Positions 1 to 64,000 of a stretch of 64,000 bases of DNA are shown here, piece after piece (position 1 is the first letter of the stretch; each line of letters starts with the position of its first letter). The DNA is from Pyrenula massariospora (Eukaryota > Ascomycota > Eurotiomycetes > Pyrenulales > Pyrenulaceae). Below the pieces are notes generated by a model. That model was not told the DNA's origin, did not search any database, and saw nothing but the letters and a program-made list of their open reading frames with translations. The stretch covers positions 248,001 to 312,000 of the forward strand of contig JAGFMI010000010.1 of the NCBI GenBank assembly GCA_021030905.1, written 5' to 3'. Made by a program: the position numbers and the translations under genes.

Positions 1-209
1 CGGCGGGTGGGGCGCTGTGTGGGATGGACATGGTTTCGCATTGGTTGAAGGAGAGGTTTGGTATGGCGGTGTTGGCAGACGGGTGCAAGTCGTTGGATTA
101 TGAGCCTCGTGACGTGGATGGGGTTCTGAACGTGCTACCTCTGAGATACAATGCTGATGGAAAGCAGATTCCCACACACGACTTCGACTTGGGAGAGAAA
201 GAAGTCTGA
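1..209 (+). CDS. C-terminal end of an unknown protein (partial)
   Basis: An open frame enters from the left edge (frame of position 3) and ends at the TGA at 207-209, giving about 68 residues. I do not recognise the family. The tail ends in an acidic stretch (FDLGEKEV). The first in-frame ATG at 24 is probably internal, because the frame is open upstream to the edge. The gene converges with the Zn2Cys6 regulator that ends at 459, leaving 249 bp between stops. It is G-rich and T-rich with no visible intron. Confidence 0.5.
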   Translation, partial: AGGALCGMDMVSHWLKERFGMAVLADGCKSLDYEPRDVDGVLNVLPLRYNADGKQIPTHDFDLGEKEV

Positions 210-458
210 GCTGTGAGGACCTCAGTGATTTTTTCCTCTTCCAGACTATGTTCAGCGCGAAATGGCGCCCTGTATATAGCTCTCCATGAGGATCTCTAGA
301 CGTAGAAGGGAGTGGAGCGACCTAATACATCGAACCGTCTCTATATAGAGTGCCCAACTAGCGTATTGAGGCTTATTTGATCCTTTCCTAGTCATTGTGA
401 TGCCAAGAAACAGCCATTCACCCGACATAAGGACATTCGATGTATATCATTCGATCCG

Positions 459-2752
459 TTATGCCGAGCAATTGCTCGTTAGGAGTGAACTCCAAAGCTG
501 TTCGTTCTCGATTGATTGAAGCTCAGCTGAAATAGCTTCACGATTGATAGAGAACTCTCTGAACCAATCTTTCGACCTGGAAGATTGAAATGCAGGGCAG
601 CCTTTTGATCGACGTTGATATGCAAAATTCCGATCTGGCTTGGTTAAAGCTTTGAAATGCGGACTATCTCGTCCAACTCTGCATCCTGGCGTCGGGTGAT
701 CCTTTGCAATAACATAGGTAGCTCGGACACTGTCAAATAGCTCTGCGAACATCTCGAACAGATTCTCCGAGCCGCTAATATCCGATGATCTTGGTGTGAT
801 GGATTTTATGCGATTCACGATGATACTCAGGTAGTCCTCTAAGTCTATGGTTTCACGAGCAATAAGAGGTGACCATTCGGGTACTGCCAGAAGTCCGACT
901 GAAAGACGGTAGACAACAAATATGGCGAGCATGATCCGGTACCATCCGAACATGGGAAGCAAATGGTACTCTGTGATAGGCATGATAAAATGTAGGTCCA
1001 AGTATTCTTTAGCGGCATTGACACATTTGATCAAGTTGATCACCACCTTGGAATGATCAGCAGAAGGACTTTGACCATGTGACGCTTTTGGAGGTGGCAA
1101 TTGTCGGATTCGATACACAACTCCCATTTCAAAGATCCTAATCATAATGGCTTGATAACTGTGCTCAAGGAGTGCTAGATTAAGTCAGCGTCTAGTCGAC
1201 AGGTATGAAATAGATTAGATACTCATGGTCTTGAGATGAGTCTCATGATCCCGCTTCCATTCTTCTAACCGCCGCAACAGGCGTTCAGCATAAATTGGTA
1301 GTCTCGAAAGGGTACTGGTTGATGCCTCTGTTCGATAGATATCGCATACTTCTTCTCCCAAACGTTGCAGCTTAATGATTGGATAGATCATCTTGTCGGT
1401 CTCACACTCTGCTTTTTGGGAGGTTCTGATAGCACACCGCATCATATAATCGGATGGGACAAGGTTGTTAGGCTTTGCTAGGTAGAACGCAAGACTATCA
1501 AATTACTTAAACTCATGCGCCATAAATGGGAGAAATCCATACCTAGTCGATAGATGATAGCATCCTAGAAATGCTCTATGAGCTTCTCGACTCTGTAATT
1601 GACCATGGGGAGATTCGTAGGACGCGAGGGACGGATCTCTTAGATGTAGATACGCTCGTTGATCAAGTACATTAGCAGGATCTTGGTCAAGACCGAGATC
1701 AACTACCATACTGATGGCAATCTGTAATAGTCGATATGTTTCTTCGCTTCGAGGGTCGATGTGATAATGATGCCTAGGTCAGTCAGGCTGCTCTTCGCTT
1801 GACAATAATAATCTTACCATGCAAGATACACGAGCAACCCCTGGAGATAATCAAGATTCACTTCTCCATCCATGATAACATGATGAGTAAGTGTCTCTTT
1901 CCATTGTTGAGCAACAGCTCTCTGTAGATTTGGATACCTTGACGAGGAGCTCGCGATTACTCCGAGCATTAGGGCCGGGTTATTTTTTAATAACGACTGG
2001 GTAGATACACCAGTTGGAAGTACAACAAATGGGAAAAAACAGGTCATGGTGCGGAAAGTATCTAAAAAGCGATCTAGCACACATGTACCAAGCTCTAGTC
2101 CAGCAATGAAAACCCGATTGTCATCCCTTTCAATCGCTTGCTCTAACGGAGTTGCTTCGGAATCTAGATCCATGATGTGGTTTGTGTTGTCGAGAAACTC
2201 GTCAGAATGTAGTTGCGGAAGAGTGGCGTCGTCGAAATATTCCGACGGCCAATCAGTGAGATTCTGGCTGTCCGTATACATCTCATCGCTCACAGATGGG
2301 CCCGAATCATCTTTGGAAAGTTGCGCATTATTCTCGGTGCCCGGATAAGAAAGAAGATGAATAATATCATCAACCTTGGATGATAGCTCAGAGATTCGTC
2401 TGAACATACTATTAGCTGCACGACCGGAAGAGATATTGGGCAGAATGTTATAACAGACGGTCTATTTCTTTGGACGCCACGAGCTGATTTCTTTGACTCT
2501 AAGACCTGACAGTGAGTATGAGATTTTTTGCATCTATTTATGGTATGAATCAGCATCATTTCGAAAGTCGAGCAGAGTGTCGACAGTAGATAGCTTAAGA
2601 CGTATAATAGGAACTATTTCAACACACTTCAAACACGGATATCCTGGTTGAGCTCGGATGCATTTGACTTTAAGAGAACGACATTTCTGGCATGCGTGAT
2701 TGAGGCGCTTCTCGGTGTTGGCGATGGCGCTATCCTGGTCATGACTTTCCAT
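459..2752 (-). CDS. Zn2Cys6 fungal transcription factor with MHR domain, 666 aa
   Basis: Six exons (2752-2628, 2533-2459, 2399-1818, 1773-1543, 1494-1223, 1174-459) sum to 2001 nt. The zinc cluster lies at about residues 20-50: CQKCRSLKVKC, then CLKC, then KKSHTHC. It is completed only when intron 1 (2534-2627) is removed, which restores C-x2-C-x6-C-x8-C-x2-C-x6-C. That strongly supports the splice. The middle carries a fungal-specific homology region with the typical run YLAWHHYHIDPRSEETYRLL followed by VVDLGLDQ. It should act in the nucleus on CGG-type sites; target genes cannot be read. The second donor is GTCTGT, a weak variant seen elsewhere in this window. The gene is divergent from the NACHT-ankyrin gene with 674 bp between the start codons, so the two may share control. 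Confidence 0.85.
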
Positions 2753-3426
2753 CGTCGTGCCAACTTGATAGCGAATCGAAGTAAATTATCCAGCCGAGTC
2801 TGGGTTGGATCGAGCTTATGGACCAGTTCTTTCACGAGAGGCCCGGCGGTAATCTGCATCTCAATGGCCCTCGGGCACAGGCTTGGCAAGAGCGAAGTCG
2901 GAGAAACTTACAGTAAGCGCTTATTGGCTTAGTAGTAGAGCGTTGAGAGCGGACTAGCGGCACAAAGGCCCTTCAGCCTGCAAGCCCGACAGGGGCGCTA
3001 ATAATCCTACTAAGTAAAATCCGATCACCCCGAAATGCCGTGACTTTTACCTACAACTGGTGCGACGGACTGTCGCCTCATACCTTACGCCCACTTTATG
3101 GACGAAGCAGCAAGAGGTCAAGATTATTGTATACTTGATAGATCCATAACTTCTCTAGCTATTTCAGCTGCTTCTTGAAGGCACCATTTCGGAGTTTGCT
3201 CATTGCAAAGGATCTGGGTTCTAGTAAGCCGTTCATATCCACGTTGTGCGCGAGGCTGATTACCTACCTTTTTGCCTATAGCTCAGCTCTCATGCTGCGT
3301 CTCCTTTTTTGACCTAAATTTAGATTATTTCGGGCCTTTTCGTAACAAGTGCAAGAGCGTTGAAACTTCTGGCTTTGCTTTCTAAGCTTTTGGCTGCAAA
3401 AGGCAGACGATAAACATGTGCACACA
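2753..3426. promoter_or_regulatory. Shared 5' region between Zn2Cys6 regulator and NACHT-ankyrin gene
   Basis: This 674 bp stretch separates two divergent start codons. A 94-codon frame at 2648-2932 lies over the first exon of the regulator on the other strand and looks like a shadow. I see no other gene and no clear TATA box. It should hold the promoters and 5' leaders of both neighbours. Confidence 0.5.
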
Positions 3427-6400
3427 ATGCCAACGCAGCCTACAGACCGGGTTGCCCTTCCGACCTCGTACGTGTGCTTCGTTATAATTCTGATACTTAC
3501 TGAACTAGAATAGAAACCTTTGGGCCATCGCGCTTCAAGACCTTGAATCAGAAGAAAGAGATATTGTCAGTAATTTAAGCAAAGCAACGCAACCGATCGA
3601 GGTGCTCCAAATCGTCGAGGAAAAGGGACAGGAGGCGTGGAAGAACCGAAGATCTTTCAAGCGATCGAATGGGGAGATTGTGTTTCTACACGACATTTTC
3701 GCCAAGGTCGCGAGGTGGGTGAAGAAGTTCGTTGAAGTCGGTGACATGGCTGTTCAGTACGATCCTACCCATGCTGCGTTGCCTTGGGCGGTAGTGCGCT
3801 TCGTCCTTCAAGTCTCGATCAACAATATCCAAAGAGAGGCCTTCATGCTGGAAAACGTGGAACAGGTAGCCCAAGCCATATCGTTGGGCGCTATTTATGA
3901 ATGCCTATACCTCGACGATGACTCTATAGCGGCCGGATCTCTTAAGAGCAATTTGACAAAGCTATACACGCTCTGCTGGTCCTCATTAGCAAAGGCTTTG
4001 CGTTTTTACGACCGGGGCAAGATAAGTATGTCACCCTGGGCTGGGGCGACCAATACTAACACGACCGTGAAGAGCGTGTACTCAGCAGTGTTGTAGACCT
4101 CGAATCTGATTTTAGCTCTTCCGCAGAGCGTATTGAAAATCAATGGACCTTGGTAGAGCGCAGTGCGACGCTAATACGCGCTGAGGCGCTCCTTTCGCAA
4201 AGTTCCAAGTCGCAAAAACACAACCAGCAGCTTGTTCTGATGATGGAAGACTTCAAGATGCCCATATCAAGGATAGAGACATATGTCGAAGAAGGCCATC
4301 AGGCTTTGGACGAGATGCAGCGGAACCGGATTCTAGACTCTATCTCAACTATTCCACACTCGCAACATCAGGCAAAAGTGAACAAGAACGTGCTTTCCGG
4401 TACTGGTAAATGGCTTTTAGACCACCATCTAGTCAAGAAATGGTTTTCATCAAGCGCTTCAGAGATTCTGTGGCTTCATGGCATCCCTGGATCTGGTAAA
4501 AGCTGTCTGATGTCCATGATATTGGAGAAGCTCATTGCTGAATCAACACAAAATCCATCATCTTATCTGGCTTACTTTTACTGTACTAGAAATGCTGCCG
4601 AAAAGGAACGATCTGACCCGGCTCAGATTTTGCGAAGCATCCTGAGGCAGCTGTCCATGTCGCGATCCACGAAAGCTCTGCCGACTTGTGTGGTGGACAA
4701 TTACAACGAGGCGCGAGGTTCATTCTTTGACCTCAGCAAAACGCTAGAACTTGTAATAGATATCATAAAGACTCGGCCAATCACTTATATCGTCCTAGAT
4801 GCTTTGGATGAGTGTGATACGAGTCTGCGGTTTGAACTCACTAATGCACTCGAGACTATCTTACGTGAGAGTCAAAGTCTTGTAAAAATATTTGTGTCCA
4901 GTCGCAATGATTTGGATCTTGTGTGCTGGCTCAGAGAATATCCCAACAAAGAGATCTTGTCGTCTGATAATCAATCTGATATCGCGGTTTTTGTTGATGA
5001 GGAAGTTGACAGACGTGTTGATGGCAGACCTAGGAGACTTTTGAGAGACAGAAAGATCTCCGACACTTTACGAGACAACATCAAACGAACACTGAAAGCC
5101 CAAGCTCAAGGAATGTGAGTATGATGTCTGACTTATCCAATAAATCTTCGTCTAAACCAACGGCAGGTTTCGCTGGGCAGAGTTGCAGCTTCAGTACTTA
5201 TGCAAGCTTCTCACCGAAGACGACATCAGACAGCGCCTGGGGAGGCTCCCTAAAGATTTGACAGGAATATATCATGACATCTATCATCGCAACATGTCAG
5301 ATCTTAGAGACACTGATCTCCAGTACGAAGCCGACGCCAAAAAAGTTTTTCACCTGATGCTAAGCAGCCATCAGCTCTGGAGCCCCCTCGAGATGGCTAA
5401 TATGTTGGATCCTGCTCCCAATGCCGTGTTAAGACAACCAGAGAAAGTGTTTGGACTGACATTCCACCTAGTAACACATGACAAAGAGTTGAATGCCCTC
5501 CGTTTCGCTCACTTATCTGTACGCGAGTACTTCGAAAGCCATCTCCCAGAATTTACACCTTCTCGAAACGTGGAAGGCGCTGTAGCTGCTTGCTTCGATT
5601 ACTTGGAAAACACTCGTGATTTTGGGTTTCGACCTCTGTCGTACCCTTCTCAAAATTGGTGTAGCGATTTGTTGCGACTATCCACTGGACCAATTACGGC
5701 GCAGTTCGCTGACCGTCTGGTGTATTTCTTAGTACGAGACATCGGCACATTCGAGAGTTGGCTGAAAGAGATGAAAGAAGAAGACATACACGTTGGCCTG
5801 CAGTGGATGATCACATCGGTTGACTATCTAATCTCCAATGATGGAAGCGCAGTGATTGTAGCGTGTGCTTTGGGTCTTGAAGACATTCTTTTGCATCTGA
5901 TCAAGGAAAATCCTCGCTGCGTCCACGCCAAAAACCTTAGAGAAGAGTCTACTCTACTTGTCGCCTGCCAAGGGGCGCACAAAAGCATCATATCAACGCT
6001 GTTGCAGAATGGCTCCGATATTAACCAGCGGGTTGGACAAGATCAGAACTTGACCGCTCTTGGCGCTGCCTTGTCTGTTAGTTTCCCATCGATAACAGTC
6101 ATCCGGGAGTTATTGGAAAAGTCTGCGGACCCTAACTGTAAGCATGGAAGAGACGAAACTAGCGCGCTCCAGATAGCTAGCTCCAAGCGCTACATTGAGC
6201 CTGTGGAGCTGCTGCTCAAACATGGCGCCGATCCAAACCTTGCAAGCGGTAGACCAAACCAAACAGCGTTATATGCAGCTATTCAGGCTAGTGATAGCTC
6301 TTGCGAGATCGTCGTGAAGCTGCTGGAAGCAGGCGCCAGTGTCAAACTTATGCATGGAGTATGCAACAACGTTCTTGAAGTCGCGGTATCAGTTAGACGC

Positions 6401-9025
6401 GAAGATATTGTGAAAGCTCTGCTTAGCTTTGACGCCGAAGTCAACACACGAGAGGCAAAAGAGGAGGGCACGCCGATTGAACCATATCGGAGGAAGTCGA
6501 GGACAGAACGGTAAGTCGAGGCTCATAGAATGGTACAACACGGCTGATTAGATCTCTTGAGCAGTCGATCTCCGCTCTTCATGGCTATAAATATTGGCGC
6601 AGAGCAGATAGCCCGACAGCTTCTGTCTCATGGCGCAGACCCAAAACCACGAAATAACGCGGAGCGAGATACTTTGGAATATCTTTTACGCAGTGGAGAT
6701 GTTGAACTAGCCAAATTACTGCTCTTCGCGCCAAATCAGGATCTCCGTACGACAACAATGATCCAGGCCGCTCAAATTTTAGGAGAGGACGAAATTATCA
6801 CACGCCTGGACATCCTTAGAGATCAAGAACCGGATAGTCAAGAATTATGTCAGGCAATGGAACTGGCCGCTAAGAGCCGCCTTTTGAAAGTATTTGAGCG
6901 GCTTGTGGAGCATGCTTATGACTGTTCACTGCCCTATGATTTCGGGAGATGGGCGGTGTCTGGGACAGCTAAGCGAGGACAAGCACAGATGTTCAAGATG
7001 CTATGGACGTCTCTTCTGAGAACTGGGGCAACACGGAGCAGTGGAGATGAATCGATCCGTGGGGGGTTGAGTGATACCAACGCCTTTCTCCTCTCACTGC
7101 GCACCACCGTTCCCGGATGTGGACAACGGACGCGGTTTTCGTTCTTGCTCCATGATGCCGCCACAGGCGGCGCAACCGATATTTTCCAACTCATACTCGC
7201 CGAGGGTATCGACATAACAACGAGCCACACTTCAATGCCAGTCGGATCCCTTGAAGCTGCCAACTCTCCACATGTATATTCTATTGGAGCAAATATGAAG
7301 TCTGAATCAGCAACTGAAGACTTCCAAATGAACGGATCATGGTATTTGCATGCGGCAGTAGAGGCCGGCCAGGCGGATATGGTCGACTTTCTGCTGCGAC
7401 TCGGCGCTGATGCGAATGCGAAAATTCCTTACTGTGAAAATCAGAACGCATGGTGTAGCGCTCTGACACTTAGAAAAGATTCTCGAATCATAAAGCTTCT
7501 TCTAAGCGGTGGAGCGGATGTCAACGGGCGGATGCTTCATAGCTTTGGGCCAGCGAGCTATACTCAGCGGCGCTATGGTACGGCCCTTACCATGGCTATG
7601 ATCGGAACAAACAGTTTCAAGGAAAGCTCAGCCACCGTAATTAAGCTGCTGCTTGATCACGGAGCCAATGCCAACGCATTCGACGATGAACACGGTAGTG
7701 TCCTGCAGCTTGCTGTTGCACAGAGACATATGTGTGCCATCGAGTTGCTGCTTTCTCACGGGGCAGATGTGAACAAGGGCGGGCGCAAATACGGTAGCCC
7801 GCTCATAGCCGCTGTTGCACTTGCAAACGAAAAGGGGACAGGAACGAAGTTCATTAAAGTACTGCTCAAGAATGGGGCCAGTGTAAACACTGAATATGAA
7901 GGAGATTACGGTACCGCACTACGAGCCGCTATTGTAGAACATCGATGGTCTTTTGGAGTGCAAATTCTTCAGCTCCTCCTCGCACACGGCGCCAGTCTAT
8001 CTGCAACGGGACCGGATGGGTCTTCGGCATTCCACGTTGCATGTGCGCATTCTGAACAAGTAGCAGAATTTCTGCTATCACAGGGAGCAGATGTCAACGC
8101 CAAGGGTGGCCCGTACAACAATGCGATGCAAGCTGCTTGTACGGCAGGGAGCCCAAAACTCGTGGAGCTGCTAATCGCGAAAGGTGCGGACGTGAACGCC
8201 AAAGGTGGTAAATTTGGCAACCCTCTGCAGGCCGCATGCAACACTGTCTCAATTCGTACGATAGAGATCTTACTTGCGAACGGTGCGGATGTTCACGCCA
8301 ATAGTGGAAAGTACGGATATGCTCTTCAAGCTGCTGTGAGGTCACGAAATGCATTGCCAACGATAAAGCTTCTTCTTTCGTACGGGGCTGACATCAACGC
8401 TTGTGGTGGTCAATATGGCACGGCACTTCAGGCCGCGTGCGTATGCGTAGGAAACTTGTGTAAAGAGTCTATCATAACTTTCCTTCTCGACAAAGGGGCA
8501 GATATAAACAAGCGTGGCGGGAAATATGGCTCTGCTCTCATCTGCGCAGCTGCAGAAGCATGGTTGGGCAGCAAGACCAAATTTGTTAGTCTTCTGCTCG
8601 ATCGTGGTGCGGATATTGACCATTCCCACGAAGAGCATGGTAATGCGCTGTATGCAGCATGCCAAACATGTTGTACACCAGTCATGGAGCTGTTGATCAA
8701 GCGCGGCATTTCTTTGACACAACTAGCAGGCGAACATGAGCATGCTTTGTTCGTAGCGTGCGTGAAGAGCGTCTACGGGACAAAAGGAGCCGATCGTGTG
8801 GATTTTCTACTGGATAATGGAGTTGATGTCAACATCACCGGCAGGCAGTACAGCTGTGCGCTTGAGGTGGCCATCATAGCTGAGAATCTCGAAGCCGCCA
8901 AAACACTGATCAACAGAGGCGCCAATGTCCATGTTAAGACGAAAAAGGGCATTTCAATGCTGGATCTTGCAAAAGAATTATCATCAACATCGATGGTTGA
9001 GTTACTACTTGCAAATGGCGCGTAA
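3427..9025 (+). CDS. DUF7708-NACHT-ankyrin repeat protein (fungal NLR type), 1799 aa
   Basis: Five exons (3427-3467, 3514-4025, 4073-5114, 5167-6510, 6565-9025) sum to 5400 nt. The start is in a 41-nt first exon; the reading frame after intron 1 fixes it. Residues about 50-185 match the DUF7708 N-terminal helical domain (run DPTHAALPWAVVRFVLQ). The NACHT NTPase follows, with P-loop GIPGSGKS at 321-328 and Walker B IVLDALDECD at about 424-433. A helical winged region follows (GMFRWAELQLQYL). From about residue 755 to the end there are more than 20 ankyrin repeats with LLLxxGADxN cores. The layout is that of fungal NLR-like receptors, which sense a ligand through the repeats and signal through the N-terminal domain; that role is inferred. 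No frame break is seen. Confidence 0.9.
8071..8720 (+). repeat. Run of closely similar ankyrin repeats inside the NLR
   Basis: Six or so consecutive ankyrin units share an unusual loop of the form GG-K/Q-Y/F-G before LQAAC or a close variant (KGGKFGNPLQAAC, NSGKYGYALQAA, CGGQYGTALQAAC, RGGKYGSALICAA). The similarity between units is higher than in the rest of the array, which suggests recent unit duplication or homogenisation. Confidence 0.7.
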
Positions 9026-9589
9026 ATGGAGAGTTACAATGGCCAGCGTCACTCAACGTCATCGCCGTTGGTCGTTCAAACAGCGATAGCAATCGGGTTC
9101 ATTGCGCCAACTTGTAGAAGACAGTGAGAGTGACCACCTAGAATTTGTACTTATTCGGTAAACCTGGGTGGTTGATTCTACATCCATCCTAGACCAACTC
9201 AAGCAAAAATGGAGGTAAAGAAATAGGGAGGGTGAAGGGTCCACAAGAAAATCAAAATACGCCATGCCTCCTGTGCAGATACCTTTCCTAGCGCCTCCGT
9301 TCCGAACATTTACTGCTCTACTGCGGCGAGACCATCAATTTTGTATTTATGTTGTAACATAGCGAGACGACACGAGTCAGAGCTGCACAGGTACGCACAC
9401 TGATTGAGCCGGCATTCCCATTGGAAGTATCGATTTGAATATAGCGAAAACAAGATAGAAAGAGTGTGCCGATCGATAACATTTCTATGAAGCAGTTTTT
9501 TAATTAGCTTCAAGTACTTCTTGCAAGAGGGGAAAAGAAGGAGAAGCAACCAAGACAAATATTCGAGCCAAACCACAGCACACCTAATA
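9026..9589. other. Convergent intergenic region, no gene seen
   Basis: This lies between the stop of the NACHT-ankyrin gene (+) and the stop of the metalloprotease gene (-). Short minus-strand frames (9059-9265, 9310-9576) have no recognisable content and probably fall in 3' untranslated sequence. Confidence 0.5.
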
Positions 9590-11039
9590 TCAACCGTGCC
9601 ATGGTAATGGTACGATGACGGGCGGTAGGCCCGGTATCACTGGCCCACTGGCCACTAGATCTCCGTTTCTCCGCACGGTCAAAGGGTTAGGATTTTGGAA
9701 CAGGCGCACACCTGTGTTTACAAATAGAGTCAGTATAGGAGGTATGGAAGGACGAAGAGGTAGGAATGACTCAGAGTGGTAAATATCCAAACCATGAGAC
9801 CATATAATACAAATAGTAAGACTTACCGAGGGCATAATATGCCAGATTATCTGGTGAGAAAGTCAAAAAAGGGTCTTCATCAGACTTGTGAAGATAGAGC
9901 TTACCTGCGTTCTCATGCCCCCATTCTTTTACGTCGTCCTTGGTAATACCTTCCCATTCTATAATTGCTTAGCAAATCTTGATGAACAAAGTAAATTGCT
10001 TACCGTATACTTCTTCCCGACTATCATCTTTATTTGTCTCGCCGCCTTTCCACGTGTGTGTGAACTATTGATCACGTCTTAGCGAAAGCAACAGATGACG
10101 TAGCAATGTGGGCTAACCTCATGAGCCAATACCATATCAAACAGGGCAAAAGCGTCTACCTTGACCTTTTTCCCGGGCAGTCTGTTCCAGACCTTTTCTT
10201 TGAGCCAGACCTTCACCTTGTTCTGGTCGACTGACTTGGTTTCATATGGTGGGCCGCTGAATTCCGCCTTGAGGTACCCTTTTGCTTAGTGAGCGGGAAA
10301 CGCAATGATAACGATGTATAATAGGTCTTACATGAACAGATATTGATTTGTGAAGGACGCATTCCGAAGCCGCTTTTTGCAAAAGCTAAAATAGCATCTT
10401 TCTCAGGCTCCAAAGTGGCTTCTTTGCACGTCTTGACATCTTTATTCCATTCCCGGTGCATTTGAAAATCAGGGTCCCATGCATATTCGAAATTATTTTG
10501 GTCTTTGAGGATCTCATATCTGTTGATATCACAATATATTATCTAGCGCAGAATGAAATAGAATTTAGTATGTGTAATTCTGCAGCAATAAATACGTACC
10601 ACGTTTTTACGATCGTTCCGATCCGTGTTTTCATTTGTGATATCGTCATGCGCCATTTTGAGGAATTTCACTATGAGTGGGTCAGAGAGTGACAGTGCGA
10701 TTGGATATGCGTCCTGCACGTAGTATATACCTTTAGTGGCTTGGAGATTATTATCGGTAAATAAGTAGCTGTATAAGTTCCGAAAATTCTCGTCCGCATT
10801 TTCGTGGTCCTGGATAACGGTATTCGCTTGTTTCATCTTCGAAACACCGATCAGAGCAATGAAACCGTCTCGATTAAGAAACTTACCATATGGAAAGCAC
10901 TATCAAGCGCCTGCCGAAGCTTCTTCTGCGTCGATGACGTCGCTTCACCGCAAGACCTAGTGTCTATTAGCCATGCTCGACTAAGCGTGCAAATATTAAC
11001 AAGGAAGGTGATTAGATAGGTTGGATATAGGCTTCGCAT
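9590..11039 (-). CDS. Secreted aspzincin-like zinc metalloprotease, 340 aa
   Basis: Eight exons (11039-10887, 10836-10600, 10542-10332, 10278-10118, 10064-10004, 9958-9905, 9850-9827, 9711-9590) sum to 1023 nt. Seven introns of 45-115 nt all use GT..AG. Residues 1-21 form a signal peptide. The zinc motif HEFTH is created across intron 4 (LAHE | FTHT). About 38 residues later comes ENADNLAYYALGV, which fits the Asp third ligand of M35-like or lysine-specific metalloendopeptidases (HExxH plus a downstream Asp). A conserved VIIYCD strand precedes it. The product should be an extracellular protease, perhaps used on host or substrate proteins. A paralogue at 36737-38171 has similar length and order but lacks the zinc motif. 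Exact subfamily (M35 or MEP-like) is uncertain. Confidence 0.8.
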
Positions 11040-12510
11040 TATAACGTTTCGTGTGGGGACCAGGAAAGCAATGAATCTTTAGTTCAAAACATTTATACAA
11101 GAAAGAAATCTTTAAATGCAATCAGACTCCTCAAATTTATAATACCATTAAGAGGTCTGAAGGTCTGATATGAGGCGAGAAGGCCTGGCTTCAGGAGGCT
11201 CACATTGCGCCTCAGAGTTGGATGTGCTTCGTCAAAGCACCAACGCCGCCAACACTCATTCTACTTCTGTTGCGAGATATCTTGGTGAGTTGTTAAACTT
11301 GGCATGATGAGTGCCAAAGTATGAATTTTGTTGAACAACTTCAACATCTCGTATTCGAAAACAAATTATTTTTACCCCCGAGCCGACGCCAAGAGTGTCT
11401 TCAGGGCCAGAAAGTTAATCTAACGAACACATAGAAGGTTTATGTGGGCCGAGTAGTGCGAGACCGACGTAGACCAGCCGGAATAAACAAGGTAATGCAT
11501 TCGCTGGTGAGGGTATGGGGATTGTTAGACGATCTGTGGCAATGCAAACGCCGAAGGTGCGGCGAATGCGGGCTTGAGGCTAAGCAGGCGATCTAATAGG
11601 GTCAACCTAAGCAGCTAGGTGTGAGAACCCTTTGTCAGTGGTGGCAATTGAGCCTCAAGCGATAAGTTACTGATATTCATACTTGTAGGAGGTAAAGCTC
11701 AATCATATCATTGGCTAAGAAGCAGCAGGAAGGTCAAACATTCTTTTGGCCAGCAACTACATTTCATCGGACATCCAACATAGATATACCAAGGAAGGCT
11801 GAGCATACATTGAGCTGATATAAGATTATGTCACGAGGTCACTTGGCATAGGAGGAGTTGGGGCTAGATTCGTGGGATTAGGCGAGGTCCAGCCTTCGTT
11901 CTTCTAGCTGACTCCAACTCCGAGCGGTGCCTGATGCCTAAATAAACTTAGCGCTAATCGGGGCGTTTAGGGGCATTCCGCTCTTCGAAGACTTCAGGGT
12001 TATCATAGGAGTATATAATCTACAACATATCGAGCAGCATGACCGTTTCACGTTCCAACTATATTTGGAAGATTCCAAGAGCTTGCAAACTCCTCTTTGT
12101 TCCTGAATGGGGTCCAAATTTTCTCTTACAATGTCCATTAACCCACTATTTTCGGGCCATATCCCGAGTGTCTTTATGTCATTCGATGGTAAAGAATCTC
12201 ATACGACAAAAATGAGGTTAGAGCGGAACATCAAACAGTCCTTGCATCGACATAGCCATTGATCTTCTGAGTGCTTTCGTCTTTCCAACTGTGTTTCAGA
12301 CGTTTTAAGCCCGCAAATTGCTCATAGTTTTCCTGCGATAAGCCAAGCCTGACTGCATGCAGTAAGGCCTTTTGCAGCTATTCTTATATTCTGCAATGCC
12401 ATCTCGAAGCATGTTCTACGATTATTCTCTTCATAAGAACGGTCTCCGGTTTATTTCATCATAACATATACACTACATTTGTCTTCATTTGCTTTCCGAG
12501 TGTAGTCAAG
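11040..12510. other. Divergent intergenic region of 1.47 kb, no gene seen
   Basis: This lies between the metalloprotease gene (-) and the secreted protein gene (+). The only frame above 60 codons (11938-12138, minus) has no recognisable content. Both neighbours encode exported proteins, so shared control is possible but not shown. Confidence 0.45.
11092..11097 (-). promoter_or_regulatory. Possible TATA box of the metalloprotease gene
   Basis: On the minus strand TATAAA lies about 53 nt upstream of the start codon at 11039, in a T-rich context (TTGTATAAATG). The spacing is plausible for a fungal core promoter. No transcript evidence is available here. Confidence 0.35.
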
Positions 12511-14320
12511 ATGATTCGCTTCTTCGTCATCTTCATCACTGTCATCACTTCATTTCTCGGGTATGCTCTAACAAAAGATCAACCGTTGTCATTCGTGGAT
12601 GAGAACATAAGCACATAGTTAGGGCTGCAAGTCGCGAGGAAATAAGGCTTTCTAGCTAATAGCGGGCAGCATCCCCCCTTCAAAGGTCGATCCTCCCTTT
12701 ACTACCTCTTCCGAGACCATCACGGAAACTGTAGAGGAACGCCCCGTAATTACAACTGTTATTCTTCCATTTTCGATAACCGAAGCTGCGGCGGACGTTG
12801 AAAGTGTCAAAAAGGGGGACCTAATCATCGAATTTACTAAATCCTACAGAGAGCATTTGTTGGACGTTGCGAAATCGGCATGTGGACTACCGGGCAAGCG
12901 CAATATTGCTTTAGAGCATCGAGCTGTCATTTCCAGACAAGAAATTGTGTGTGGCAATGTCGATCAATTCTTGACTGAGACCATTGGTGATGGTGCGCCT
13001 GGCGCTTTTGACCTCATCTCATATAACAGACCAATCATTACTGCCAACGACATGGAAGCCGCAATCCGGAAGGCTTTCGCAGCGGGTAGGGCTTTGTCTA
13101 GGTATCGCCTCCTTCTCGGTGGTATTAGCCTCATATGGCTGGCTACATATCTGCATGGAGGTAACCACGATGGGACCACCCCACTTATCCTCCCTTCATC
13201 ACATATGGGGGCTCCGACAGGAAAGATTGCCTCAGACGGTCCAACAGCTACCAGCACTGGTTGCAAGACCACTAAGACAGGGAAGTCAGCAGTAAGTGCA
13301 TTCAGTCTGCAATATCAGTGCTGACTGACATATCGCAAGCCGATTTGCGAAAATGAGAAGGGCTGTAATGGAATGGCTCACAAGACGTGCGAGGTCAAGG
13401 TATATTCGAGTCTATCCCCCTTCTATCTCACTTACTGACAGTCCCAAGAACGAGGATTACTTATGCCCATGCGCCACTCTTGAGAAATACCACACTCATC
13501 CGGCAGATCTAGACTTATTGACAGCCCAGCAACAAATCCTCCAAACAATCCGCGACTCACCCGCTCCAACTCCTGACGTAACAACTAGCTGCGAGCACAA
13601 AACAAAGACCGCCGACAAAGATGCAACCACAACTATATACCCCACAGAGTGGTGTAAATGCGGCAGCAAGACCTACTCTGCCGCCGCATCCGGAAACAAT
13701 TGCCCTTACACTACCAGCACCGGGAAAGAGGTATCATGGTCCACGAAGACCAACAAGCCCGACCCAACCAAGACCACAGAATCCGATCCGAGCACGACGC
13801 ACGACTGCGCGACAAGCACCCCCTACCCGCATCCCGACTGGGTCATCGAGCGCGACGAGATCCTGAAAGCCTCGGAGGAATACTGCGATCGCTTCAGCGA
13901 TGCGCAGGCCAACGGCCAGAGAGTGAGCAACAACTGGCCCAGGTCCTGCGCTTGGGTGTTTGACGGCGACGTGACGAAGCCGGCGGCCATGTTCCAGGCA
14001 CGGAGCATGTGTGAGGGCCAGGACGTGATTATTCAGATTGACTCTTGTAAATCGTCGTTTAGGAAGGCGATTGATGAGTGTATGTCCTTCCTGATGTGCT
14101 AACATGTTGTGCTTGTAGACCATGCTGACTTTGGGAAGGTGATAAGGGTCGGAGCGATAAGCGAGCGGGTGTACACGGCGAGAAATGCATGAGGTGGCAG
14201 TGGAATGCTATGCCTTATGGGAGTGCTGGTTATCCTTGTATCGGCCGGTATATGGGCCCTGACGAGCCCCCTGAGACGAAGAGGGATTTGATGGCGCAGG
14301 AGTCGACGGTGGCAGCTTGA
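12511..14320 (+). CDS. Secreted Cys-containing protein of unknown function, 514 aa
   Basis: Five exons (12511-12560, 12670-13291, 13340-13399, 13449-14079, 14139-14320) sum to 1545 nt. Exon 1 encodes a signal peptide (MIRFFVIFITVITSFLG). The middle has paired cysteines (CENEKGC, CPCATLEKY, WCKCGSKTY) and a Ser/Thr/Pro-rich linker. The C-terminal part carries SCKSSFRKAIDEC followed by KCMRWQWNAMP. This recalls the CxxAF..C and C-x-x-W tail of several secreted fungal proteins, but I cannot name a family. The last intron was chosen because its acceptor has a good branch site (GCTGAC) and keeps a long open frame. With the nearer acceptor the protein would end about 38 residues earlier. Start and signal peptide are well supported; the first intron acceptor (12669) was chosen by frame. 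Confidence 0.65.
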
Positions 14321-15568
14321 TCTATTACATGAGTGCCTGGTCTCGCATTCTCATGTGCCATAGTACCTGATTTGAGGTGTGTTCTCGAAGTGGTGCCAAT
14401 AGCGTAACGGACACTAATTTTGTTGCTGCATGAGCGTCATAGTCCCAAGGCTGCCGCCTAACGTTAATGTGTGGAGGGTGCACTGGATTTACAGCGCTAG
14501 AGCTTGCCCCAACATCGATTTTACTTCCTTTCCGTATATAGATCATCTAAGTTGATGAAGACATTGATATCCGCGTATATCTTCGCAACGATAAATCTAT
14601 AGACCAGCAGACTTTCATTGCTACCGGAACACTCGAATAGCTGTATCTCTTGTCCACATCTATCTGAATATTCGAACGGCAATTGCCCAAGTCATATTTA
14701 CGGAATCTCGCGGAGGCCCTTAGTGCTGGGTTCGAATCGGTCGCTTCTCTGGTCAGACCATTCACTGCTCAGAGCTTAGCCTGAAGTAGAAGATGCTCCC
14801 ATCCGGACGGCTACCCCCAGAGGCCCATGCTCGAGTCCTAGGAAGACCGCTTAAAAGCACAATCATTGGGACACTAGATATGGATCAGCCATCCCCCCAG
14901 GCAACTCGCTGTAAAGCTATACTTCTATGGGTAAGAATACAGTCCGGGAACGGATTGGAAGTTTTGACGTCGAACTGACAAACAAAGTGATTGATATACA
15001 AGGGAAGACGACGAGTAGCATTTTATCCTAGATCGACAGGATATTCTGGCATGAGGTACGGAGAGAGTGGATCCGACTGATTTAGGCACTAGGGGAAATG
15101 GAGCTTTACTAAAGACTATTTTGTGCAGTTGCTCCAATCTCATGAGGCTTCTTGAGAAACGGTACGGCTGCGCCGCTGAGCGACGCGTGCTGAGTTGGAA
15201 TAAAGGCAAAAGTAGTAATCAGCCACAAGTCTGCATGTTTGTCCGAGCCTAGTATGTTCTATGTTACGAGGTTGCCGCTTCAAGGTTCATTATGCCATTG
15301 CAAGTAGCTATACGGTAGCGACTGGAGATCATGATATCTTGCGATTCTTAAAATATGCTCCTGATAATCCGGATTTAAAGGCAAGGGAAGTTGTCATTAA
15401 TGACTTATATCTGGCTTTGTATTTGGACCTGTGACCCCCCAAAAATGCCACTACTGATAGAGCACTCAGAACGATTTACCTGTGCAGGATTTTGAAGCTT
15501 CTTCCTATCTCATACTATCTAGCCTCTAAAAGTAGCATTCCAATTGCTTCGTCCTATTTAGGGCACAT
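14321..15568. other. Convergent intergenic region of 1.25 kb, no gene seen
   Basis: This lies between the stops of the secreted protein gene (+) and the Clr5-ankyrin gene (-). Frames of 61-94 codons on both strands have no recognisable content. A GGTTCGAATC string near 14729 resembles a tRNA B box but has no matching A box. Confidence 0.45.
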
Positions 15569-18500
15569 CTAGCTTTCCCATGCAAAACCAGCAGGTGACG
15601 GAGACGGAAATTCTAGCAGGCACAGATCCATACCATCATTTCCCTGCTCTAACCACGATTCCTGGATCACCTCGTTGCTTTCTTCTTCAAATGTTGCAAC
15701 CGGAGACATGTCAAAGCTCTCGTAGTTCGATTGATGTCTCCGAGGCTCTTCTGTTTGCACCTCTGGAGGATGCGGCTTGCTCTTGTCCATATAGTTTTGA
15801 ATATATGACGCGATGGCGGGACTACCGCTCTCTTCTGCAGCGGATATTGCATTTTTGAATGCTTCTTCACGGGTTTCAAAACCCAGAAGCAGTGCGACCA
15901 TATCTAATCGCTTGTTCTCAGCAGCGGCAACTAATGGGCAATGGCGCCAGAATTCACAGGTGGTAAAGTCCACGGCCCCGACAGCAACCACGGCTCCGGC
16001 AGAGATCAAAAGAAGAGCTATCGCCAAGTTGCCCTCTGCTGCAGCTTTAGTAAGGGGCATGTCAAAGTCTGAACCTCTTGGATTCAGGTTCATTCCCCGA
16101 TCGAGTAATTGCTTGATTACATCAATGTTTTGGACTTGGCAGGCGAGCTGTAAAGCTTCGCTATTATTCAGGTTCAAGCCGTGATTGAGAAATAGCTTGA
16201 TTAAATCAATATTCTGGAAATTGCAGGCGATGTGAAAAGCTCTTTTCTTATCCAGGCCCAAGTCTCGATCAAGCATTAACTCAATGAGATCTGTGCTTTT
16301 GGCGCTGCATGCGTCATACAGAATTTCGCCACCATTTGGATCTAGTCCTCGGTCGAACAACAGTTCAAGCAGGTCAATATTTGTGGCCAAGCTCACATGA
16401 TCAGAGAATTCTAGCTTATTTGGGTCCATTCCATGATCGAGCAGTAGCTTGAGTATGCTGCCGTCTGCGTCTCTGTCACCGTAACCGTAAGTTGCAAGCT
16501 TGGCTAAATTTGGATTCATCCCACAATCAAGTAACAGTTTAATTAGATGAACATTTCTGTAATTGCATGCGATCTCGAGAGCGTTTCTGATCTTGTAACC
16601 GCTCGGCACATCAAGCTCAGCCCCTCGGCTGAGGAGCAGTCTGACCAAATCGACACTATCGGGATTAGAAGATTGGCAAGCTGTTTCGATCGCGCTTGGC
16701 CCAAGCTCATTAACTTGCTTCTCGTCCCAAATCGCGCTGCGCCTTGGTGGTGAGTACCGTGGCCTTTTAACGAGCTTAAGGTAATTAGGGTCTAGGTCGA
16801 GTTCACCGGAATTGATAATTAGCCACCGCGCATTGATTTTCGCCCCCTGTTCTAGTAGCATTTCGACGACCCTTTGCTTGTCCGGACCTGAGAAGTGAGA
16901 GTTAAGGGCTGCTTGCAAGATGAAGCTCAGATTATCCTTCGTGTAATCGTCTTCCCAGCTTACCGCGTTGACGTCTGCTCCATAGGCTAAGAGCAGCTTA
17001 ATAAGTCGAATACTCGAGAACCGAGACAGTAACGCCAATCGAAGCGCTGTCGGATCAAAGTGGCTACTTCTGAAATTAGGATCTACTCCCTCATCGAGAA
17101 GGTATTCGACCATGTCATAACAAATTGGACGGTAATCCCAAATCGCTCCGCACGCAAGCTGCAGTAGCGAATACTTATCAAGAAACTTCGTATCGTTAAG
17201 CAAGGCCCCCCGAGACATGAACTCCTTCACCAGACCCAGATTCCGACTCATTACAGCTGCTTGAAGCGGCGTCCTATCGCCATTACGTCGGCCCATACCG
17301 TTTACATCAATTCCAGTATCCAAAATTCGATTGATAAAGTCTGGATCAGGCCACAGCAAGATGAAGAATGATAGAGGATGCATGTCAGTGGTGAAGTTTC
17401 GGTGGTCCGCTAAAGGCTCATCAGGAGAGAAGACGGGAATTTCCAGATTGATTAGGAGCTGTAATATATCGAGCGAGCTGCTTGACCCGAGAACGCGCAT
17501 CATAATATTGCATATGGATTGACCAGTCACGTCTAGACCATTGAGAATGAGCCACTTGAGTTCTTCCTCGTAGATCAATATATCCCACGGCTCATGCAGT
17601 AATGGACAACAAGTGTTGACATCAGCTCCATATCGGACAAGAAAGCTAAGCATCTCAATACTGGCCGGGCCATCTCGCTGAAGCAGACCTAATTCATTCT
17701 CAACGCGCACATCGGTGGCAGCAAGTAGCAAGACGGAACAGTCAGTGTTCTTAACCCTTACAGTCTCGTTAATGTTAACTCCAAAGTTGTGTAGGACAGA
17801 CACCGTTGCGAAGTTTTCGCGTCGAGCGGCTTCAGCCATCATTAACAGACCGTGTTCTTCCGTTATATGGAGACCACTGTCAAAGAGGTATCTCAAATCG
17901 TTACAGCACCGACTGTCAAGGCAGACTTCTATCAGGCCAGCTCTCATTGCAATCCCTTTCTGCAATATGAACGATATATGGTCTGTAGAAAGTGACGTGA
18001 AGGGTATGCGTTTGATTGTACTAAGAATGGTCTTTTGAATGAAGTTTTCGCCTCTGTCGATGGAGGTTAAAAAACAGTCTTCAACTAGAATTTCTCCAAG
18101 ATTAGGTAGTCTTAAGTCGAAGTTAGCTTGGAGCATTGTAAAGAACGCTCGTGGCTTGCCGAAACAGGCATATAGCGAAAAATCTTGCATACGCCGTCTT
18201 CGTAGGCCCCGGGGAAAGGACGCAACATGAAGATAGTCTTGTAACTTCTGGAGTCCGCTCTCAGCGTGAGAGATAATGTTTGAAATGGTAAGTTGGGATT
18301 CTGGTGTTTTGTCAAACATCTGAAGCAGCTGCGCTAGCTCACTATCACCCATCAAGTAAGCCTCATCGAGTAGCGTTGTTTCCGAGCAATCCAAGAAATC
18401 TCCAGGCAAGCATTCTCGGATTGGCTTATTAATGCCCGCTCCAGCCTTAAGTAGCGTTTTATCCGCGTCACTCAAGAGATTTCCAGATAACCCTTCTCGT

Positions 18501-20297
18501 ATTGGTTCATTCACGTCCGCTCCATTCTCAAGCAGCAGCTTCATGGTTCCGAGACGGCGTTCTCTGTCTAGGTTGCGCGCTTTAAGAGCATCGAGTAGAA
18601 ATCCAGAAGCCGTATAACCCTCACATCGAAGGTTAGCATCAGCGGTGCCATCAAGGAGAACCTTCACTGTTTCAATATTCCCCCTCAAAGCTGCTTCAAC
18701 AAGTGGCGTGGATAGCAAGTCTTGACCATATCTTCCACGTACACGCCTAATCTTTGGGATCCCTCTTTCCAGTTCCGAGAACCAACCATGCTGTGGAAAC
18801 TTGCGCGTTTGATTAGGACAGATACCGTGTTGTATGAGCATTTCACATATTTTGTGAGAGTCGTAACATGCTGCTATGATTAAGACATGCTCGCCGTACC
18901 ACCTGATCAACTGCATATCTCTCATTAGGATGCGCATCAACGCTTCGAAAAAGCTTCTCTCTTGAATTATGAAAGCCCAGTCAATCAGCTTGCGCCAAGA
19001 CACTTGTACCGTCGGAGTATCAAGTTGTAAGACAGCTTCCAGGAGATGCCATGGGATCTGCTTGACACACCGACGCATCAACTTGTATATTTCCCAGTCA
19101 TCACCCAAATCATTGGCGAGATAGTACATCACGACGTTGAAGGCGTACAATGGATCGATAAAAGTCGACAAGTTTGAGTCAGATCTAGTGTGTCCTATGT
19201 CTTCGGAAGGTTTTGATGTTGAAAGACCGAGTTCAGCTGCATCTAAAAGCTCAAGCTCTTCTTGGCTCCTCATAGAGTGACGATTTGAACTAGTGAAAGT
19301 AGAATCATTCGAAGGAAATAGTTCGGAAGCATTAGTGTCAGCCACTAATAGCGGTTAGCAACAGTAATGCCAGCTTAGAATTGCACATCAGATCCTACAA
19401 TATTTTCGAAGAGTAACTCGGAGTTGGAAGGTAGGAAGCGGGTCTAATAATGGTGCCCATAGTTCAATAAAGCGCTCGTCGAATATGATAGTCTGACGAG
19501 AGGTCACGGGGAGCTCAATAGCTCTAGAAGTCATAATTGCCCTTATCTTGTCGAACATACTGTGGTAACGGAAAAAGGGCGCAATAGAAAGATTTTGTTC
19601 TTCAATGTTGGAGATAGCTGTAAGATCCGCAGGCGCTTGATATGAGAGCTCCATAGCACCAAATGCATTCAAGTTCGGGTCAGTGAGGATTCGAGCCGCT
19701 TCCTGGGATTGACTAAATTCAGGATTATTGTCGCGGAACAAATTGCCTTCCGGACTTTTTGGCGGTGTCACAATCGAGACGCCCGATGGCAATGGCAAGT
19801 TCCCTGTTCTGTATATTAACCCCCAAGCCTAGTTGGGAAGCAACATAAACAAAGAATCGGGTAAAAAGTCATACGAGGAATTTGGCACCCTCTATGCTTC
19901 TGTGAGTCTCTTCTGATTTCCTTTTTGAGTTTCTCGGGGGAAATGGCAACCCCATTGAAGTACACATCGCTCTTCCGATTTCCACGAGCTGAAAGATGAT
20001 GGTCGATGGCGATCCAGTTTCGAGCCTTCAACTTCTTCTTGAAACCTAGTTCATCTCTCAACCTTGTTTCATATATCGATAGCCTTAGTGTTGTCAGCTA
20101 TTTGGGCTATCTAGATGCAGATACATCTCAAATCGCAAGACTCACGGGATTTTGGGAAAGCCATGCCGACTCTCTGCAATCTGCCTGACCTCACGAAGGG
20201 TCTTTCCTTCGACAAGATATAATTGGTTGAAGAGATCCCGATGCTTTTGCCATAATGAAGCTTGATGTGAGTCTTCAGGCAAGACCGCGAGAGCCAT
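15569..20297 (-). CDS. Clr5-domain ankyrin repeat protein, 1513 aa
   Basis: Four exons (20297-20146, 20083-19875, 19803-19399, 19344-15569) sum to 4542 nt. The first two exons encode a Clr5 domain at about residues 15-75: WQKHRDLFNQLYLVEGKTL and RLRDELGFKKKLKARNW flank intron 1, matching the usual pattern of this fungal N-terminal domain. The long last exon (1258 codons) encodes many ankyrin repeats with LLLxxGADVN or LLLDxGMDPN cores, ending in an acidic tail. Clr5 is thought to be a DNA-binding or adaptor domain; ankyrin repeats bind proteins. The function is not known. The acceptor of intron 2 (19804) was chosen by reading frame; the alternative AG just upstream does not fit. Domain calls are firm and the exact residue count less so. 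Confidence 0.85.
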
Positions 20298-22132
20298 TTG
20301 GAGAAGACTTGGATATCTAATCTGTGCAGATACAAGATTCTCTAATTTCGAGGCTGTGGGAAGATGGAAGATATTTTTGACAAGGTAGCGCTATAGAGAG
20401 TGAGGACTCGTTTTGAGTAGCTATATAATTAGCGAATTTGAAGGTCAAAGCCAAAACGGGGATCCAAGTGTGAATACGTACTCTAGAGTGCTTTCAGGAA
20501 CGGTCCACCCGGCATGTTCCAAAGTCTGGCGCCGTGCCAATTTCTGATTTAGGCCGCAGGCATCGGCCATGGCGTGAGCAAATCAGGCTCTGGCCCTATC
20601 AGTTCCTGCGGTGTAACATTAATTGCTGCGAGGCTGTCGCAGTCTGCACTCCGCCCCTGGCGCCACATTTTCCAGCGTCCGTCGACCACCGGGAAACCAC
20701 ACAAACTTCGGCCATCTTTTGAGTCGAATGGCTTATAGCTTCTGTATTATCTCAAAGTCGCTCAACTGTATCCTATTTCTGAGTAAATTGCACCGACCTG
20801 TTAAGTTGAAAGTATATGTTTACGAAACTGGGGCCGCGGGCAAGGTTTCCGTGTGGCGTGTCGAGGGTTGGGCAGCAGTCGCAGCCCGCCCTTCAGGCTC
20901 TTCACGCCGATTATTAGCCGGTAGGGAGACCAAGATTCTGTCCCAGGGCCCCGTGTTGAGCCGGGCACCCCTTCCCCCGACGGCCTTCAGGGCGGCGATT
21001 TTGCGTCAGCGTAGCAGGACAATCCAAAAAAAGACAAATGCCCTACCAGGCATGGCGGTACTGCGGATCGATCTCTAGCAGTTAACATCCATTATCTGTC
21101 CAGTAGCGTTACGCTATTTTCTGTTGCAAGACAACCCGCACGTTCATCACCCTTTCAAGCTAAACCCATTAAACGCAACGACTCAATAAACACCACCAAA
21201 TCCACACAGTGCATAGCTAGACCCAAACCCAACTAAACACGCCGTCTGCGTACCAATCCGCATCTGCTACCCCCGTGAGCGACAAAACCTCTCCTTCGCC
21301 AAAAAATTCTCAATCGCCACTTTTACGAGTATATGAACTCGCCGAGCAACGAAAGGATATCCACATCCACAAGGTAATTCCAAGGCTGTGGCCCGGTACG
21401 TGTAGGCTGCTCGATTTATAGCGCTGGTTCCACACGGTTTAGTGCAGGATGGGAGATTTAGGGGCAGGGTGGGGTGGGGTGTGGTGAGTTAGGGTGAAGT
21501 CTTGAGAGTAAGGTGTTTGGGACTACGCGGGGTGAATGGCTGTAGATATAGGTAGATTTTGAGTGTATTGAAGGGGACGTTCTGCTTCTTTGTTCTGGTT
21601 CATAGTCTCGGTTACTGCGGAGGTTAGATGAGAAAAGCCTAGGTGAGGTGGTCAGAATACCTGACTCCTATGCGTAGAGGGAGTCTTGATCATAGAAATG
21701 CGTGTTCCTCTAGATTGAATTACTCCGGGAGAAGCACTTGTGGCTTGGAACATGATTACTTGAAATTACCCTTAACGCTAGATGTCATTTACTAAGGACA
21801 GATGGTCCTGACGTGTCGCATTGGGCGGAAAGTATACGCCAAACATCATCGATGTCTTGACATGTGATTGTGTAGGTTGTGAGAATCGTTCGCATGGTAA
21901 CGCGTACTCTAGCGAGTCGAGACAAAGCACATGTTGTTAAGCATGGAGACGAACTTCAATCTTCCATCATGTTCATAGGTCGTAATAGATAATGATTCAC
22001 GGTGCAGAATGTGAAGAATGAAAGTCCTGCCCCTTCTAGGCTATCTCTATCTCAAATAGATCAAATCGCGAAAGTGCCATCATCAAGATATCGCAGTGTA
22101 CAAGCCGTCCTGAAAGTCCCGATCGAATCCTC
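20298..22132. other. Gene-poor stretch of 1.8 kb
   Basis: This holds the 5' region of the Clr5-ankyrin gene and the 3' flank of the HET gene. A 151-codon frame at 20623-21078 (+) begins with TTG, has no recognisable content and runs through GC-rich sequence, so I do not call it. I see no RNA gene. Confidence 0.45.
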
Positions 22133-24415
22133 CTATACAATTGTGAGCTCTTGCAGCGGTACCTTTTGAAGCCATTCCAAGTCAGCCTCTTCTCCAAGAT
22201 ACATTTCCATTAAGCCAAAGCGCTCGTAGGCACTCGGATCTCTTATCGATCTACACAGGAGGAGGAAGAAAAACTTTGCATGTTTTTTTGTTGGGTCCGA
22301 TTCTCCGACGAAAAGACATGTGATTGGCGAAGACAATGTTGAAACAGACATTACCCTGTGGCTCAACTGTTGGCTGGATGATGCTGTAAAAGGGCTGTTG
22401 CTTTCCAGATTGCGCGCTTGCAAAGGCAAATCAAGACAAACTTGAGCCAAACTGCTACTTATCGGGTACTTGCTTACAGTAAGATTATGGCCATCACTGT
22501 TGAACCTGATTCCATAATTTTGCAAGTAAACGACGCCCGCTTCAAGCTTTGCGTTAAGTTCAAGCTCTATTTGAAGAAGTCGACCTTCCACTCTCAGGAA
22601 TCCGTCTTTCACACGGCCGGTGGGGCTTGGTCCCTCCTTGGTTGTATGCGCTTCCTTTAGGATGATATGCGATCGGAAATAGTGTTCCCCTGAATACATC
22701 AGGATAAACTCAATTGACCCGTCAACACTTGCCCAGCTCCAGCTCGGAGCCCGCCAACGAGGAGGAAGCTTGGTTTCGGGAATCCCTATTTCACTACCAA
22801 ATTTCATGAAGTGTTTTGAATACCATAAGAGGCCGCGTGGTAAGTCATTCAGCCATGATCCTGCAAGATACTCGTCGTCAAGAAGTTTTTGGAATCTGTC
22901 TGCTAGGCCTGATAATGCTGGCAATTTGTCCACAGGCTTAGTCAACTCACGCCGGGAATATTCCATACACAAAGATGACCATGACACATATAGTTGTTCA
23001 CGGCTCATTCTGGTAGTAAATGTCTTTATGTACTTAGAAACCTTGATGAGGGAAGTTTGTTCTTGCAGCAAGTCCTCTGATGTAGTGCCTATGTCCGCTT
23101 TATTTGTGACGTAAGGTCCTGATTGGGTGAAGGTTTGTTGCCTCCTCCATTCGAAACGCCTACCGCTTGCTACAGAACACTCGCATGCATCTGCTGTTGC
23201 ACATTCCCAACGGATCTCTCCATTCTCGAACGCAAGGAGCCGTCGTGAAAGCCTTTCTTCTTGAAGGGCCCAAGCCCGATGCGCCAGAGGTCCTCCAGTC
23301 CACATCGGCCGCACGACGCTTTCTAACTCGTACAGATCGTGCATACCTTCCTGCGCTCGAATATCAAGAATAGAATAGTCTTCCGGGTTAGAACTAATCA
23401 GTTTCCCTACGTAAGGTTGGGGGCGTTCATGTAGAAATCCATCTGCATCAGAGGCGCTAGATGTTGCTGCTATGACGCAGTACGCATCCGAGTAGACAGT
23501 ACACATTTTAGCAGATTCAGCTTTCCAGTCTGATTCGTCATCTTGTATTATACCTTTTAAGATTCAGTGACTTCCTTTTTTAACAATGAAGGGGCTCCTA
23601 CATAAAGCATCAATCCAGAGATAGCGGACCTTGATAATTCTTGCTATAGCGATAGCGTCATGAAAAGTTGGTGGAAGATCTTCAATACTGAAACCCCGCA
23701 TCAAATTTTTGATATTATTCCGATTCGTCACAAAATGCTGCGTCTGACCCCAGCAGTGAGAAAGTGCGATATATTTCTCACTCATTTCTCCTGACTCTAT
23801 CAACCTTGCAATTTTAGGATCCTCTCCCAAGTCTAGAACCCTTGTTGGCAGACGTGATCGTGCAGGTTTTTTGCACATTGGATGAGAATGTTTGTTCTCG
23901 CATTCATTAAGCCAGCGTCGAATCAGAGACATGCAGCCTTCGGACGCAAAGTTTCGTGGATAATTGCTCGCAGGTTGCAAGGACCCCCAAGAATATGTGA
24001 AGTTCTTCTCACTCCGGAGCTCTACCAATCTCCCTCTACCTCCTGTGGTTGTCTCACGTTGAGAGCAATTAAGACGTATATAAGGACTCTTGCGGTCGGA
24101 CCAAAGCACTATAGTGATATCCTCCCATACGTTCTCGGGGATCGGGTAGAGTGCTAGAAATCCACGATAGTATATCGTGCAGATAGAGCATTTCTTCTGC
24201 GAAGCCGCTAGATCCGAAAGTTGCACAAGACGAAAACCAAGACTTCCCTGCTCCTTGATTATACCGTCACACTCAGGGCACATTGGCGCGTGATAATTTT
24301 GTCTGTTCCAACCGTTATCTTCAGAATCGTCTATGCGAATCGTGCTGCTTTGTTCCTTTTCCGCATTTTCGTTGTCAGCCGTTGAGGATCTCTCAGCTTG
24401 CATTATATCCAACAT
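22133..24415 (-). CDS. HET-domain protein, 744 aa
   Basis: Two exons (24415-23602 and 23553-22133) sum to 2235 nt. The 48-nt intron interrupts the HET motif: DALC is completed across the junction to give LWIDALCIIQDDESDW. The HET domain spans roughly residues 210-370, with ALSHCWG at about 217-223, RYLWIDALC at about 265, YSDAYCVIAATSS, and LAHRAWALQEERLSRR. The N-terminal third has paired cysteines (MCPECDG, CSICTIYY) typical of this HET subgroup. HET proteins act in heterokaryon incompatibility and programmed cell death after non-self contact. The gene looks intact. The partner locus is unknown. Confidence 0.9.
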
Positions 24416-25251
24416 TAATCATGTGAGGCCTTTGTCATAAAATTCTAGAACTGTCAGGCTGATTAGGTTAGAGGTCCTGCATCCTAGACATGGCGTCTAT
24501 CACGTACCGGATCGCGTGTCAACGAATGGCTACTGATGCCAAAGCTTCTCAGTGCCAATAATTGGTGCGCTTTGTTTCTTCGTATGATGCTCCGACTGCC
24601 CTACCAAAGCTTACCTAAAAGAAAGCCTCACACAGGTTTCTGTGTTCTGTTTCCCTCTTGGTGGGGTAATCCGTTCAAGTTACACAAAGCCGCAGAATCG
24701 GCTCATGGTTTCTTTTTCTGCGCGTCCAGCCACTTACCTGTTCGATTCGTTGGCTCCGCATGTAGTCAACGCGCCTGCACGTCTGACGCCGTGAGGCTGT
24801 CGCTCATAAAAAAGTGATTTCGTACTGAGCTCATCTTTTCCCGTACGCGCCCCTCAAGACAAGCTTTCGTAAATTCTAATGCCATTACGGACATCTTTCT
24901 TTTTTTCATTGTGACAAGTCCTTAATCTTACTACCGAGATATTTGAGAGGATGGCGCGAACTAGTGATGATGATGGGCATGTACTTGAATCCTCAGGCCC
25001 CGAAGGCGGAATAAAGCCAAGTCAATTGGCCCTAACCATTTTTGGAAGAGGTTTGTCGAGAGGCAGGTTCGATGGGGAGAGCCTAAGCCTCATAGCACTG
25101 CATAAATACGGTATATGATGGAAACTCGATGTGGACTTATAAACACACAAGACTGCTTTTTAATCTTCTTCCAAAACGCCAATCGCTAAAATGATCATTA
25201 GTCATGGCCCACCAAAACACTAGAGCTAATTCCTTAAACCCTCCATTTTCA
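24416..25251. other. Intergenic region between HET and DUF3074 genes
   Basis: The 5' flank of the HET gene and the 3' flank of the DUF3074 gene. A 55-codon ATG frame at about 24952-25119 (+) has no recognisable content. Nothing else is seen. Confidence 0.4.
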
Positions 25252-27597
25252 TCAAGTGTCTCCGCTCCGCCTCATACTCCCACTCCGACTTGTATTCCCC
25301 GCATTACTCCCAAAGCTAATCCCCCTAAGCCTCCCCTGCGCCTTCTCTTCCCCAATCAGCGTCCTTATAGCATCCTTGCTGATGCCCTGTGACCCAGGCC
25401 CACTGCTATTCTCACTATACAGCAAGCTCTCCTCGCTCTTCCCCAACAGCGCCGCCAGCCTCGTATTCTCCCGCTGCAGGTCACCAACCTGTTGCTGCTG
25501 GATCTCATTCTGCTTCCGGAGAAGCTCGAGTTCCGCGCGAGCCTCATCCCGCTCCCGTGTCAGCCGCGTCTTTTCGTCCTTGTCCGCCTGTTTTCTGCGG
25601 CGTTCTTCTGTCTTTCGGCGGTCGCGGCTGCGTTTCCGCGCCAGTTTTTCGACCTCCTTAAAGTGCTTCTCTTCCATTCGCTTCACCTCTCGGTCGTGTT
25701 TCTCCTCGAACCTCTTGAAAGCTTCTTGTTCTTTGAGAGATTGATTTTCTGTCTCCTTGGCGGACTTCTCGCGAGCCGCCGCCAGTTTAGCATCAAGAGC
25801 CTTGCGCCGAGCCGCGATCTTCTCAAGCTCCTTAGAATGATGGTCATTCGTCTCAGAATTTTCAGCATTTGGAATTGCGCCGTTCTTTTTTGGTGAGGAA
25901 TTAGATGAGGAAGAATGAATCGATGCGTTGTCGTCATGGAGTGATTTGAGGTGTGAGTCTGCGCTTGCGAAGGAGTTCGATGATATAGTTGAGGCGGCGT
26001 CAATGTCATTCAACTCGTCCCGGCTACGAGCGGTTGGAGTTCCCGTTCGTGATCCCGTAAGATAGTCTGAGATAGCTTGCGGAGCGTACGAGCCCAAATA
26101 AGAGGACACTCCGGCCATCCACCCTGTTTGTGCTCCTATTCCAGAATCTGGTGGCGCAGATTCAGGGAGAGCACCAGGTAACGGAGGGACCTTGTCCAAT
26201 TCATTTGATGTAGCATGATCATGAATCTTCTGTACAGAGCCATATTGATTTTGGCGGCCCTCGTTAGCGCTCTCTTCACCTATGCCAGCTAGATGACCAT
26301 TGGATTGGAAGCTTTCGAACTTGTCTACGTTCCTGCCAGGATCATCCTGCTTCTTCTCAATCTCTCCCTCGACTTTTCCATCAGGATGGTCCTTCTGACA
26401 AGCCCAATCGAGGAATTTGCTTGCATCTGCAACGATGCTAGACGGTGTTCCTCTTTCGACCATAAATCGAGGAACGCTGCCGCCTGGGTCGCTGCGGGTG
26501 ATCATGATCCACTCGACTGGGTTCCGTTCAGGGTCATCATCTTCAAAATTTGGATTGTCGAAAGCTTCGCCTTTGGCGGATCGTCCTCGCGACTCGGCAA
26601 AAGAGATTGTCGCTCCTCTTCCCCTAGATGTGGATCTTCGTCTGTCGTGTTGATCGTCTGAGAGCGAGTCAGAATGTGCTAGGTGGGATAAATTGTCTGC
26701 GCTACTGTTAGGATGGTTTAAAGGGAGAGTTCTCGTCCTCTCAGCATTTCGAAGCATCACAGTCTTGTCCAATGGTGGAGACTTGCCGCGCAACTTAGTC
26801 AAGTCAATAGATGATTGTGAGCGTGTTGGGCGTCTTGGGACCTCCCGGATAAATTCCACGGATTCATACGAACCTCTAGTAAAGCCATTTCGAGGTTGAG
26901 TGTCTGGATGATCACAAGGCTTGGAGATGATCATATAGTGTCTTGGAGGGCGTTCGATACGTCCTTCTACGGTCTCTTCCTTCATAGCTGACGAAGATGT
27001 AACTAGAAAAGTGACGAAATCTCTTGGAGCTGTGGGACCTGGGAACTGGGCCGACAGATGATATACCTCTACTTTGCCATTCGCAACGGAAATGTTTTCC
27101 ACTCGTCTCTCCCCACCAATTCCGCGTATATTTCCAACGCCTGGTGCTCCTTGGACTTCCATGGACTCTGGAAATTCTCTTTCCAGTCCTTGTTTCCATC
27201 GGGTGAAGCCAAGTCCTTCATGGACGCTCCGCCGGGCGAACCAAGCACCGCGACTATCTTTCCCTGACATTTTGTATACGGACATCCCTAGTGGATTTTC
27301 CTTGGCAGCCAATTTCAGAGGCTTTCCCCACTCTTTCTGTAAAGCAGAATATTCAGGAGCTGGCGGCGCAGAGCGGGCGGAGGAGGATCGCATTTCGGAG
27401 GCTTTCGTGGCAAATGGAGAGTTTGCATCGAATGTAGAGGTGGCTGTGTCTTCTGGTGGAGGAGGTACGGATTCAATAATCTGTTGAGATTGGGCGAAGA
27501 GATTCTGAACATAATCATCCCTTTCCGTGCTTGCTTGGGGAAACTCGCTGAAAGACAAAGGCCCTAGAGATTTCAAAGCAGAGTGTAGAGTAGCCAT
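25252..27597 (-). CDS. DUF3074 (START-like) domain protein with C-terminal coiled coil, 781 aa
   Basis: A single uninterrupted frame from ATG at 27597. Residues about 85-255 match DUF3074, a START-like lipid-binding fold found across fungi (runs GKPLKLAAKENPLGMSVYKM, GAWFARRSVHEGLGF, PRDFVTFLV). A low-complexity Ser/Pro middle part follows. At about residues 600-715 a strongly charged Lys/Glu/Arg helix predicts a long coiled coil (EKHDREVKRMEEKHFKEVEK). The N-terminus is the usual one for the family (MATLHSALKSLGPLSF), which supports the start. A role in lipid sensing or membrane contact is inferred from the fold only. This is a core-type gene rather than an accessory one and helps anchor the region to a normal chromosome. 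Confidence 0.85.
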   Translation of the reverse strand: MATLHSALKSLGPLSFSEFPQASTERDDYVQNLFAQSQQIIESVPPPPEDTATSTFDANSPFATKASEMRSSSARSAPPAPEYSALQKEWGKPLKLAAKENPLGMSVYKMSGKDSRGAWFARRSVHEGLGFTRWKQGLEREFPESMEVQGAPGVGNIRGIGGERRVENISVANGKVEVYHLSAQFPGPTAPRDFVTFLVTSSSAMKEETVEGRIERPPRHYMIISKPCDHPDTQPRNGFTRGSYESVEFIREVPRRPTRSQSSIDLTKLRGKSPPLDKTVMLRNAERTRTLPLNHPNSSADNLSHLAHSDSLSDDQHDRRRSTSRGRGATISFAESRGRSAKGEAFDNPNFEDDDPERNPVEWIMITRSDPGGSVPRFMVERGTPSSIVADASKFLDWACQKDHPDGKVEGEIEKKQDDPGRNVDKFESFQSNGHLAGIGEESANEGRQNQYGSVQKIHDHATSNELDKVPPLPGALPESAPPDSGIGAQTGWMAGVSSYLGSYAPQAISDYLTGSRTGTPTARSRDELNDIDAASTISSNSFASADSHLKSLHDDNASIHSSSSNSSPKKNGAIPNAENSETNDHHSKELEKIAARRKALDAKLAAAREKSAKETENQSLKEQEAFKRFEEKHDREVKRMEEKHFKEVEKLARKRSRDRRKTEERRRKQADKDEKTRLTRERDEARAELELLRKQNEIQQQQVGDLQRENTRLAALLGKSEESLLYSENSSGPGSQGISKDAIRTLIGEEKAQGRLRGISFGSNAGNTSRSGSMRRSGDT

Positions 27598-29121
27598 GAT
27601 GAAGGTAATTGGTGGGGGTCTTCTTCAATCGGTGGAGAGCAGGCGAATCCACGATCCTCTGAGGATTTAATCGATCGGCACCTGGCGGATATGGCATTTG
27701 AAGCCTTATCCAGGAAAAGCGGGGGTTTGGCCACCACGTACTCGAGGTGTTCTTTTCATATTTGAGCACCAAGTAGATTCTGAGGTCTGAAGCAAGAAGT
27801 TGTGGTTTGAGCAAGGGAGATAGTCGACCTAGAATGTTTAGCTGGTGAAACATCTAGCTAACGAAGGTGTTTGCATTGGCTGACAAAGGATCTCATTCTG
27901 GGGTCCAAGTTTAGAGCATTTGATGTCATGATGCCAAGGGATCGGCCCAGAGCTCCAGCGTCTGGGGGCCACGGAGCTTCAAAAGGCGCGGGCCGCGGCT
28001 CTATGGAGTAAATAAACGGCCTCGGCGCATTTTTTTGCCCGTCTAGGTCTGGCTGGCCATAACGATGGCATAACGATGGGGACTCTCAACCATCATCTTA
28101 CCTGTAGGTCTCACTTAGGTTGCGGAGGGCCGCGGGAATCATAACCGATGTGCGCGTCAGTTAGGTGAGAACCACCAAACCAAATAGGTACATGTGACAG
28201 GCTGTGTCGCCGTGTATTAATGATGCTACTTGTACACTTATACAGACAGAATAGCAATGGCAAAGAATTTTCGATTGTTTTCTCGATTATCGACATATAG
28301 TACGAAGCCCCGCTCCGGTGCCAGCATCCTATTCTCATGGTGTAGAGCTTCCTCAGGAACCAGTCCCGGGTATAGGGGATGAACCTATAACCATAACCTG
28401 ACCTCTTCCAAAGCCTAAGTCGTACATCTTTCTCAAAGAAGACCACAGATCCTCCCTCAACGGCCTGCCACGGGCAGACCGCCAATGCGAGACAAGACTT
28501 CCTTCTCTTGCAATTTCTGAGGTCGTGGACATGGTAAGACGAAACCGTAAACATCACAGATGTACACCGTGTCTCGTCCCGTCGTCGTCTCCCATCATTC
28601 ATATATGCCAGCCGATAATCAATATCAGAATGAGTAGACTCGTGAAGTCATTGCGATCCGAGACCAGGTCTAGCTGTGCCTTGTGATGCCCATGGAACTC
28701 CACACGACGAATAGGAAAATAGGCATTCAAATACATACAACCCAGTCCTGCCGCGAGGCAATTGTTCTTTAAGCAATAAGCGGGAGCAATCATATCCGCC
28801 GGGGGGATTGACCCAATGTATACAGCAAATAGCCGGCCCGCTGCTTTTTCAATGCTTCGAAAATGGAGACAAAAGGAAAAATCGGCGCTTGCTAGAACAA
28901 ATCCAAAAGTAAAGGTGAGAAATTAACTATTCCAACAGAGAGGTATCCATGTCGCTAAGTCGAGATCAATGCGCCGTCCGTGATGCCGTAGATGCTAATG
29001 CCTGCATGCGAGTCGTCTGTTTCGTTCTCGCATCTCTCATGAATATATTGCTTAAGACTTGTCGTCGATTCAACAGACAAGGAGCTGAAGTCGAAGGTAG
29101 AAGGTTCAGAAGTTTTCTTCT
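27598..29121. other. Intergenic region of 1.5 kb with one doubtful small frame
   Basis: The 5' flank of the DUF3074 gene and the 3' flank of the Pro-rich gene. A 163-codon frame on the minus strand (28111-28602, ATG start) is rich in Arg, Cys and Tyr with no domain and is not called as a gene. No RNA gene is seen. Confidence 0.4.
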
Positions 29122-30165
29122 TCACATTGCGGTCCCGTATGGTAGTGCGTATTCACTGTATCGATCCCAGCTGAAATTTCCATAGCCCACAGCTGTGCTG
29201 CATTGCTGCTGCGTCAACATGCTGGGCAGTGGAAGGGCTGGAACTGAAGTGACGGATGTTGCAGCACTGTAGTACTGGGGCGCGCTGTAAGGAGCTGTAG
29301 TGAATGGTTGGCTGTAGGAAGGAGCCGGCGACGGTAGTTGAACATCGCTGACCGTGGCTCCCGACCATAGGCTTGGTTGGGAGTCACACGATGAGACGGG
29401 GCTTGGTGTCGACGGCAGGATGTTCCACGACTCCACCTGACGTGGCTGGCTCTGCGCATATTCCGAGGGCCACCAGTCAGCGTTCGTCGAGGAAGGAAGG
29501 AGAGGAGCCGGTCGGACAGGCTCAACGACCCTGGGAGGAGGTGGAAGCAGTGGGACCATAAGACCCAAGATCTGCGATCGCACCTCGTCACTGCGGCCAG
29601 TGAGTAGTTCTCCGGCGCCGTCTTCTTCCAAGCCCTCCAGAGCCAACGCATTTGTCCTGTAGACAAATTTGTTGATGTTCTGGACAAACTCCTCCTGCAA
29701 TTTCTTGAGTTGTACCTCCTTCTCAGGCCAGTCCCAAGTGTTGGCCGCGGTATCCACAGAGAAAACGTCCTTGTGATACTCGACAAGTGAATCGATCGTG
29801 TCCGTAGTGAGCTTGAAGGCTACCTCGTTCTGTGAAACCATGTCTACATGAACACAGTATGCTTCCACATGGATGAGCTGGAAGTTGAACAAAGCTTCGA
29901 CTAATGGGTTGTCGTCCTTGCGAAGTTCGGACTGGGGCGCCTTGGGGAGCATCAACGAGCATAGCGACCAGATGGCGTTGGCTGACGATAGCGTCTCTGT
30001 CAAGCATCGTGTATGCTGGGGCACACTGTTCAATGGTCGCTTTATACGGTTTATCCTCTTGAGGGTCGCAGTCAACCAGGGCTCCACCTTTGAATTCAAG
30101 ACGACATTGCAGGTTGCGCGGGGCGCGAAGGCCGCCGCAGAGGCAGGCAATAATTGCATCGGCAT
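29122..30165 (-). CDS. Unknown protein with Pro/Ser/Tyr-rich C-terminus, 347 aa
   Basis: An uninterrupted frame ends at 29122. The open frame extends upstream to a TTG at 30198, but the first ATG is at 30165 and a second lies at 30159. The N-terminal 200 residues look folded and mostly helical (WSLCSLMLP, LVEALFNFQLIHVEAYCVHVD, WDWPEKEVQLKKLQEEFVQNINKF). The C-terminal 130 residues are low in complexity and rich in Pro, Ser and Tyr. I do not recognise the family. Composition suggests a cytosolic or nuclear regulatory protein, but this is weak. Frames on both strands overlap it and look like shadows. Confidence 0.5.
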   Translation of the reverse strand: MPMQLLPASAAAFAPRATCNVVLNSKVEPWLTATLKRINRIKRPLNSVPQHTRCLTETLSSANAIWSLCSLMLPKAPQSELRKDDNPLVEALFNFQLIHVEAYCVHVDMVSQNEVAFKLTTDTIDSLVEYHKDVFSVDTAANTWDWPEKEVQLKKLQEEFVQNINKFVYRTNALALEGLEEDGAGELLTGRSDEVRSQILGLMVPLLPPPPRVVEPVRPAPLLPSSTNADWWPSEYAQSQPRQVESWNILPSTPSPVSSCDSQPSLWSGATVSDVQLPSPAPSYSQPFTTAPYSAPQYYSAATSVTSVPALPLPSMLTQQQCSTAVGYGNFSWDRYSEYALPYGTAM

Positions 30166-30473
30166 TATGGGTTTGTAGGCGTGATCAATGGTGTACAAGC
30201 GAAACGGGGTATTCGAGTGAAGGGAAATCGGACAAAGGGAATGGTACTGGTCACAGGCGGTCCCAACGAGGGAAATAGCGTGCGCGCCGTCTCAATGAAA
30301 TATAAAATGAGAGAGGGGGAGGTTAGGAGAAACGACTGGGTGGCGGTCGTTAAAAGGAAAGTCGGATGGGAGAGATAGAGGTGGTGAGTGAGGTGACCAG
30401 AAGGGGCAACAGGAGGAATCGGTGGGGTGGCGGAGAGGAGCCCTTATATCAGGTCGAGGGAAGGAAAGATGCC

Positions 30474-30485
30474 GGGGGGGGGGGG
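30474..30485 (+). repeat. Homopolymer G run of about 12
   Basis: An unbroken run of about twelve G. A second run of about eleven G lies at 30623-30633. Both sit upstream of the Pro-rich gene. Such runs can form G-quadruplex structures and are prone to length errors in assemblies. Confidence 0.8.
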
Positions 30486-30993
30486 ACCAGAGTGCCACGG
30501 GGTGGGCGTCTGGGCCGACAGCAAGCGACGCTGAGTCTTCGCATTAGGGTCCAGGGTAGATGGCGCGCATTTTTCTCGAGATGCATCTAAGCATGGATGG
30601 GTTAGACCAGGTCGGGTGGGGAGGGGGGGGGGGCACAGCGTAAGTGAGCAAAAAAGCAACGGGCGCGCCCGTGGTGAAGGAGTCTGCATGTTTTTTGGTG
30701 AGGCATAGAGCGAGCTGCAGCGCGCGGTGGGAAACATGCGCGGCGGCGGGCCCGTCGTAGTCGTATGGATCTCCCCGGCCCAGCACCGCCCCCCAGCCCC
30801 ACGTCCGTACAGAATTGCGACCCTCATGCTTTACGCCTCTGCTGCAGCTAACGCCAAACCCGACCTGGGTCGCATGTGCGATGTTTCTTGGATCTTCTTC
30901 ATGCTGCTGCGATGACGATCCACTGCACCCTTGCTAAGAAAAGAAAAAAAGAAGATGCCTAGAAACGGTCAGGGAGGATGACCGCGGCCGGTC

Positions 30994-31111
30994 CTGCATT
31001 AGAGCACGGCGCCCTTCAGCTCGCATGTTCCTGAGCCCACAATGACGATCCATCTGAGCAGACTCAGCATTGTCATCATGGACCCAGGGGACTATGTGCT
31101 CTCTAATGCAG
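30994..31111. repeat. Small foldback with about 14-bp inverted ends
   Basis: CTGCATTAGAGCAC at 30994-31007 is repeated in inverted form as GTGCTCTCTAATGCAG at 31096-31111, differing by a 2-bp insertion. The pair bounds 118 bp. It could be a short non-autonomous inverted-repeat element or a regulatory hairpin. I see no clear target duplication. Confidence 0.45.
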
Positions 31112-34100
31112 CCCCTTTGACCCCCAAACCGATACGACGGCCTTGGGAGCAGCGTGGTAGGTGAAGACTGGAAATTGATATGCCTATCATGCCTGTGGTG
31201 AGATTACTTGTTCGAAGGGACCAACGAGAATCGACTGGCGCTTCTACTAATGCCATGGAGTCTGGTAAAGCCAGAGGTCTATGGTGCTACCATCCAAAAG
31301 CTACTACTGTCCTGTACCGTCAATGCACAGGACGTTTACCCGAATCTATGGACATGGCGTTGCTGATCGAGGAAACTCTCCAGACCCCATCCACGGGGAA
31401 CCGCCCAAAGATGGATGGCGCAAAGGACGTTAAACTGTCTCCGGAAGTCTATCAACCTCCATGCACGATCCTCTCCGGATTCCCAGTCTGCTGGGTTATG
31501 GAAACAGGCATCGTGACTTTGCATGAACCATCAGTCCCCCGGCTCCGTTTCAACCCTGAGAAACTTTTCAGGGGCGACGAGACCTCTTCGAGCGTCGCTG
31601 TCATATGGCTGCGAGCATGAACATCTGACGGGGAGGGGGAAGAGGAGGGTGAAACGGTTTCTCCCGGCCGCGTGCAAGCGAAAAAGTCGGAAGTGTGGTG
31701 ATGGTGTTTAGAGGGAGGATGAAGGAGGTCCAGTCGATGGCTATCCAACGAGCCGGAGACCTTGCTAGCACGATATCAGCTGAGCGCTGACCGGAAGACT
31801 TGGCCCGCTTTCGTCAGCGTATTCGCTGGCGGCCAGCGGAGCAGGGATTCACGTCTTGGACGAGATCCCTGTTCTCGTCGCTCATTGGCGTCGTCGTTCT
31901 CCGCCACCCTCTAGAGCCGGCTCTGTTTCCACGCATCATGTGACTCTCCCACGCGACGTCGTTGTTCCAGCACGCGCTGATGATGTTCCGTCACATGCCA
32001 CCATGAGATCATGTCCAGAATCAATCATTCAGCACGGCAATCAATCATTTCGACTTCGGCATCAACTATCAATCGATGAAGGGGTCGTTCGGTGAAGCCC
32101 GAGGTCGCCTTAGAGATCGCCGTGGCGCAGCTCTGCAGAGTCCCAGCCACAGTCGCCTTTCCCCGCATCTCCAACTCAGCCTCGCACCCCAGGCTGGACT
32201 TACCCGAATCGTCCCATCTTTCTTCGTCCGAGAAAATCCATCGTCAATCCTGACCATTGGACAAGAATAGAAGCGCACCGAGGCATCAACACCTGCTTTT
32301 GAGGAGCATTGGGGTCTTTGGATGCCTGTTCGCACAACCCACCTCCCATCCTAAGGACCTACGGAGAGACTTACCAATAGTATTTCATCTTCTTCCGTGT
32401 GTGGTGGCCTTCCGCCACACGACAAGTCACGAAAAGGATTTTTGTTTCGTGCTTGCCAGTTCCCCCGTTCCCTAGATCGATAAGAACTTCTAGCCTATCG
32501 ATAAACCGATAACTCTATTAGTATGGCATCCAATAGAATCCCGATGCCAGCTTTTTCTCACCATGAAACAAAAGCTTGACTACTAGCCCGGCGCCAAGTT
32601 CCACGGAGCCGCGCACACTCTTTTGCCTCTGAGATGATGGGTCTTTGCGATAAGCGCCTGATCATGGCCACTCGTGCCACTCTTCGGCTGCCTACCTGAT
32701 TTATTCCGAGACATCGTGCATGGCCACACCAGCTCCCGACCCTTTCTCCGTTATCAGACAACTGCGGTAGTATCAACTCTCAGTAACGCCTCCCCACTGC
32801 GACGGCAATGTGTATAGGGCATTTACCCATAGCATTAAGACAGTCTCAGCTGGTCAAGGTTCGCTTGCTTCGGTATCGACTATGCAAGTATTTAGATATA
32901 CCGCCATAAATCATCCTTTTTTTTTACATGCTCGTGAACCCTGGGTTATCGCTCTCCTCCAACCCGAAAGTCTAGCGGCTATCGGCTAAGATGCAACTTG
33001 AGTGGAACTGTCGAAATCATATGCACAATTAAGGAGCTACAAGATTTGGATCTTCATGGGCGAACACGGCATTCTACCTTACTGGCACAACCGTCTCCTA
33101 CTTAGTATTGTCAACCGCGGGATTACCCCGCCCCATCATCCGATCAATGTTAATAAATTTTATAACCGTTAGGAGAATCCACGTCTGTGCTACTAAACTT
33201 TGATTTACGGAGCCTTCTTGGCAATAGCTTAGTGGGCGCCTCGGCCTGTTGAGGGCGAGAACACCAAGGCGCCACTACAAACGGCCTATCACTGCTACCT
33301 TCAAGCCCGTCTCACCGTGGCTTGATCGTGGCTTGATCTATACGACCTGGAAGTTCTGGCGAGTGCAAATTTACTGGGTCGGTCTATCTTCGCGTAGCTA
33401 TGCGAAGCATGCTGGCTTACGGCACTTTAGGAACATTTGTGACTAGCAAGCCCATCATTCAAGTGTCTATGCAATTCCGGTTAGCAGGTGAATTGTCCCT
33501 TTCTTTCCGCTCTGCTAATAGAAGTATTTAATACTCTCTTTGCTCGTTGAATAGGTTTTAGGTGCTTCCTATAGTAATTCCCGCTGAAAATATTCACTGG
33601 CATGAATGAAGAAATTCCCTGTCATGGTCTTGGTGTATCGGAAGCCTTCATATGCTATCTATGGCCTGCACTACCCATTACACATATTATGTAAGGAACA
33701 GGTTCTTCGGTAACAGCCGCGACAAATCCTTATATTCTCAGACGACAAGACAGTATCGCTGTGACTGAAGGTCTATTGTAGATGTTTCTGGAGTATACAA
33801 GATTTACACTGATCCAGATGCACTGATTCTGGTTGCCTGAATAGTTTTACAACCAATTAGATATAACACAATGATCGCTTCATACGCTATGGAGTCTTTT
33901 TGCTCCGAAGTGGCATGCATCCATACCTCCACATTTGAGTTAGGCGGGACCTAGGCGCCATAAAAAGCCATCAATTGGGTCACAGCAGGCCGTCGGCCCT
34001 GTTAAGCGGCGGTAGCGCCAACCATCAGTGCAGAGCCTTTTCAACTCGCGTCTACCTCCCAATAAAATCCATGCTGTGATCATTGCCAGTTATCATAGAG

Positions 34101-34506
34101 CACCATACACCCTCACAGGACGTAGGAAGAGCGGCGCAAGAGAAAGCAGTCTGCGACAAGGTTGACTTGGCATGAGCCAATCAGATGGCTTCGCGTCGCC
34201 GCGGCTGTACACACCAAGACATCCGCCCCCAGCATCAGTCAGCAGTGCTTCGCCAGCATGCAAAAGGTGGAATCCCACACCTAATCTTCTCTTTTCCTTC
34301 TCAAGGACCAGCGAGCATCTTTAACTTTCGTCATTCCTACAACGCATGTATTTCCTTTCTTACTGAATGCCAAGTTGTTCTAGACAGTACGACACTGCGG
34401 CCGGATCAGCCGCTCAAACATTTGTTACACCGCTGTTTGAACGCATGGTGTGATCTCAAAGAGCACATTCATCTTAACCCCAGTCCAAAGCATCGAATTC
34501 TTCATC

Positions 34507-35979
34507 ATGTTACCATTTTCAAGGCGCTGTCATATCTTCCTCCTAGTATCCACTTTTCTCTCTCTCTCAACCTCCGAGCCAATCCAGTACTGCAATCCTA
34601 ACCCCTCCCCCGACATCGACTTCTGCATCTCCGTCCTCTCCCACGACAATGCCGATACCTCCGCCACAGATATGTACTTTACCTTTACTTCAAGTCGGCC
34701 CGCCGAATCCGCACTAGGCTGGACCGCCGTCGGCTTCGGCGAGATCATGGCCGAATCTCTCATGCTGATTACCTACGGCGACCCCTCCTCAGGTTCCTCC
34801 CCAACAATCAGCATCCGCTCCACCCCCGACCACAGCCCGCCAGAACCCTACCTCAGCACCACCGCCGGCCAAAAATCCTCGGAAAAATCCTTCTCCATCG
34901 AAACCCTCTCCGCCACCTGGGAATCCGCCCCCAACAACAAAGACGCCGTAACCGCAACCTTCACCCTCCTCTGCAAATCCTGCTCCACCTGGACCGGTCA
35001 ACCCATCACCTCCGCCTCCCACCACCTCCCCCTCATCTGGGCCCACAACCCCACCCAGGACTTCTCCTCCCCCTCCCCCCTCCCCGCCGACATCACCCTG
35101 CAGATGCACGCCCTCAAATCCTTCGGCAACTTCTACGCCGACATGTCCCTCTCCATCACCACCTCCGCGGACACCTTCACCCCCCCACCCCCCGCCAACG
35201 CCTCCCGCTCCAACTACGGCACCGTCGACACCCTCCCCAACGCCTCCCCCGTCTCCCCCGAGACCATGGCCAACGCCGCCGTCTTCCGGGACCGCATGTG
35301 GCACGTCCACGGCGCGCTGATGTCCCTCGCATTCCTCCTCCTCTACCCTCTCGGCATTGCGGCGATCCGCTCCGGTAGCTCCAGCTCTTTCAAATACCAC
35401 TGGGTCCTCCAACTGGCGGCGTCCGCGGTCGCGGCGCTGGGCATCGCACTCGGAATTCTAATTAGTAAGGGGATTAGCATCACGCACCAGTACGTTGGCC
35501 TAGCCATGGTAGGGTTGTTGGCGGGGCAGGCGTGGGCGGGGTGGCGGCATCACGTTGTGTTTGTGCGGGTGCGGAGAAGGACGTGGGTGAGTAATGTGCA
35601 TGTGTGGCTGGGGAGGGGGGTGATGGTGCTGGGGTGGGGGAACGCGGTTAGTGGGATGTTGTTGCGGCAGTATGGGTATGTTAGTCTTGGGGGGATGGTG
35701 GCGGCGATTGGGTTGGAATGCGCGGGGCTGTGGTGGGTGTGGAGGCGGTGGAGGACGACTGGGGGGGTGGCGAAACAGGGACGTGTGCTTGGGGGTGGGA
35801 ATGGGAAGGGAGGAGCGGGGGCGGAGGCTGGGTTGGGCTTGGATGAGCGGGAAGGGGAGGAGTATTTCGCGCTCGTGGGGGAGGGGGAGGCGTTTGCGGA
35901 TGATAGCGAGGAGGAAGAGGGGGCCGGTGGGACGGGCAGGAAGGAGAGGGATGGGGGTGACAGGAAGCTGGACGCTTGA
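34507..35979 (+). CDS. DOMON-cytochrome b561 membrane protein, 490 aa
   Basis: A single frame; I chose the ATG at 34507 because it begins a good signal peptide (MLPFSRRCHIFLLVSTFLSL). Residues about 24-200 form a DOMON-like heme or sugar-binding domain (CDH-cytochrome type, with GWTAVGFG and PLIWAHNP). A cytochrome b561 module follows from about residue 255, with five or so membrane segments and the expected histidines (MWHVHGALM, KYHWVLQ, ITHQYVG, NVHVWLG). Such proteins move electrons across a membrane, often with ascorbate or extracellular redox partners. The C-terminus is a Gly/Glu-rich acidic tail. Base use changes sharply inside the gene: the first two thirds are C-rich on the coding strand, the rest G-rich. 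Confidence 0.85.
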   Translation: MLPFSRRCHIFLLVSTFLSLSTSEPIQYCNPNPSPDIDFCISVLSHDNADTSATDMYFTFTSSRPAESALGWTAVGFGEIMAESLMLITYGDPSSGSSPTISIRSTPDHSPPEPYLSTTAGQKSSEKSFSIETLSATWESAPNNKDAVTATFTLLCKSCSTWTGQPITSASHHLPLIWAHNPTQDFSSPSPLPADITLQMHALKSFGNFYADMSLSITTSADTFTPPPPANASRSNYGTVDTLPNASPVSPETMANAAVFRDRMWHVHGALMSLAFLLLYPLGIAAIRSGSSSSFKYHWVLQLAASAVAALGIALGILISKGISITHQYVGLAMVGLLAGQAWAGWRHHVVFVRVRRRTWVSNVHVWLGRGVMVLGWGNAVSGMLLRQYGYVSLGGMVAAIGLECAGLWWVWRRWRTTGGVAKQGRVLGGGNGKGGAGAEAGLGLDEREGEEYFALVGEGEAFADDSEEEEGAGGTGRKERDGGDRKLDA

Positions 35980-36736
35980 AGTGTTCGTTCTACATATTCC
36001 GTCTTTATTTTTCGCAACTTGGTGTCTCGTCAAGCGGCGGAACTCACGGCGCGGTACTTTGGAAATTGAAATATCTTCGGGTTTTTTCCCTCACACGCTC
36101 TCCTGAGCCCAGCCGAAGAGGTGCTCCTTCTCGATCCTGATACCGGCACTGACGCTGACGCTAAAGCGTCGATAGATTAGCCGGTCCCTCCATCTCAACT
36201 CATTACACCTCCCCACCTTCGCCCTAGCGTCTCTGCCTAGGTACGCTGGGCGATGGCTAGCAGTGTAAAAAAGAAATTTACTTTTCGTTATTTTTTCGCC
36301 CTCAGGGCTACAGTAATCGGCTTGGTGCTCACTACGATGAACACCGCGTAAATATTGAACAGCTTTTCATAGAGATCGGATATGCACCTATCCTTGGGCT
36401 GTTTTCTATAGAAGTTAAGTGTCCGCTATCCGTGGACGGCTTCCCGTGGGAAAATCAGGTGCGTATCTTTTCTTGGATAGGTCTCTATACCAGTTTGAGG
36501 ACGCGCCTGGCTGTGGATAGTTCCCTGTGCGGATTTTAGTGCGGGTCTGTTTGTGACTTGTAAGGGTGCGTATGAGGGTGCTGATAAGAGTATTTAGTAA
36601 AACACATTGTATCATCATGAGGCAAAAAAGAAAGAAAAAATTGAAGAATAAAATAAAAGGAACGGTCTTACTCTGTCAGCTATCGCCCACCCGTACTCCA
36701 GCCTGAGTATTCCCGCCCCCATCGCATCATACTTTC
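35980..36736. other. Convergent intergenic region, no gene seen
   Basis: This lies between the stops of the DOMON-b561 gene (+) and the second metalloprotease-like gene (-). A 67-codon frame at 36415-36618 (minus) has no recognisable content. Confidence 0.45.
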
Positions 36737-38171
36737 TCACGGCCGACCGATGTTCGGATCGTAATTCAGCACCCCTTCCCGAACCTCGTCATCCCCAACC
36801 GCAAGGAAATGTCCAAACTCCGCCAGCTTCACGAGAAGGCAGAAATACCTGTTTCCCCTTTCAGCTTTGTCCCGTATAGGAAAGGGCTCAAGACGCTGAG
36901 GGGGGAAAAAAAGACATACGCATGCGTCTCGGTCTGTCTTCTGGCCCGCCTCCAGCCGAGCGCGAGGATGCGCTGCCAGCCGTGCGGGCGGTAGACGAGC
37001 TTCGTGGTGCCGAGGTAGTCTAGGCCTGTGGATGCGATGGCGGCGTTGGTTAGAGTGCGAGGGGAGATGGTGGATAGGAATCAAAGGGCGGTGTTTTGGG
37101 GGGAGGGGGGCTTACGTTCCCACGGTGGGAATCGCGTGGTCTGGGGCGGATGTTAGTGTATTGGGCTTTGCTGCGGGATAGGTTTTCTGCTGGAAGGCTT
37201 GGTGGGGAGGGGACAAACCTCAGTCAAGATGATCATCGCCGTCATACTCTGGAAGGAGTCGAGAGCCCGGCCAGGGTCTTGTCCGTGGAAAGCGTGTTGG
37301 TCGAGAGGGGCATCGAGACGGATATCGTGGAAGGAATGGACCCTGCCTTCCAGGAGCATGTTGCAGAGCTACGAGAAATGGTGAGAACAATCTCAGAGAC
37401 GCAGAAAAGCAGGGATTGGCGAACAGTCATCGTGCCTCGCTCGTCTGGATTGTGGTTGAGGTTTTCGAGCTGATCTTTGTGCCGTTTGACCTTGTATGCT
37501 GCCGCTAACGGAGGCTTCCTCCGATTCTGACAGCCAGCTGTGGCTCCCATGACCATCTAGGATGTGTTATTGGGTCATGAATGAGAGAATACGAGGAATC
37601 TGGGGGGTTCTCTTACGCCATTGAGTGTGTCTTGCCATTCCTGGAATGGACGACGACCTGCTGCGTGAGCCCGGAGGGTTCGATCGCGTTGCCTTATGTA
37701 TCCTTCCGGTTGTTCTGCCTCAGGCGGATCTTGGCGAATCCCCCATCTTGATCCTCCGCGAAGTGATTGAGGATCATTGTCACAGTAATAGCGATAATTG
37801 GATTCCTGGAGGATGTTTGTTTCGGTCATCGCTGAAACGCCTTCCAAGGTATCTGACGCGCCTTGTCAGTACCCCTGATGGGAGTCACGAGGCATCTTAC
37901 CAAGAATTTGAGCAAGCTCTTTCCTGTCATCGGGAGAGACACTGTGTCGGCCGAACTTGAACATTGTCCTGAATACTCGGTTGGTGTATGCGTCTCTGCC
38001 ACTTCTCAATTTACGGTATGCTGAAGCGGCCATGCTCTGAGCCTCATTAACAGCAACCCTTACTCTATCATCTTCAAATCTGTCACAAGATACATCAATG
38101 TAAAAGTGGTGATCCTGTGCCGAGACGCTGGACAGAAAGACTAGGATCGGAATTGCTGCAAGAAAACGCAT
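36737..38171 (-). CDS. Secreted metalloprotease-like protein lacking the zinc motif, 343 aa
   Basis: Seven exons (38171-37901, 37852-37617, 37556-37425, 37368-37219, 37140-37116, 37025-36920, 36848-36737) sum to 1032 nt. Residues 1-18 form a signal peptide (MRFLAAIPILVFLSSVSA). Length, YCD strand, exon order and C-terminus parallel the metalloprotease at 9590-11039. At the HEFTH position this protein reads TETTR, and where the first has ADNLAYYALGVRL it has TETHAYFCLLVKL, so both His and the Asp ligand are replaced. It is therefore probably not a zinc protease. The frame is otherwise open and every exon joins in phase, so it looks like a kept non-catalytic paralogue rather than a decayed gene. 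Intron 3 has a weak donor (GTTCGC), and the exon 1-2 acceptor has two in-phase choices (37862 or 37853). Confidence 0.65.
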
Positions 38172-40297
38172 GATGGGCAGTCGTTTCTGAGTGGTAGAAG
38201 CTTGGTGAGAAGCTTCGGCAAGTTGCAAAGAACTAGCGCAAAGAGTTGCGCTTCTCGTAATGAGCCTTAAGACGATGGCTTTGTTTCCCCGGCAAGTTTG
38301 AATGTTGAGAAGAACAATCGTGGTTGGCTCGGTTGGTAGAGCCAAACTATTTGCTTTCAATTGATTTTACAGTGTGACGAAGTAGCAAGGCTGACGAACA
38401 TGGCATTGGGCACTGCCCAAAAACAATAAAGGCAATGTCATCGTAGCGTGGGAAAGCTAAGCCATTGCAAGCTTGACGCACGATGAGACCTTTTTTTGTT
38501 AACTCAAGCTATCTTTTCTTAAGTTATCCGACTTTAGTATTATTGCTGTTAATGTAAGGAATAAATATTAAAAGAAGGGGAAACTAAAGAAGGGCACGTT
38601 ACGTGCGATCGCTTTTGCCGCGTTGAAAGGATGAAGTATCTTTGGAGAGGGTCTACATTTGTGGAGACAAGGTTGTCTACACGACACAGCCTGGCAGGCG
38701 GACGTTGGCCGAAGGCACCCTAAGAGGTAAGAAGGAATCTTCATTTGAGTGTGCTTCCAACAGTCCGTACCTGTTGAAACCCAGACCGACTGTATTATCG
38801 TTTAATGTGTAGAATTAGCGCCAAAATCACACTCAACCTTCCGAATCTTTAAAGACGAATTAGCGGAAGCTTCGCGTGGAGTCCTAAGCCTGAACCAACC
38901 GGGAGGCTCGAAGCGACAGACGGGTCGGGAGTAGCACTGGCAAGGTCGGGAAGGTTAATTGCAGCACTAGTGAGGTCATAAATAGCAGGATCTATATTGT
39001 AAGCTACAATTCACCCATTTTCGTCTCTACTCCCAAGAATACTGTATTAATTCAAAATTTAGCCTTGTTCCTCACAAGTTTCCTGCTTGTTAATTGATAC
39101 CACAAGGCTAGTCTACAGAATTTTACAATATAGTCAAGTGTGGATTGCAACCCTGTGAGCTATCCAAACTGCAGTATCTGGAGTACTGGTTGGTAGAGTT
39201 GTCAAATAGCGACGGTAGTAGTTGCGAGTTAGCGACGGTGAGGTATGCCCCTACAACCCTCTCTGGAGGTTCACCATGTGAATGACAACGCTCACAATAG
39301 GTTTATTGATTAGTAAAGCATTCTCTAGCGAAGCCGGTATCGTTGTCCTATGCCATTGCAACGCCCTTCTTCAGACCCTCCTCAACACCAAGAAACCGTA
39401 TACAAAACACACAGGTGCGCACACATTAGAATACATCATACAGAGAGAATACGACGCTAGCACACACCGCATATGGGGTTCTCCGCGTGGTGTGTGTTTT
39501 GTTAGGAAAACTGCTCATTTTAAGCCCCATCAGGGCTCTGACTTTTACGAAGGTATCAAAGCCAAGCTGGTTGAGAAAATAAAGCCGAATTGGACCGATC
39601 CAGAGTATGAATTATAGTTGAGTAATGTCGAGAGTGAGTTCTGGCGTCTACCGCTATTAAGCGAGCCATTATAATCAGTGACGGATAGAAACTATAGAAG
39701 TTACGAATGGTCGTTTGGCCAACCCAGTGAGAGGGAGATATTGAAGATAATGCATGATGCAATGGGAGAGCATTAGAGGGAGGAAAGTAGAGTGCGTGGC
39801 AATGAGTATGGGGATAAGGAGAAGGAGTAAGGGAAACAAAGATCCAAGCTCAGTCTGATGTGCAATTGATCTGCCGCTGCACGACGAGGTAGAGCGGGAA
39901 ACCTAGTGCGAGGGAAAAAGCGAGGGTTATTATTTCGTGTGAGAGGTTGTTGGCAATGTAGCAAGATCGTGGAAGCGAGCAGGAAATAGGAATAGACGAT
40001 AAGAATTGACAATTGTATCCAAGGAGGCGATAATGCTTATATAATTACCTTCTAGCCGAAACGAGAAACTCACGAGTGGGACATGTATCCATCCTAGAAC
40101 GCTAGACATCGCTGGGTTGCTACTTCATATTGTAGAGCACTTAGTCTCCACCCTTCCCATAAGTGTGAACGAAACGAAGAGACGCAATTGGCTCGCACTT
40201 CTAGCCCCTCGGGCCTAAGTTCTTTCATTTCCATCCTCTATCCCCTCTTCGTATCTTGGGAGGAAGCCTCTTCCCCAATACGCTTTACAAGATTATC
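38172..40297. other. AT-rich gene-poor stretch of 2.1 kb
   Basis: No domain is recognised. A 111-codon ATG frame at 39282-39617 (+) is listed separately. A hairpin with arms CACACACC and GGTGTGTG lies near 39462-39500. The stretch from 38500 to 39200 is AT-rich and has no frame above 60 codons. Confidence 0.4.
39282..39617 (+). CDS. Doubtful small frame, 111 aa
   Basis: An ATG frame of 111 residues in an AT-rich stretch. The C-terminal half (HTLEYIIQREYDASTHRIW, KIKPNWTDPEYEL) looks more protein-like than chance, but I recognise no family. No intron sites are obvious. It could be a remnant of a larger gene or of a decayed mobile element. Confidence 0.2.
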   Translation: MTTLTIGLLISKAFSSEAGIVVLCHCNALLQTLLNTKKPYTKHTGAHTLEYIIQREYDASTHRIWGSPRGVCFVRKTAHFKPHQGSDFYEGIKAKLVEKIKPNWTDPEYEL

Positions 40298-42216
40298 TCA
40301 AGCTCGACCAAGAGCTTGCTGCTCACATGTCTCAAGCTCACAAATGACATGCTGATAGAAGCTGGCCTGCAGCCTCTGCTGAGTGAAATCATCGCCCTGT
40401 CCAAAATCGCAGTCGATGCACTTGCGCACAATCTCGCTATACCTAGTCCCAAGCTTAGCGGAAACTTCGCGCTGCAGCTTCCAAGCTGTGAAGTAGTCGT
40501 GGTCTGCAACTACGTTCAGGTCAAGATCTTCTTTCTCCTTTAACTCGTCAAATGGTTTTTCGAAGGCGAGCTCTAGCAGGATCTTCCCCAAGTTGAAAAG
40601 AGGCCGATTGCGGATGTAAGAGGGGCCCGCCGGGCCTCGGTCCTTCAGCGAAATAGCCTTGTTTTCCTGGCTGCGGATAGAGACGTTCGCGAACGGCTCG
40701 TAGGGTGCGGTTTCGCTCCGCAGCGGAAGAACCGGCGTACTTCTCATATCCGATACCGCTATGTCATCGCTTGACCAAGACTCTTTCAGCCAGCATGTTT
40801 CGTGGAATTGTAGAACAGCTGTTGCCAATTGCATCCCGATCTTGAACTTACGGTCCTGAAGCAAGGCACCGGCAGGTAATGTGGCTCTACAGCCATCTTT
40901 CAGCAATTGGCTCAAAGTGACCATCGCAGCCGGTTGCGCTGTCTTCGTTAGGATATCTCTTCGAGAATTGATGTATACCATATGCTTAGAATTGCCGCGG
41001 CACTCGAGGTATCCAACGCATCTGTCTTTCGGAAGTGTCGGCTGGTGAACAATTCTTTGAATATGATTGCAAAAATTGTTGTGGCTGCAGAGATTGAGAA
41101 GCGAGTCCGATCCAGGTACATGCATTTTTAGAGATGCTTCCAGCGGGGCCGTGCCACAAGCGGTTTGATCTTCCCGGAATCTTACCCTCTTTTTTAGCAT
41201 TTTGTTATGATCTTGGTCGATGTTCTCTTGGGGGGAATAGCAAGGTGAGGTTTCTCGATCACGTTTAAGAGTATTATTGAGTGCATCTGACATCTCAAGA
41301 CTTCCGCCCGAGTGCTTAGTTCGTATGCTTCCTTCGATAGTTGATTCAATTGTCAGCCACAGCATGTCTTCAGACTCCTCACATATCTCAGATGTAGCAC
41401 GCGATTGAAGCGTCATTTGCTTAAATGCGAGTACGAAATTGACTTGTGTAGACTGCCTTTGAGTTGGCTGAAGGCCAATATATGCCTGATGCTCGGTATG
41501 TTTGGTGCATGCTTGACCAAAGGTGGTGTAGAGATTGTTTGCTGCCGCTTTCACGTCAGCGAATTCTTTGACTTTGCTTTTAGCTAGCAAACTTGCTGCT
41601 CCTGGAGGATGTCGTTCTGATAATTTTTCCGTCTGTTCGACAAGGACTCGAAAATCTTTGATCCGATTTCTTAAGGCCTCTAAGAGCCGTTCGATTCGAC
41701 CTTTGGTACAGGCTATATTTATCTTTTTGCCGATACGCCGTATCTTCTTTCTTAATGGTATGGAGTTGTCCTACTATAATAAGCTATTTTTGACCACTTG
41801 CGAAGATAATGAGGGCTTACGTTGTTCACATCCTCTACCACGTATTGAAACGAATCACTCAACTTCTGAAGTGAGACAAGACGGTTACGAAGAAGAACCA
41901 GTGAATCCATAAAAGCAGAAGAGCAGATAGAGAATCGTTCCCAAAGGTAAGACTCCAGGCTGGGATCTTTCCATCCACTGTGTTGTCTGTTTAAAAGCAT
42001 CTGTGCCGCTTGTTCGTCTCCAACAAACGAAGCTAGTAACAGCTGTACAGCAGCACGGAAAATAGCGCATTGGACATTGAGCTCTGCAAAGAAGTCCTCC
42101 ACCTCATCTGAGAAGCGTTTATATCTGGATAGTGCTTCCGTCGCGCCAGAAAAATGTTCACCGGCTGAAATAATGAGCGGAGCAACGGCAAAAACAAGGC
42201 CAACAACCTCTGCCAT
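40298..42216 (-). CDS. DUF7580-type helical protein, 622 aa
   Basis: Two exons (42216-41821 and 41770-40298) sum to 1869 nt. I chose the ATG at 42216 because MAEVVGLVFAVAPLIISA is the usual N-terminus of this fungal family; the frame opens 12 codons earlier at a TTG. The first about 250 residues are a helical bundle-like N-terminal domain. From about residue 330 the protein matches DUF7580 (runs NLCSHNNFC, CVGYLECRGNSKHMVY, VTLSQLLKDG, RKFKIGMQLATAVLQFHETCWL). The last part resembles a degenerate kinase-like lobe, as is usual here. Such proteins sit near HET and NLR genes in many ascomycetes, but their function is not known. It is divergent from the C2H2 gene with 434 bp between the starts. 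Confidence 0.75.
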
Positions 42217-42650
42217 CCTATAGGCTTCGCTTAAGCGGTACTTGAATGACAATTTGGATGTCTAATGGCGATATCACCGGTATTAGAGGTACTTTCTTAA
42301 AATCGAATGCTAAGTAATAGCTCCTCATGAAGGCCGGATGGTGTTTTTCAGGTTGAATGACATAGCTCTCCAGCCTTGCAAGGCTGTGCACTGCATATCA
42401 CCCCACTAGCCTGCATTTCCCACAAGATAGGTCTAGCGAGAGGCAAAGCCTGAAAAAGAGGCTGTGCAAGCTAGGCTGACACAGTCACGCCCACCGTTGA
42501 AAAGTTTGTCGCCCATGCTCTGAGACAGGCCCCTCAAAGATCCATGCCAAACTTTTGAGGAGTAGGTGGAATAGCTTTGAAAGATAACACAGCAGCGTTT
42601 TTTTTGTTTCTTAGATCTCCGAATGCAATCAGAATACTCTTATTGCTACT
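42217..42650. promoter_or_regulatory. Shared 5' region of DUF7580 and C2H2 genes
   Basis: 434 bp separate two divergent start codons. It contains a T run just upstream of the C2H2 start. No gene is seen, so it should hold both promoters. Confidence 0.5.
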
Positions 42651-45600
42651 ATGCCTAGGCGCAAAAGGTCTCCAGTCTTTGACGGAGGACCTAGCCGTCC
42701 AAGTTCCAGTTATGGGGCAATGAATCATTCCGTCAGCGACTGGATCCAATCCAGTAAAGAAACCGACACAAAATCAGAATCAAGCTTTGAAACGCGTGAG
42801 CTTGTTTCCGATGCCGGACTGATTTCGGAACTTCATGCGGAATGCTTCACGCTCCTCAAGACGATTCAGTCAATTTGGCAAGAGCTGGAAAAGGACCTGA
42901 GCATTACCCCAGAGCAAACAGCTCATTTGAACAGTTATTGTCAAAGACTTAGTCTATGGAGGGACATTTTTCGAGGCAGCAAACTTGAAATTTCTCTCAG
43001 AAGTGTGCCTGATATACAGCGAAGCGTTTTGGAGACCCTAATCAAGATTGGACATGTTCTGATTCGTAGTAAGATTCCCCAGTTGGGAGCATTATCCTCT
43101 TGGGAACTCTAATCTTATCTCTTTGTTTAGCAATTCAAAACTCTGTATTTGAAGAAGCCTTGAAGAACGATGGTCGGGTTGAAGAAGCCAAGGCAAACCT
43201 TTCCGTGCTCTTGGAAAGAGCCTTCCAAGCCACAGGAACTTATGTTCAAGAGGCCGATAATTCTCAGAACGAGGATAAGGCTGATAGCCATGGCTCCGAC
43301 GAGGAGAGTTCTGAAGATAGCAGCGACGATCTAGATACAACGACAAGCGCGAACAGAAATTCATTAATATCGTCACTGCTACGCGTATTGAACCTGCGAA
43401 CACGTCTCCTGATGGATTTATGCCCAACTATTGAACAAATTATCACAAGTATTGAATATGGAAGTCGACCCAAGAACAAAAGAACACCGCTAATATTTCA
43501 CGTGTCTGACGCGGCTCAGCAATGGGTCAGGCAGATACTTGACAAATTTGAACATGCAGATAGTTCATTGGCCGAGCGCCTAGGTGAAGCAAATTGGCAG
43601 AGATATAACAAAATAAGAGTTCAGAAAGCTGGAGATACGCAGACCGAAGAGCCAAAGTCTGTATTCCATCCACTACGTGATTCTGCATTAGGTACATCGA
43701 TTTTAACACCTACCCAAATTGCTCTTTCATCAGCCTCGCATTCTTCGTTTGTGTCTAGCATAGCCGAGCAGGGAGTTCGCCGTGTGCCTAAAACGCCAGA
43801 TGGTGTGTCCACGGGAGCTCCTTTTGTATGTGATATCTGTGGTAATACTGTTACCAACGTGAGAAGTCGGACACGGTGGAAGTAAGTTCACTCTCAATGT
43901 CGATCTTCTCTGCTGACCTAGAGAGAATGCATGTCTTCGCAGACATAAAACCATATATCTGCACATTTGATACCTGCGCAGATATTCTGACTACATTTCC
44001 TACACGAAAGCTATGGACCGAGCATGAATTCGATTTCCACAGAATTGCCGTCTCATTTTCTTGTTATATCTGTTCCCAGGCACTCTCAAGCGAAATAGAA
44101 GTGTTTGACCATCTTCATACGAAGCATTCTGTTGAAATAACCCTGCCAAGCGAGCGCCAGGTAGCAATATCAAAATCAAAAACGACCCAATTGCAGCCAT
44201 TAGGAGATCAGGAATGTCCTCTATGCCACAAGAAAGGTCTGCAAACGCAACGGGCTTTTGGGAAGCACCTCGGGAGACACATGGAGCAGATTGCGCTTCT
44301 TGCTTTACCACCCGAAGAAGATTCAGGATCTGAGCTAGATAATGACGATCATACATCTACCCAAGATGACGAAGACCGATTACTGGTGAATGATCACGAG
44401 GCATTAAATTCTGCTCCCAAAATGGACAAGATCGTTCGAGAGGAGACCAAAAGCAGATCGCGCCGGCACAGTCTATCTGAGATAGACGCTTTACCTCTCC
44501 CCGAAGTCCCCGTTACCGATCCCGGTATGAAAAGACAAGTCAAGCCGAAGAAGGGGGAAAAGGGTACACGCTTGCCCATATCCGGGCTGTGGCAAGGTAA
44601 ATTGTTTCTCAAAAGAAAATTCGGAGTTCCTATTAACGCTGCACAGGTTTTTACACGCGCTGAACATCGTCGAAGACACGAACTGAATCATTCAACTCAG
44701 CCGACCTTCCCTTGTACTCTACCAGGATGCCGAAGGGCCTTTCATCGGTCTGATCTATTGGCTCGTCACGTTGAGAGACACAATCTTGCGTTCCAGGAGA
44801 CTTTGAATCAAGGTACAGGTAGGCCACTGCCAAGTTCTAAAATGCCAGGCCAATCGGCCCTTGGACAACCATTGTCAGCACCTCCTTTATCTTGGGGACC
44901 AATCGACAGTACTGGTTATACAAGGATTCCCAGCTCTATTAATGAACCCATTTCAGCGTATACAAGCCTTAGCGGAGACTCTGGTTCTATGTTTCCTACC
45001 TTAATTCAAGAGCCTCAGACACTATTCCAAAGACCACAAAGTGGTGGTGCAACAACATCGACGCCCTATTCCTCCGGTTACTATGAGAGAGTGGAATCCA
45101 AGCAGTTTAGCGGGCATTACGAAACACCACCTAGGAGTATTCCTGACTATCGAATACTAGATTACCCAGTTACTGGACAAGAGCATGACACAACACTTTC
45201 ACAAGTTGCTGCTGCGCCTGCGCCAGTAGCACCTAGTGAGTCCAGTTATGGGATGCCAAAGGGGCCAGCGGCTGGCGTAGTCGAGACTTCGAGGTCTTTT
45301 CATGACCCCATTATACAATTGAATGACTGGCGTTACTATCCACACTTGGACCTGGAGGAAATGAGAAACTCTGCCCTTTCTATGCCTCCTAAAAATTATG
45401 ATCCTCCGCCGGAGCCGGAACCTTCGAACAGGCTTTTGCCTAGACACCCACCGATGGTAGGCATACCGCCTGAATACCCTTCGACCTATAATCCGTCGGG
45501 TGCATCAACGCCGACTGAGATCCCGGCGCTATCGACACCCCAATTACCTGCTGAAAGTTGGCCGGACGCAAAATATGCGGCCCGCGAACCGACAGATTTT

Positions 45601-45696
45601 GGACAGTCGATAGGTCCACCTAGATTCCACGGGTATGTACCCGACCCTGAAAGAAAAACACCTAATTACTTCATTCCAAGCACAACAATAGGGTAA
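42651..45696 (+). CDS. C2H2 zinc-finger protein with helical N-terminus, 941 aa
   Basis: Five exons (42651-43068, 43131-43881, 43926-44470, 44535-44596, 44647-45696) sum to 2826 nt. Residues 40-370 are a helical fungal domain often found ahead of such fingers. A first finger-like segment (FVCDICGNTV, then PYICTFDTC and SCYICSQAL) starts at about residue 370. CPLCHKKGLQTQRAFGKHLGRH follows at about 488. Two classical fingers lie at about 584-640: CPYPGCGKVFTRAEHRRRHE, then CTLPGCRRAFHRSDLLARHV. The first of these exists only if introns 44471-44534 and 44597-44646 are removed. The C-terminal 270 residues are Pro-rich. It should be a nuclear DNA-binding protein. The donor at 44471 (GTCTAT) is weak, so that intron is the least sure part. 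Confidence 0.75.
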
Positions 45697-46965
45697 CAAT
45701 AGGGTGGGAGGAACAGGAGTTCTCAGGCTCTATTAGGAAGGAAGAAGGTACTTTTGTACCAGCGATGTCAACAGGGATGAGCAGACAGGAATCCTTAGAC
45801 CTTGAATTAAGCACAGTCTAGGCGAGCAGGCATCTGTGCTAATTCATTGGTATTCGGTAGACACTGGGGTGGTTTTAGGTATTGGGATTTGGGCTTGAAT
45901 TTTGGGTTTGAACCTGGGACAGTGGAGGACATGAGTTGACGGTTGGCGCGAGTATGATACATGGTCAGCTGGGGTTGTGGATCTTGTGTGCGCACTGCAT
46001 GCCTCCTTTCCGTGAAAGTGGTAAGTGGACGTAGATGGGTGGTGAAGGCGAGGCGGGAGGACAAGCCGTGCTGAGCGGTGTTAGGTTGAACCTTAGAATG
46101 ATTTTACGTGTGTGGATTAGATGTTGAGTATGGGAGATGTTTACGAGAGCTTGGTGGGTTCAGATGGCGTGAGGCGGTGCGGGTTTTGGTGTGGAGATAG
46201 TCAAGATGAGATGGGGGACTGTGAAGATGTTGTGCTGTCGTAGATTTGGAAGGGCAGTGCTTGGTAGAGAGGGAGAATAGAGTTGGAGCTATAGGTGAAG
46301 GGTACATCGTGTACTATGTCTATTGTTAATGCGCTATCTATGTTGATGTGGGCTCCTTTTTCAAATTGATGCTGATGACAGCAAGGACTGCTGTTAACTC
46401 GGTTAAGCTATGTGGAGGTGAATTCGGCAAGCTGAACGATGTTCTCATAAATGATCGGTATAAAATCGTCGGTGCATTACTGTATGGGCGGAGACACCCG
46501 TGCCGAGAAAGAGGACGCTGCTTCTGAAGGGAGCATATTTGGAAAAGTCCTCCGGCTGGTACGTCGATATCTTGGAGCACAGCGCCCTCATGGAGGCTGG
46601 TGTGGAGAGACTGGCGAGGACGCCTCGTTATTGGCTGAACAACTTTGGCCTGGAGTATGACAAAGCGATCTTCGTACGCGTCAAGTTTGCAGCGGGTGTC
46701 GGCGATGTATTCGGATACAACGAGAGTATCGCCCCGGTGTAGTAGCGATGGGTAGTAAATGCAGATTAGTACGTCATTAAGTTTTCGCATTGTCCAGAAG
46801 ACAAGAACGTGTTTGTAGCATAGTTATTACTAGCGCATCGAACATAAGCTACCCCTTCATTCTATGCGCATACCTTTATCTAAATTCCTTCTCCTCGAGC
46901 TATCAAATTTCTTGGTACCGACGACGTCAGATGATACAATCAGTAAAGTCTGTTGATCTTGTCTC
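45697..46965. other. Intergenic region of 1.27 kb, no gene recognised
   Basis: A convergent region between the C2H2 gene (+) and the HET C-terminal piece (-). Opposed frames at 46338-46790 (minus, 150 codons) and 46500-46742 (plus, 80 codons, GTG start) overlap each other, and neither has a known domain. Confidence 0.4.
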
Positions 46966-48288
46966 CTAGAGTCCCCATTCCTCAATAGTAACTGGAGGAA
47001 GATCTGCAGTTCTGTATGATTCACAGAAAAAATCCACCCTCCAGAATTTGTTCCAGGAAATGCTTAGATCACTCACCAAAGATGGCTTAAACGACGCTAA
47101 AATATTGAAATCCGTTCCTGGGACTCGAAAGACAAACGATGAGCATCTTGGAATTTTTTGTGCTACCAACTGTTCGAGAACCACAGGTTTATTGTGATTC
47201 CATGTAACAACTTGAGACTTTGCCTCACCTATTGCGTCGATAAATGATTGATAGTCAGAGATTGTGCACTGGAGGGACATAGCGTCAAGTTTAGACCAGC
47301 CCATGGTATAAAACATGCACGTGAAGTCGTGATGAATCTCTCGTCCATTACTGACGAAGCCAGATATGCATTTGAGCACCAAGGCTACGGAATCAAATCG
47401 AGAGCCCCTGGATACAAAGAAGAGTTGGTCTTCGTCATCGAAACGGCCTGCAGGCCACGCATTGTCAATAGTCATTCCCTGCGAAACCTTGATTTGAAGA
47501 ACATTTGATCGCATTTGAGTCAGGAATGAGTTCATGTTGAAGAGCCAGGGATTGGAGGGTTGTTCCATTTCTGGAAGCTTTGTCAGGAGATACTTGTCAC
47601 CATGGCCCTTGGAGTAGAGATTTTTCGGGACTTCGATGAGATTCCTTGGATCCTCTCTGACAAATTGATCAGGTCCACACTTCCTGAGTCTGATCCCAAG
47701 GGTCTGGCTAGGGGCAAGACAGCAGTCAAGTGGTAAGATATAGCGATATGTCCCTTTCTCGTAGGCATATTCTGAGAGAATCTCGACTTGGGTTTTCACT
47801 CCATTGCTCGTGACTGAAAACTCTTGTAGACTATAGTTTGACTCTCTTGTAAAGAATGTACACCCGGCGAAGGCGAAAGGTGCTTCAGCCAAGACACCTG
47901 AAGCAACGGTATCACCTGGTCCATTAAAAGTTATTGCAGCGGGTGGCAGTCTCCAAGCGAACAGACTGAAGTCAGGCGTGGTCTTAATGATCTCCTCTTG
48001 AAGTCTTCGGAATGCATTCTCCTCTTCGCCGTATATTAAAGGCATATTCACGTCAAATATTCCTAGTAAACAGTAGGCCATGTCTTCGATCCGGGTAGTC
48101 TCCCTAGGTGCTGCCCAAGACATCTTCTGAGCTACAGCTATCAACGAAAGGCTTTGTTCGTGTCGTAGAACTTTTGCGTTGATACCAGTGATTCTCGAGA
48201 GGTCTTCGACAAGATCTCTTTTGGAGCCTCTCGTACTCCAGTGTTGATCGAGAAAGAAGATGTTCCTCGGAGCGATAAGTTCTTGCAT
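46966..48288 (-). pseudogene. C-terminal piece of a HET-E-like gene, 440 codons
   Basis: An open frame that begins at the ATG at 48288 with MQELIAPRNIFFLDQ and runs to 46966. It matches the part of HET-E-type incompatibility proteins that lies just after the RGWTLQEL motif: LSRITGI, MSWAAPRETTRIEDMAYC, LLGIFDVNMPLIYGEEENAF. The HET core that should precede it is absent here; a stop codon lies directly upstream of the ATG. The missing N-terminal part is found on the same strand at 54849-55246, ending at the same codons. This piece has no internal break, so it could be expressed as a shortened protein, but the family makes it a split gene. The 10 bp AGTTCTTGCA (48278-48287) at its edge recur at 54852-54861. 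Confidence 0.75.
48278..48287 (+). repeat. Left copy of a 10-bp direct repeat flanking the inserted segment
   Basis: AGTTCTTGCA lies at the edge of the HET C-terminal piece. The identical string at 54852-54861 lies at the edge of the HET N-terminal piece in the same orientation. This is what a target-site duplication of about 10 bp would look like, though the bases also encode the conserved LQEL motif. Confidence 0.6.
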
Positions 48289-49538
48289 ATCTCAATCCCC
48301 GCCGCTCACAAGCACCCGGAACTTGGGGCCTGGAGCGCAGGAAATGGAGGCTTCTGAGCGAAGTCTGGTGGCAGGGCGCCGTTTTCTGCGTCTTCGATCT
48401 GTCGGCTCACGTGGTCTGGAAGAACAATTCTCCGTGCTCATCCCCCATCGATGGCCCTACGTAACACAACTTTGATTGCCTTACTACTTGATTTATAACT
48501 GGGAGCCTAGAAGCTTTTACCAAAAAGTTGACCTTAGGTCCTACTTTTAAGACTCTCTCTATACCTTTATGGCTCTGAGCGTTACCTCTGACAGAGAAGT
48601 GGTTAAATATGATGGTTTAACTAGTATGAAGAAATCTTTAATGGGTTAGAAGAGGTGCGAGGCTCTATCTCGTATTCTATTCTCGGGTACATGTGTGCGT
48701 TTTCTGTACACGCATGAAGAGTGCAGTGTTCCTATTCATCAATGCGATGTAAGTCTGGAAGGACAGAGAAAACGTCATTTGGCGTATGGTGGTTTATTTT
48801 TGGTAAGTCCTCCCATCATGCACTCCGTCAATCTAGCGAGCAACTATTACAGTAACGCGTCAAAAGTCTCCCTATGGCAAATTTCAAGACACTATCTAAA
48901 TATTTAAAGCTTTCTAAGCTCCATATATACATTCGAAGTGCCAAAAACCTACTGTAAGTTAATAGTCTAACACCTGATTTGGTCCAAGCCTTAATGCCAT
49001 TGTGAAACTATCATCATCGAGACAGTTTCCAACAACAAACCCAACAACTGTTCCATACGTTCTAACCATCACGTTCTGCTTGCACACCGTGGCATCCAAG
49101 GCGGGAAAAAGCTATAAGTCTATGCTGATTTTGTGACATCGATTCTAGTATCCAAAATTACATATCAAAGATCCAACTAGCCAATTCATCCCGTAAGCGA
49201 CGAACCTCACCCACCAACCGATCTTTGAACACCCTAAAGCATCGATGCCGCCTTAGGCATGCGCCTCCTCTCAAATGACCGGATCTCGTTCCAACAGCCT
49301 GATCTCGTTCCAGCAGCCTGATCTTGGCGGCAGCAATGCTTTCCGCACAGTACGAACAGGTATTATTTTTCTTGTTGTACCGGATTGCCTTATTCGGCTT
49401 CAAGGCGGCCCTCACGTCCTCGATATCTCTCGGCTTCTGAGCTAGGGTCCAATGCGAAAATTGGCGCAGGCATCGTAGGCATGGCGGCTTCGTTGTGAAA
49501 CAGACAGTGTCAAGTGTCCAGGTAAAGACATTTGTGGT
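48289..49538. other. Left part of the inserted segment, no firm gene
   Basis: Positions 48490-49150 are AT-rich with no frame above about 70 codons. At 49158-49515 (minus) an open frame of about 118 codons without an ATG holds two CxxC pairs (PPCLRCLRQF, NTCSYCAESI). It could be a remnant of a zinc-binding protein or an exon of an unrecognised gene. Confidence 0.4.
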
Positions 49539-51164
49539 TTATCCGGGCATTGCTCCGTATCCCTGATCTCTGATTAAACGTTTGCACCATTTCGTCGGGC
49601 AAATCTGTGAGTGCTCACTTGGCGGCTCGGGCGCTTTTTTCGGGGCGTCTATGAATGCCTGCAAGGTTTCAATCACGTCTGCGTCATCAAGATTGTCGAG
49701 TGCTCCTCTCGCTTGGACGTCCTCGATCAATCTGTCCACGTCGAGACTGCAGGCCATGACCTCACGTCGGAAGTCATCCCCAAGTCGTAGACCATGAATC
49801 TCCTTTGCTGTCTTGACTAGCCAGGGAAACTCACAGTCTACTTCCCGGAACGGGAGACTGGCCCCGGTGGTTATGGATCCGGTGTCCTCGTCAAAGACGA
49901 TCGACACACATCGTGGGATTCCGGAATGTTGAGGTTCAAGCACTGTCTTTCTAATCTGGAGTTGAGTATTGACCAGATTTTCTAGCAACAGATCAGCGTA
50001 AGTCGGGAGATCACGGACAAAGGTCATACCAAGAAGCGCGGACACTTTTGAAATTCCAGCCGCTGTTCTATGGGTTCGAAAAGCATCGGCCACATCCTCC
50101 TGATGGGTAAGGAAATAGTTTCTGATGACGAGTTCGGTAAAGCTGGCCCCAGGCACCCTGTCAGGTACCGGCGAGGTCGCGATTGGTTGAAACCAGCCTT
50201 CAAACAGACGCCTTGCCAGAGTCGGGTTTTGCGATGGCGGGATACCATCACTCTCCATCTGTCCCAAACTCAAGTGAAGTATGAACGCCACAAATGCGAA
50301 CTCTACCTCAAGTAAAGACTGGCTATTAGAATCAGGAGCCTCGTCATGGGTTTCGAAACGAATCTGATAGCTATCACTCTTGGCCTCAGGATCCCGACGC
50401 AAGCCGTTGCTCTTATAGGTGGACAGGACTGCCAAGACGGGCCCGAGGAAGTCGAAGATATAGTGACGGAGCGACTCCAGCGACTCCCTGAGGATATCTC
50501 CGTGCCAGTCCGTAAATGATTGCAGTCTGACTGCGATCCGTACCTCATGCGCGAGACGCTTAAGCGCCCTGCCGACCTCGTCGGCCCATCGACTATGTAA
50601 AGTTGTTTTGGAGACGGTCTTCAGGAAGGTGCGGAAGTTGTCCCTGACATCAAAAGACGGATTATCCAGGTCGTTGTAAAGCATCTTGCGAGTATTCGTT
50701 CCAGTCTGCTGGCCCAGCGAGCCATTGCTGGATTTTTGTGCGCTTCCCCTGAAGCGGTCACTCTGATATTTGTCAAGAAGGGTGTTGTTGTCATCGCCCG
50801 TACTCATAGGGTCATTCCTGTTATCATCCAGAAGTGGTTTGATGAGGACTTTCATGTTGTCAAGGAATGAGTCGTCAACCTGAAGTGAATTTTCGAGCCA
50901 CTCGCGGGTGCCCTCTTGAAGGGTCTCGCCATTGGCACGAGGGTAGATCCTGGTTGCCGCTAGATAGACGATGCTTAATTTTTGTAGCCCTGTGTTGTGG
51001 TGAGAAAGGCATCAGACACCAAACGGTCTCTCCGACATACCTGACCTATCAAGCATCTCCAATTGATCCTGCGATGAGCACGAGTCATGATTCTGAACCA
51101 AAAATCGGAACAAGGTGCGCAATTCATTGAGATCGGCGCTGGAAGCGGTGAAAAGGTCAGCCAT
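49539..51164 (-). CDS. Unknown protein, 524 aa, inside the inserted segment
   Basis: Two exons (51164-51041 and 50989-49539) sum to 1575 nt. The intron has a consensus GTATGT donor and joins LEMLDRSG to LQKLSIVYLAATRIY in phase, which fixes the ATG at 51164. The protein looks soluble and mostly helical (RSLRFLVQ-like N-terminus, HSRWADEVGRALKRLAHEVR, LLEVEFAFVAFILHLSLGQM), with no signal peptide or membrane segment. It ends with a small Cys-containing tail (ICPTKWCKRLIRDQGYG). I do not recognise the family. It is divergent from the gene at 51737 with 572 bp between the starts. The frame is long and clean, so it is probably a working gene, carried within the segment that splits the HET gene. 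Confidence 0.6.
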
Positions 51165-51736
51165 GATGGATTGCGGTAATAATAGACTGTCATCGCGCAG
51201 GATGCAAGTGAAATCAGAGGTTATTACCTAGAGTCCCTCTGTTCACCGTCATTCAGGCCATACAGGAGTGCATGCAGCCATCCGGACCTCATGTCTCAGG
51301 CCGCTGCGCTTTTTCTTTGTTTTTCTCTCGGCGATGTTTGCGCGCATCTTCCTTCGTCGAGATCGGTGCGAAGAATCAGCGTGCTCTCGGTGAAGCGACG
51401 CCGTACTGCCGTTCATTTTTGCATAATCCGCAGAAAGAGGGCGCCGCTTGAGGGGAATCGCACCTTTGCGACAACGTACAAACGTCGTATTCTATACTTC
51501 GTCGTGGCATTCTGCACATGTGCGTCAGCGGCAAGGTCAGGGTGAATTGAAGATGGCCGGCATGGAGCTGGCGGCGGCGATGAGATCTACAAAGTACCCG
51601 AACGCTGCTAACTAGGATAGGCATAGCGTCAGACAGGTCACGTGTGACTTCCCCTCCGCGAACAAAAATCCCACTCACGGAACGCACCAACTAGGCTTGC
51701 TACCCAGCCTTCCAATCAAGCCGAGAACAGGTCGGT
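51165..51736. promoter_or_regulatory. Shared 5' region of the unrecognised divergent pair
   Basis: 572 bp separate the start codons of the two unknown genes. Short frames here overlap on both strands and look random. It should hold both promoters. Confidence 0.45.
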
Positions 51737-53107
51737 ATGCAAGCTGCTCATGATGGTCAACATCACAACAGTCAGCGATGGTCCGACAAATGGTCAAATG
51801 CGGTGCTTGCGTACCTGCCCTGGAAGACATGGTGGTCAGAACACCGCAATCTTATCGCATTGAATCAAATCCGTGGGGTCTGGCCATCAGCTCAAAGCAA
51901 CCAATATGCCGTCCGAATTCCGGGCGCCGCTACGTATTCCAGGGACGGCGATGAGTGGAGAGAATCCACTAATTGCCGCGCTTTCAATCAAAATGGCCGG
52001 ATACGGCCGTTCGCCGAAAGCAGCCAACACATTGTCTGCAGTCCGGACACAACCGCGTCTTCCGAAAACAGCGATTCCGAGCCTTTATCATATGGCCTCC
52101 AGGCAAATCAGTCCAAGGCCATCAAAGCCTCCCCGCGATCAGCTACGACTATAAAAGCCATGAACTCTCCCCGTGGGTCAAATGAAATTTCCAGCAATTG
52201 TAGTATGGAGTCTCTCGCTGAAACAAAGGGAAGAAATGAGGACAACGTGCAACCTCAAGAGTCTTTATTGCAGATGGAGACGGGAATTACCAACCCAAAG
52301 AGCCTCAAGCCTCCTGATATCGATACACCCTCTATCGCCGATCTCAAAGAACGGTTAAAAACCGTCGATATGTTGGGAATGGGCCCCAATTATCTTGAAG
52401 TCTGCAGACTGATGTACAAGCGCAAGGAGGGGGATTATATTCCCCTGGGGACCTACAAAGGACACGAATTAGCGTTAAAGCCTGGATCCAAAAGAATGAT
52501 TCCAGAAATAGCTCCACACAATCTCATCGTGCATTACGATATAGCCTCGATCGAAACGGACATTTATATGGGCGTGCGATATGACTCTGCTCAAGAAGAC
52601 GGGAAGAAGGAATTGATGTTCTGGCAATTGGGTTAGCATTTTTCCGCCATTCAAGACCCTTTATGACCAACTAACAGGCTTCTCTCAGGGAGGATGATGT
52701 CCTCGGTCGACAGAGATCTTCATTCAAGAACACCGGACAAGATTCGCTGGAAAAAGACTGGCTGCGTCCTTTGCTTAGAGCTTTCCGCGTCGGGATCAGT
52801 GGGCGACTTCTACATGTTACCTAAACTTTACACGGCGAGTCGGGGCGAACCGTTATTTGATGACGAGATAGTTGACCAATGCCGGCTCTGTGGCGAAGAG
52901 CCTCCATTTACTGTGGCGCGGGTCAGGGGCGAAGATTATGGCCTTTTCAAAGAAACCTGGGCGAGGACCGGGCACGCGGACGAGCAGATTTTGCTGGATG
53001 TGTTGTCAAAGGAGAGACCGGAGGTTGTTGAGGTAGGCGTGACCAAGGCTGTACCAGACCGAACGGCGGAGCGCTTTGTTGCGCTGTTCCCGGTAGAAGA
53101 GGGTTAG
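51737..53107 (+). CDS. Unknown protein with C-terminal CxxC pairs, 437 aa
   Basis: Two exons (51737-52631 and 52689-53107) sum to 1314 nt. The intron has a branch site (ACTAAC) shortly before its CAG acceptor. The N-terminal 200 residues are polar and low in complexity. From about residue 200 a folded part follows (SIADLKERLKTVDMLG, LEVCRLMYKRKEGDYIPLGT, NLIVHYDIASIETDIYMGV). The C-terminal exon has two Cys pairs (CVLCLELS and CRLCGEEPP), a likely zinc site. No signal peptide is seen. I do not recognise the family. It faces away from the gene at 49539-51164. The hAT remnant begins a few hundred bases downstream. Confidence 0.55.
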
Positions 53108-53398
53108 AAGCTAGATTCAATCAATTCATCAATCGTCTCGGCCTCTGTAACTCGGTCATCTTCCATCGGGCTGAGGGACGACTAAAAACCAAGGGCCAGT
53201 GGCCTACGGAGTTCTCGATTTTCAACTTATCATCGTGCGGTCCCGTCACACACCTCAGCTCCCTGATCTAGGCCGCCCAAGGAGGTCCCGGAAGCGGGTA
53301 CAAATTGGTGGCGCATGGATAACAAAAGAGAGTTCCAGTGGCGATTCTTTTGGGTACGTCAACCCTTACGGTTCGTCAACGTCAAATTTTAGGCACGT

Positions 53399-54340
53399 GT
53401 GCAAATAGCTTCAGCAGTGGGGGGCTGTGGGCGAACTGTGGGAAGAGTTTATCATGGCCGTGGTAGGGGGCAAGACCGTGAAGGCAATTTTGAGTACGTC
53501 CCCTACGAGTTCGCGTTCTCGGTCACCAAACAGCAGAGGCTTGAGATGTTCTGCTTTACACACAAGAAGAAAATCAGCGACGACGTGCTCACCGACATCG
53601 ATTGGATCGAGCTCGATGACGTTCGACGAATTTTGAAGCCTCTGCACCAAGTTACGATCCATCTCGAAGGCCATGAATCACAGGGTCACCATGGCATTAT
53701 TTGGGAAGCTTTGCCTGCTTACGAAGCACTTTTACAGCATCTTGAAGATATAAAGGCCGAGTTCGTTGACTTCTCTTTTCTCTCAGCTTCAAATAACTTC
53801 GCGTGGACGAAGCTTGACCATTGTTATGACGTCCTCGACCAATCACCGATTTACACAGCCGCTTTGACCCTCCATCCTCAACTCCGACTTCAATATTTTG
53901 AAGATGCTTGGTCAACCGAGCTCAAAGAAAGCCACCTCCAGAAGGCCAGATCGAGCGTCATCGAGATCTGGGATAGCTACAGGCCTAGCTTGAAGGTCGA
54001 CGGATCGACAACAGAAAAGAAGGACTTTCTGACAACGTACATAGATCCATTTGGATCTCAAGGTCGACGTCAAGATGCCTACAAGGCCTACTGCGAAGGA
54101 ACACAGGCAGATCTTGAAGAAATGACGATCTTTGATTGGTGGAAAGCACAGGCATCAATAACTCCCGAATTGGCGTCGATGGCTTTTGATATACTCTCTT
54201 GCCCAGTCATGAGAGCAGAACCAGAGCGAATATTTAGCAATGTCAAGCACATAATTCGGCCTACATGAGGAAGACTTAGAGATGATATTGTTGAAGTAAC
54301 AGCATGCCTAGGCAATTGGCTACACAGAAGCCTGTATTGA
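53399..54340 (+). pseudogene. hAT transposase, C-terminal part
   Basis: The frame encodes the RNase H-like C-terminal half and the hAT dimerisation region: IDWIELDDVRRILKPLHQVT, HLEGHES, AWTKLDHCYDVLDQSPIYTA, then TIFDWWKAQASITPELASMA and MRAEPERIFSNVKHIIRPT. A TGA at 54266-54268 interrupts the dimerisation region. In the same frame 23 more residues follow (GRLRDDIVEVTACLGNWLHR) to a second stop at 54338, which matches the normal end of the family. The TGA could be a C-to-T change of CGA. With no N-terminal half or BED finger seen, it is not active. Confidence 0.8.
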
Positions 54341-54369
54341 AGATCTTCAACACCAAAATTAGCTATACA

Positions 54370-54500
54370 ACAATGCCAAAAACGTTCGTACCGTTCCCGG
54401 AACGGTTCCGGGAGTTCTGTCCGTCCCGTTCGAGTATTCGATGTAGTTCCGTACGTTCCAGTCATCAGATGGATGTACGTTCCGTACGGAAGCCCTGGGA
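54370..54500. repeat. Palindrome-rich subterminal region of the hAT element
   Basis: Several short palindromes built from GTTCCG and CGGAAC are packed here, for example CCGTTCCCGGAACGG near 54391 and TTCCGTACGGAA near 54479. This is the usual look of the transposase-binding zone near the end of fungal hAT elements. Confidence 0.65.
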
Positions 54501-54775
54501 CTGCTCGAAGGTACAACTAGCAAGCCAGGCTAGCATTTGCACCATTGACGTCTGCCTCCTCCATCTTCTGCATGCGGGAGGGCTGCGAGTTTACAGCCTC
54601 CAGGTTTGGACCCTAAACAATGCGAGAAGTGTTTAAATGCCAATTAAAGTAATGTTCAGAGAAGCACATTTCCCTAAAGCTATCATCACTGTTCTTCTTG
54701 CGATGTACCATCTAGCGGGTCAGCGGTTCCAAAAATACTTAGAAGCGGGGAGGGACGCTAACCGCTTCCGCGCGA

Positions 54776-55246
54776 TTAATCGTCCGGACATGGAGTGCGG
54801 CCGAGGACGCTAAACCTTTCCTGGCCGGGACCGCGCTTCCCGCAGGCCTGGAGTTCTTGCAGAGTCCATCCACGGGTAAACCACCGACAGTTCTTCAAGG
54901 CGGAGTCTAATGGTGCGGATGCAGGTAGATCTGCGAGGAAGGCGTAACAAATTTCTGAGCACTGGTACCATCTGTACATGGAATTAATGGCTTCACTTAA
55001 TTCGGCGCTGCTGGACTTGTCGATACAGCAAGTATCAATCCATACGTATGCAAATCCTGCTTTGGATGCAATCTGGCAGGTCATTTCAATCTTTCGATAT
55101 CCCTTCTTCTTTTTACATGATGCATCGCTCATGTCTTTGAATGACACCTCTTCCTCCTCCCAAGTGTGAGAGGGAATTGCATACCTTGGTATGTTTCTCC
55201 CAACAAACTCTTCGAAAAGGTATGTATTAGTGTTGATAAGTCTCAT
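54776..55246 (-). pseudogene. N-terminal piece of a HET-E-like gene
   Basis: An ATG frame begins with MRLINTNTYLFEEFVG and carries the N-terminal part of a HET domain: YAIPSHTW, FAYVWIDTCCIDKSSSAELS, NSMYRWYQCSEICYAFLAD, and CRWFTRGWTLQEL. Homology stops at LQEL (about 54849). The next 24 codons (QACGKRGPGQ and on) are unlike any HET protein and end at 54776. The C-terminal part that should follow (IAPRN...) is found at 46966-48288 in the same orientation. Together they cover a normal HET-E-type layout without overlap beyond the QEL codons. As it stands it would make a HET domain lacking its last third. Confidence 0.75.
54852..54861 (+). repeat. Right copy of the 10-bp direct repeat
   Basis: AGTTCTTGCA, identical to 48278-48287 and in the same orientation, at the break of the HET N-terminal piece. 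Confidence 0.6.
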
Positions 55247-56337
55247 TGTTATGGCTTAGACAGAGCCTAGTATTGCGGGTTTCTTTAGTCACACGACTCA
55301 CTCTTCAGACTTCGAATGGTAAACAGCTAGATTTTCATCTCCGGAACTGAAGAATTGTACCTGACCGTCCTTTGGTGGCCCCGATGCGATTTTGGAAATC
55401 AGCGATCACTTCTGCCGACACTCCATTGTGGTTCTGGTTTATGGAAAGACATCGTGTCCTCAGTCCAATGTCAGAGATATGGAAGGTAGCCTGGCGAAGC
55501 GAGATAGTGGCAGAGAGCAAGTCAGTCTGTCGGGAAGAAAGGAGGAGTTGAAACTTGAGTCTCTAAATCCACCAAACTGTCAAGGTTCTCCACTGAGGAG
55601 AGATCATGAATTCTGATTTCAATTTCCTAGGCTTATCAAATCTTTGCGTAAAGCGCAGGTAAGCCTATCATGAACACATCGACCTATGACCCGGCGTTTG
55701 TTTGGCCAACTACCTATTTTTCGCTGGAGTTGGGCTGAAACGAGGCCGAGCCGGCTAATTATCGGGATGAGAAGTGCCACGACTCACGACTTCTATCCAC
55801 TTTTACAATCCTCCAAATCCCAACAACTCATCTTCTAGCTTCATCACCTTAAGAGAATTGCAGGTGATACTTAAGTCCAGATAAAGTCATTTCAGCTATC
55901 AGAGGCCTGCGTACAGTTTTCCCTGCTTGCTGAAATAAAATCTCTTCCCGCTATTTCGGTGGGGACCGGTTGGTATTTGGTACCAAAGCAAGAAGGGATC
56001 CTGATAATACAATCACAGTCTAATCGCACGTTCAAGGGTCCGTGTTGCTGTGGTTAATCAGCCTTAAGTATATATCGCCGTAATTCTTAGCTACTGGCTC
56101 GATCCTAGGATATTATCCCCGAAATTTGTGGACTGGGAGAGCGGGTTTTACAGCGAGGTCAAAAGCGGCGACTAGCATTTATTTGGGGCGAGACACAAAA
56201 GCACAAACGGCTACTTTCAGTAATCCTTCTATCTAGTGTCGCGTATTCTGACTGTTGACGGGTTACATGACCGAAACTTGCTACAACCGCGGTCCAAGAT
56301 CAGTATGACAGAGCAGCTGACCTTCGTCATCAGGAAA
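55247..56337. other. Intergenic region of 1.1 kb, no gene seen
   Basis: The 5' flank of the HET N-terminal piece and the 3' flank of the next HET gene. Frames of about 60-75 codons have no recognisable content. Confidence 0.45.
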
Positions 56338-58622
56338 TTAATACAGGATAATTTCCCCATATGCACACGTAGCTTCGTCCCAGCTTTCCCGCTCCCCAAC
56401 GATGGTCAGGGGACAGACAGAAACGAATTGGAACCCGATCTCACTCCGTGTTTTTGCGCCTGCATCACTACCACACAGTATATATGGGCGCAGGATCACT
56501 GCTTCATCTAGCCCATCGAGAAGAAAGACCCAGTCCAACTCAGCCACAGGCGACCTCGGGTACGCATCGTACTGACAATGTGCCCGCAGAGATTTCGGTC
56601 TTATATCAGGTGGTGCTTTACCATCACTCTGGGGATTTGCTTCTGATGATGGTATGTTATCGGTCGCGCAGTGGCACGCTGACTGGTCGTGCAGCAGTGT
56701 TTGGAGCAGCAAGACTGGCATACTACTCCGAGGTAAGTTCTTCGCTGTCAGGGTATCCCAAAGTTTAAAAGCTTGTGGTGCTGATTGTCGATCCGTCGGG
56801 CTGCTCTGCTTCAAGGCCTTCTGCAACGCACACTGTGGTAGCTTTATGAATGTATCTAATTTTCTATACTCTGCTTCCGCAGCTGGATCCCCTTGAATGT
56901 AGCCTTCCTCGGCCGTGAAACTACGTACCCTAGCTAAAGCACAGCCTCTAAGAATCAATCGTTGGCTAAAGTCTTGGACGGATTGTGCCTTGGGAGGAAT
57001 GTTCCCTCGCGCTTCCCACATTTGGCGATTTGAGTTGGAAGGGGGTGATCTGGCTTTTTGTTGTGCGCCTTGCGCTCGCCAATCACACACCCAAGTCGGC
57101 AAGTTCTCGTTGGAAGAGGTTTGGTCTGACACGTGTGGAATATTTGACAGTATTGCAGAGCCGTTTGATGTAGTCCGGCTCGGTCTTTGTGGAGCCACTC
57201 TATCTTCAGAGTCATGGTATGTCGACCTGGACTGAGGCGTTGACAGTGGAGGATCACGTTCACGATTACGGAGTGGGATCCATTGACCCTCCTTCATGAG
57301 CACCCTGTCGCCGTTGTGACTTGAATGCCTTCCTGGCCAATCAAGCGAAGTACAGGTACCAGTCGCGTATTTGAGAAATTCCAAATTCTTTGCGTTATTC
57401 ACGTAAGCTCTTACTACCCTGACAAAAGTCCTTCGCATATCGAGGTGATAGTCGGGTCTGAGCTCTACATACGATGTTGAGGTTAAGCGCGGACTAGTCA
57501 AAGCGTATAATTTGTCTCTTGGATCGCTCGCATCTCTGGGCCAGGCGTCCACGAGTAAATCTATGAGAGGGGCCTTGTTTATCGCCGGGACGTGTTCAGC
57601 CTCGGGGCTTGAGGATAGAAGTCGCGGCCGCCCTAACCGCCTAATGATCGGCCTGAGGAGCCTGAGGTGGTGGCCACGACTTCTGTCCTCAGGTCTCGCC
57701 CGCCTTCTTGACCGGAATTGAGGCTTGACAGAGGCGCTAGGGATCTTGAACATGAACGCTTGCTCTCTGAGAAATGCTCGTAAGCCAGAAAAGCTTTGCA
57801 TGAAGGTTCCTGTGTCGCTGAAGGCTTGTAGAGACTTGAGGAATGTGTTCCATGGCATGAAGGAGTCTCCGCAGATGGCGATGGCGGCCATAGCTAATCG
57901 TATTTCCTGATAGGTCTTAGTTGGAAGGTATGCAGTTAGCAGGCTTCTTGTAAACACGGTCAATCGCTGTTAAGAAATGTTTTCGAGCTTCTGAATAAGT
58001 ATGGGACACTAGGTATTAGACATACCCATGCCCTACGGAACCATGGCCTCCGGATGAGATCGTTGATGCCCATACCTAAACTATTGTTTTGTCCCTCCAT
58101 GAAGCTATCAAACTCAGTCTCATATTCCTCACTGTCAAATTGTCCAGTAAACGAGAAGCTCTGAAGTAAAGTCCAAAATCTATTGTGACCTTCCAGGGAA
58201 GCCCCAAGGTAAACGAATATATGATCTGCCGACTGATAAATATCGCCCATCAAAGACACTTGGTAGTTCCTCTCCATCAAATTATTTTGGTCAATGCACA
58301 ATGCATCTACCCATATCCGCTCCCACGGATAAACTTTCCAGATGACCGAGAGTGCATCTCTAGTATTGTGGGTGACAGTTCGTGTTACTTTGTCGCAGGT
58401 CACAGCCGTTGTAGAAGTCAGATCTCCGCAAACGTAGGACAGCGCAGCGTAAGGCTGCGTTCCTCTTTGTGCTTCTTCTAGCTTGATGATCCTCGTTCGG
58501 CAAGCCAGAGCACGGTTTGCCTGTGGCTGCGCGGTGTCGTACTCAAGAATTCGAATTTGACCATCTGCCAGGCTACGTTCAGGGCTCGGTCTATCATTCA
58601 CTGCGCTTATTAGTCCAAGCAA
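56338..58622 (-). CDS. HET-domain protein, about 740 aa, 5' end unresolved
   Basis: Two main exons (up to 58026 and 57966-56338) are joined across a 59-nt intron with a GTATGT donor. The HET domain is in the first: YAALSYVCGD, RIWVDALCIDQNNLMERNYQ, IYQSADHIFVYLG, and RPWFRRAW at the exon end. The usual ALSYVWGD has Cys in place of Trp. No in-frame ATG opens the first exon: the frame starts at a TTG (58622) after an upstream stop. A good branch-acceptor pair (CTAATAAGCGCAG) ends at 58601, so a short 5' exon upstream is likely but I could not find it. The C-terminal part (WPRDASDPRDKLYAL and on) is typical of this HET subgroup. The role is probably in incompatibility cell death. Confidence 0.75.
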
Positions 58623-58952
58623 GCATCATTATCGTAGCTTGGCATGCATAGACCGTGTATCACCGTATGTATATCCAGACATTGCCCTATGAAGAGGGCA
58701 TAATAGACGTTGTAGGTACGCAAGTATTTTACGTTAAGATATGGTGGCCCCGCATTGCAAAGCCAGAGATTCAACCCTCTAGAAATAGACAGTCTTGCGT
58801 GACTGTGAACATGCTCCATCCGCCACGTGCAGAAAAACGTCCCCTCTTTAGAAATATTGCAATTGAATTCACTGATGGCACTTATCATGAGAAGCATCGC
58901 CCGCCAATGATTTTCGACATACGAGTGCCTCACGCCATCCCTCTCGCGAGCA
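58623..58952. other. Short intergenic region, likely missing first exon of HET gene
   Basis: 330 bp between the HET gene (-) and the stop of the flavin monooxygenase gene (-). It probably holds the promoter and a short first exon of the HET gene. Confidence 0.4.
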
Positions 58953-60466
58953 TCACGTATACCACGTCGGCTCCGGCACCTCCCCCAACAACACAAACCT
59001 CCCCAACTCACTCTCCTTGTACGCCACCGGATCATGCAGCGTATGCGTCCTCACATCCCTCCAGAACCGATCCAACCCCACCGTACTCGCAGTCGCCCTC
59101 GACCCCGTCACCTCAAACACACCCCCCGCCACCCTTAGCGCCGTATCCGTCGCCACCACCTTCACGCTCGCCACCACCTCCGCGGCCTCGCCCCTCTGCC
59201 GCGCCGTCAGATCCCGCGCCGCCGCGTGCTGCGTGTAGATATCGGCGATGACCCTGCCCGCCTGGTCCGCGAGCGCGGTGGCGGCGAGGAGGTGCGCGTG
59301 GAAGGAGCCGTAGCGCGCGAGGATGTAGTGTTCGTCGGTGGGGGAGGGCTTCTTGTCGCCGCCGACGACGAAGGGCCAGGCGCGGGTGCTCTTCACGGTG
59401 TAGGCGGCGGCGTAGGAGAGGGAGCCGAGGGCGATGCCGAGGTAGAAGTTGGAGAAGACGAGCTGGATGGTGGGGAGGAGCAGGGTGGCCCAGGGGATGG
59501 AGAGGATGTTGGGTAGGGGGGCTTTGGTGGTGGGGTCCCAGCCCAGTGCGTCGCTCCAGGGGACGCGGACGTTGTTGATGCCGACGCTACCGGACTCGGT
59601 GAGGCGGAGGCCGATGTTGTGCCAGTTGTGCTGTTGAAGGGGGTGGAGGTCTTAGTGGCGTAACTTGGAAGGTGGAGAGGGGAGGGACGAGGACTCTTGC
59701 CTTGAAGTCAATGCCAGGTTGCTGAGTGGGCGCAAAAGCGAAAATGTGCGAGTCTGTTCCTTCGTAGACACCTTCGAGAACGGTGAGGTCGCTGACCACA
59801 CCGCCAGTATTGAAGTTTTTGAAGCCCTGCCACGCATATTAGAAGGGATACTAATATATGTGTTAGGAGCGCAGACGTTAAACACAATTTCACCGCCATC
59901 GGATTTGATTACAAGATCGCTATCACGAGGATTGACAGCTCCTAGAGCTAGTTAGTCAAAGTACCATCTACAGATGACCATGGTGTTGTCCCTCCTATGA
60001 AGTAATTGTTCTTGATGATGAGTTCCTGGAAACGGTCCTTCTGCTCATCTGTGCCAACAACGTTCGCCGTCCAAGACCATAGTAGATGATAACCAAGAAG
60101 CATTCCAATGGACCTGCTGATGTCAATCTACCCACTCAATTTTCTACGGCGGGGAAGAACAGACCCATCCCCTTTCGCAACTTCACGAATGACCCTATAG
60201 CCCACTTCCCATGTCTGTCCACCTCCACCAAAGGTCTTTGGACCAAGCACACGCAGAAGACCAGACGATTTCAGCAGAGATACTTCTGCATACGGCACCT
60301 TCTCCTCTTTATCACGAACGACAACGTCCTCCGCCAAGATACTAGCTACTTTGGCGGCACGCTCGATCCACCCATCGCTGTCTGATGGGAGAGGAGCACT
60401 GTCAAAGGTCTGATGGTGAAGGTTGTAGACCGTCGGGTCTGTTCGAGCCGGTTGCAGGTTCGACAT
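58953..60466 (-). CDS. DszC/SfnB-like acyl-CoA dehydrogenase-type monooxygenase, 430 aa
   Basis: Five exons (60466-60165, 60113-59992, 59941-59877, 59826-59701, 59630-58953) sum to 1293 nt. The fold is that of flavin-dependent acyl-CoA dehydrogenases used as monooxygenases (DszC, SfnB): PYAEVSLLKSSGLLRVLGP, REVAKGDGS, MLLGYHLLWSW, GGAVNPRDSDL, FNGFKNFNTGG, and RVAGGVFEVTGSRAT near the end. Such enzymes use reduced flavin and oxygen on sulfur or nitrogen compounds; the substrate is unknown. I chose the ATG at 60466 over an upstream GTG. Intron 4 (59631-59700) uses GC..AG. Intron 2 (59942-59991) starts with GG where GT is expected, although its length, branch site (ACTAAC) and acceptor are normal and reading through meets a stop. 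The gene may thus be damaged or the base misread. Confidence 0.75.
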
Positions 60467-61219
60467 TGAGGTGCTGTTGAAGATGAGAGTAGAGCTCACG
60501 ACAAGGTCCGTCTCTGTTGCTTGGTGAAAGGTAGAACCGGGGTCAAGACGGATGATGTAATAGCCTGATTGAGGCTATTGTGTAAGTCATGGAAAAGATT
60601 GCTAGAGCTTTCCGCTGTCGTAAATATTTCGCACAGTGGTGTAATACCTGGCTTGCAGTTAGACCGGTCTCGACCCAATTGATCATCAGTCAAAGCGATA
60701 GGCAGCGCCCCAATTTGCAGATTTGGTCGCTGAATGGCGTGATTCGCCAGGTGGAGCCTGAGACTGCAGACTATTAGATCCACAACATGGATCAGTGAAG
60801 CAAGCTTGATACTACGAAATAGTGAAAGAATTGAGCTCTCAGTGCCGTCATGACGCACTCATGTTGGATCGCACCAGTACTGAACTACCCCGCGAAATAA
60901 GGCTGACTGAAGAAGCTGGAGGTGAGTTCCGGCTCCTCAACAAGATATACATCCCAACAGCGACTTCAATATTGGTAGCGGTGGCGAGAAGCTTAAACCC
61001 TCTTGCATGCAAGCATCAGCCGGCGAGCGGTCATAGTTCCGGCGGTCTCTAGACTCATACGATTCCAGTGTGGGTCGATCGCATAGAAATTGCAGGCACT
61101 CCAAGAGTGACTGCCATGATAAAGGGGTTTAGTACTTTATCGGCATAGCTGAGAGCTCAGAAGCCACTAGACTCGGTGCGCTATACACTGGATCAAGCCC
61201 TGCGAAAGGAGTCCTCAAT
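60467..61219. other. Intergenic region between monooxygenase and transporter genes
   Basis: The 5' flank of the monooxygenase gene and the 3' flank of the transporter gene. A 120-codon frame at 60496-60858 (minus) has no recognisable content. No RNA gene is seen. Confidence 0.4.
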
Positions 61220-62301
61220 CTAGCCAGATTTTTCTTTCCTGGAGAAGAAGCGGCTTGTGTCTCCCATTGGAAATGAAAACCCCAGGGCCTCCTGACACAT
61301 CAAGTTCGCCACGGTGTAGTAACCTAACATACCAGACGCAAACGCAAACGCACCCGCCGCTTTTTTCACTCCGACAGCAGCAGAGTTGTGACCGTCGGCG
61401 GCTGCAAGATAGTATGCTGCGACCAAAGTGAAAGCCATCTGAACGGTGAAGAAAATGCCGATGTAGACCACATTCCTAACTGCTGGTCAGCAAGTCCGGA
61501 ATCATTACTCAAGCAGGGCAGGTAAGGTGGCTGACTTACAGTGGTAATGAGCCGATCAGGAAAAATAGATTCCATACTGCCCACACTATATAGTTGGCCT
61601 GTTAGAACTGCTTACTCCAAATAAGCTTAGAATACGTACTTAACACCCAAAACCCCAAGGAATTGTTGTACGCGACAGTGTCACCTTTGTAGCTATCAAG
61701 AACCCCAAAGTAAGGTGTTATGATGGCGCCAAAGCCAGCATAAAATAGTCCAAACGCCGACAAGACGGTATAAGCATATGTGTTGCCAAGTACCAGTTCC
61801 CAGTTAGCGGAGACCACCATCCCAATACCTACATGCAGATCAGCAAATTAAGCGTACGATGCTGGAATTCTGCTCCTCCATTATCAGGAACTCACCAGCG
61901 ACGAAGAAAAAGTTTCCAATGAACACGTTCGTGATAGTCAGGTCCCGCCATTCCATCAAAGCCATTGAGAGTGTCGTTAAAGTCGTGGCAAATGCGCCAA
62001 TGGCAAGTGCGGTCTGCAAAGGAATATCCAAATTAACACTCTTCCATGAAGCTCAGTGGAGTAGTCTGTGTACCGGGCTCCCAAGCTGTGCCTTGGTCGT
62101 AATGGGGACAGGCACGTATGTTCTGAAAGCATGCTGCTCAGAGTTTGTGCGTTTTATCTCGAGCTCTCTAAGTATATCATGTTCGGATTTACCATTTATA
62201 TGAAAAGGAATAGGGTGGTTTCTGAACCTGTTCGGAATCTTTGGGGTGCGACATTGTGTACTATAAGTAGTGAAGAGCAGGCGATGGTCATCTATCATCA
62301 T
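61220..62301 (-). CDS. GPR1/FUN34/SatP-family acetate transporter, 278 aa
   Basis: Five exons (62301-62074, 62013-61896, 61828-61640, 61585-61540, 61475-61220) sum to 837 nt. Six membrane segments are predicted. Family motifs are clear: YVPVPITTKAQLGSP joins ALAIGAFATTLTTLSMAL across intron 1, then NVFIGNFFFVAG, NWELVLGNTYAYTVLSAFGL, FGAIITPYFGV, and MCQEALGFSFPMGDTSRFF. The protein should move acetate or small carboxylates at the plasma membrane. The ATG at 62301 opens the frame; a second ATG at 62254 lies in another frame (MSHPKDSEQ) that soon stops, so the N-terminal 50 residues are less certain. It is divergent from the reductase gene. Confidence 0.85.
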
Positions 62302-62842
62302 TGGAAAGGTTAGCCAACAATTATTGGTGTTGCGAGAAATCAGTTCAGACTGGTCATTTTATAAGAACCGTTGCAGAAAAGTAGTATCGCACTGTTGATG
62401 GTTCAATACCTGTTACGGTAATCTTACCAAACTTAGCTCTGGCTGGACCCTTGCACAATCCCATCGACCATCACGCAATTGTGACCATACCCCAGATGGC
62501 GTTCCTAGACAGCGGAGTCTTTTGCTTTCTTTTCCCCGCGGCAAGAGTACCGGGAGTAACGGTCAAAAGAATCCAGAACGGGCCTATCAATTCTCGTCAC
62601 GCCATTCTGTGGCAGGCTGATAACCTACCAAGCTTGATTGTTTTGCGTGAAAGCCCCTGCAGGCTGCATTTCTCAGATTTGATAAGCTCCCAGGCAATGC
62701 CAGCGACCTGGGTCTGCAGAGGCATCCCGCACGCTTGGTTCGATATGACATATGCCGTGTGGTCTGCATAATTGTCAAGGGACTGTCTGCGTAACGCCGT
62801 CACTTAGGCCATCGCAATCGTCATTGATCTTTTCTTTAAGTC
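62302..62842. promoter_or_regulatory. Shared 5' region of transporter and reductase genes
   Basis: 541 bp separate divergent start codons. A 106-codon frame at 62451-62771 (+) has no recognisable content. It should hold both promoters. Confidence 0.5.
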
Positions 62843-64000
62843 ATGGGAGACTGGAATGGTTTCTTAGATGATTCGGTGATGGGGTCACAGTTCACAAGAT
62901 TGCCAGTTGATATTTTTGAGAATCTCATCGCCCCTGAATCTCAGCAAGAAGTGCTGTTGATCGATGGTCGTGGCCAGAACTATCGGCTTGAGCCAAAACA
63001 CGAAATTCCAAGCTGTGCAAAGGATAACGAGATTCTGGTCAAAGTTAGAACCTTTCCTTCATGATTAGCATTCCCCTGACTGTGTACAGATCATTACTGT
63101 TGGATTAAATCCAATAGACTGGAAAGGACCGTGAGGCTGACATTTCCCACAACTTCATAGGATGGCTTTTAAGTGACACTAGTGATTACGGGTTCGGCCT
63201 TCCATCACTTCCATGGATAAATGGCAGAGATCTCGCCGGCGTCGTTATCCAGGCGTCAGCAAATCTACAAAGAATTAGAGTTGGCGACGTCGTGAGTATA
63301 CGATACCCCATGTCGCGGTCAAAGAAGGATACCAACAAGTTCAAACCAGATCCTGAGCCCATCTACAGATTATCGTGACATTCGCAAAGCTGCTTTCCAA
63401 GAGTATGCAATCACGACCGAGCACAACGCTGCGAGGGTGCCAAACAGCCTCCCAATACAGGACAGTGCGGTGGTTGGGGTCGCTTTTGTAGCAGCAGCCA
63501 TTGCACTTGGGATCAGTTTGGGTGTGAATTTCGAGCTTACAGCAGAGGCATTTCAAGGCCCCGACCTACTTCATCTTTGTCGACAGGCATCGCCAGATCT
63601 GTTCGCAGAAGACGTTCGGGGCGAGTGCTTGTATGGAATTGAAGAGAAAGAGAGGGCGAGGGGGGACGACTGGCTGGCAATATGGGGAGGTATGACACAA
63701 ATGTACAGCGTAGTTGAAGCATACTGACAAGTCTAAGCCTCCGCAGCTACAGGATTTGCTGCTCTCCAACTGGCCAAGCTCGCAAATATTCGAGTAATAT
63801 GCGTCGCTGATGTAGCTCGCCACGGAGAGAGGCTACTTGCAGCAGGGGCAGACCTTTTGGTTGACCGCCTAGATCCTGACCGAGCCGTCACAATCATCCG
63901 TAGCGTCACAAGAGGACGATTGCGATTTGGGTTGGACACGGTCGGTAAGGAGAGCGCGGCAAAGCTCCAGGAATGTTTGAGTCACCAGGAGGGTGGCTTT
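62843..64000 (+). CDS. Medium-chain reductase, trans-enoyl reductase type (partial)
   Basis: Five exons so far (62843-63043, 63090-63130, 63183-63295, 63369-63689, 63747 to the edge); the gene runs off the right end. Motifs follow the zinc-independent medium-chain dehydrogenase/reductase pattern of fungal enoyl reductases: GLNPIDWKGP, LPWINGRDLAGVV, IRVGDVV, YRDIRKAAFQEYAI, GDDWLAIWGATGFAALQLAK (NADPH-binding Rossmann start), and ICVADVARHGERLLAAGADL. Such enzymes reduce enoyl groups with NADPH, often beside polyketide synthases or as lone oxidoreductases. Usual length is about 370 residues, so roughly the last quarter is missing. Introns are 46-73 nt, all GT..AG. Confidence 0.8.

Follow-up and report, generated by a model that had tools for sequence, protein, structure and literature searches.

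Within the window, i.e., the whole 64,000-nt stretch of DNA analysed here, a fungal self-recognition gene of the HET family lies in two pieces and was probably interrupted by one insertion of 6,564 bp that duplicated 10 bp of its target. We put the probability of this reading at roughly 0.78. The features concerned are listed in Table 1.

Table 1. Annotated features of the window, ordered by position (position 1 is the first base of the window).
Feature	Position	Strand	Description
NACHT-ankyrin region	4060-9025		immunity-type
Long ankyrin gene	15569-19354		immunity-type
Further HET gene	22133-24418		over two frames
C piece of the HET gene	46966-48288	minus	junction-made ATG to stop, 440 codons including that ATG; matches in the fungal bin
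Direct repeat, copy 1	48278-48287	none	exact 10 bp; putative target-site duplication
Insert	48288-54851	none	6,564 bp, without terminal inverted repeats
Gene-like region	49158-51163	minus	490-aa frame, likely intron before it, stop at 49539-49541, then 126-aa frame in the same frame
Gene-like region	51737-53107	plus	298-codon and 146-aa frames; coding-like base composition
hAT transposase relic	53393-54268	plus	C-terminal dimerisation region PF05699, E 1.9e-12 (53393-54265), then in-frame stop
Likely right end of the hAT relic, CAGGGCTTCC... / CAGGGCTTCCGTACGGAAC	54479-54497	minus	single match in the window when up to 3 mismatches are allowed
Direct repeat, copy 2	54852-54861	none	exact 10 bp; putative target-site duplication
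N piece of the HET gene	54852-55246	minus	ATG to ...RGWTLQEL, 131 complete codons and part of codon 132; PF06985
Further HET gene	56338-58625		over two frames

The two pieces, their order and the way they break off can be read directly from the DNA. On the minus strand, the N piece starts with the ATG at 55246, reads to ...RGWTLQEL and gives way to unrelated DNA from 54851 on. The C piece follows on unrelated DNA, starting at 48288 as (M)QELIAPRN..., and ends with the stop codon at 46966-46968. Order, strand and frame of both pieces are those of one gene, i.e., the DNA reads as the original prediction had claimed, which had also located the breaks correctly. Its limits of the pieces need a small correction: positions 54849-54851, which it had counted to the N piece, as well as base 48288 belong to the insert. 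Since this base provides the A of the C piece's first ATG, that start codon was made by the junction.

With regard to known families, a Pfam profile search finds the HET domain PF06985 in the N piece (E 1.1e-12, 48.9 bits vs. a cut-off of 22.5), with the best stretch covering profile positions 1-88 of 146. For the C piece, neither Pfam (at E 0.1) nor NCBIfam (at E 1) gives a match. Neither piece has a significant match in a search of solved structures, and the structure predicted for the C piece, from an alignment of three rows, has a mean pLDDT of 29.9.

Each break carries one copy of TGCAAGAACT, and there is no other in the window, such that the identical 10 bp reported for both edges are indeed found there and nowhere else. 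For AGTTCTTGCA, exactly two copies are observed in the window with 0.15 expected, and none of 100 shuffles contained at least two. Neither flanking base is repeated at the two copies; the repeat is therefore exactly 10 bp long and the insert 6,564 bp. Ten identical bases were found in 33 of 2,000,000 random position pairs of the window, a value that overstates the case, since two truncated paralogues could share most of the 10 bp anyway. The repeat lies wholly within the conserved LQEL codons; compared with it, six related genes have 1, 1, 1, 2, 2 and 1 changed positions out of 10. That is, the 10-bp identity alone proves little. The argument for one gene rests instead on the reciprocal break: the homology of the N piece stops where that of the C piece starts, collinear and in the same orientation, which bears out the claim that both pieces are broken at the same codons.

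The related genes stem from a search of prokaryotic and viral collections. A degenerate DNA pattern for GWTLQEL-x-AP led to three contigs, all from one bin labelled Deltaproteobacteria. The corresponding NYXK01 records (L001-L003, G001) are titled Deltaproteobacteria bacterium isolate CPC1 and contain much fungal DNA. In the bin, PF06985 matches 41 stretches and the Zn2Cys6 cluster PF00172 matches 38, whereas each is found in 0/14 control genomes, and the HET gene of L001 has a spliceosomal-type intron of 80 bp (GTAAGT...TAG, the choice of intron being ours). This DNA is therefore fungal.

When the pieces are searched separately in the bin, 7 stretches in 5 genes match the N piece, and six genes match the C piece at one place each; five genes match both. 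In all five, the break motif is followed directly by the C part with nothing in between, reading WTLQEL-LAP, WTLQEL-LAP and WTLQEL-IAP in three of them. The other two, both on contig C52, are decayed (TFQKL-ITP and TLQKL-ITL, with stops). The L001 gene has the highest summed N score and is also joint best for the C piece; from the first L of LQEL to the stop it counts 432 codons vs. 440 here. In L003 and in the C243 gene, the C alignment starts 33 and 12 residues further on and in another frame, perhaps owing to an intron or to a frameshift. The C piece is alignable up to residue 190 of 441 at most; beyond this point the agreement is one of length only. A further point against one gene is that the N piece alone also weakly matches the HET loci L012, L014 and L018 (E 3e-5 to 9e-4). 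Judging from these alignments, uninterrupted genes of this kind exist, and the pieces of the window are complementary parts of one kind of HET gene. Within this one distant bin, the two pieces are not each nearest to a different full-length HET gene. Sharing the same five genes, in which their parts are contiguous, they agree with the predicted large insertion into one HET gene with a target duplication of about 10 bp.

The pieces might also be what is left of two distinct HET paralogues that were each cut short at WTLQEL, in which case the 10 bp would be conserved codons and no duplication. We consider this unlikely, though less so than the further alternatives below. It would fit with the motif being present in the six related genes with 1-2 of 10 bases changed, and with the presence of more HET genes in the window. 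It would also fit with the sixth gene matched by the C piece (G001 C9:90081, i.e., L036:13937): its C part starts with LQELVAP, exactly at the residue where the gene of the window is cut, and no convincing N part is found in the surrounding 19.9 kb (one 20-residue match, E 0.19). Thus, genes consisting of the C part only may exist. On the other hand, two losses at exactly the same codons would be required, in collinear pieces that are each complete on their other side; the exact 10-mer is found in 0/6 related genes; and the N and C pieces match the same five genes.

The C part of C9:90081 stands directly behind an acceptor-like TTTGTAG and an in-frame stop, and the locus may represent a rearranged gene or an exon boundary. 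As a candidate for a second split HET gene it was rejected: its upstream DNA compared with the insert edge scores 14.4 (random mean 12.7, 95% value 15.6), and the 19.9 kb around it contain no convincing N piece.

A misassembly, in which the assembler made both junctions, is very improbable in our view. For a join made by an assembler, an overlap of 10 bp would be short, and the error would have to have occurred twice at the same codons.

We now turn to the DNA between the two pieces. Wholly within the insert, there are 12 stop-to-stop frames of at least 90 aa, all of which were scanned against Pfam. Two more frames straddle the edges, namely 48104-48406, which was left out of the scan, and 54776-55255, the N piece's own frame. 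PF05699 in the hAT transposase relic is the one match above cut-off among the 12 frames. Hermes transposase chains match this relic at E 0.008 to 0.017; no other part of a hAT transposase and no left end were found. Ends like CAGGGCTTCC are typical of hAT elements, and the likely right end stops 354 bp inside the right edge of the insert.

The two gene-like regions are divergent and show no Pfam family above cut-off. The 490-aa frame has a coding-like base composition and a mean pLDDT of 36.4 in structure prediction. Directly past its stop, the 126-aa frame (49158-49541) contains CxxC pairs, as if one gene had gained a stop. In the other region, a 57-bp intron possibly joins the 298-codon and 146-aa frames, which is our own reading. 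No significant match among solved structures was found for the two insert frames tried. Likewise, neither these two frames nor the hAT frame has a match in the fungal bin, which holds two other hAT dimerisation regions. Given that even the acyl-CoA dehydrogenase-like frame of the window is without a match there, the bin is distant or incomplete and such absences say little. The collection of viral contigs yielded no relative for the hAT frame, the C piece, the two largest insert frames or the HET motif pattern, and the collection of genome contigs none for the C piece. Rfam and tRNA scans found nothing in the window.

The edges of the insert were compared with each other in segments of 60-600 bp. 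For inverted repeats, scores of 7.0, 8.7, 10.0 and 12.1 face random means of 6.7, 8.8, 10.9 and 12.4, and no edge-to-edge pairing is found among the inverted pairs listed (25 of 48). For direct repeats, the scores are 8.0, 8.5, 10.5 and 14.9, i.e., low for the shorter segments; the score for 600 bp is as high as the 95% value obtained with random pairs, in which one segment was reversed. The insert shares no repeat of at least 30 nt with DNA elsewhere in the window. It does not have the make-up of any recognisable transposon: terminal inverted repeats are lacking, and it contains two gene-like regions together with a truncated relic of a hAT element. Since inverted repeats are absent from the edges, no known transposase is implicated.

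We also checked individual element classes. A hAT element as agent is rejected given the likely right end 354 bp inside the edge, the absence of a left end in the window, the edges without inverted repeats and a duplication of exactly 10 bp vs. the 8 bp described for hAT in PMC6710886. For MULEs, target duplications of 8-10 bp are given in PMC5225508, a range that includes the 10 bp observed here. Against a MULE stand the absence of long terminal inverted repeats and of a MULE transposase in 12/12 insert frames of at least 90 aa, the latter being absent from non-autonomous elements as well. An LTR retrotransposon is not supported, as the edges show no terminal direct repeats above random, nor is a non-LTR retrotransposon (LINE), given the absence of a reverse transcriptase from 12/12 insert frames and of an A or T run from either edge.

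The insert as a whole is without RIP signature, with a TpA/ApT of 0.65 and a second index of 1.22 (window means 0.72 and 1.29). The RIP cut-offs are passed by 6 of the 127 blocks of 500 bp in the window, two of them in the insert (48501 and 53001).

In the preferred reading, the HET gene extends on the minus strand from 55246 to 46966, and the interruption would have occurred within its HET domain, where a staggered break would have left the 10-bp duplications. Two origins of the inserted DNA appear jointly likeliest: repair of the break may have captured a chromosomal fragment with two genes and an old hAT relic, or the DNA may be a mobile element whose ends are not recognisable. As it now stands, the hAT relic is cargo rather than the agent. 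We regard it as improbable that the insert represents a mobile unit of an undescribed fungal kind. Such a unit would lack inverted repeats, make a 10-bp duplication, carry the two divergent genes as machinery or cargo, and have inserted into an allorecognition-type gene, which could change the fusion compatibility of its carrier.

The cut falls at residues 129-132, numbered from the ATG of the N piece. The strongly conserved stretch runs on in the C piece to ...SLFAW, i.e., residue 113 of the C frame or 240 of the continuous protein. According to PMC12881547, a HET domain of about 220-240 aa is sufficient for cell death on overexpression, and PMC10890737 gives residues 1-240 as HET in BH1 of Podospora. 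By alignment, the other ~108 residues of the domain sit in the C piece. A cut at residues 129-132 within a death domain of ~240 residues means that the N piece is not a complete HET core. Hence, the HET assignment of the N piece in the original prediction stands and its completeness does not. The idea that each half could act by itself, one as a HET core and the other as a C-terminal region, is not supported.

That both pieces remain open is correct: no stop interrupts the N piece (131 complete codons and the split codon 132) or the 440 codons of the C piece. Continued into the insert, the N frame gains 24 residues, such that its 156-aa product would be a truncated HET domain of 132 residues with a foreign tail. 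The C piece would have lost the gene's own start and promoter, and the junction-made ATG would begin in mid-domain. Loss of function of the HET gene is therefore likely. In a model with each transition twice as likely as each transversion and indels ignored, the probability that neither piece has gained a stop is 0.05 once neutral divergence reaches 0.039 per site. By this measure the insertion is recent, provided that the pieces are not under selection.

Could both pieces be expressed and work jointly as a two-part HET protein? Their open frames and the start of the C piece with the junction-made ATG would allow for it. However, the cut lies inside the death domain, and open frames are expected after a recent event anyway (see the stop-free probability above). 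Two working halves are unlikely, and their joint action as one protein is in our estimation highly improbable.

For the interrupted gene, related cases can be compared. A two-part HET-family pseudogene is already published: NWDp3 of Podospora anserina, as described in PMC1805685, has a stand-alone HET domain 60 kb away. In both cases, a HET-family gene is proposed to be split into two separated pieces, with a relic of a transposable element beside one. For NWDp3, the same source proposes a 60-kb inversion with opposite orientation and a cut between HET and the rest, whereas here we find an insertion, the same orientation and a cut inside HET. The account in PMC10890737 describes Bh (het-B) of P. 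anserina as a non-NLR HET protein of 622-638 aa, similar in protein size and N-terminal position of the HET domain to the gene studied here; its HET residues 1-240 match the end of our conserved stretch. Bh is also described as having HET-associated and lectin-like domains. Histone-carrying hAT elements of Pseudocercospora fijiensis (PMC6710886) resemble the insert in combining non-transposon gene sequence and hAT sequence in a fungal insertion of several kb. As described there, these elements end in 20-bp terminal inverted repeats and are flanked by 8-bp duplications; the insert, in contrast, lacks inverted repeats at its edges, and its truncated hAT part lies in the interior.

Beside the interrupted gene, the window contains the immunity-type genes and further HET genes of Table 1, where the two-frame layout of the latter is perhaps due to introns. 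The HET and NACHT-ankyrin genes and the likely introns point to a fungal origin of the window. A 790-aa frame at 25252-27624 carries DUF3074 (PF11274, E 2e-55).

According to PMC10890737, no other Pfam domain varies as much in copy number as HET across the taxa considered there, and most HET-domain genes are not known incompatibility genes. Since broken HET-family genes are known in fungi, we consider the event fairly ordinary, with an insert of unusual composition. As it stands, the locus is another broken member of a large, fast-changing gene family, and the nature of the insert is a question of some interest. If the insertion varies among strains, it would provide a natural knock-out of one HET gene and with it a simple test of the gene's effect on fusion compatibility, and it would reveal which DNA is mobile in this fungus despite lacking the usual ends of a transposon.
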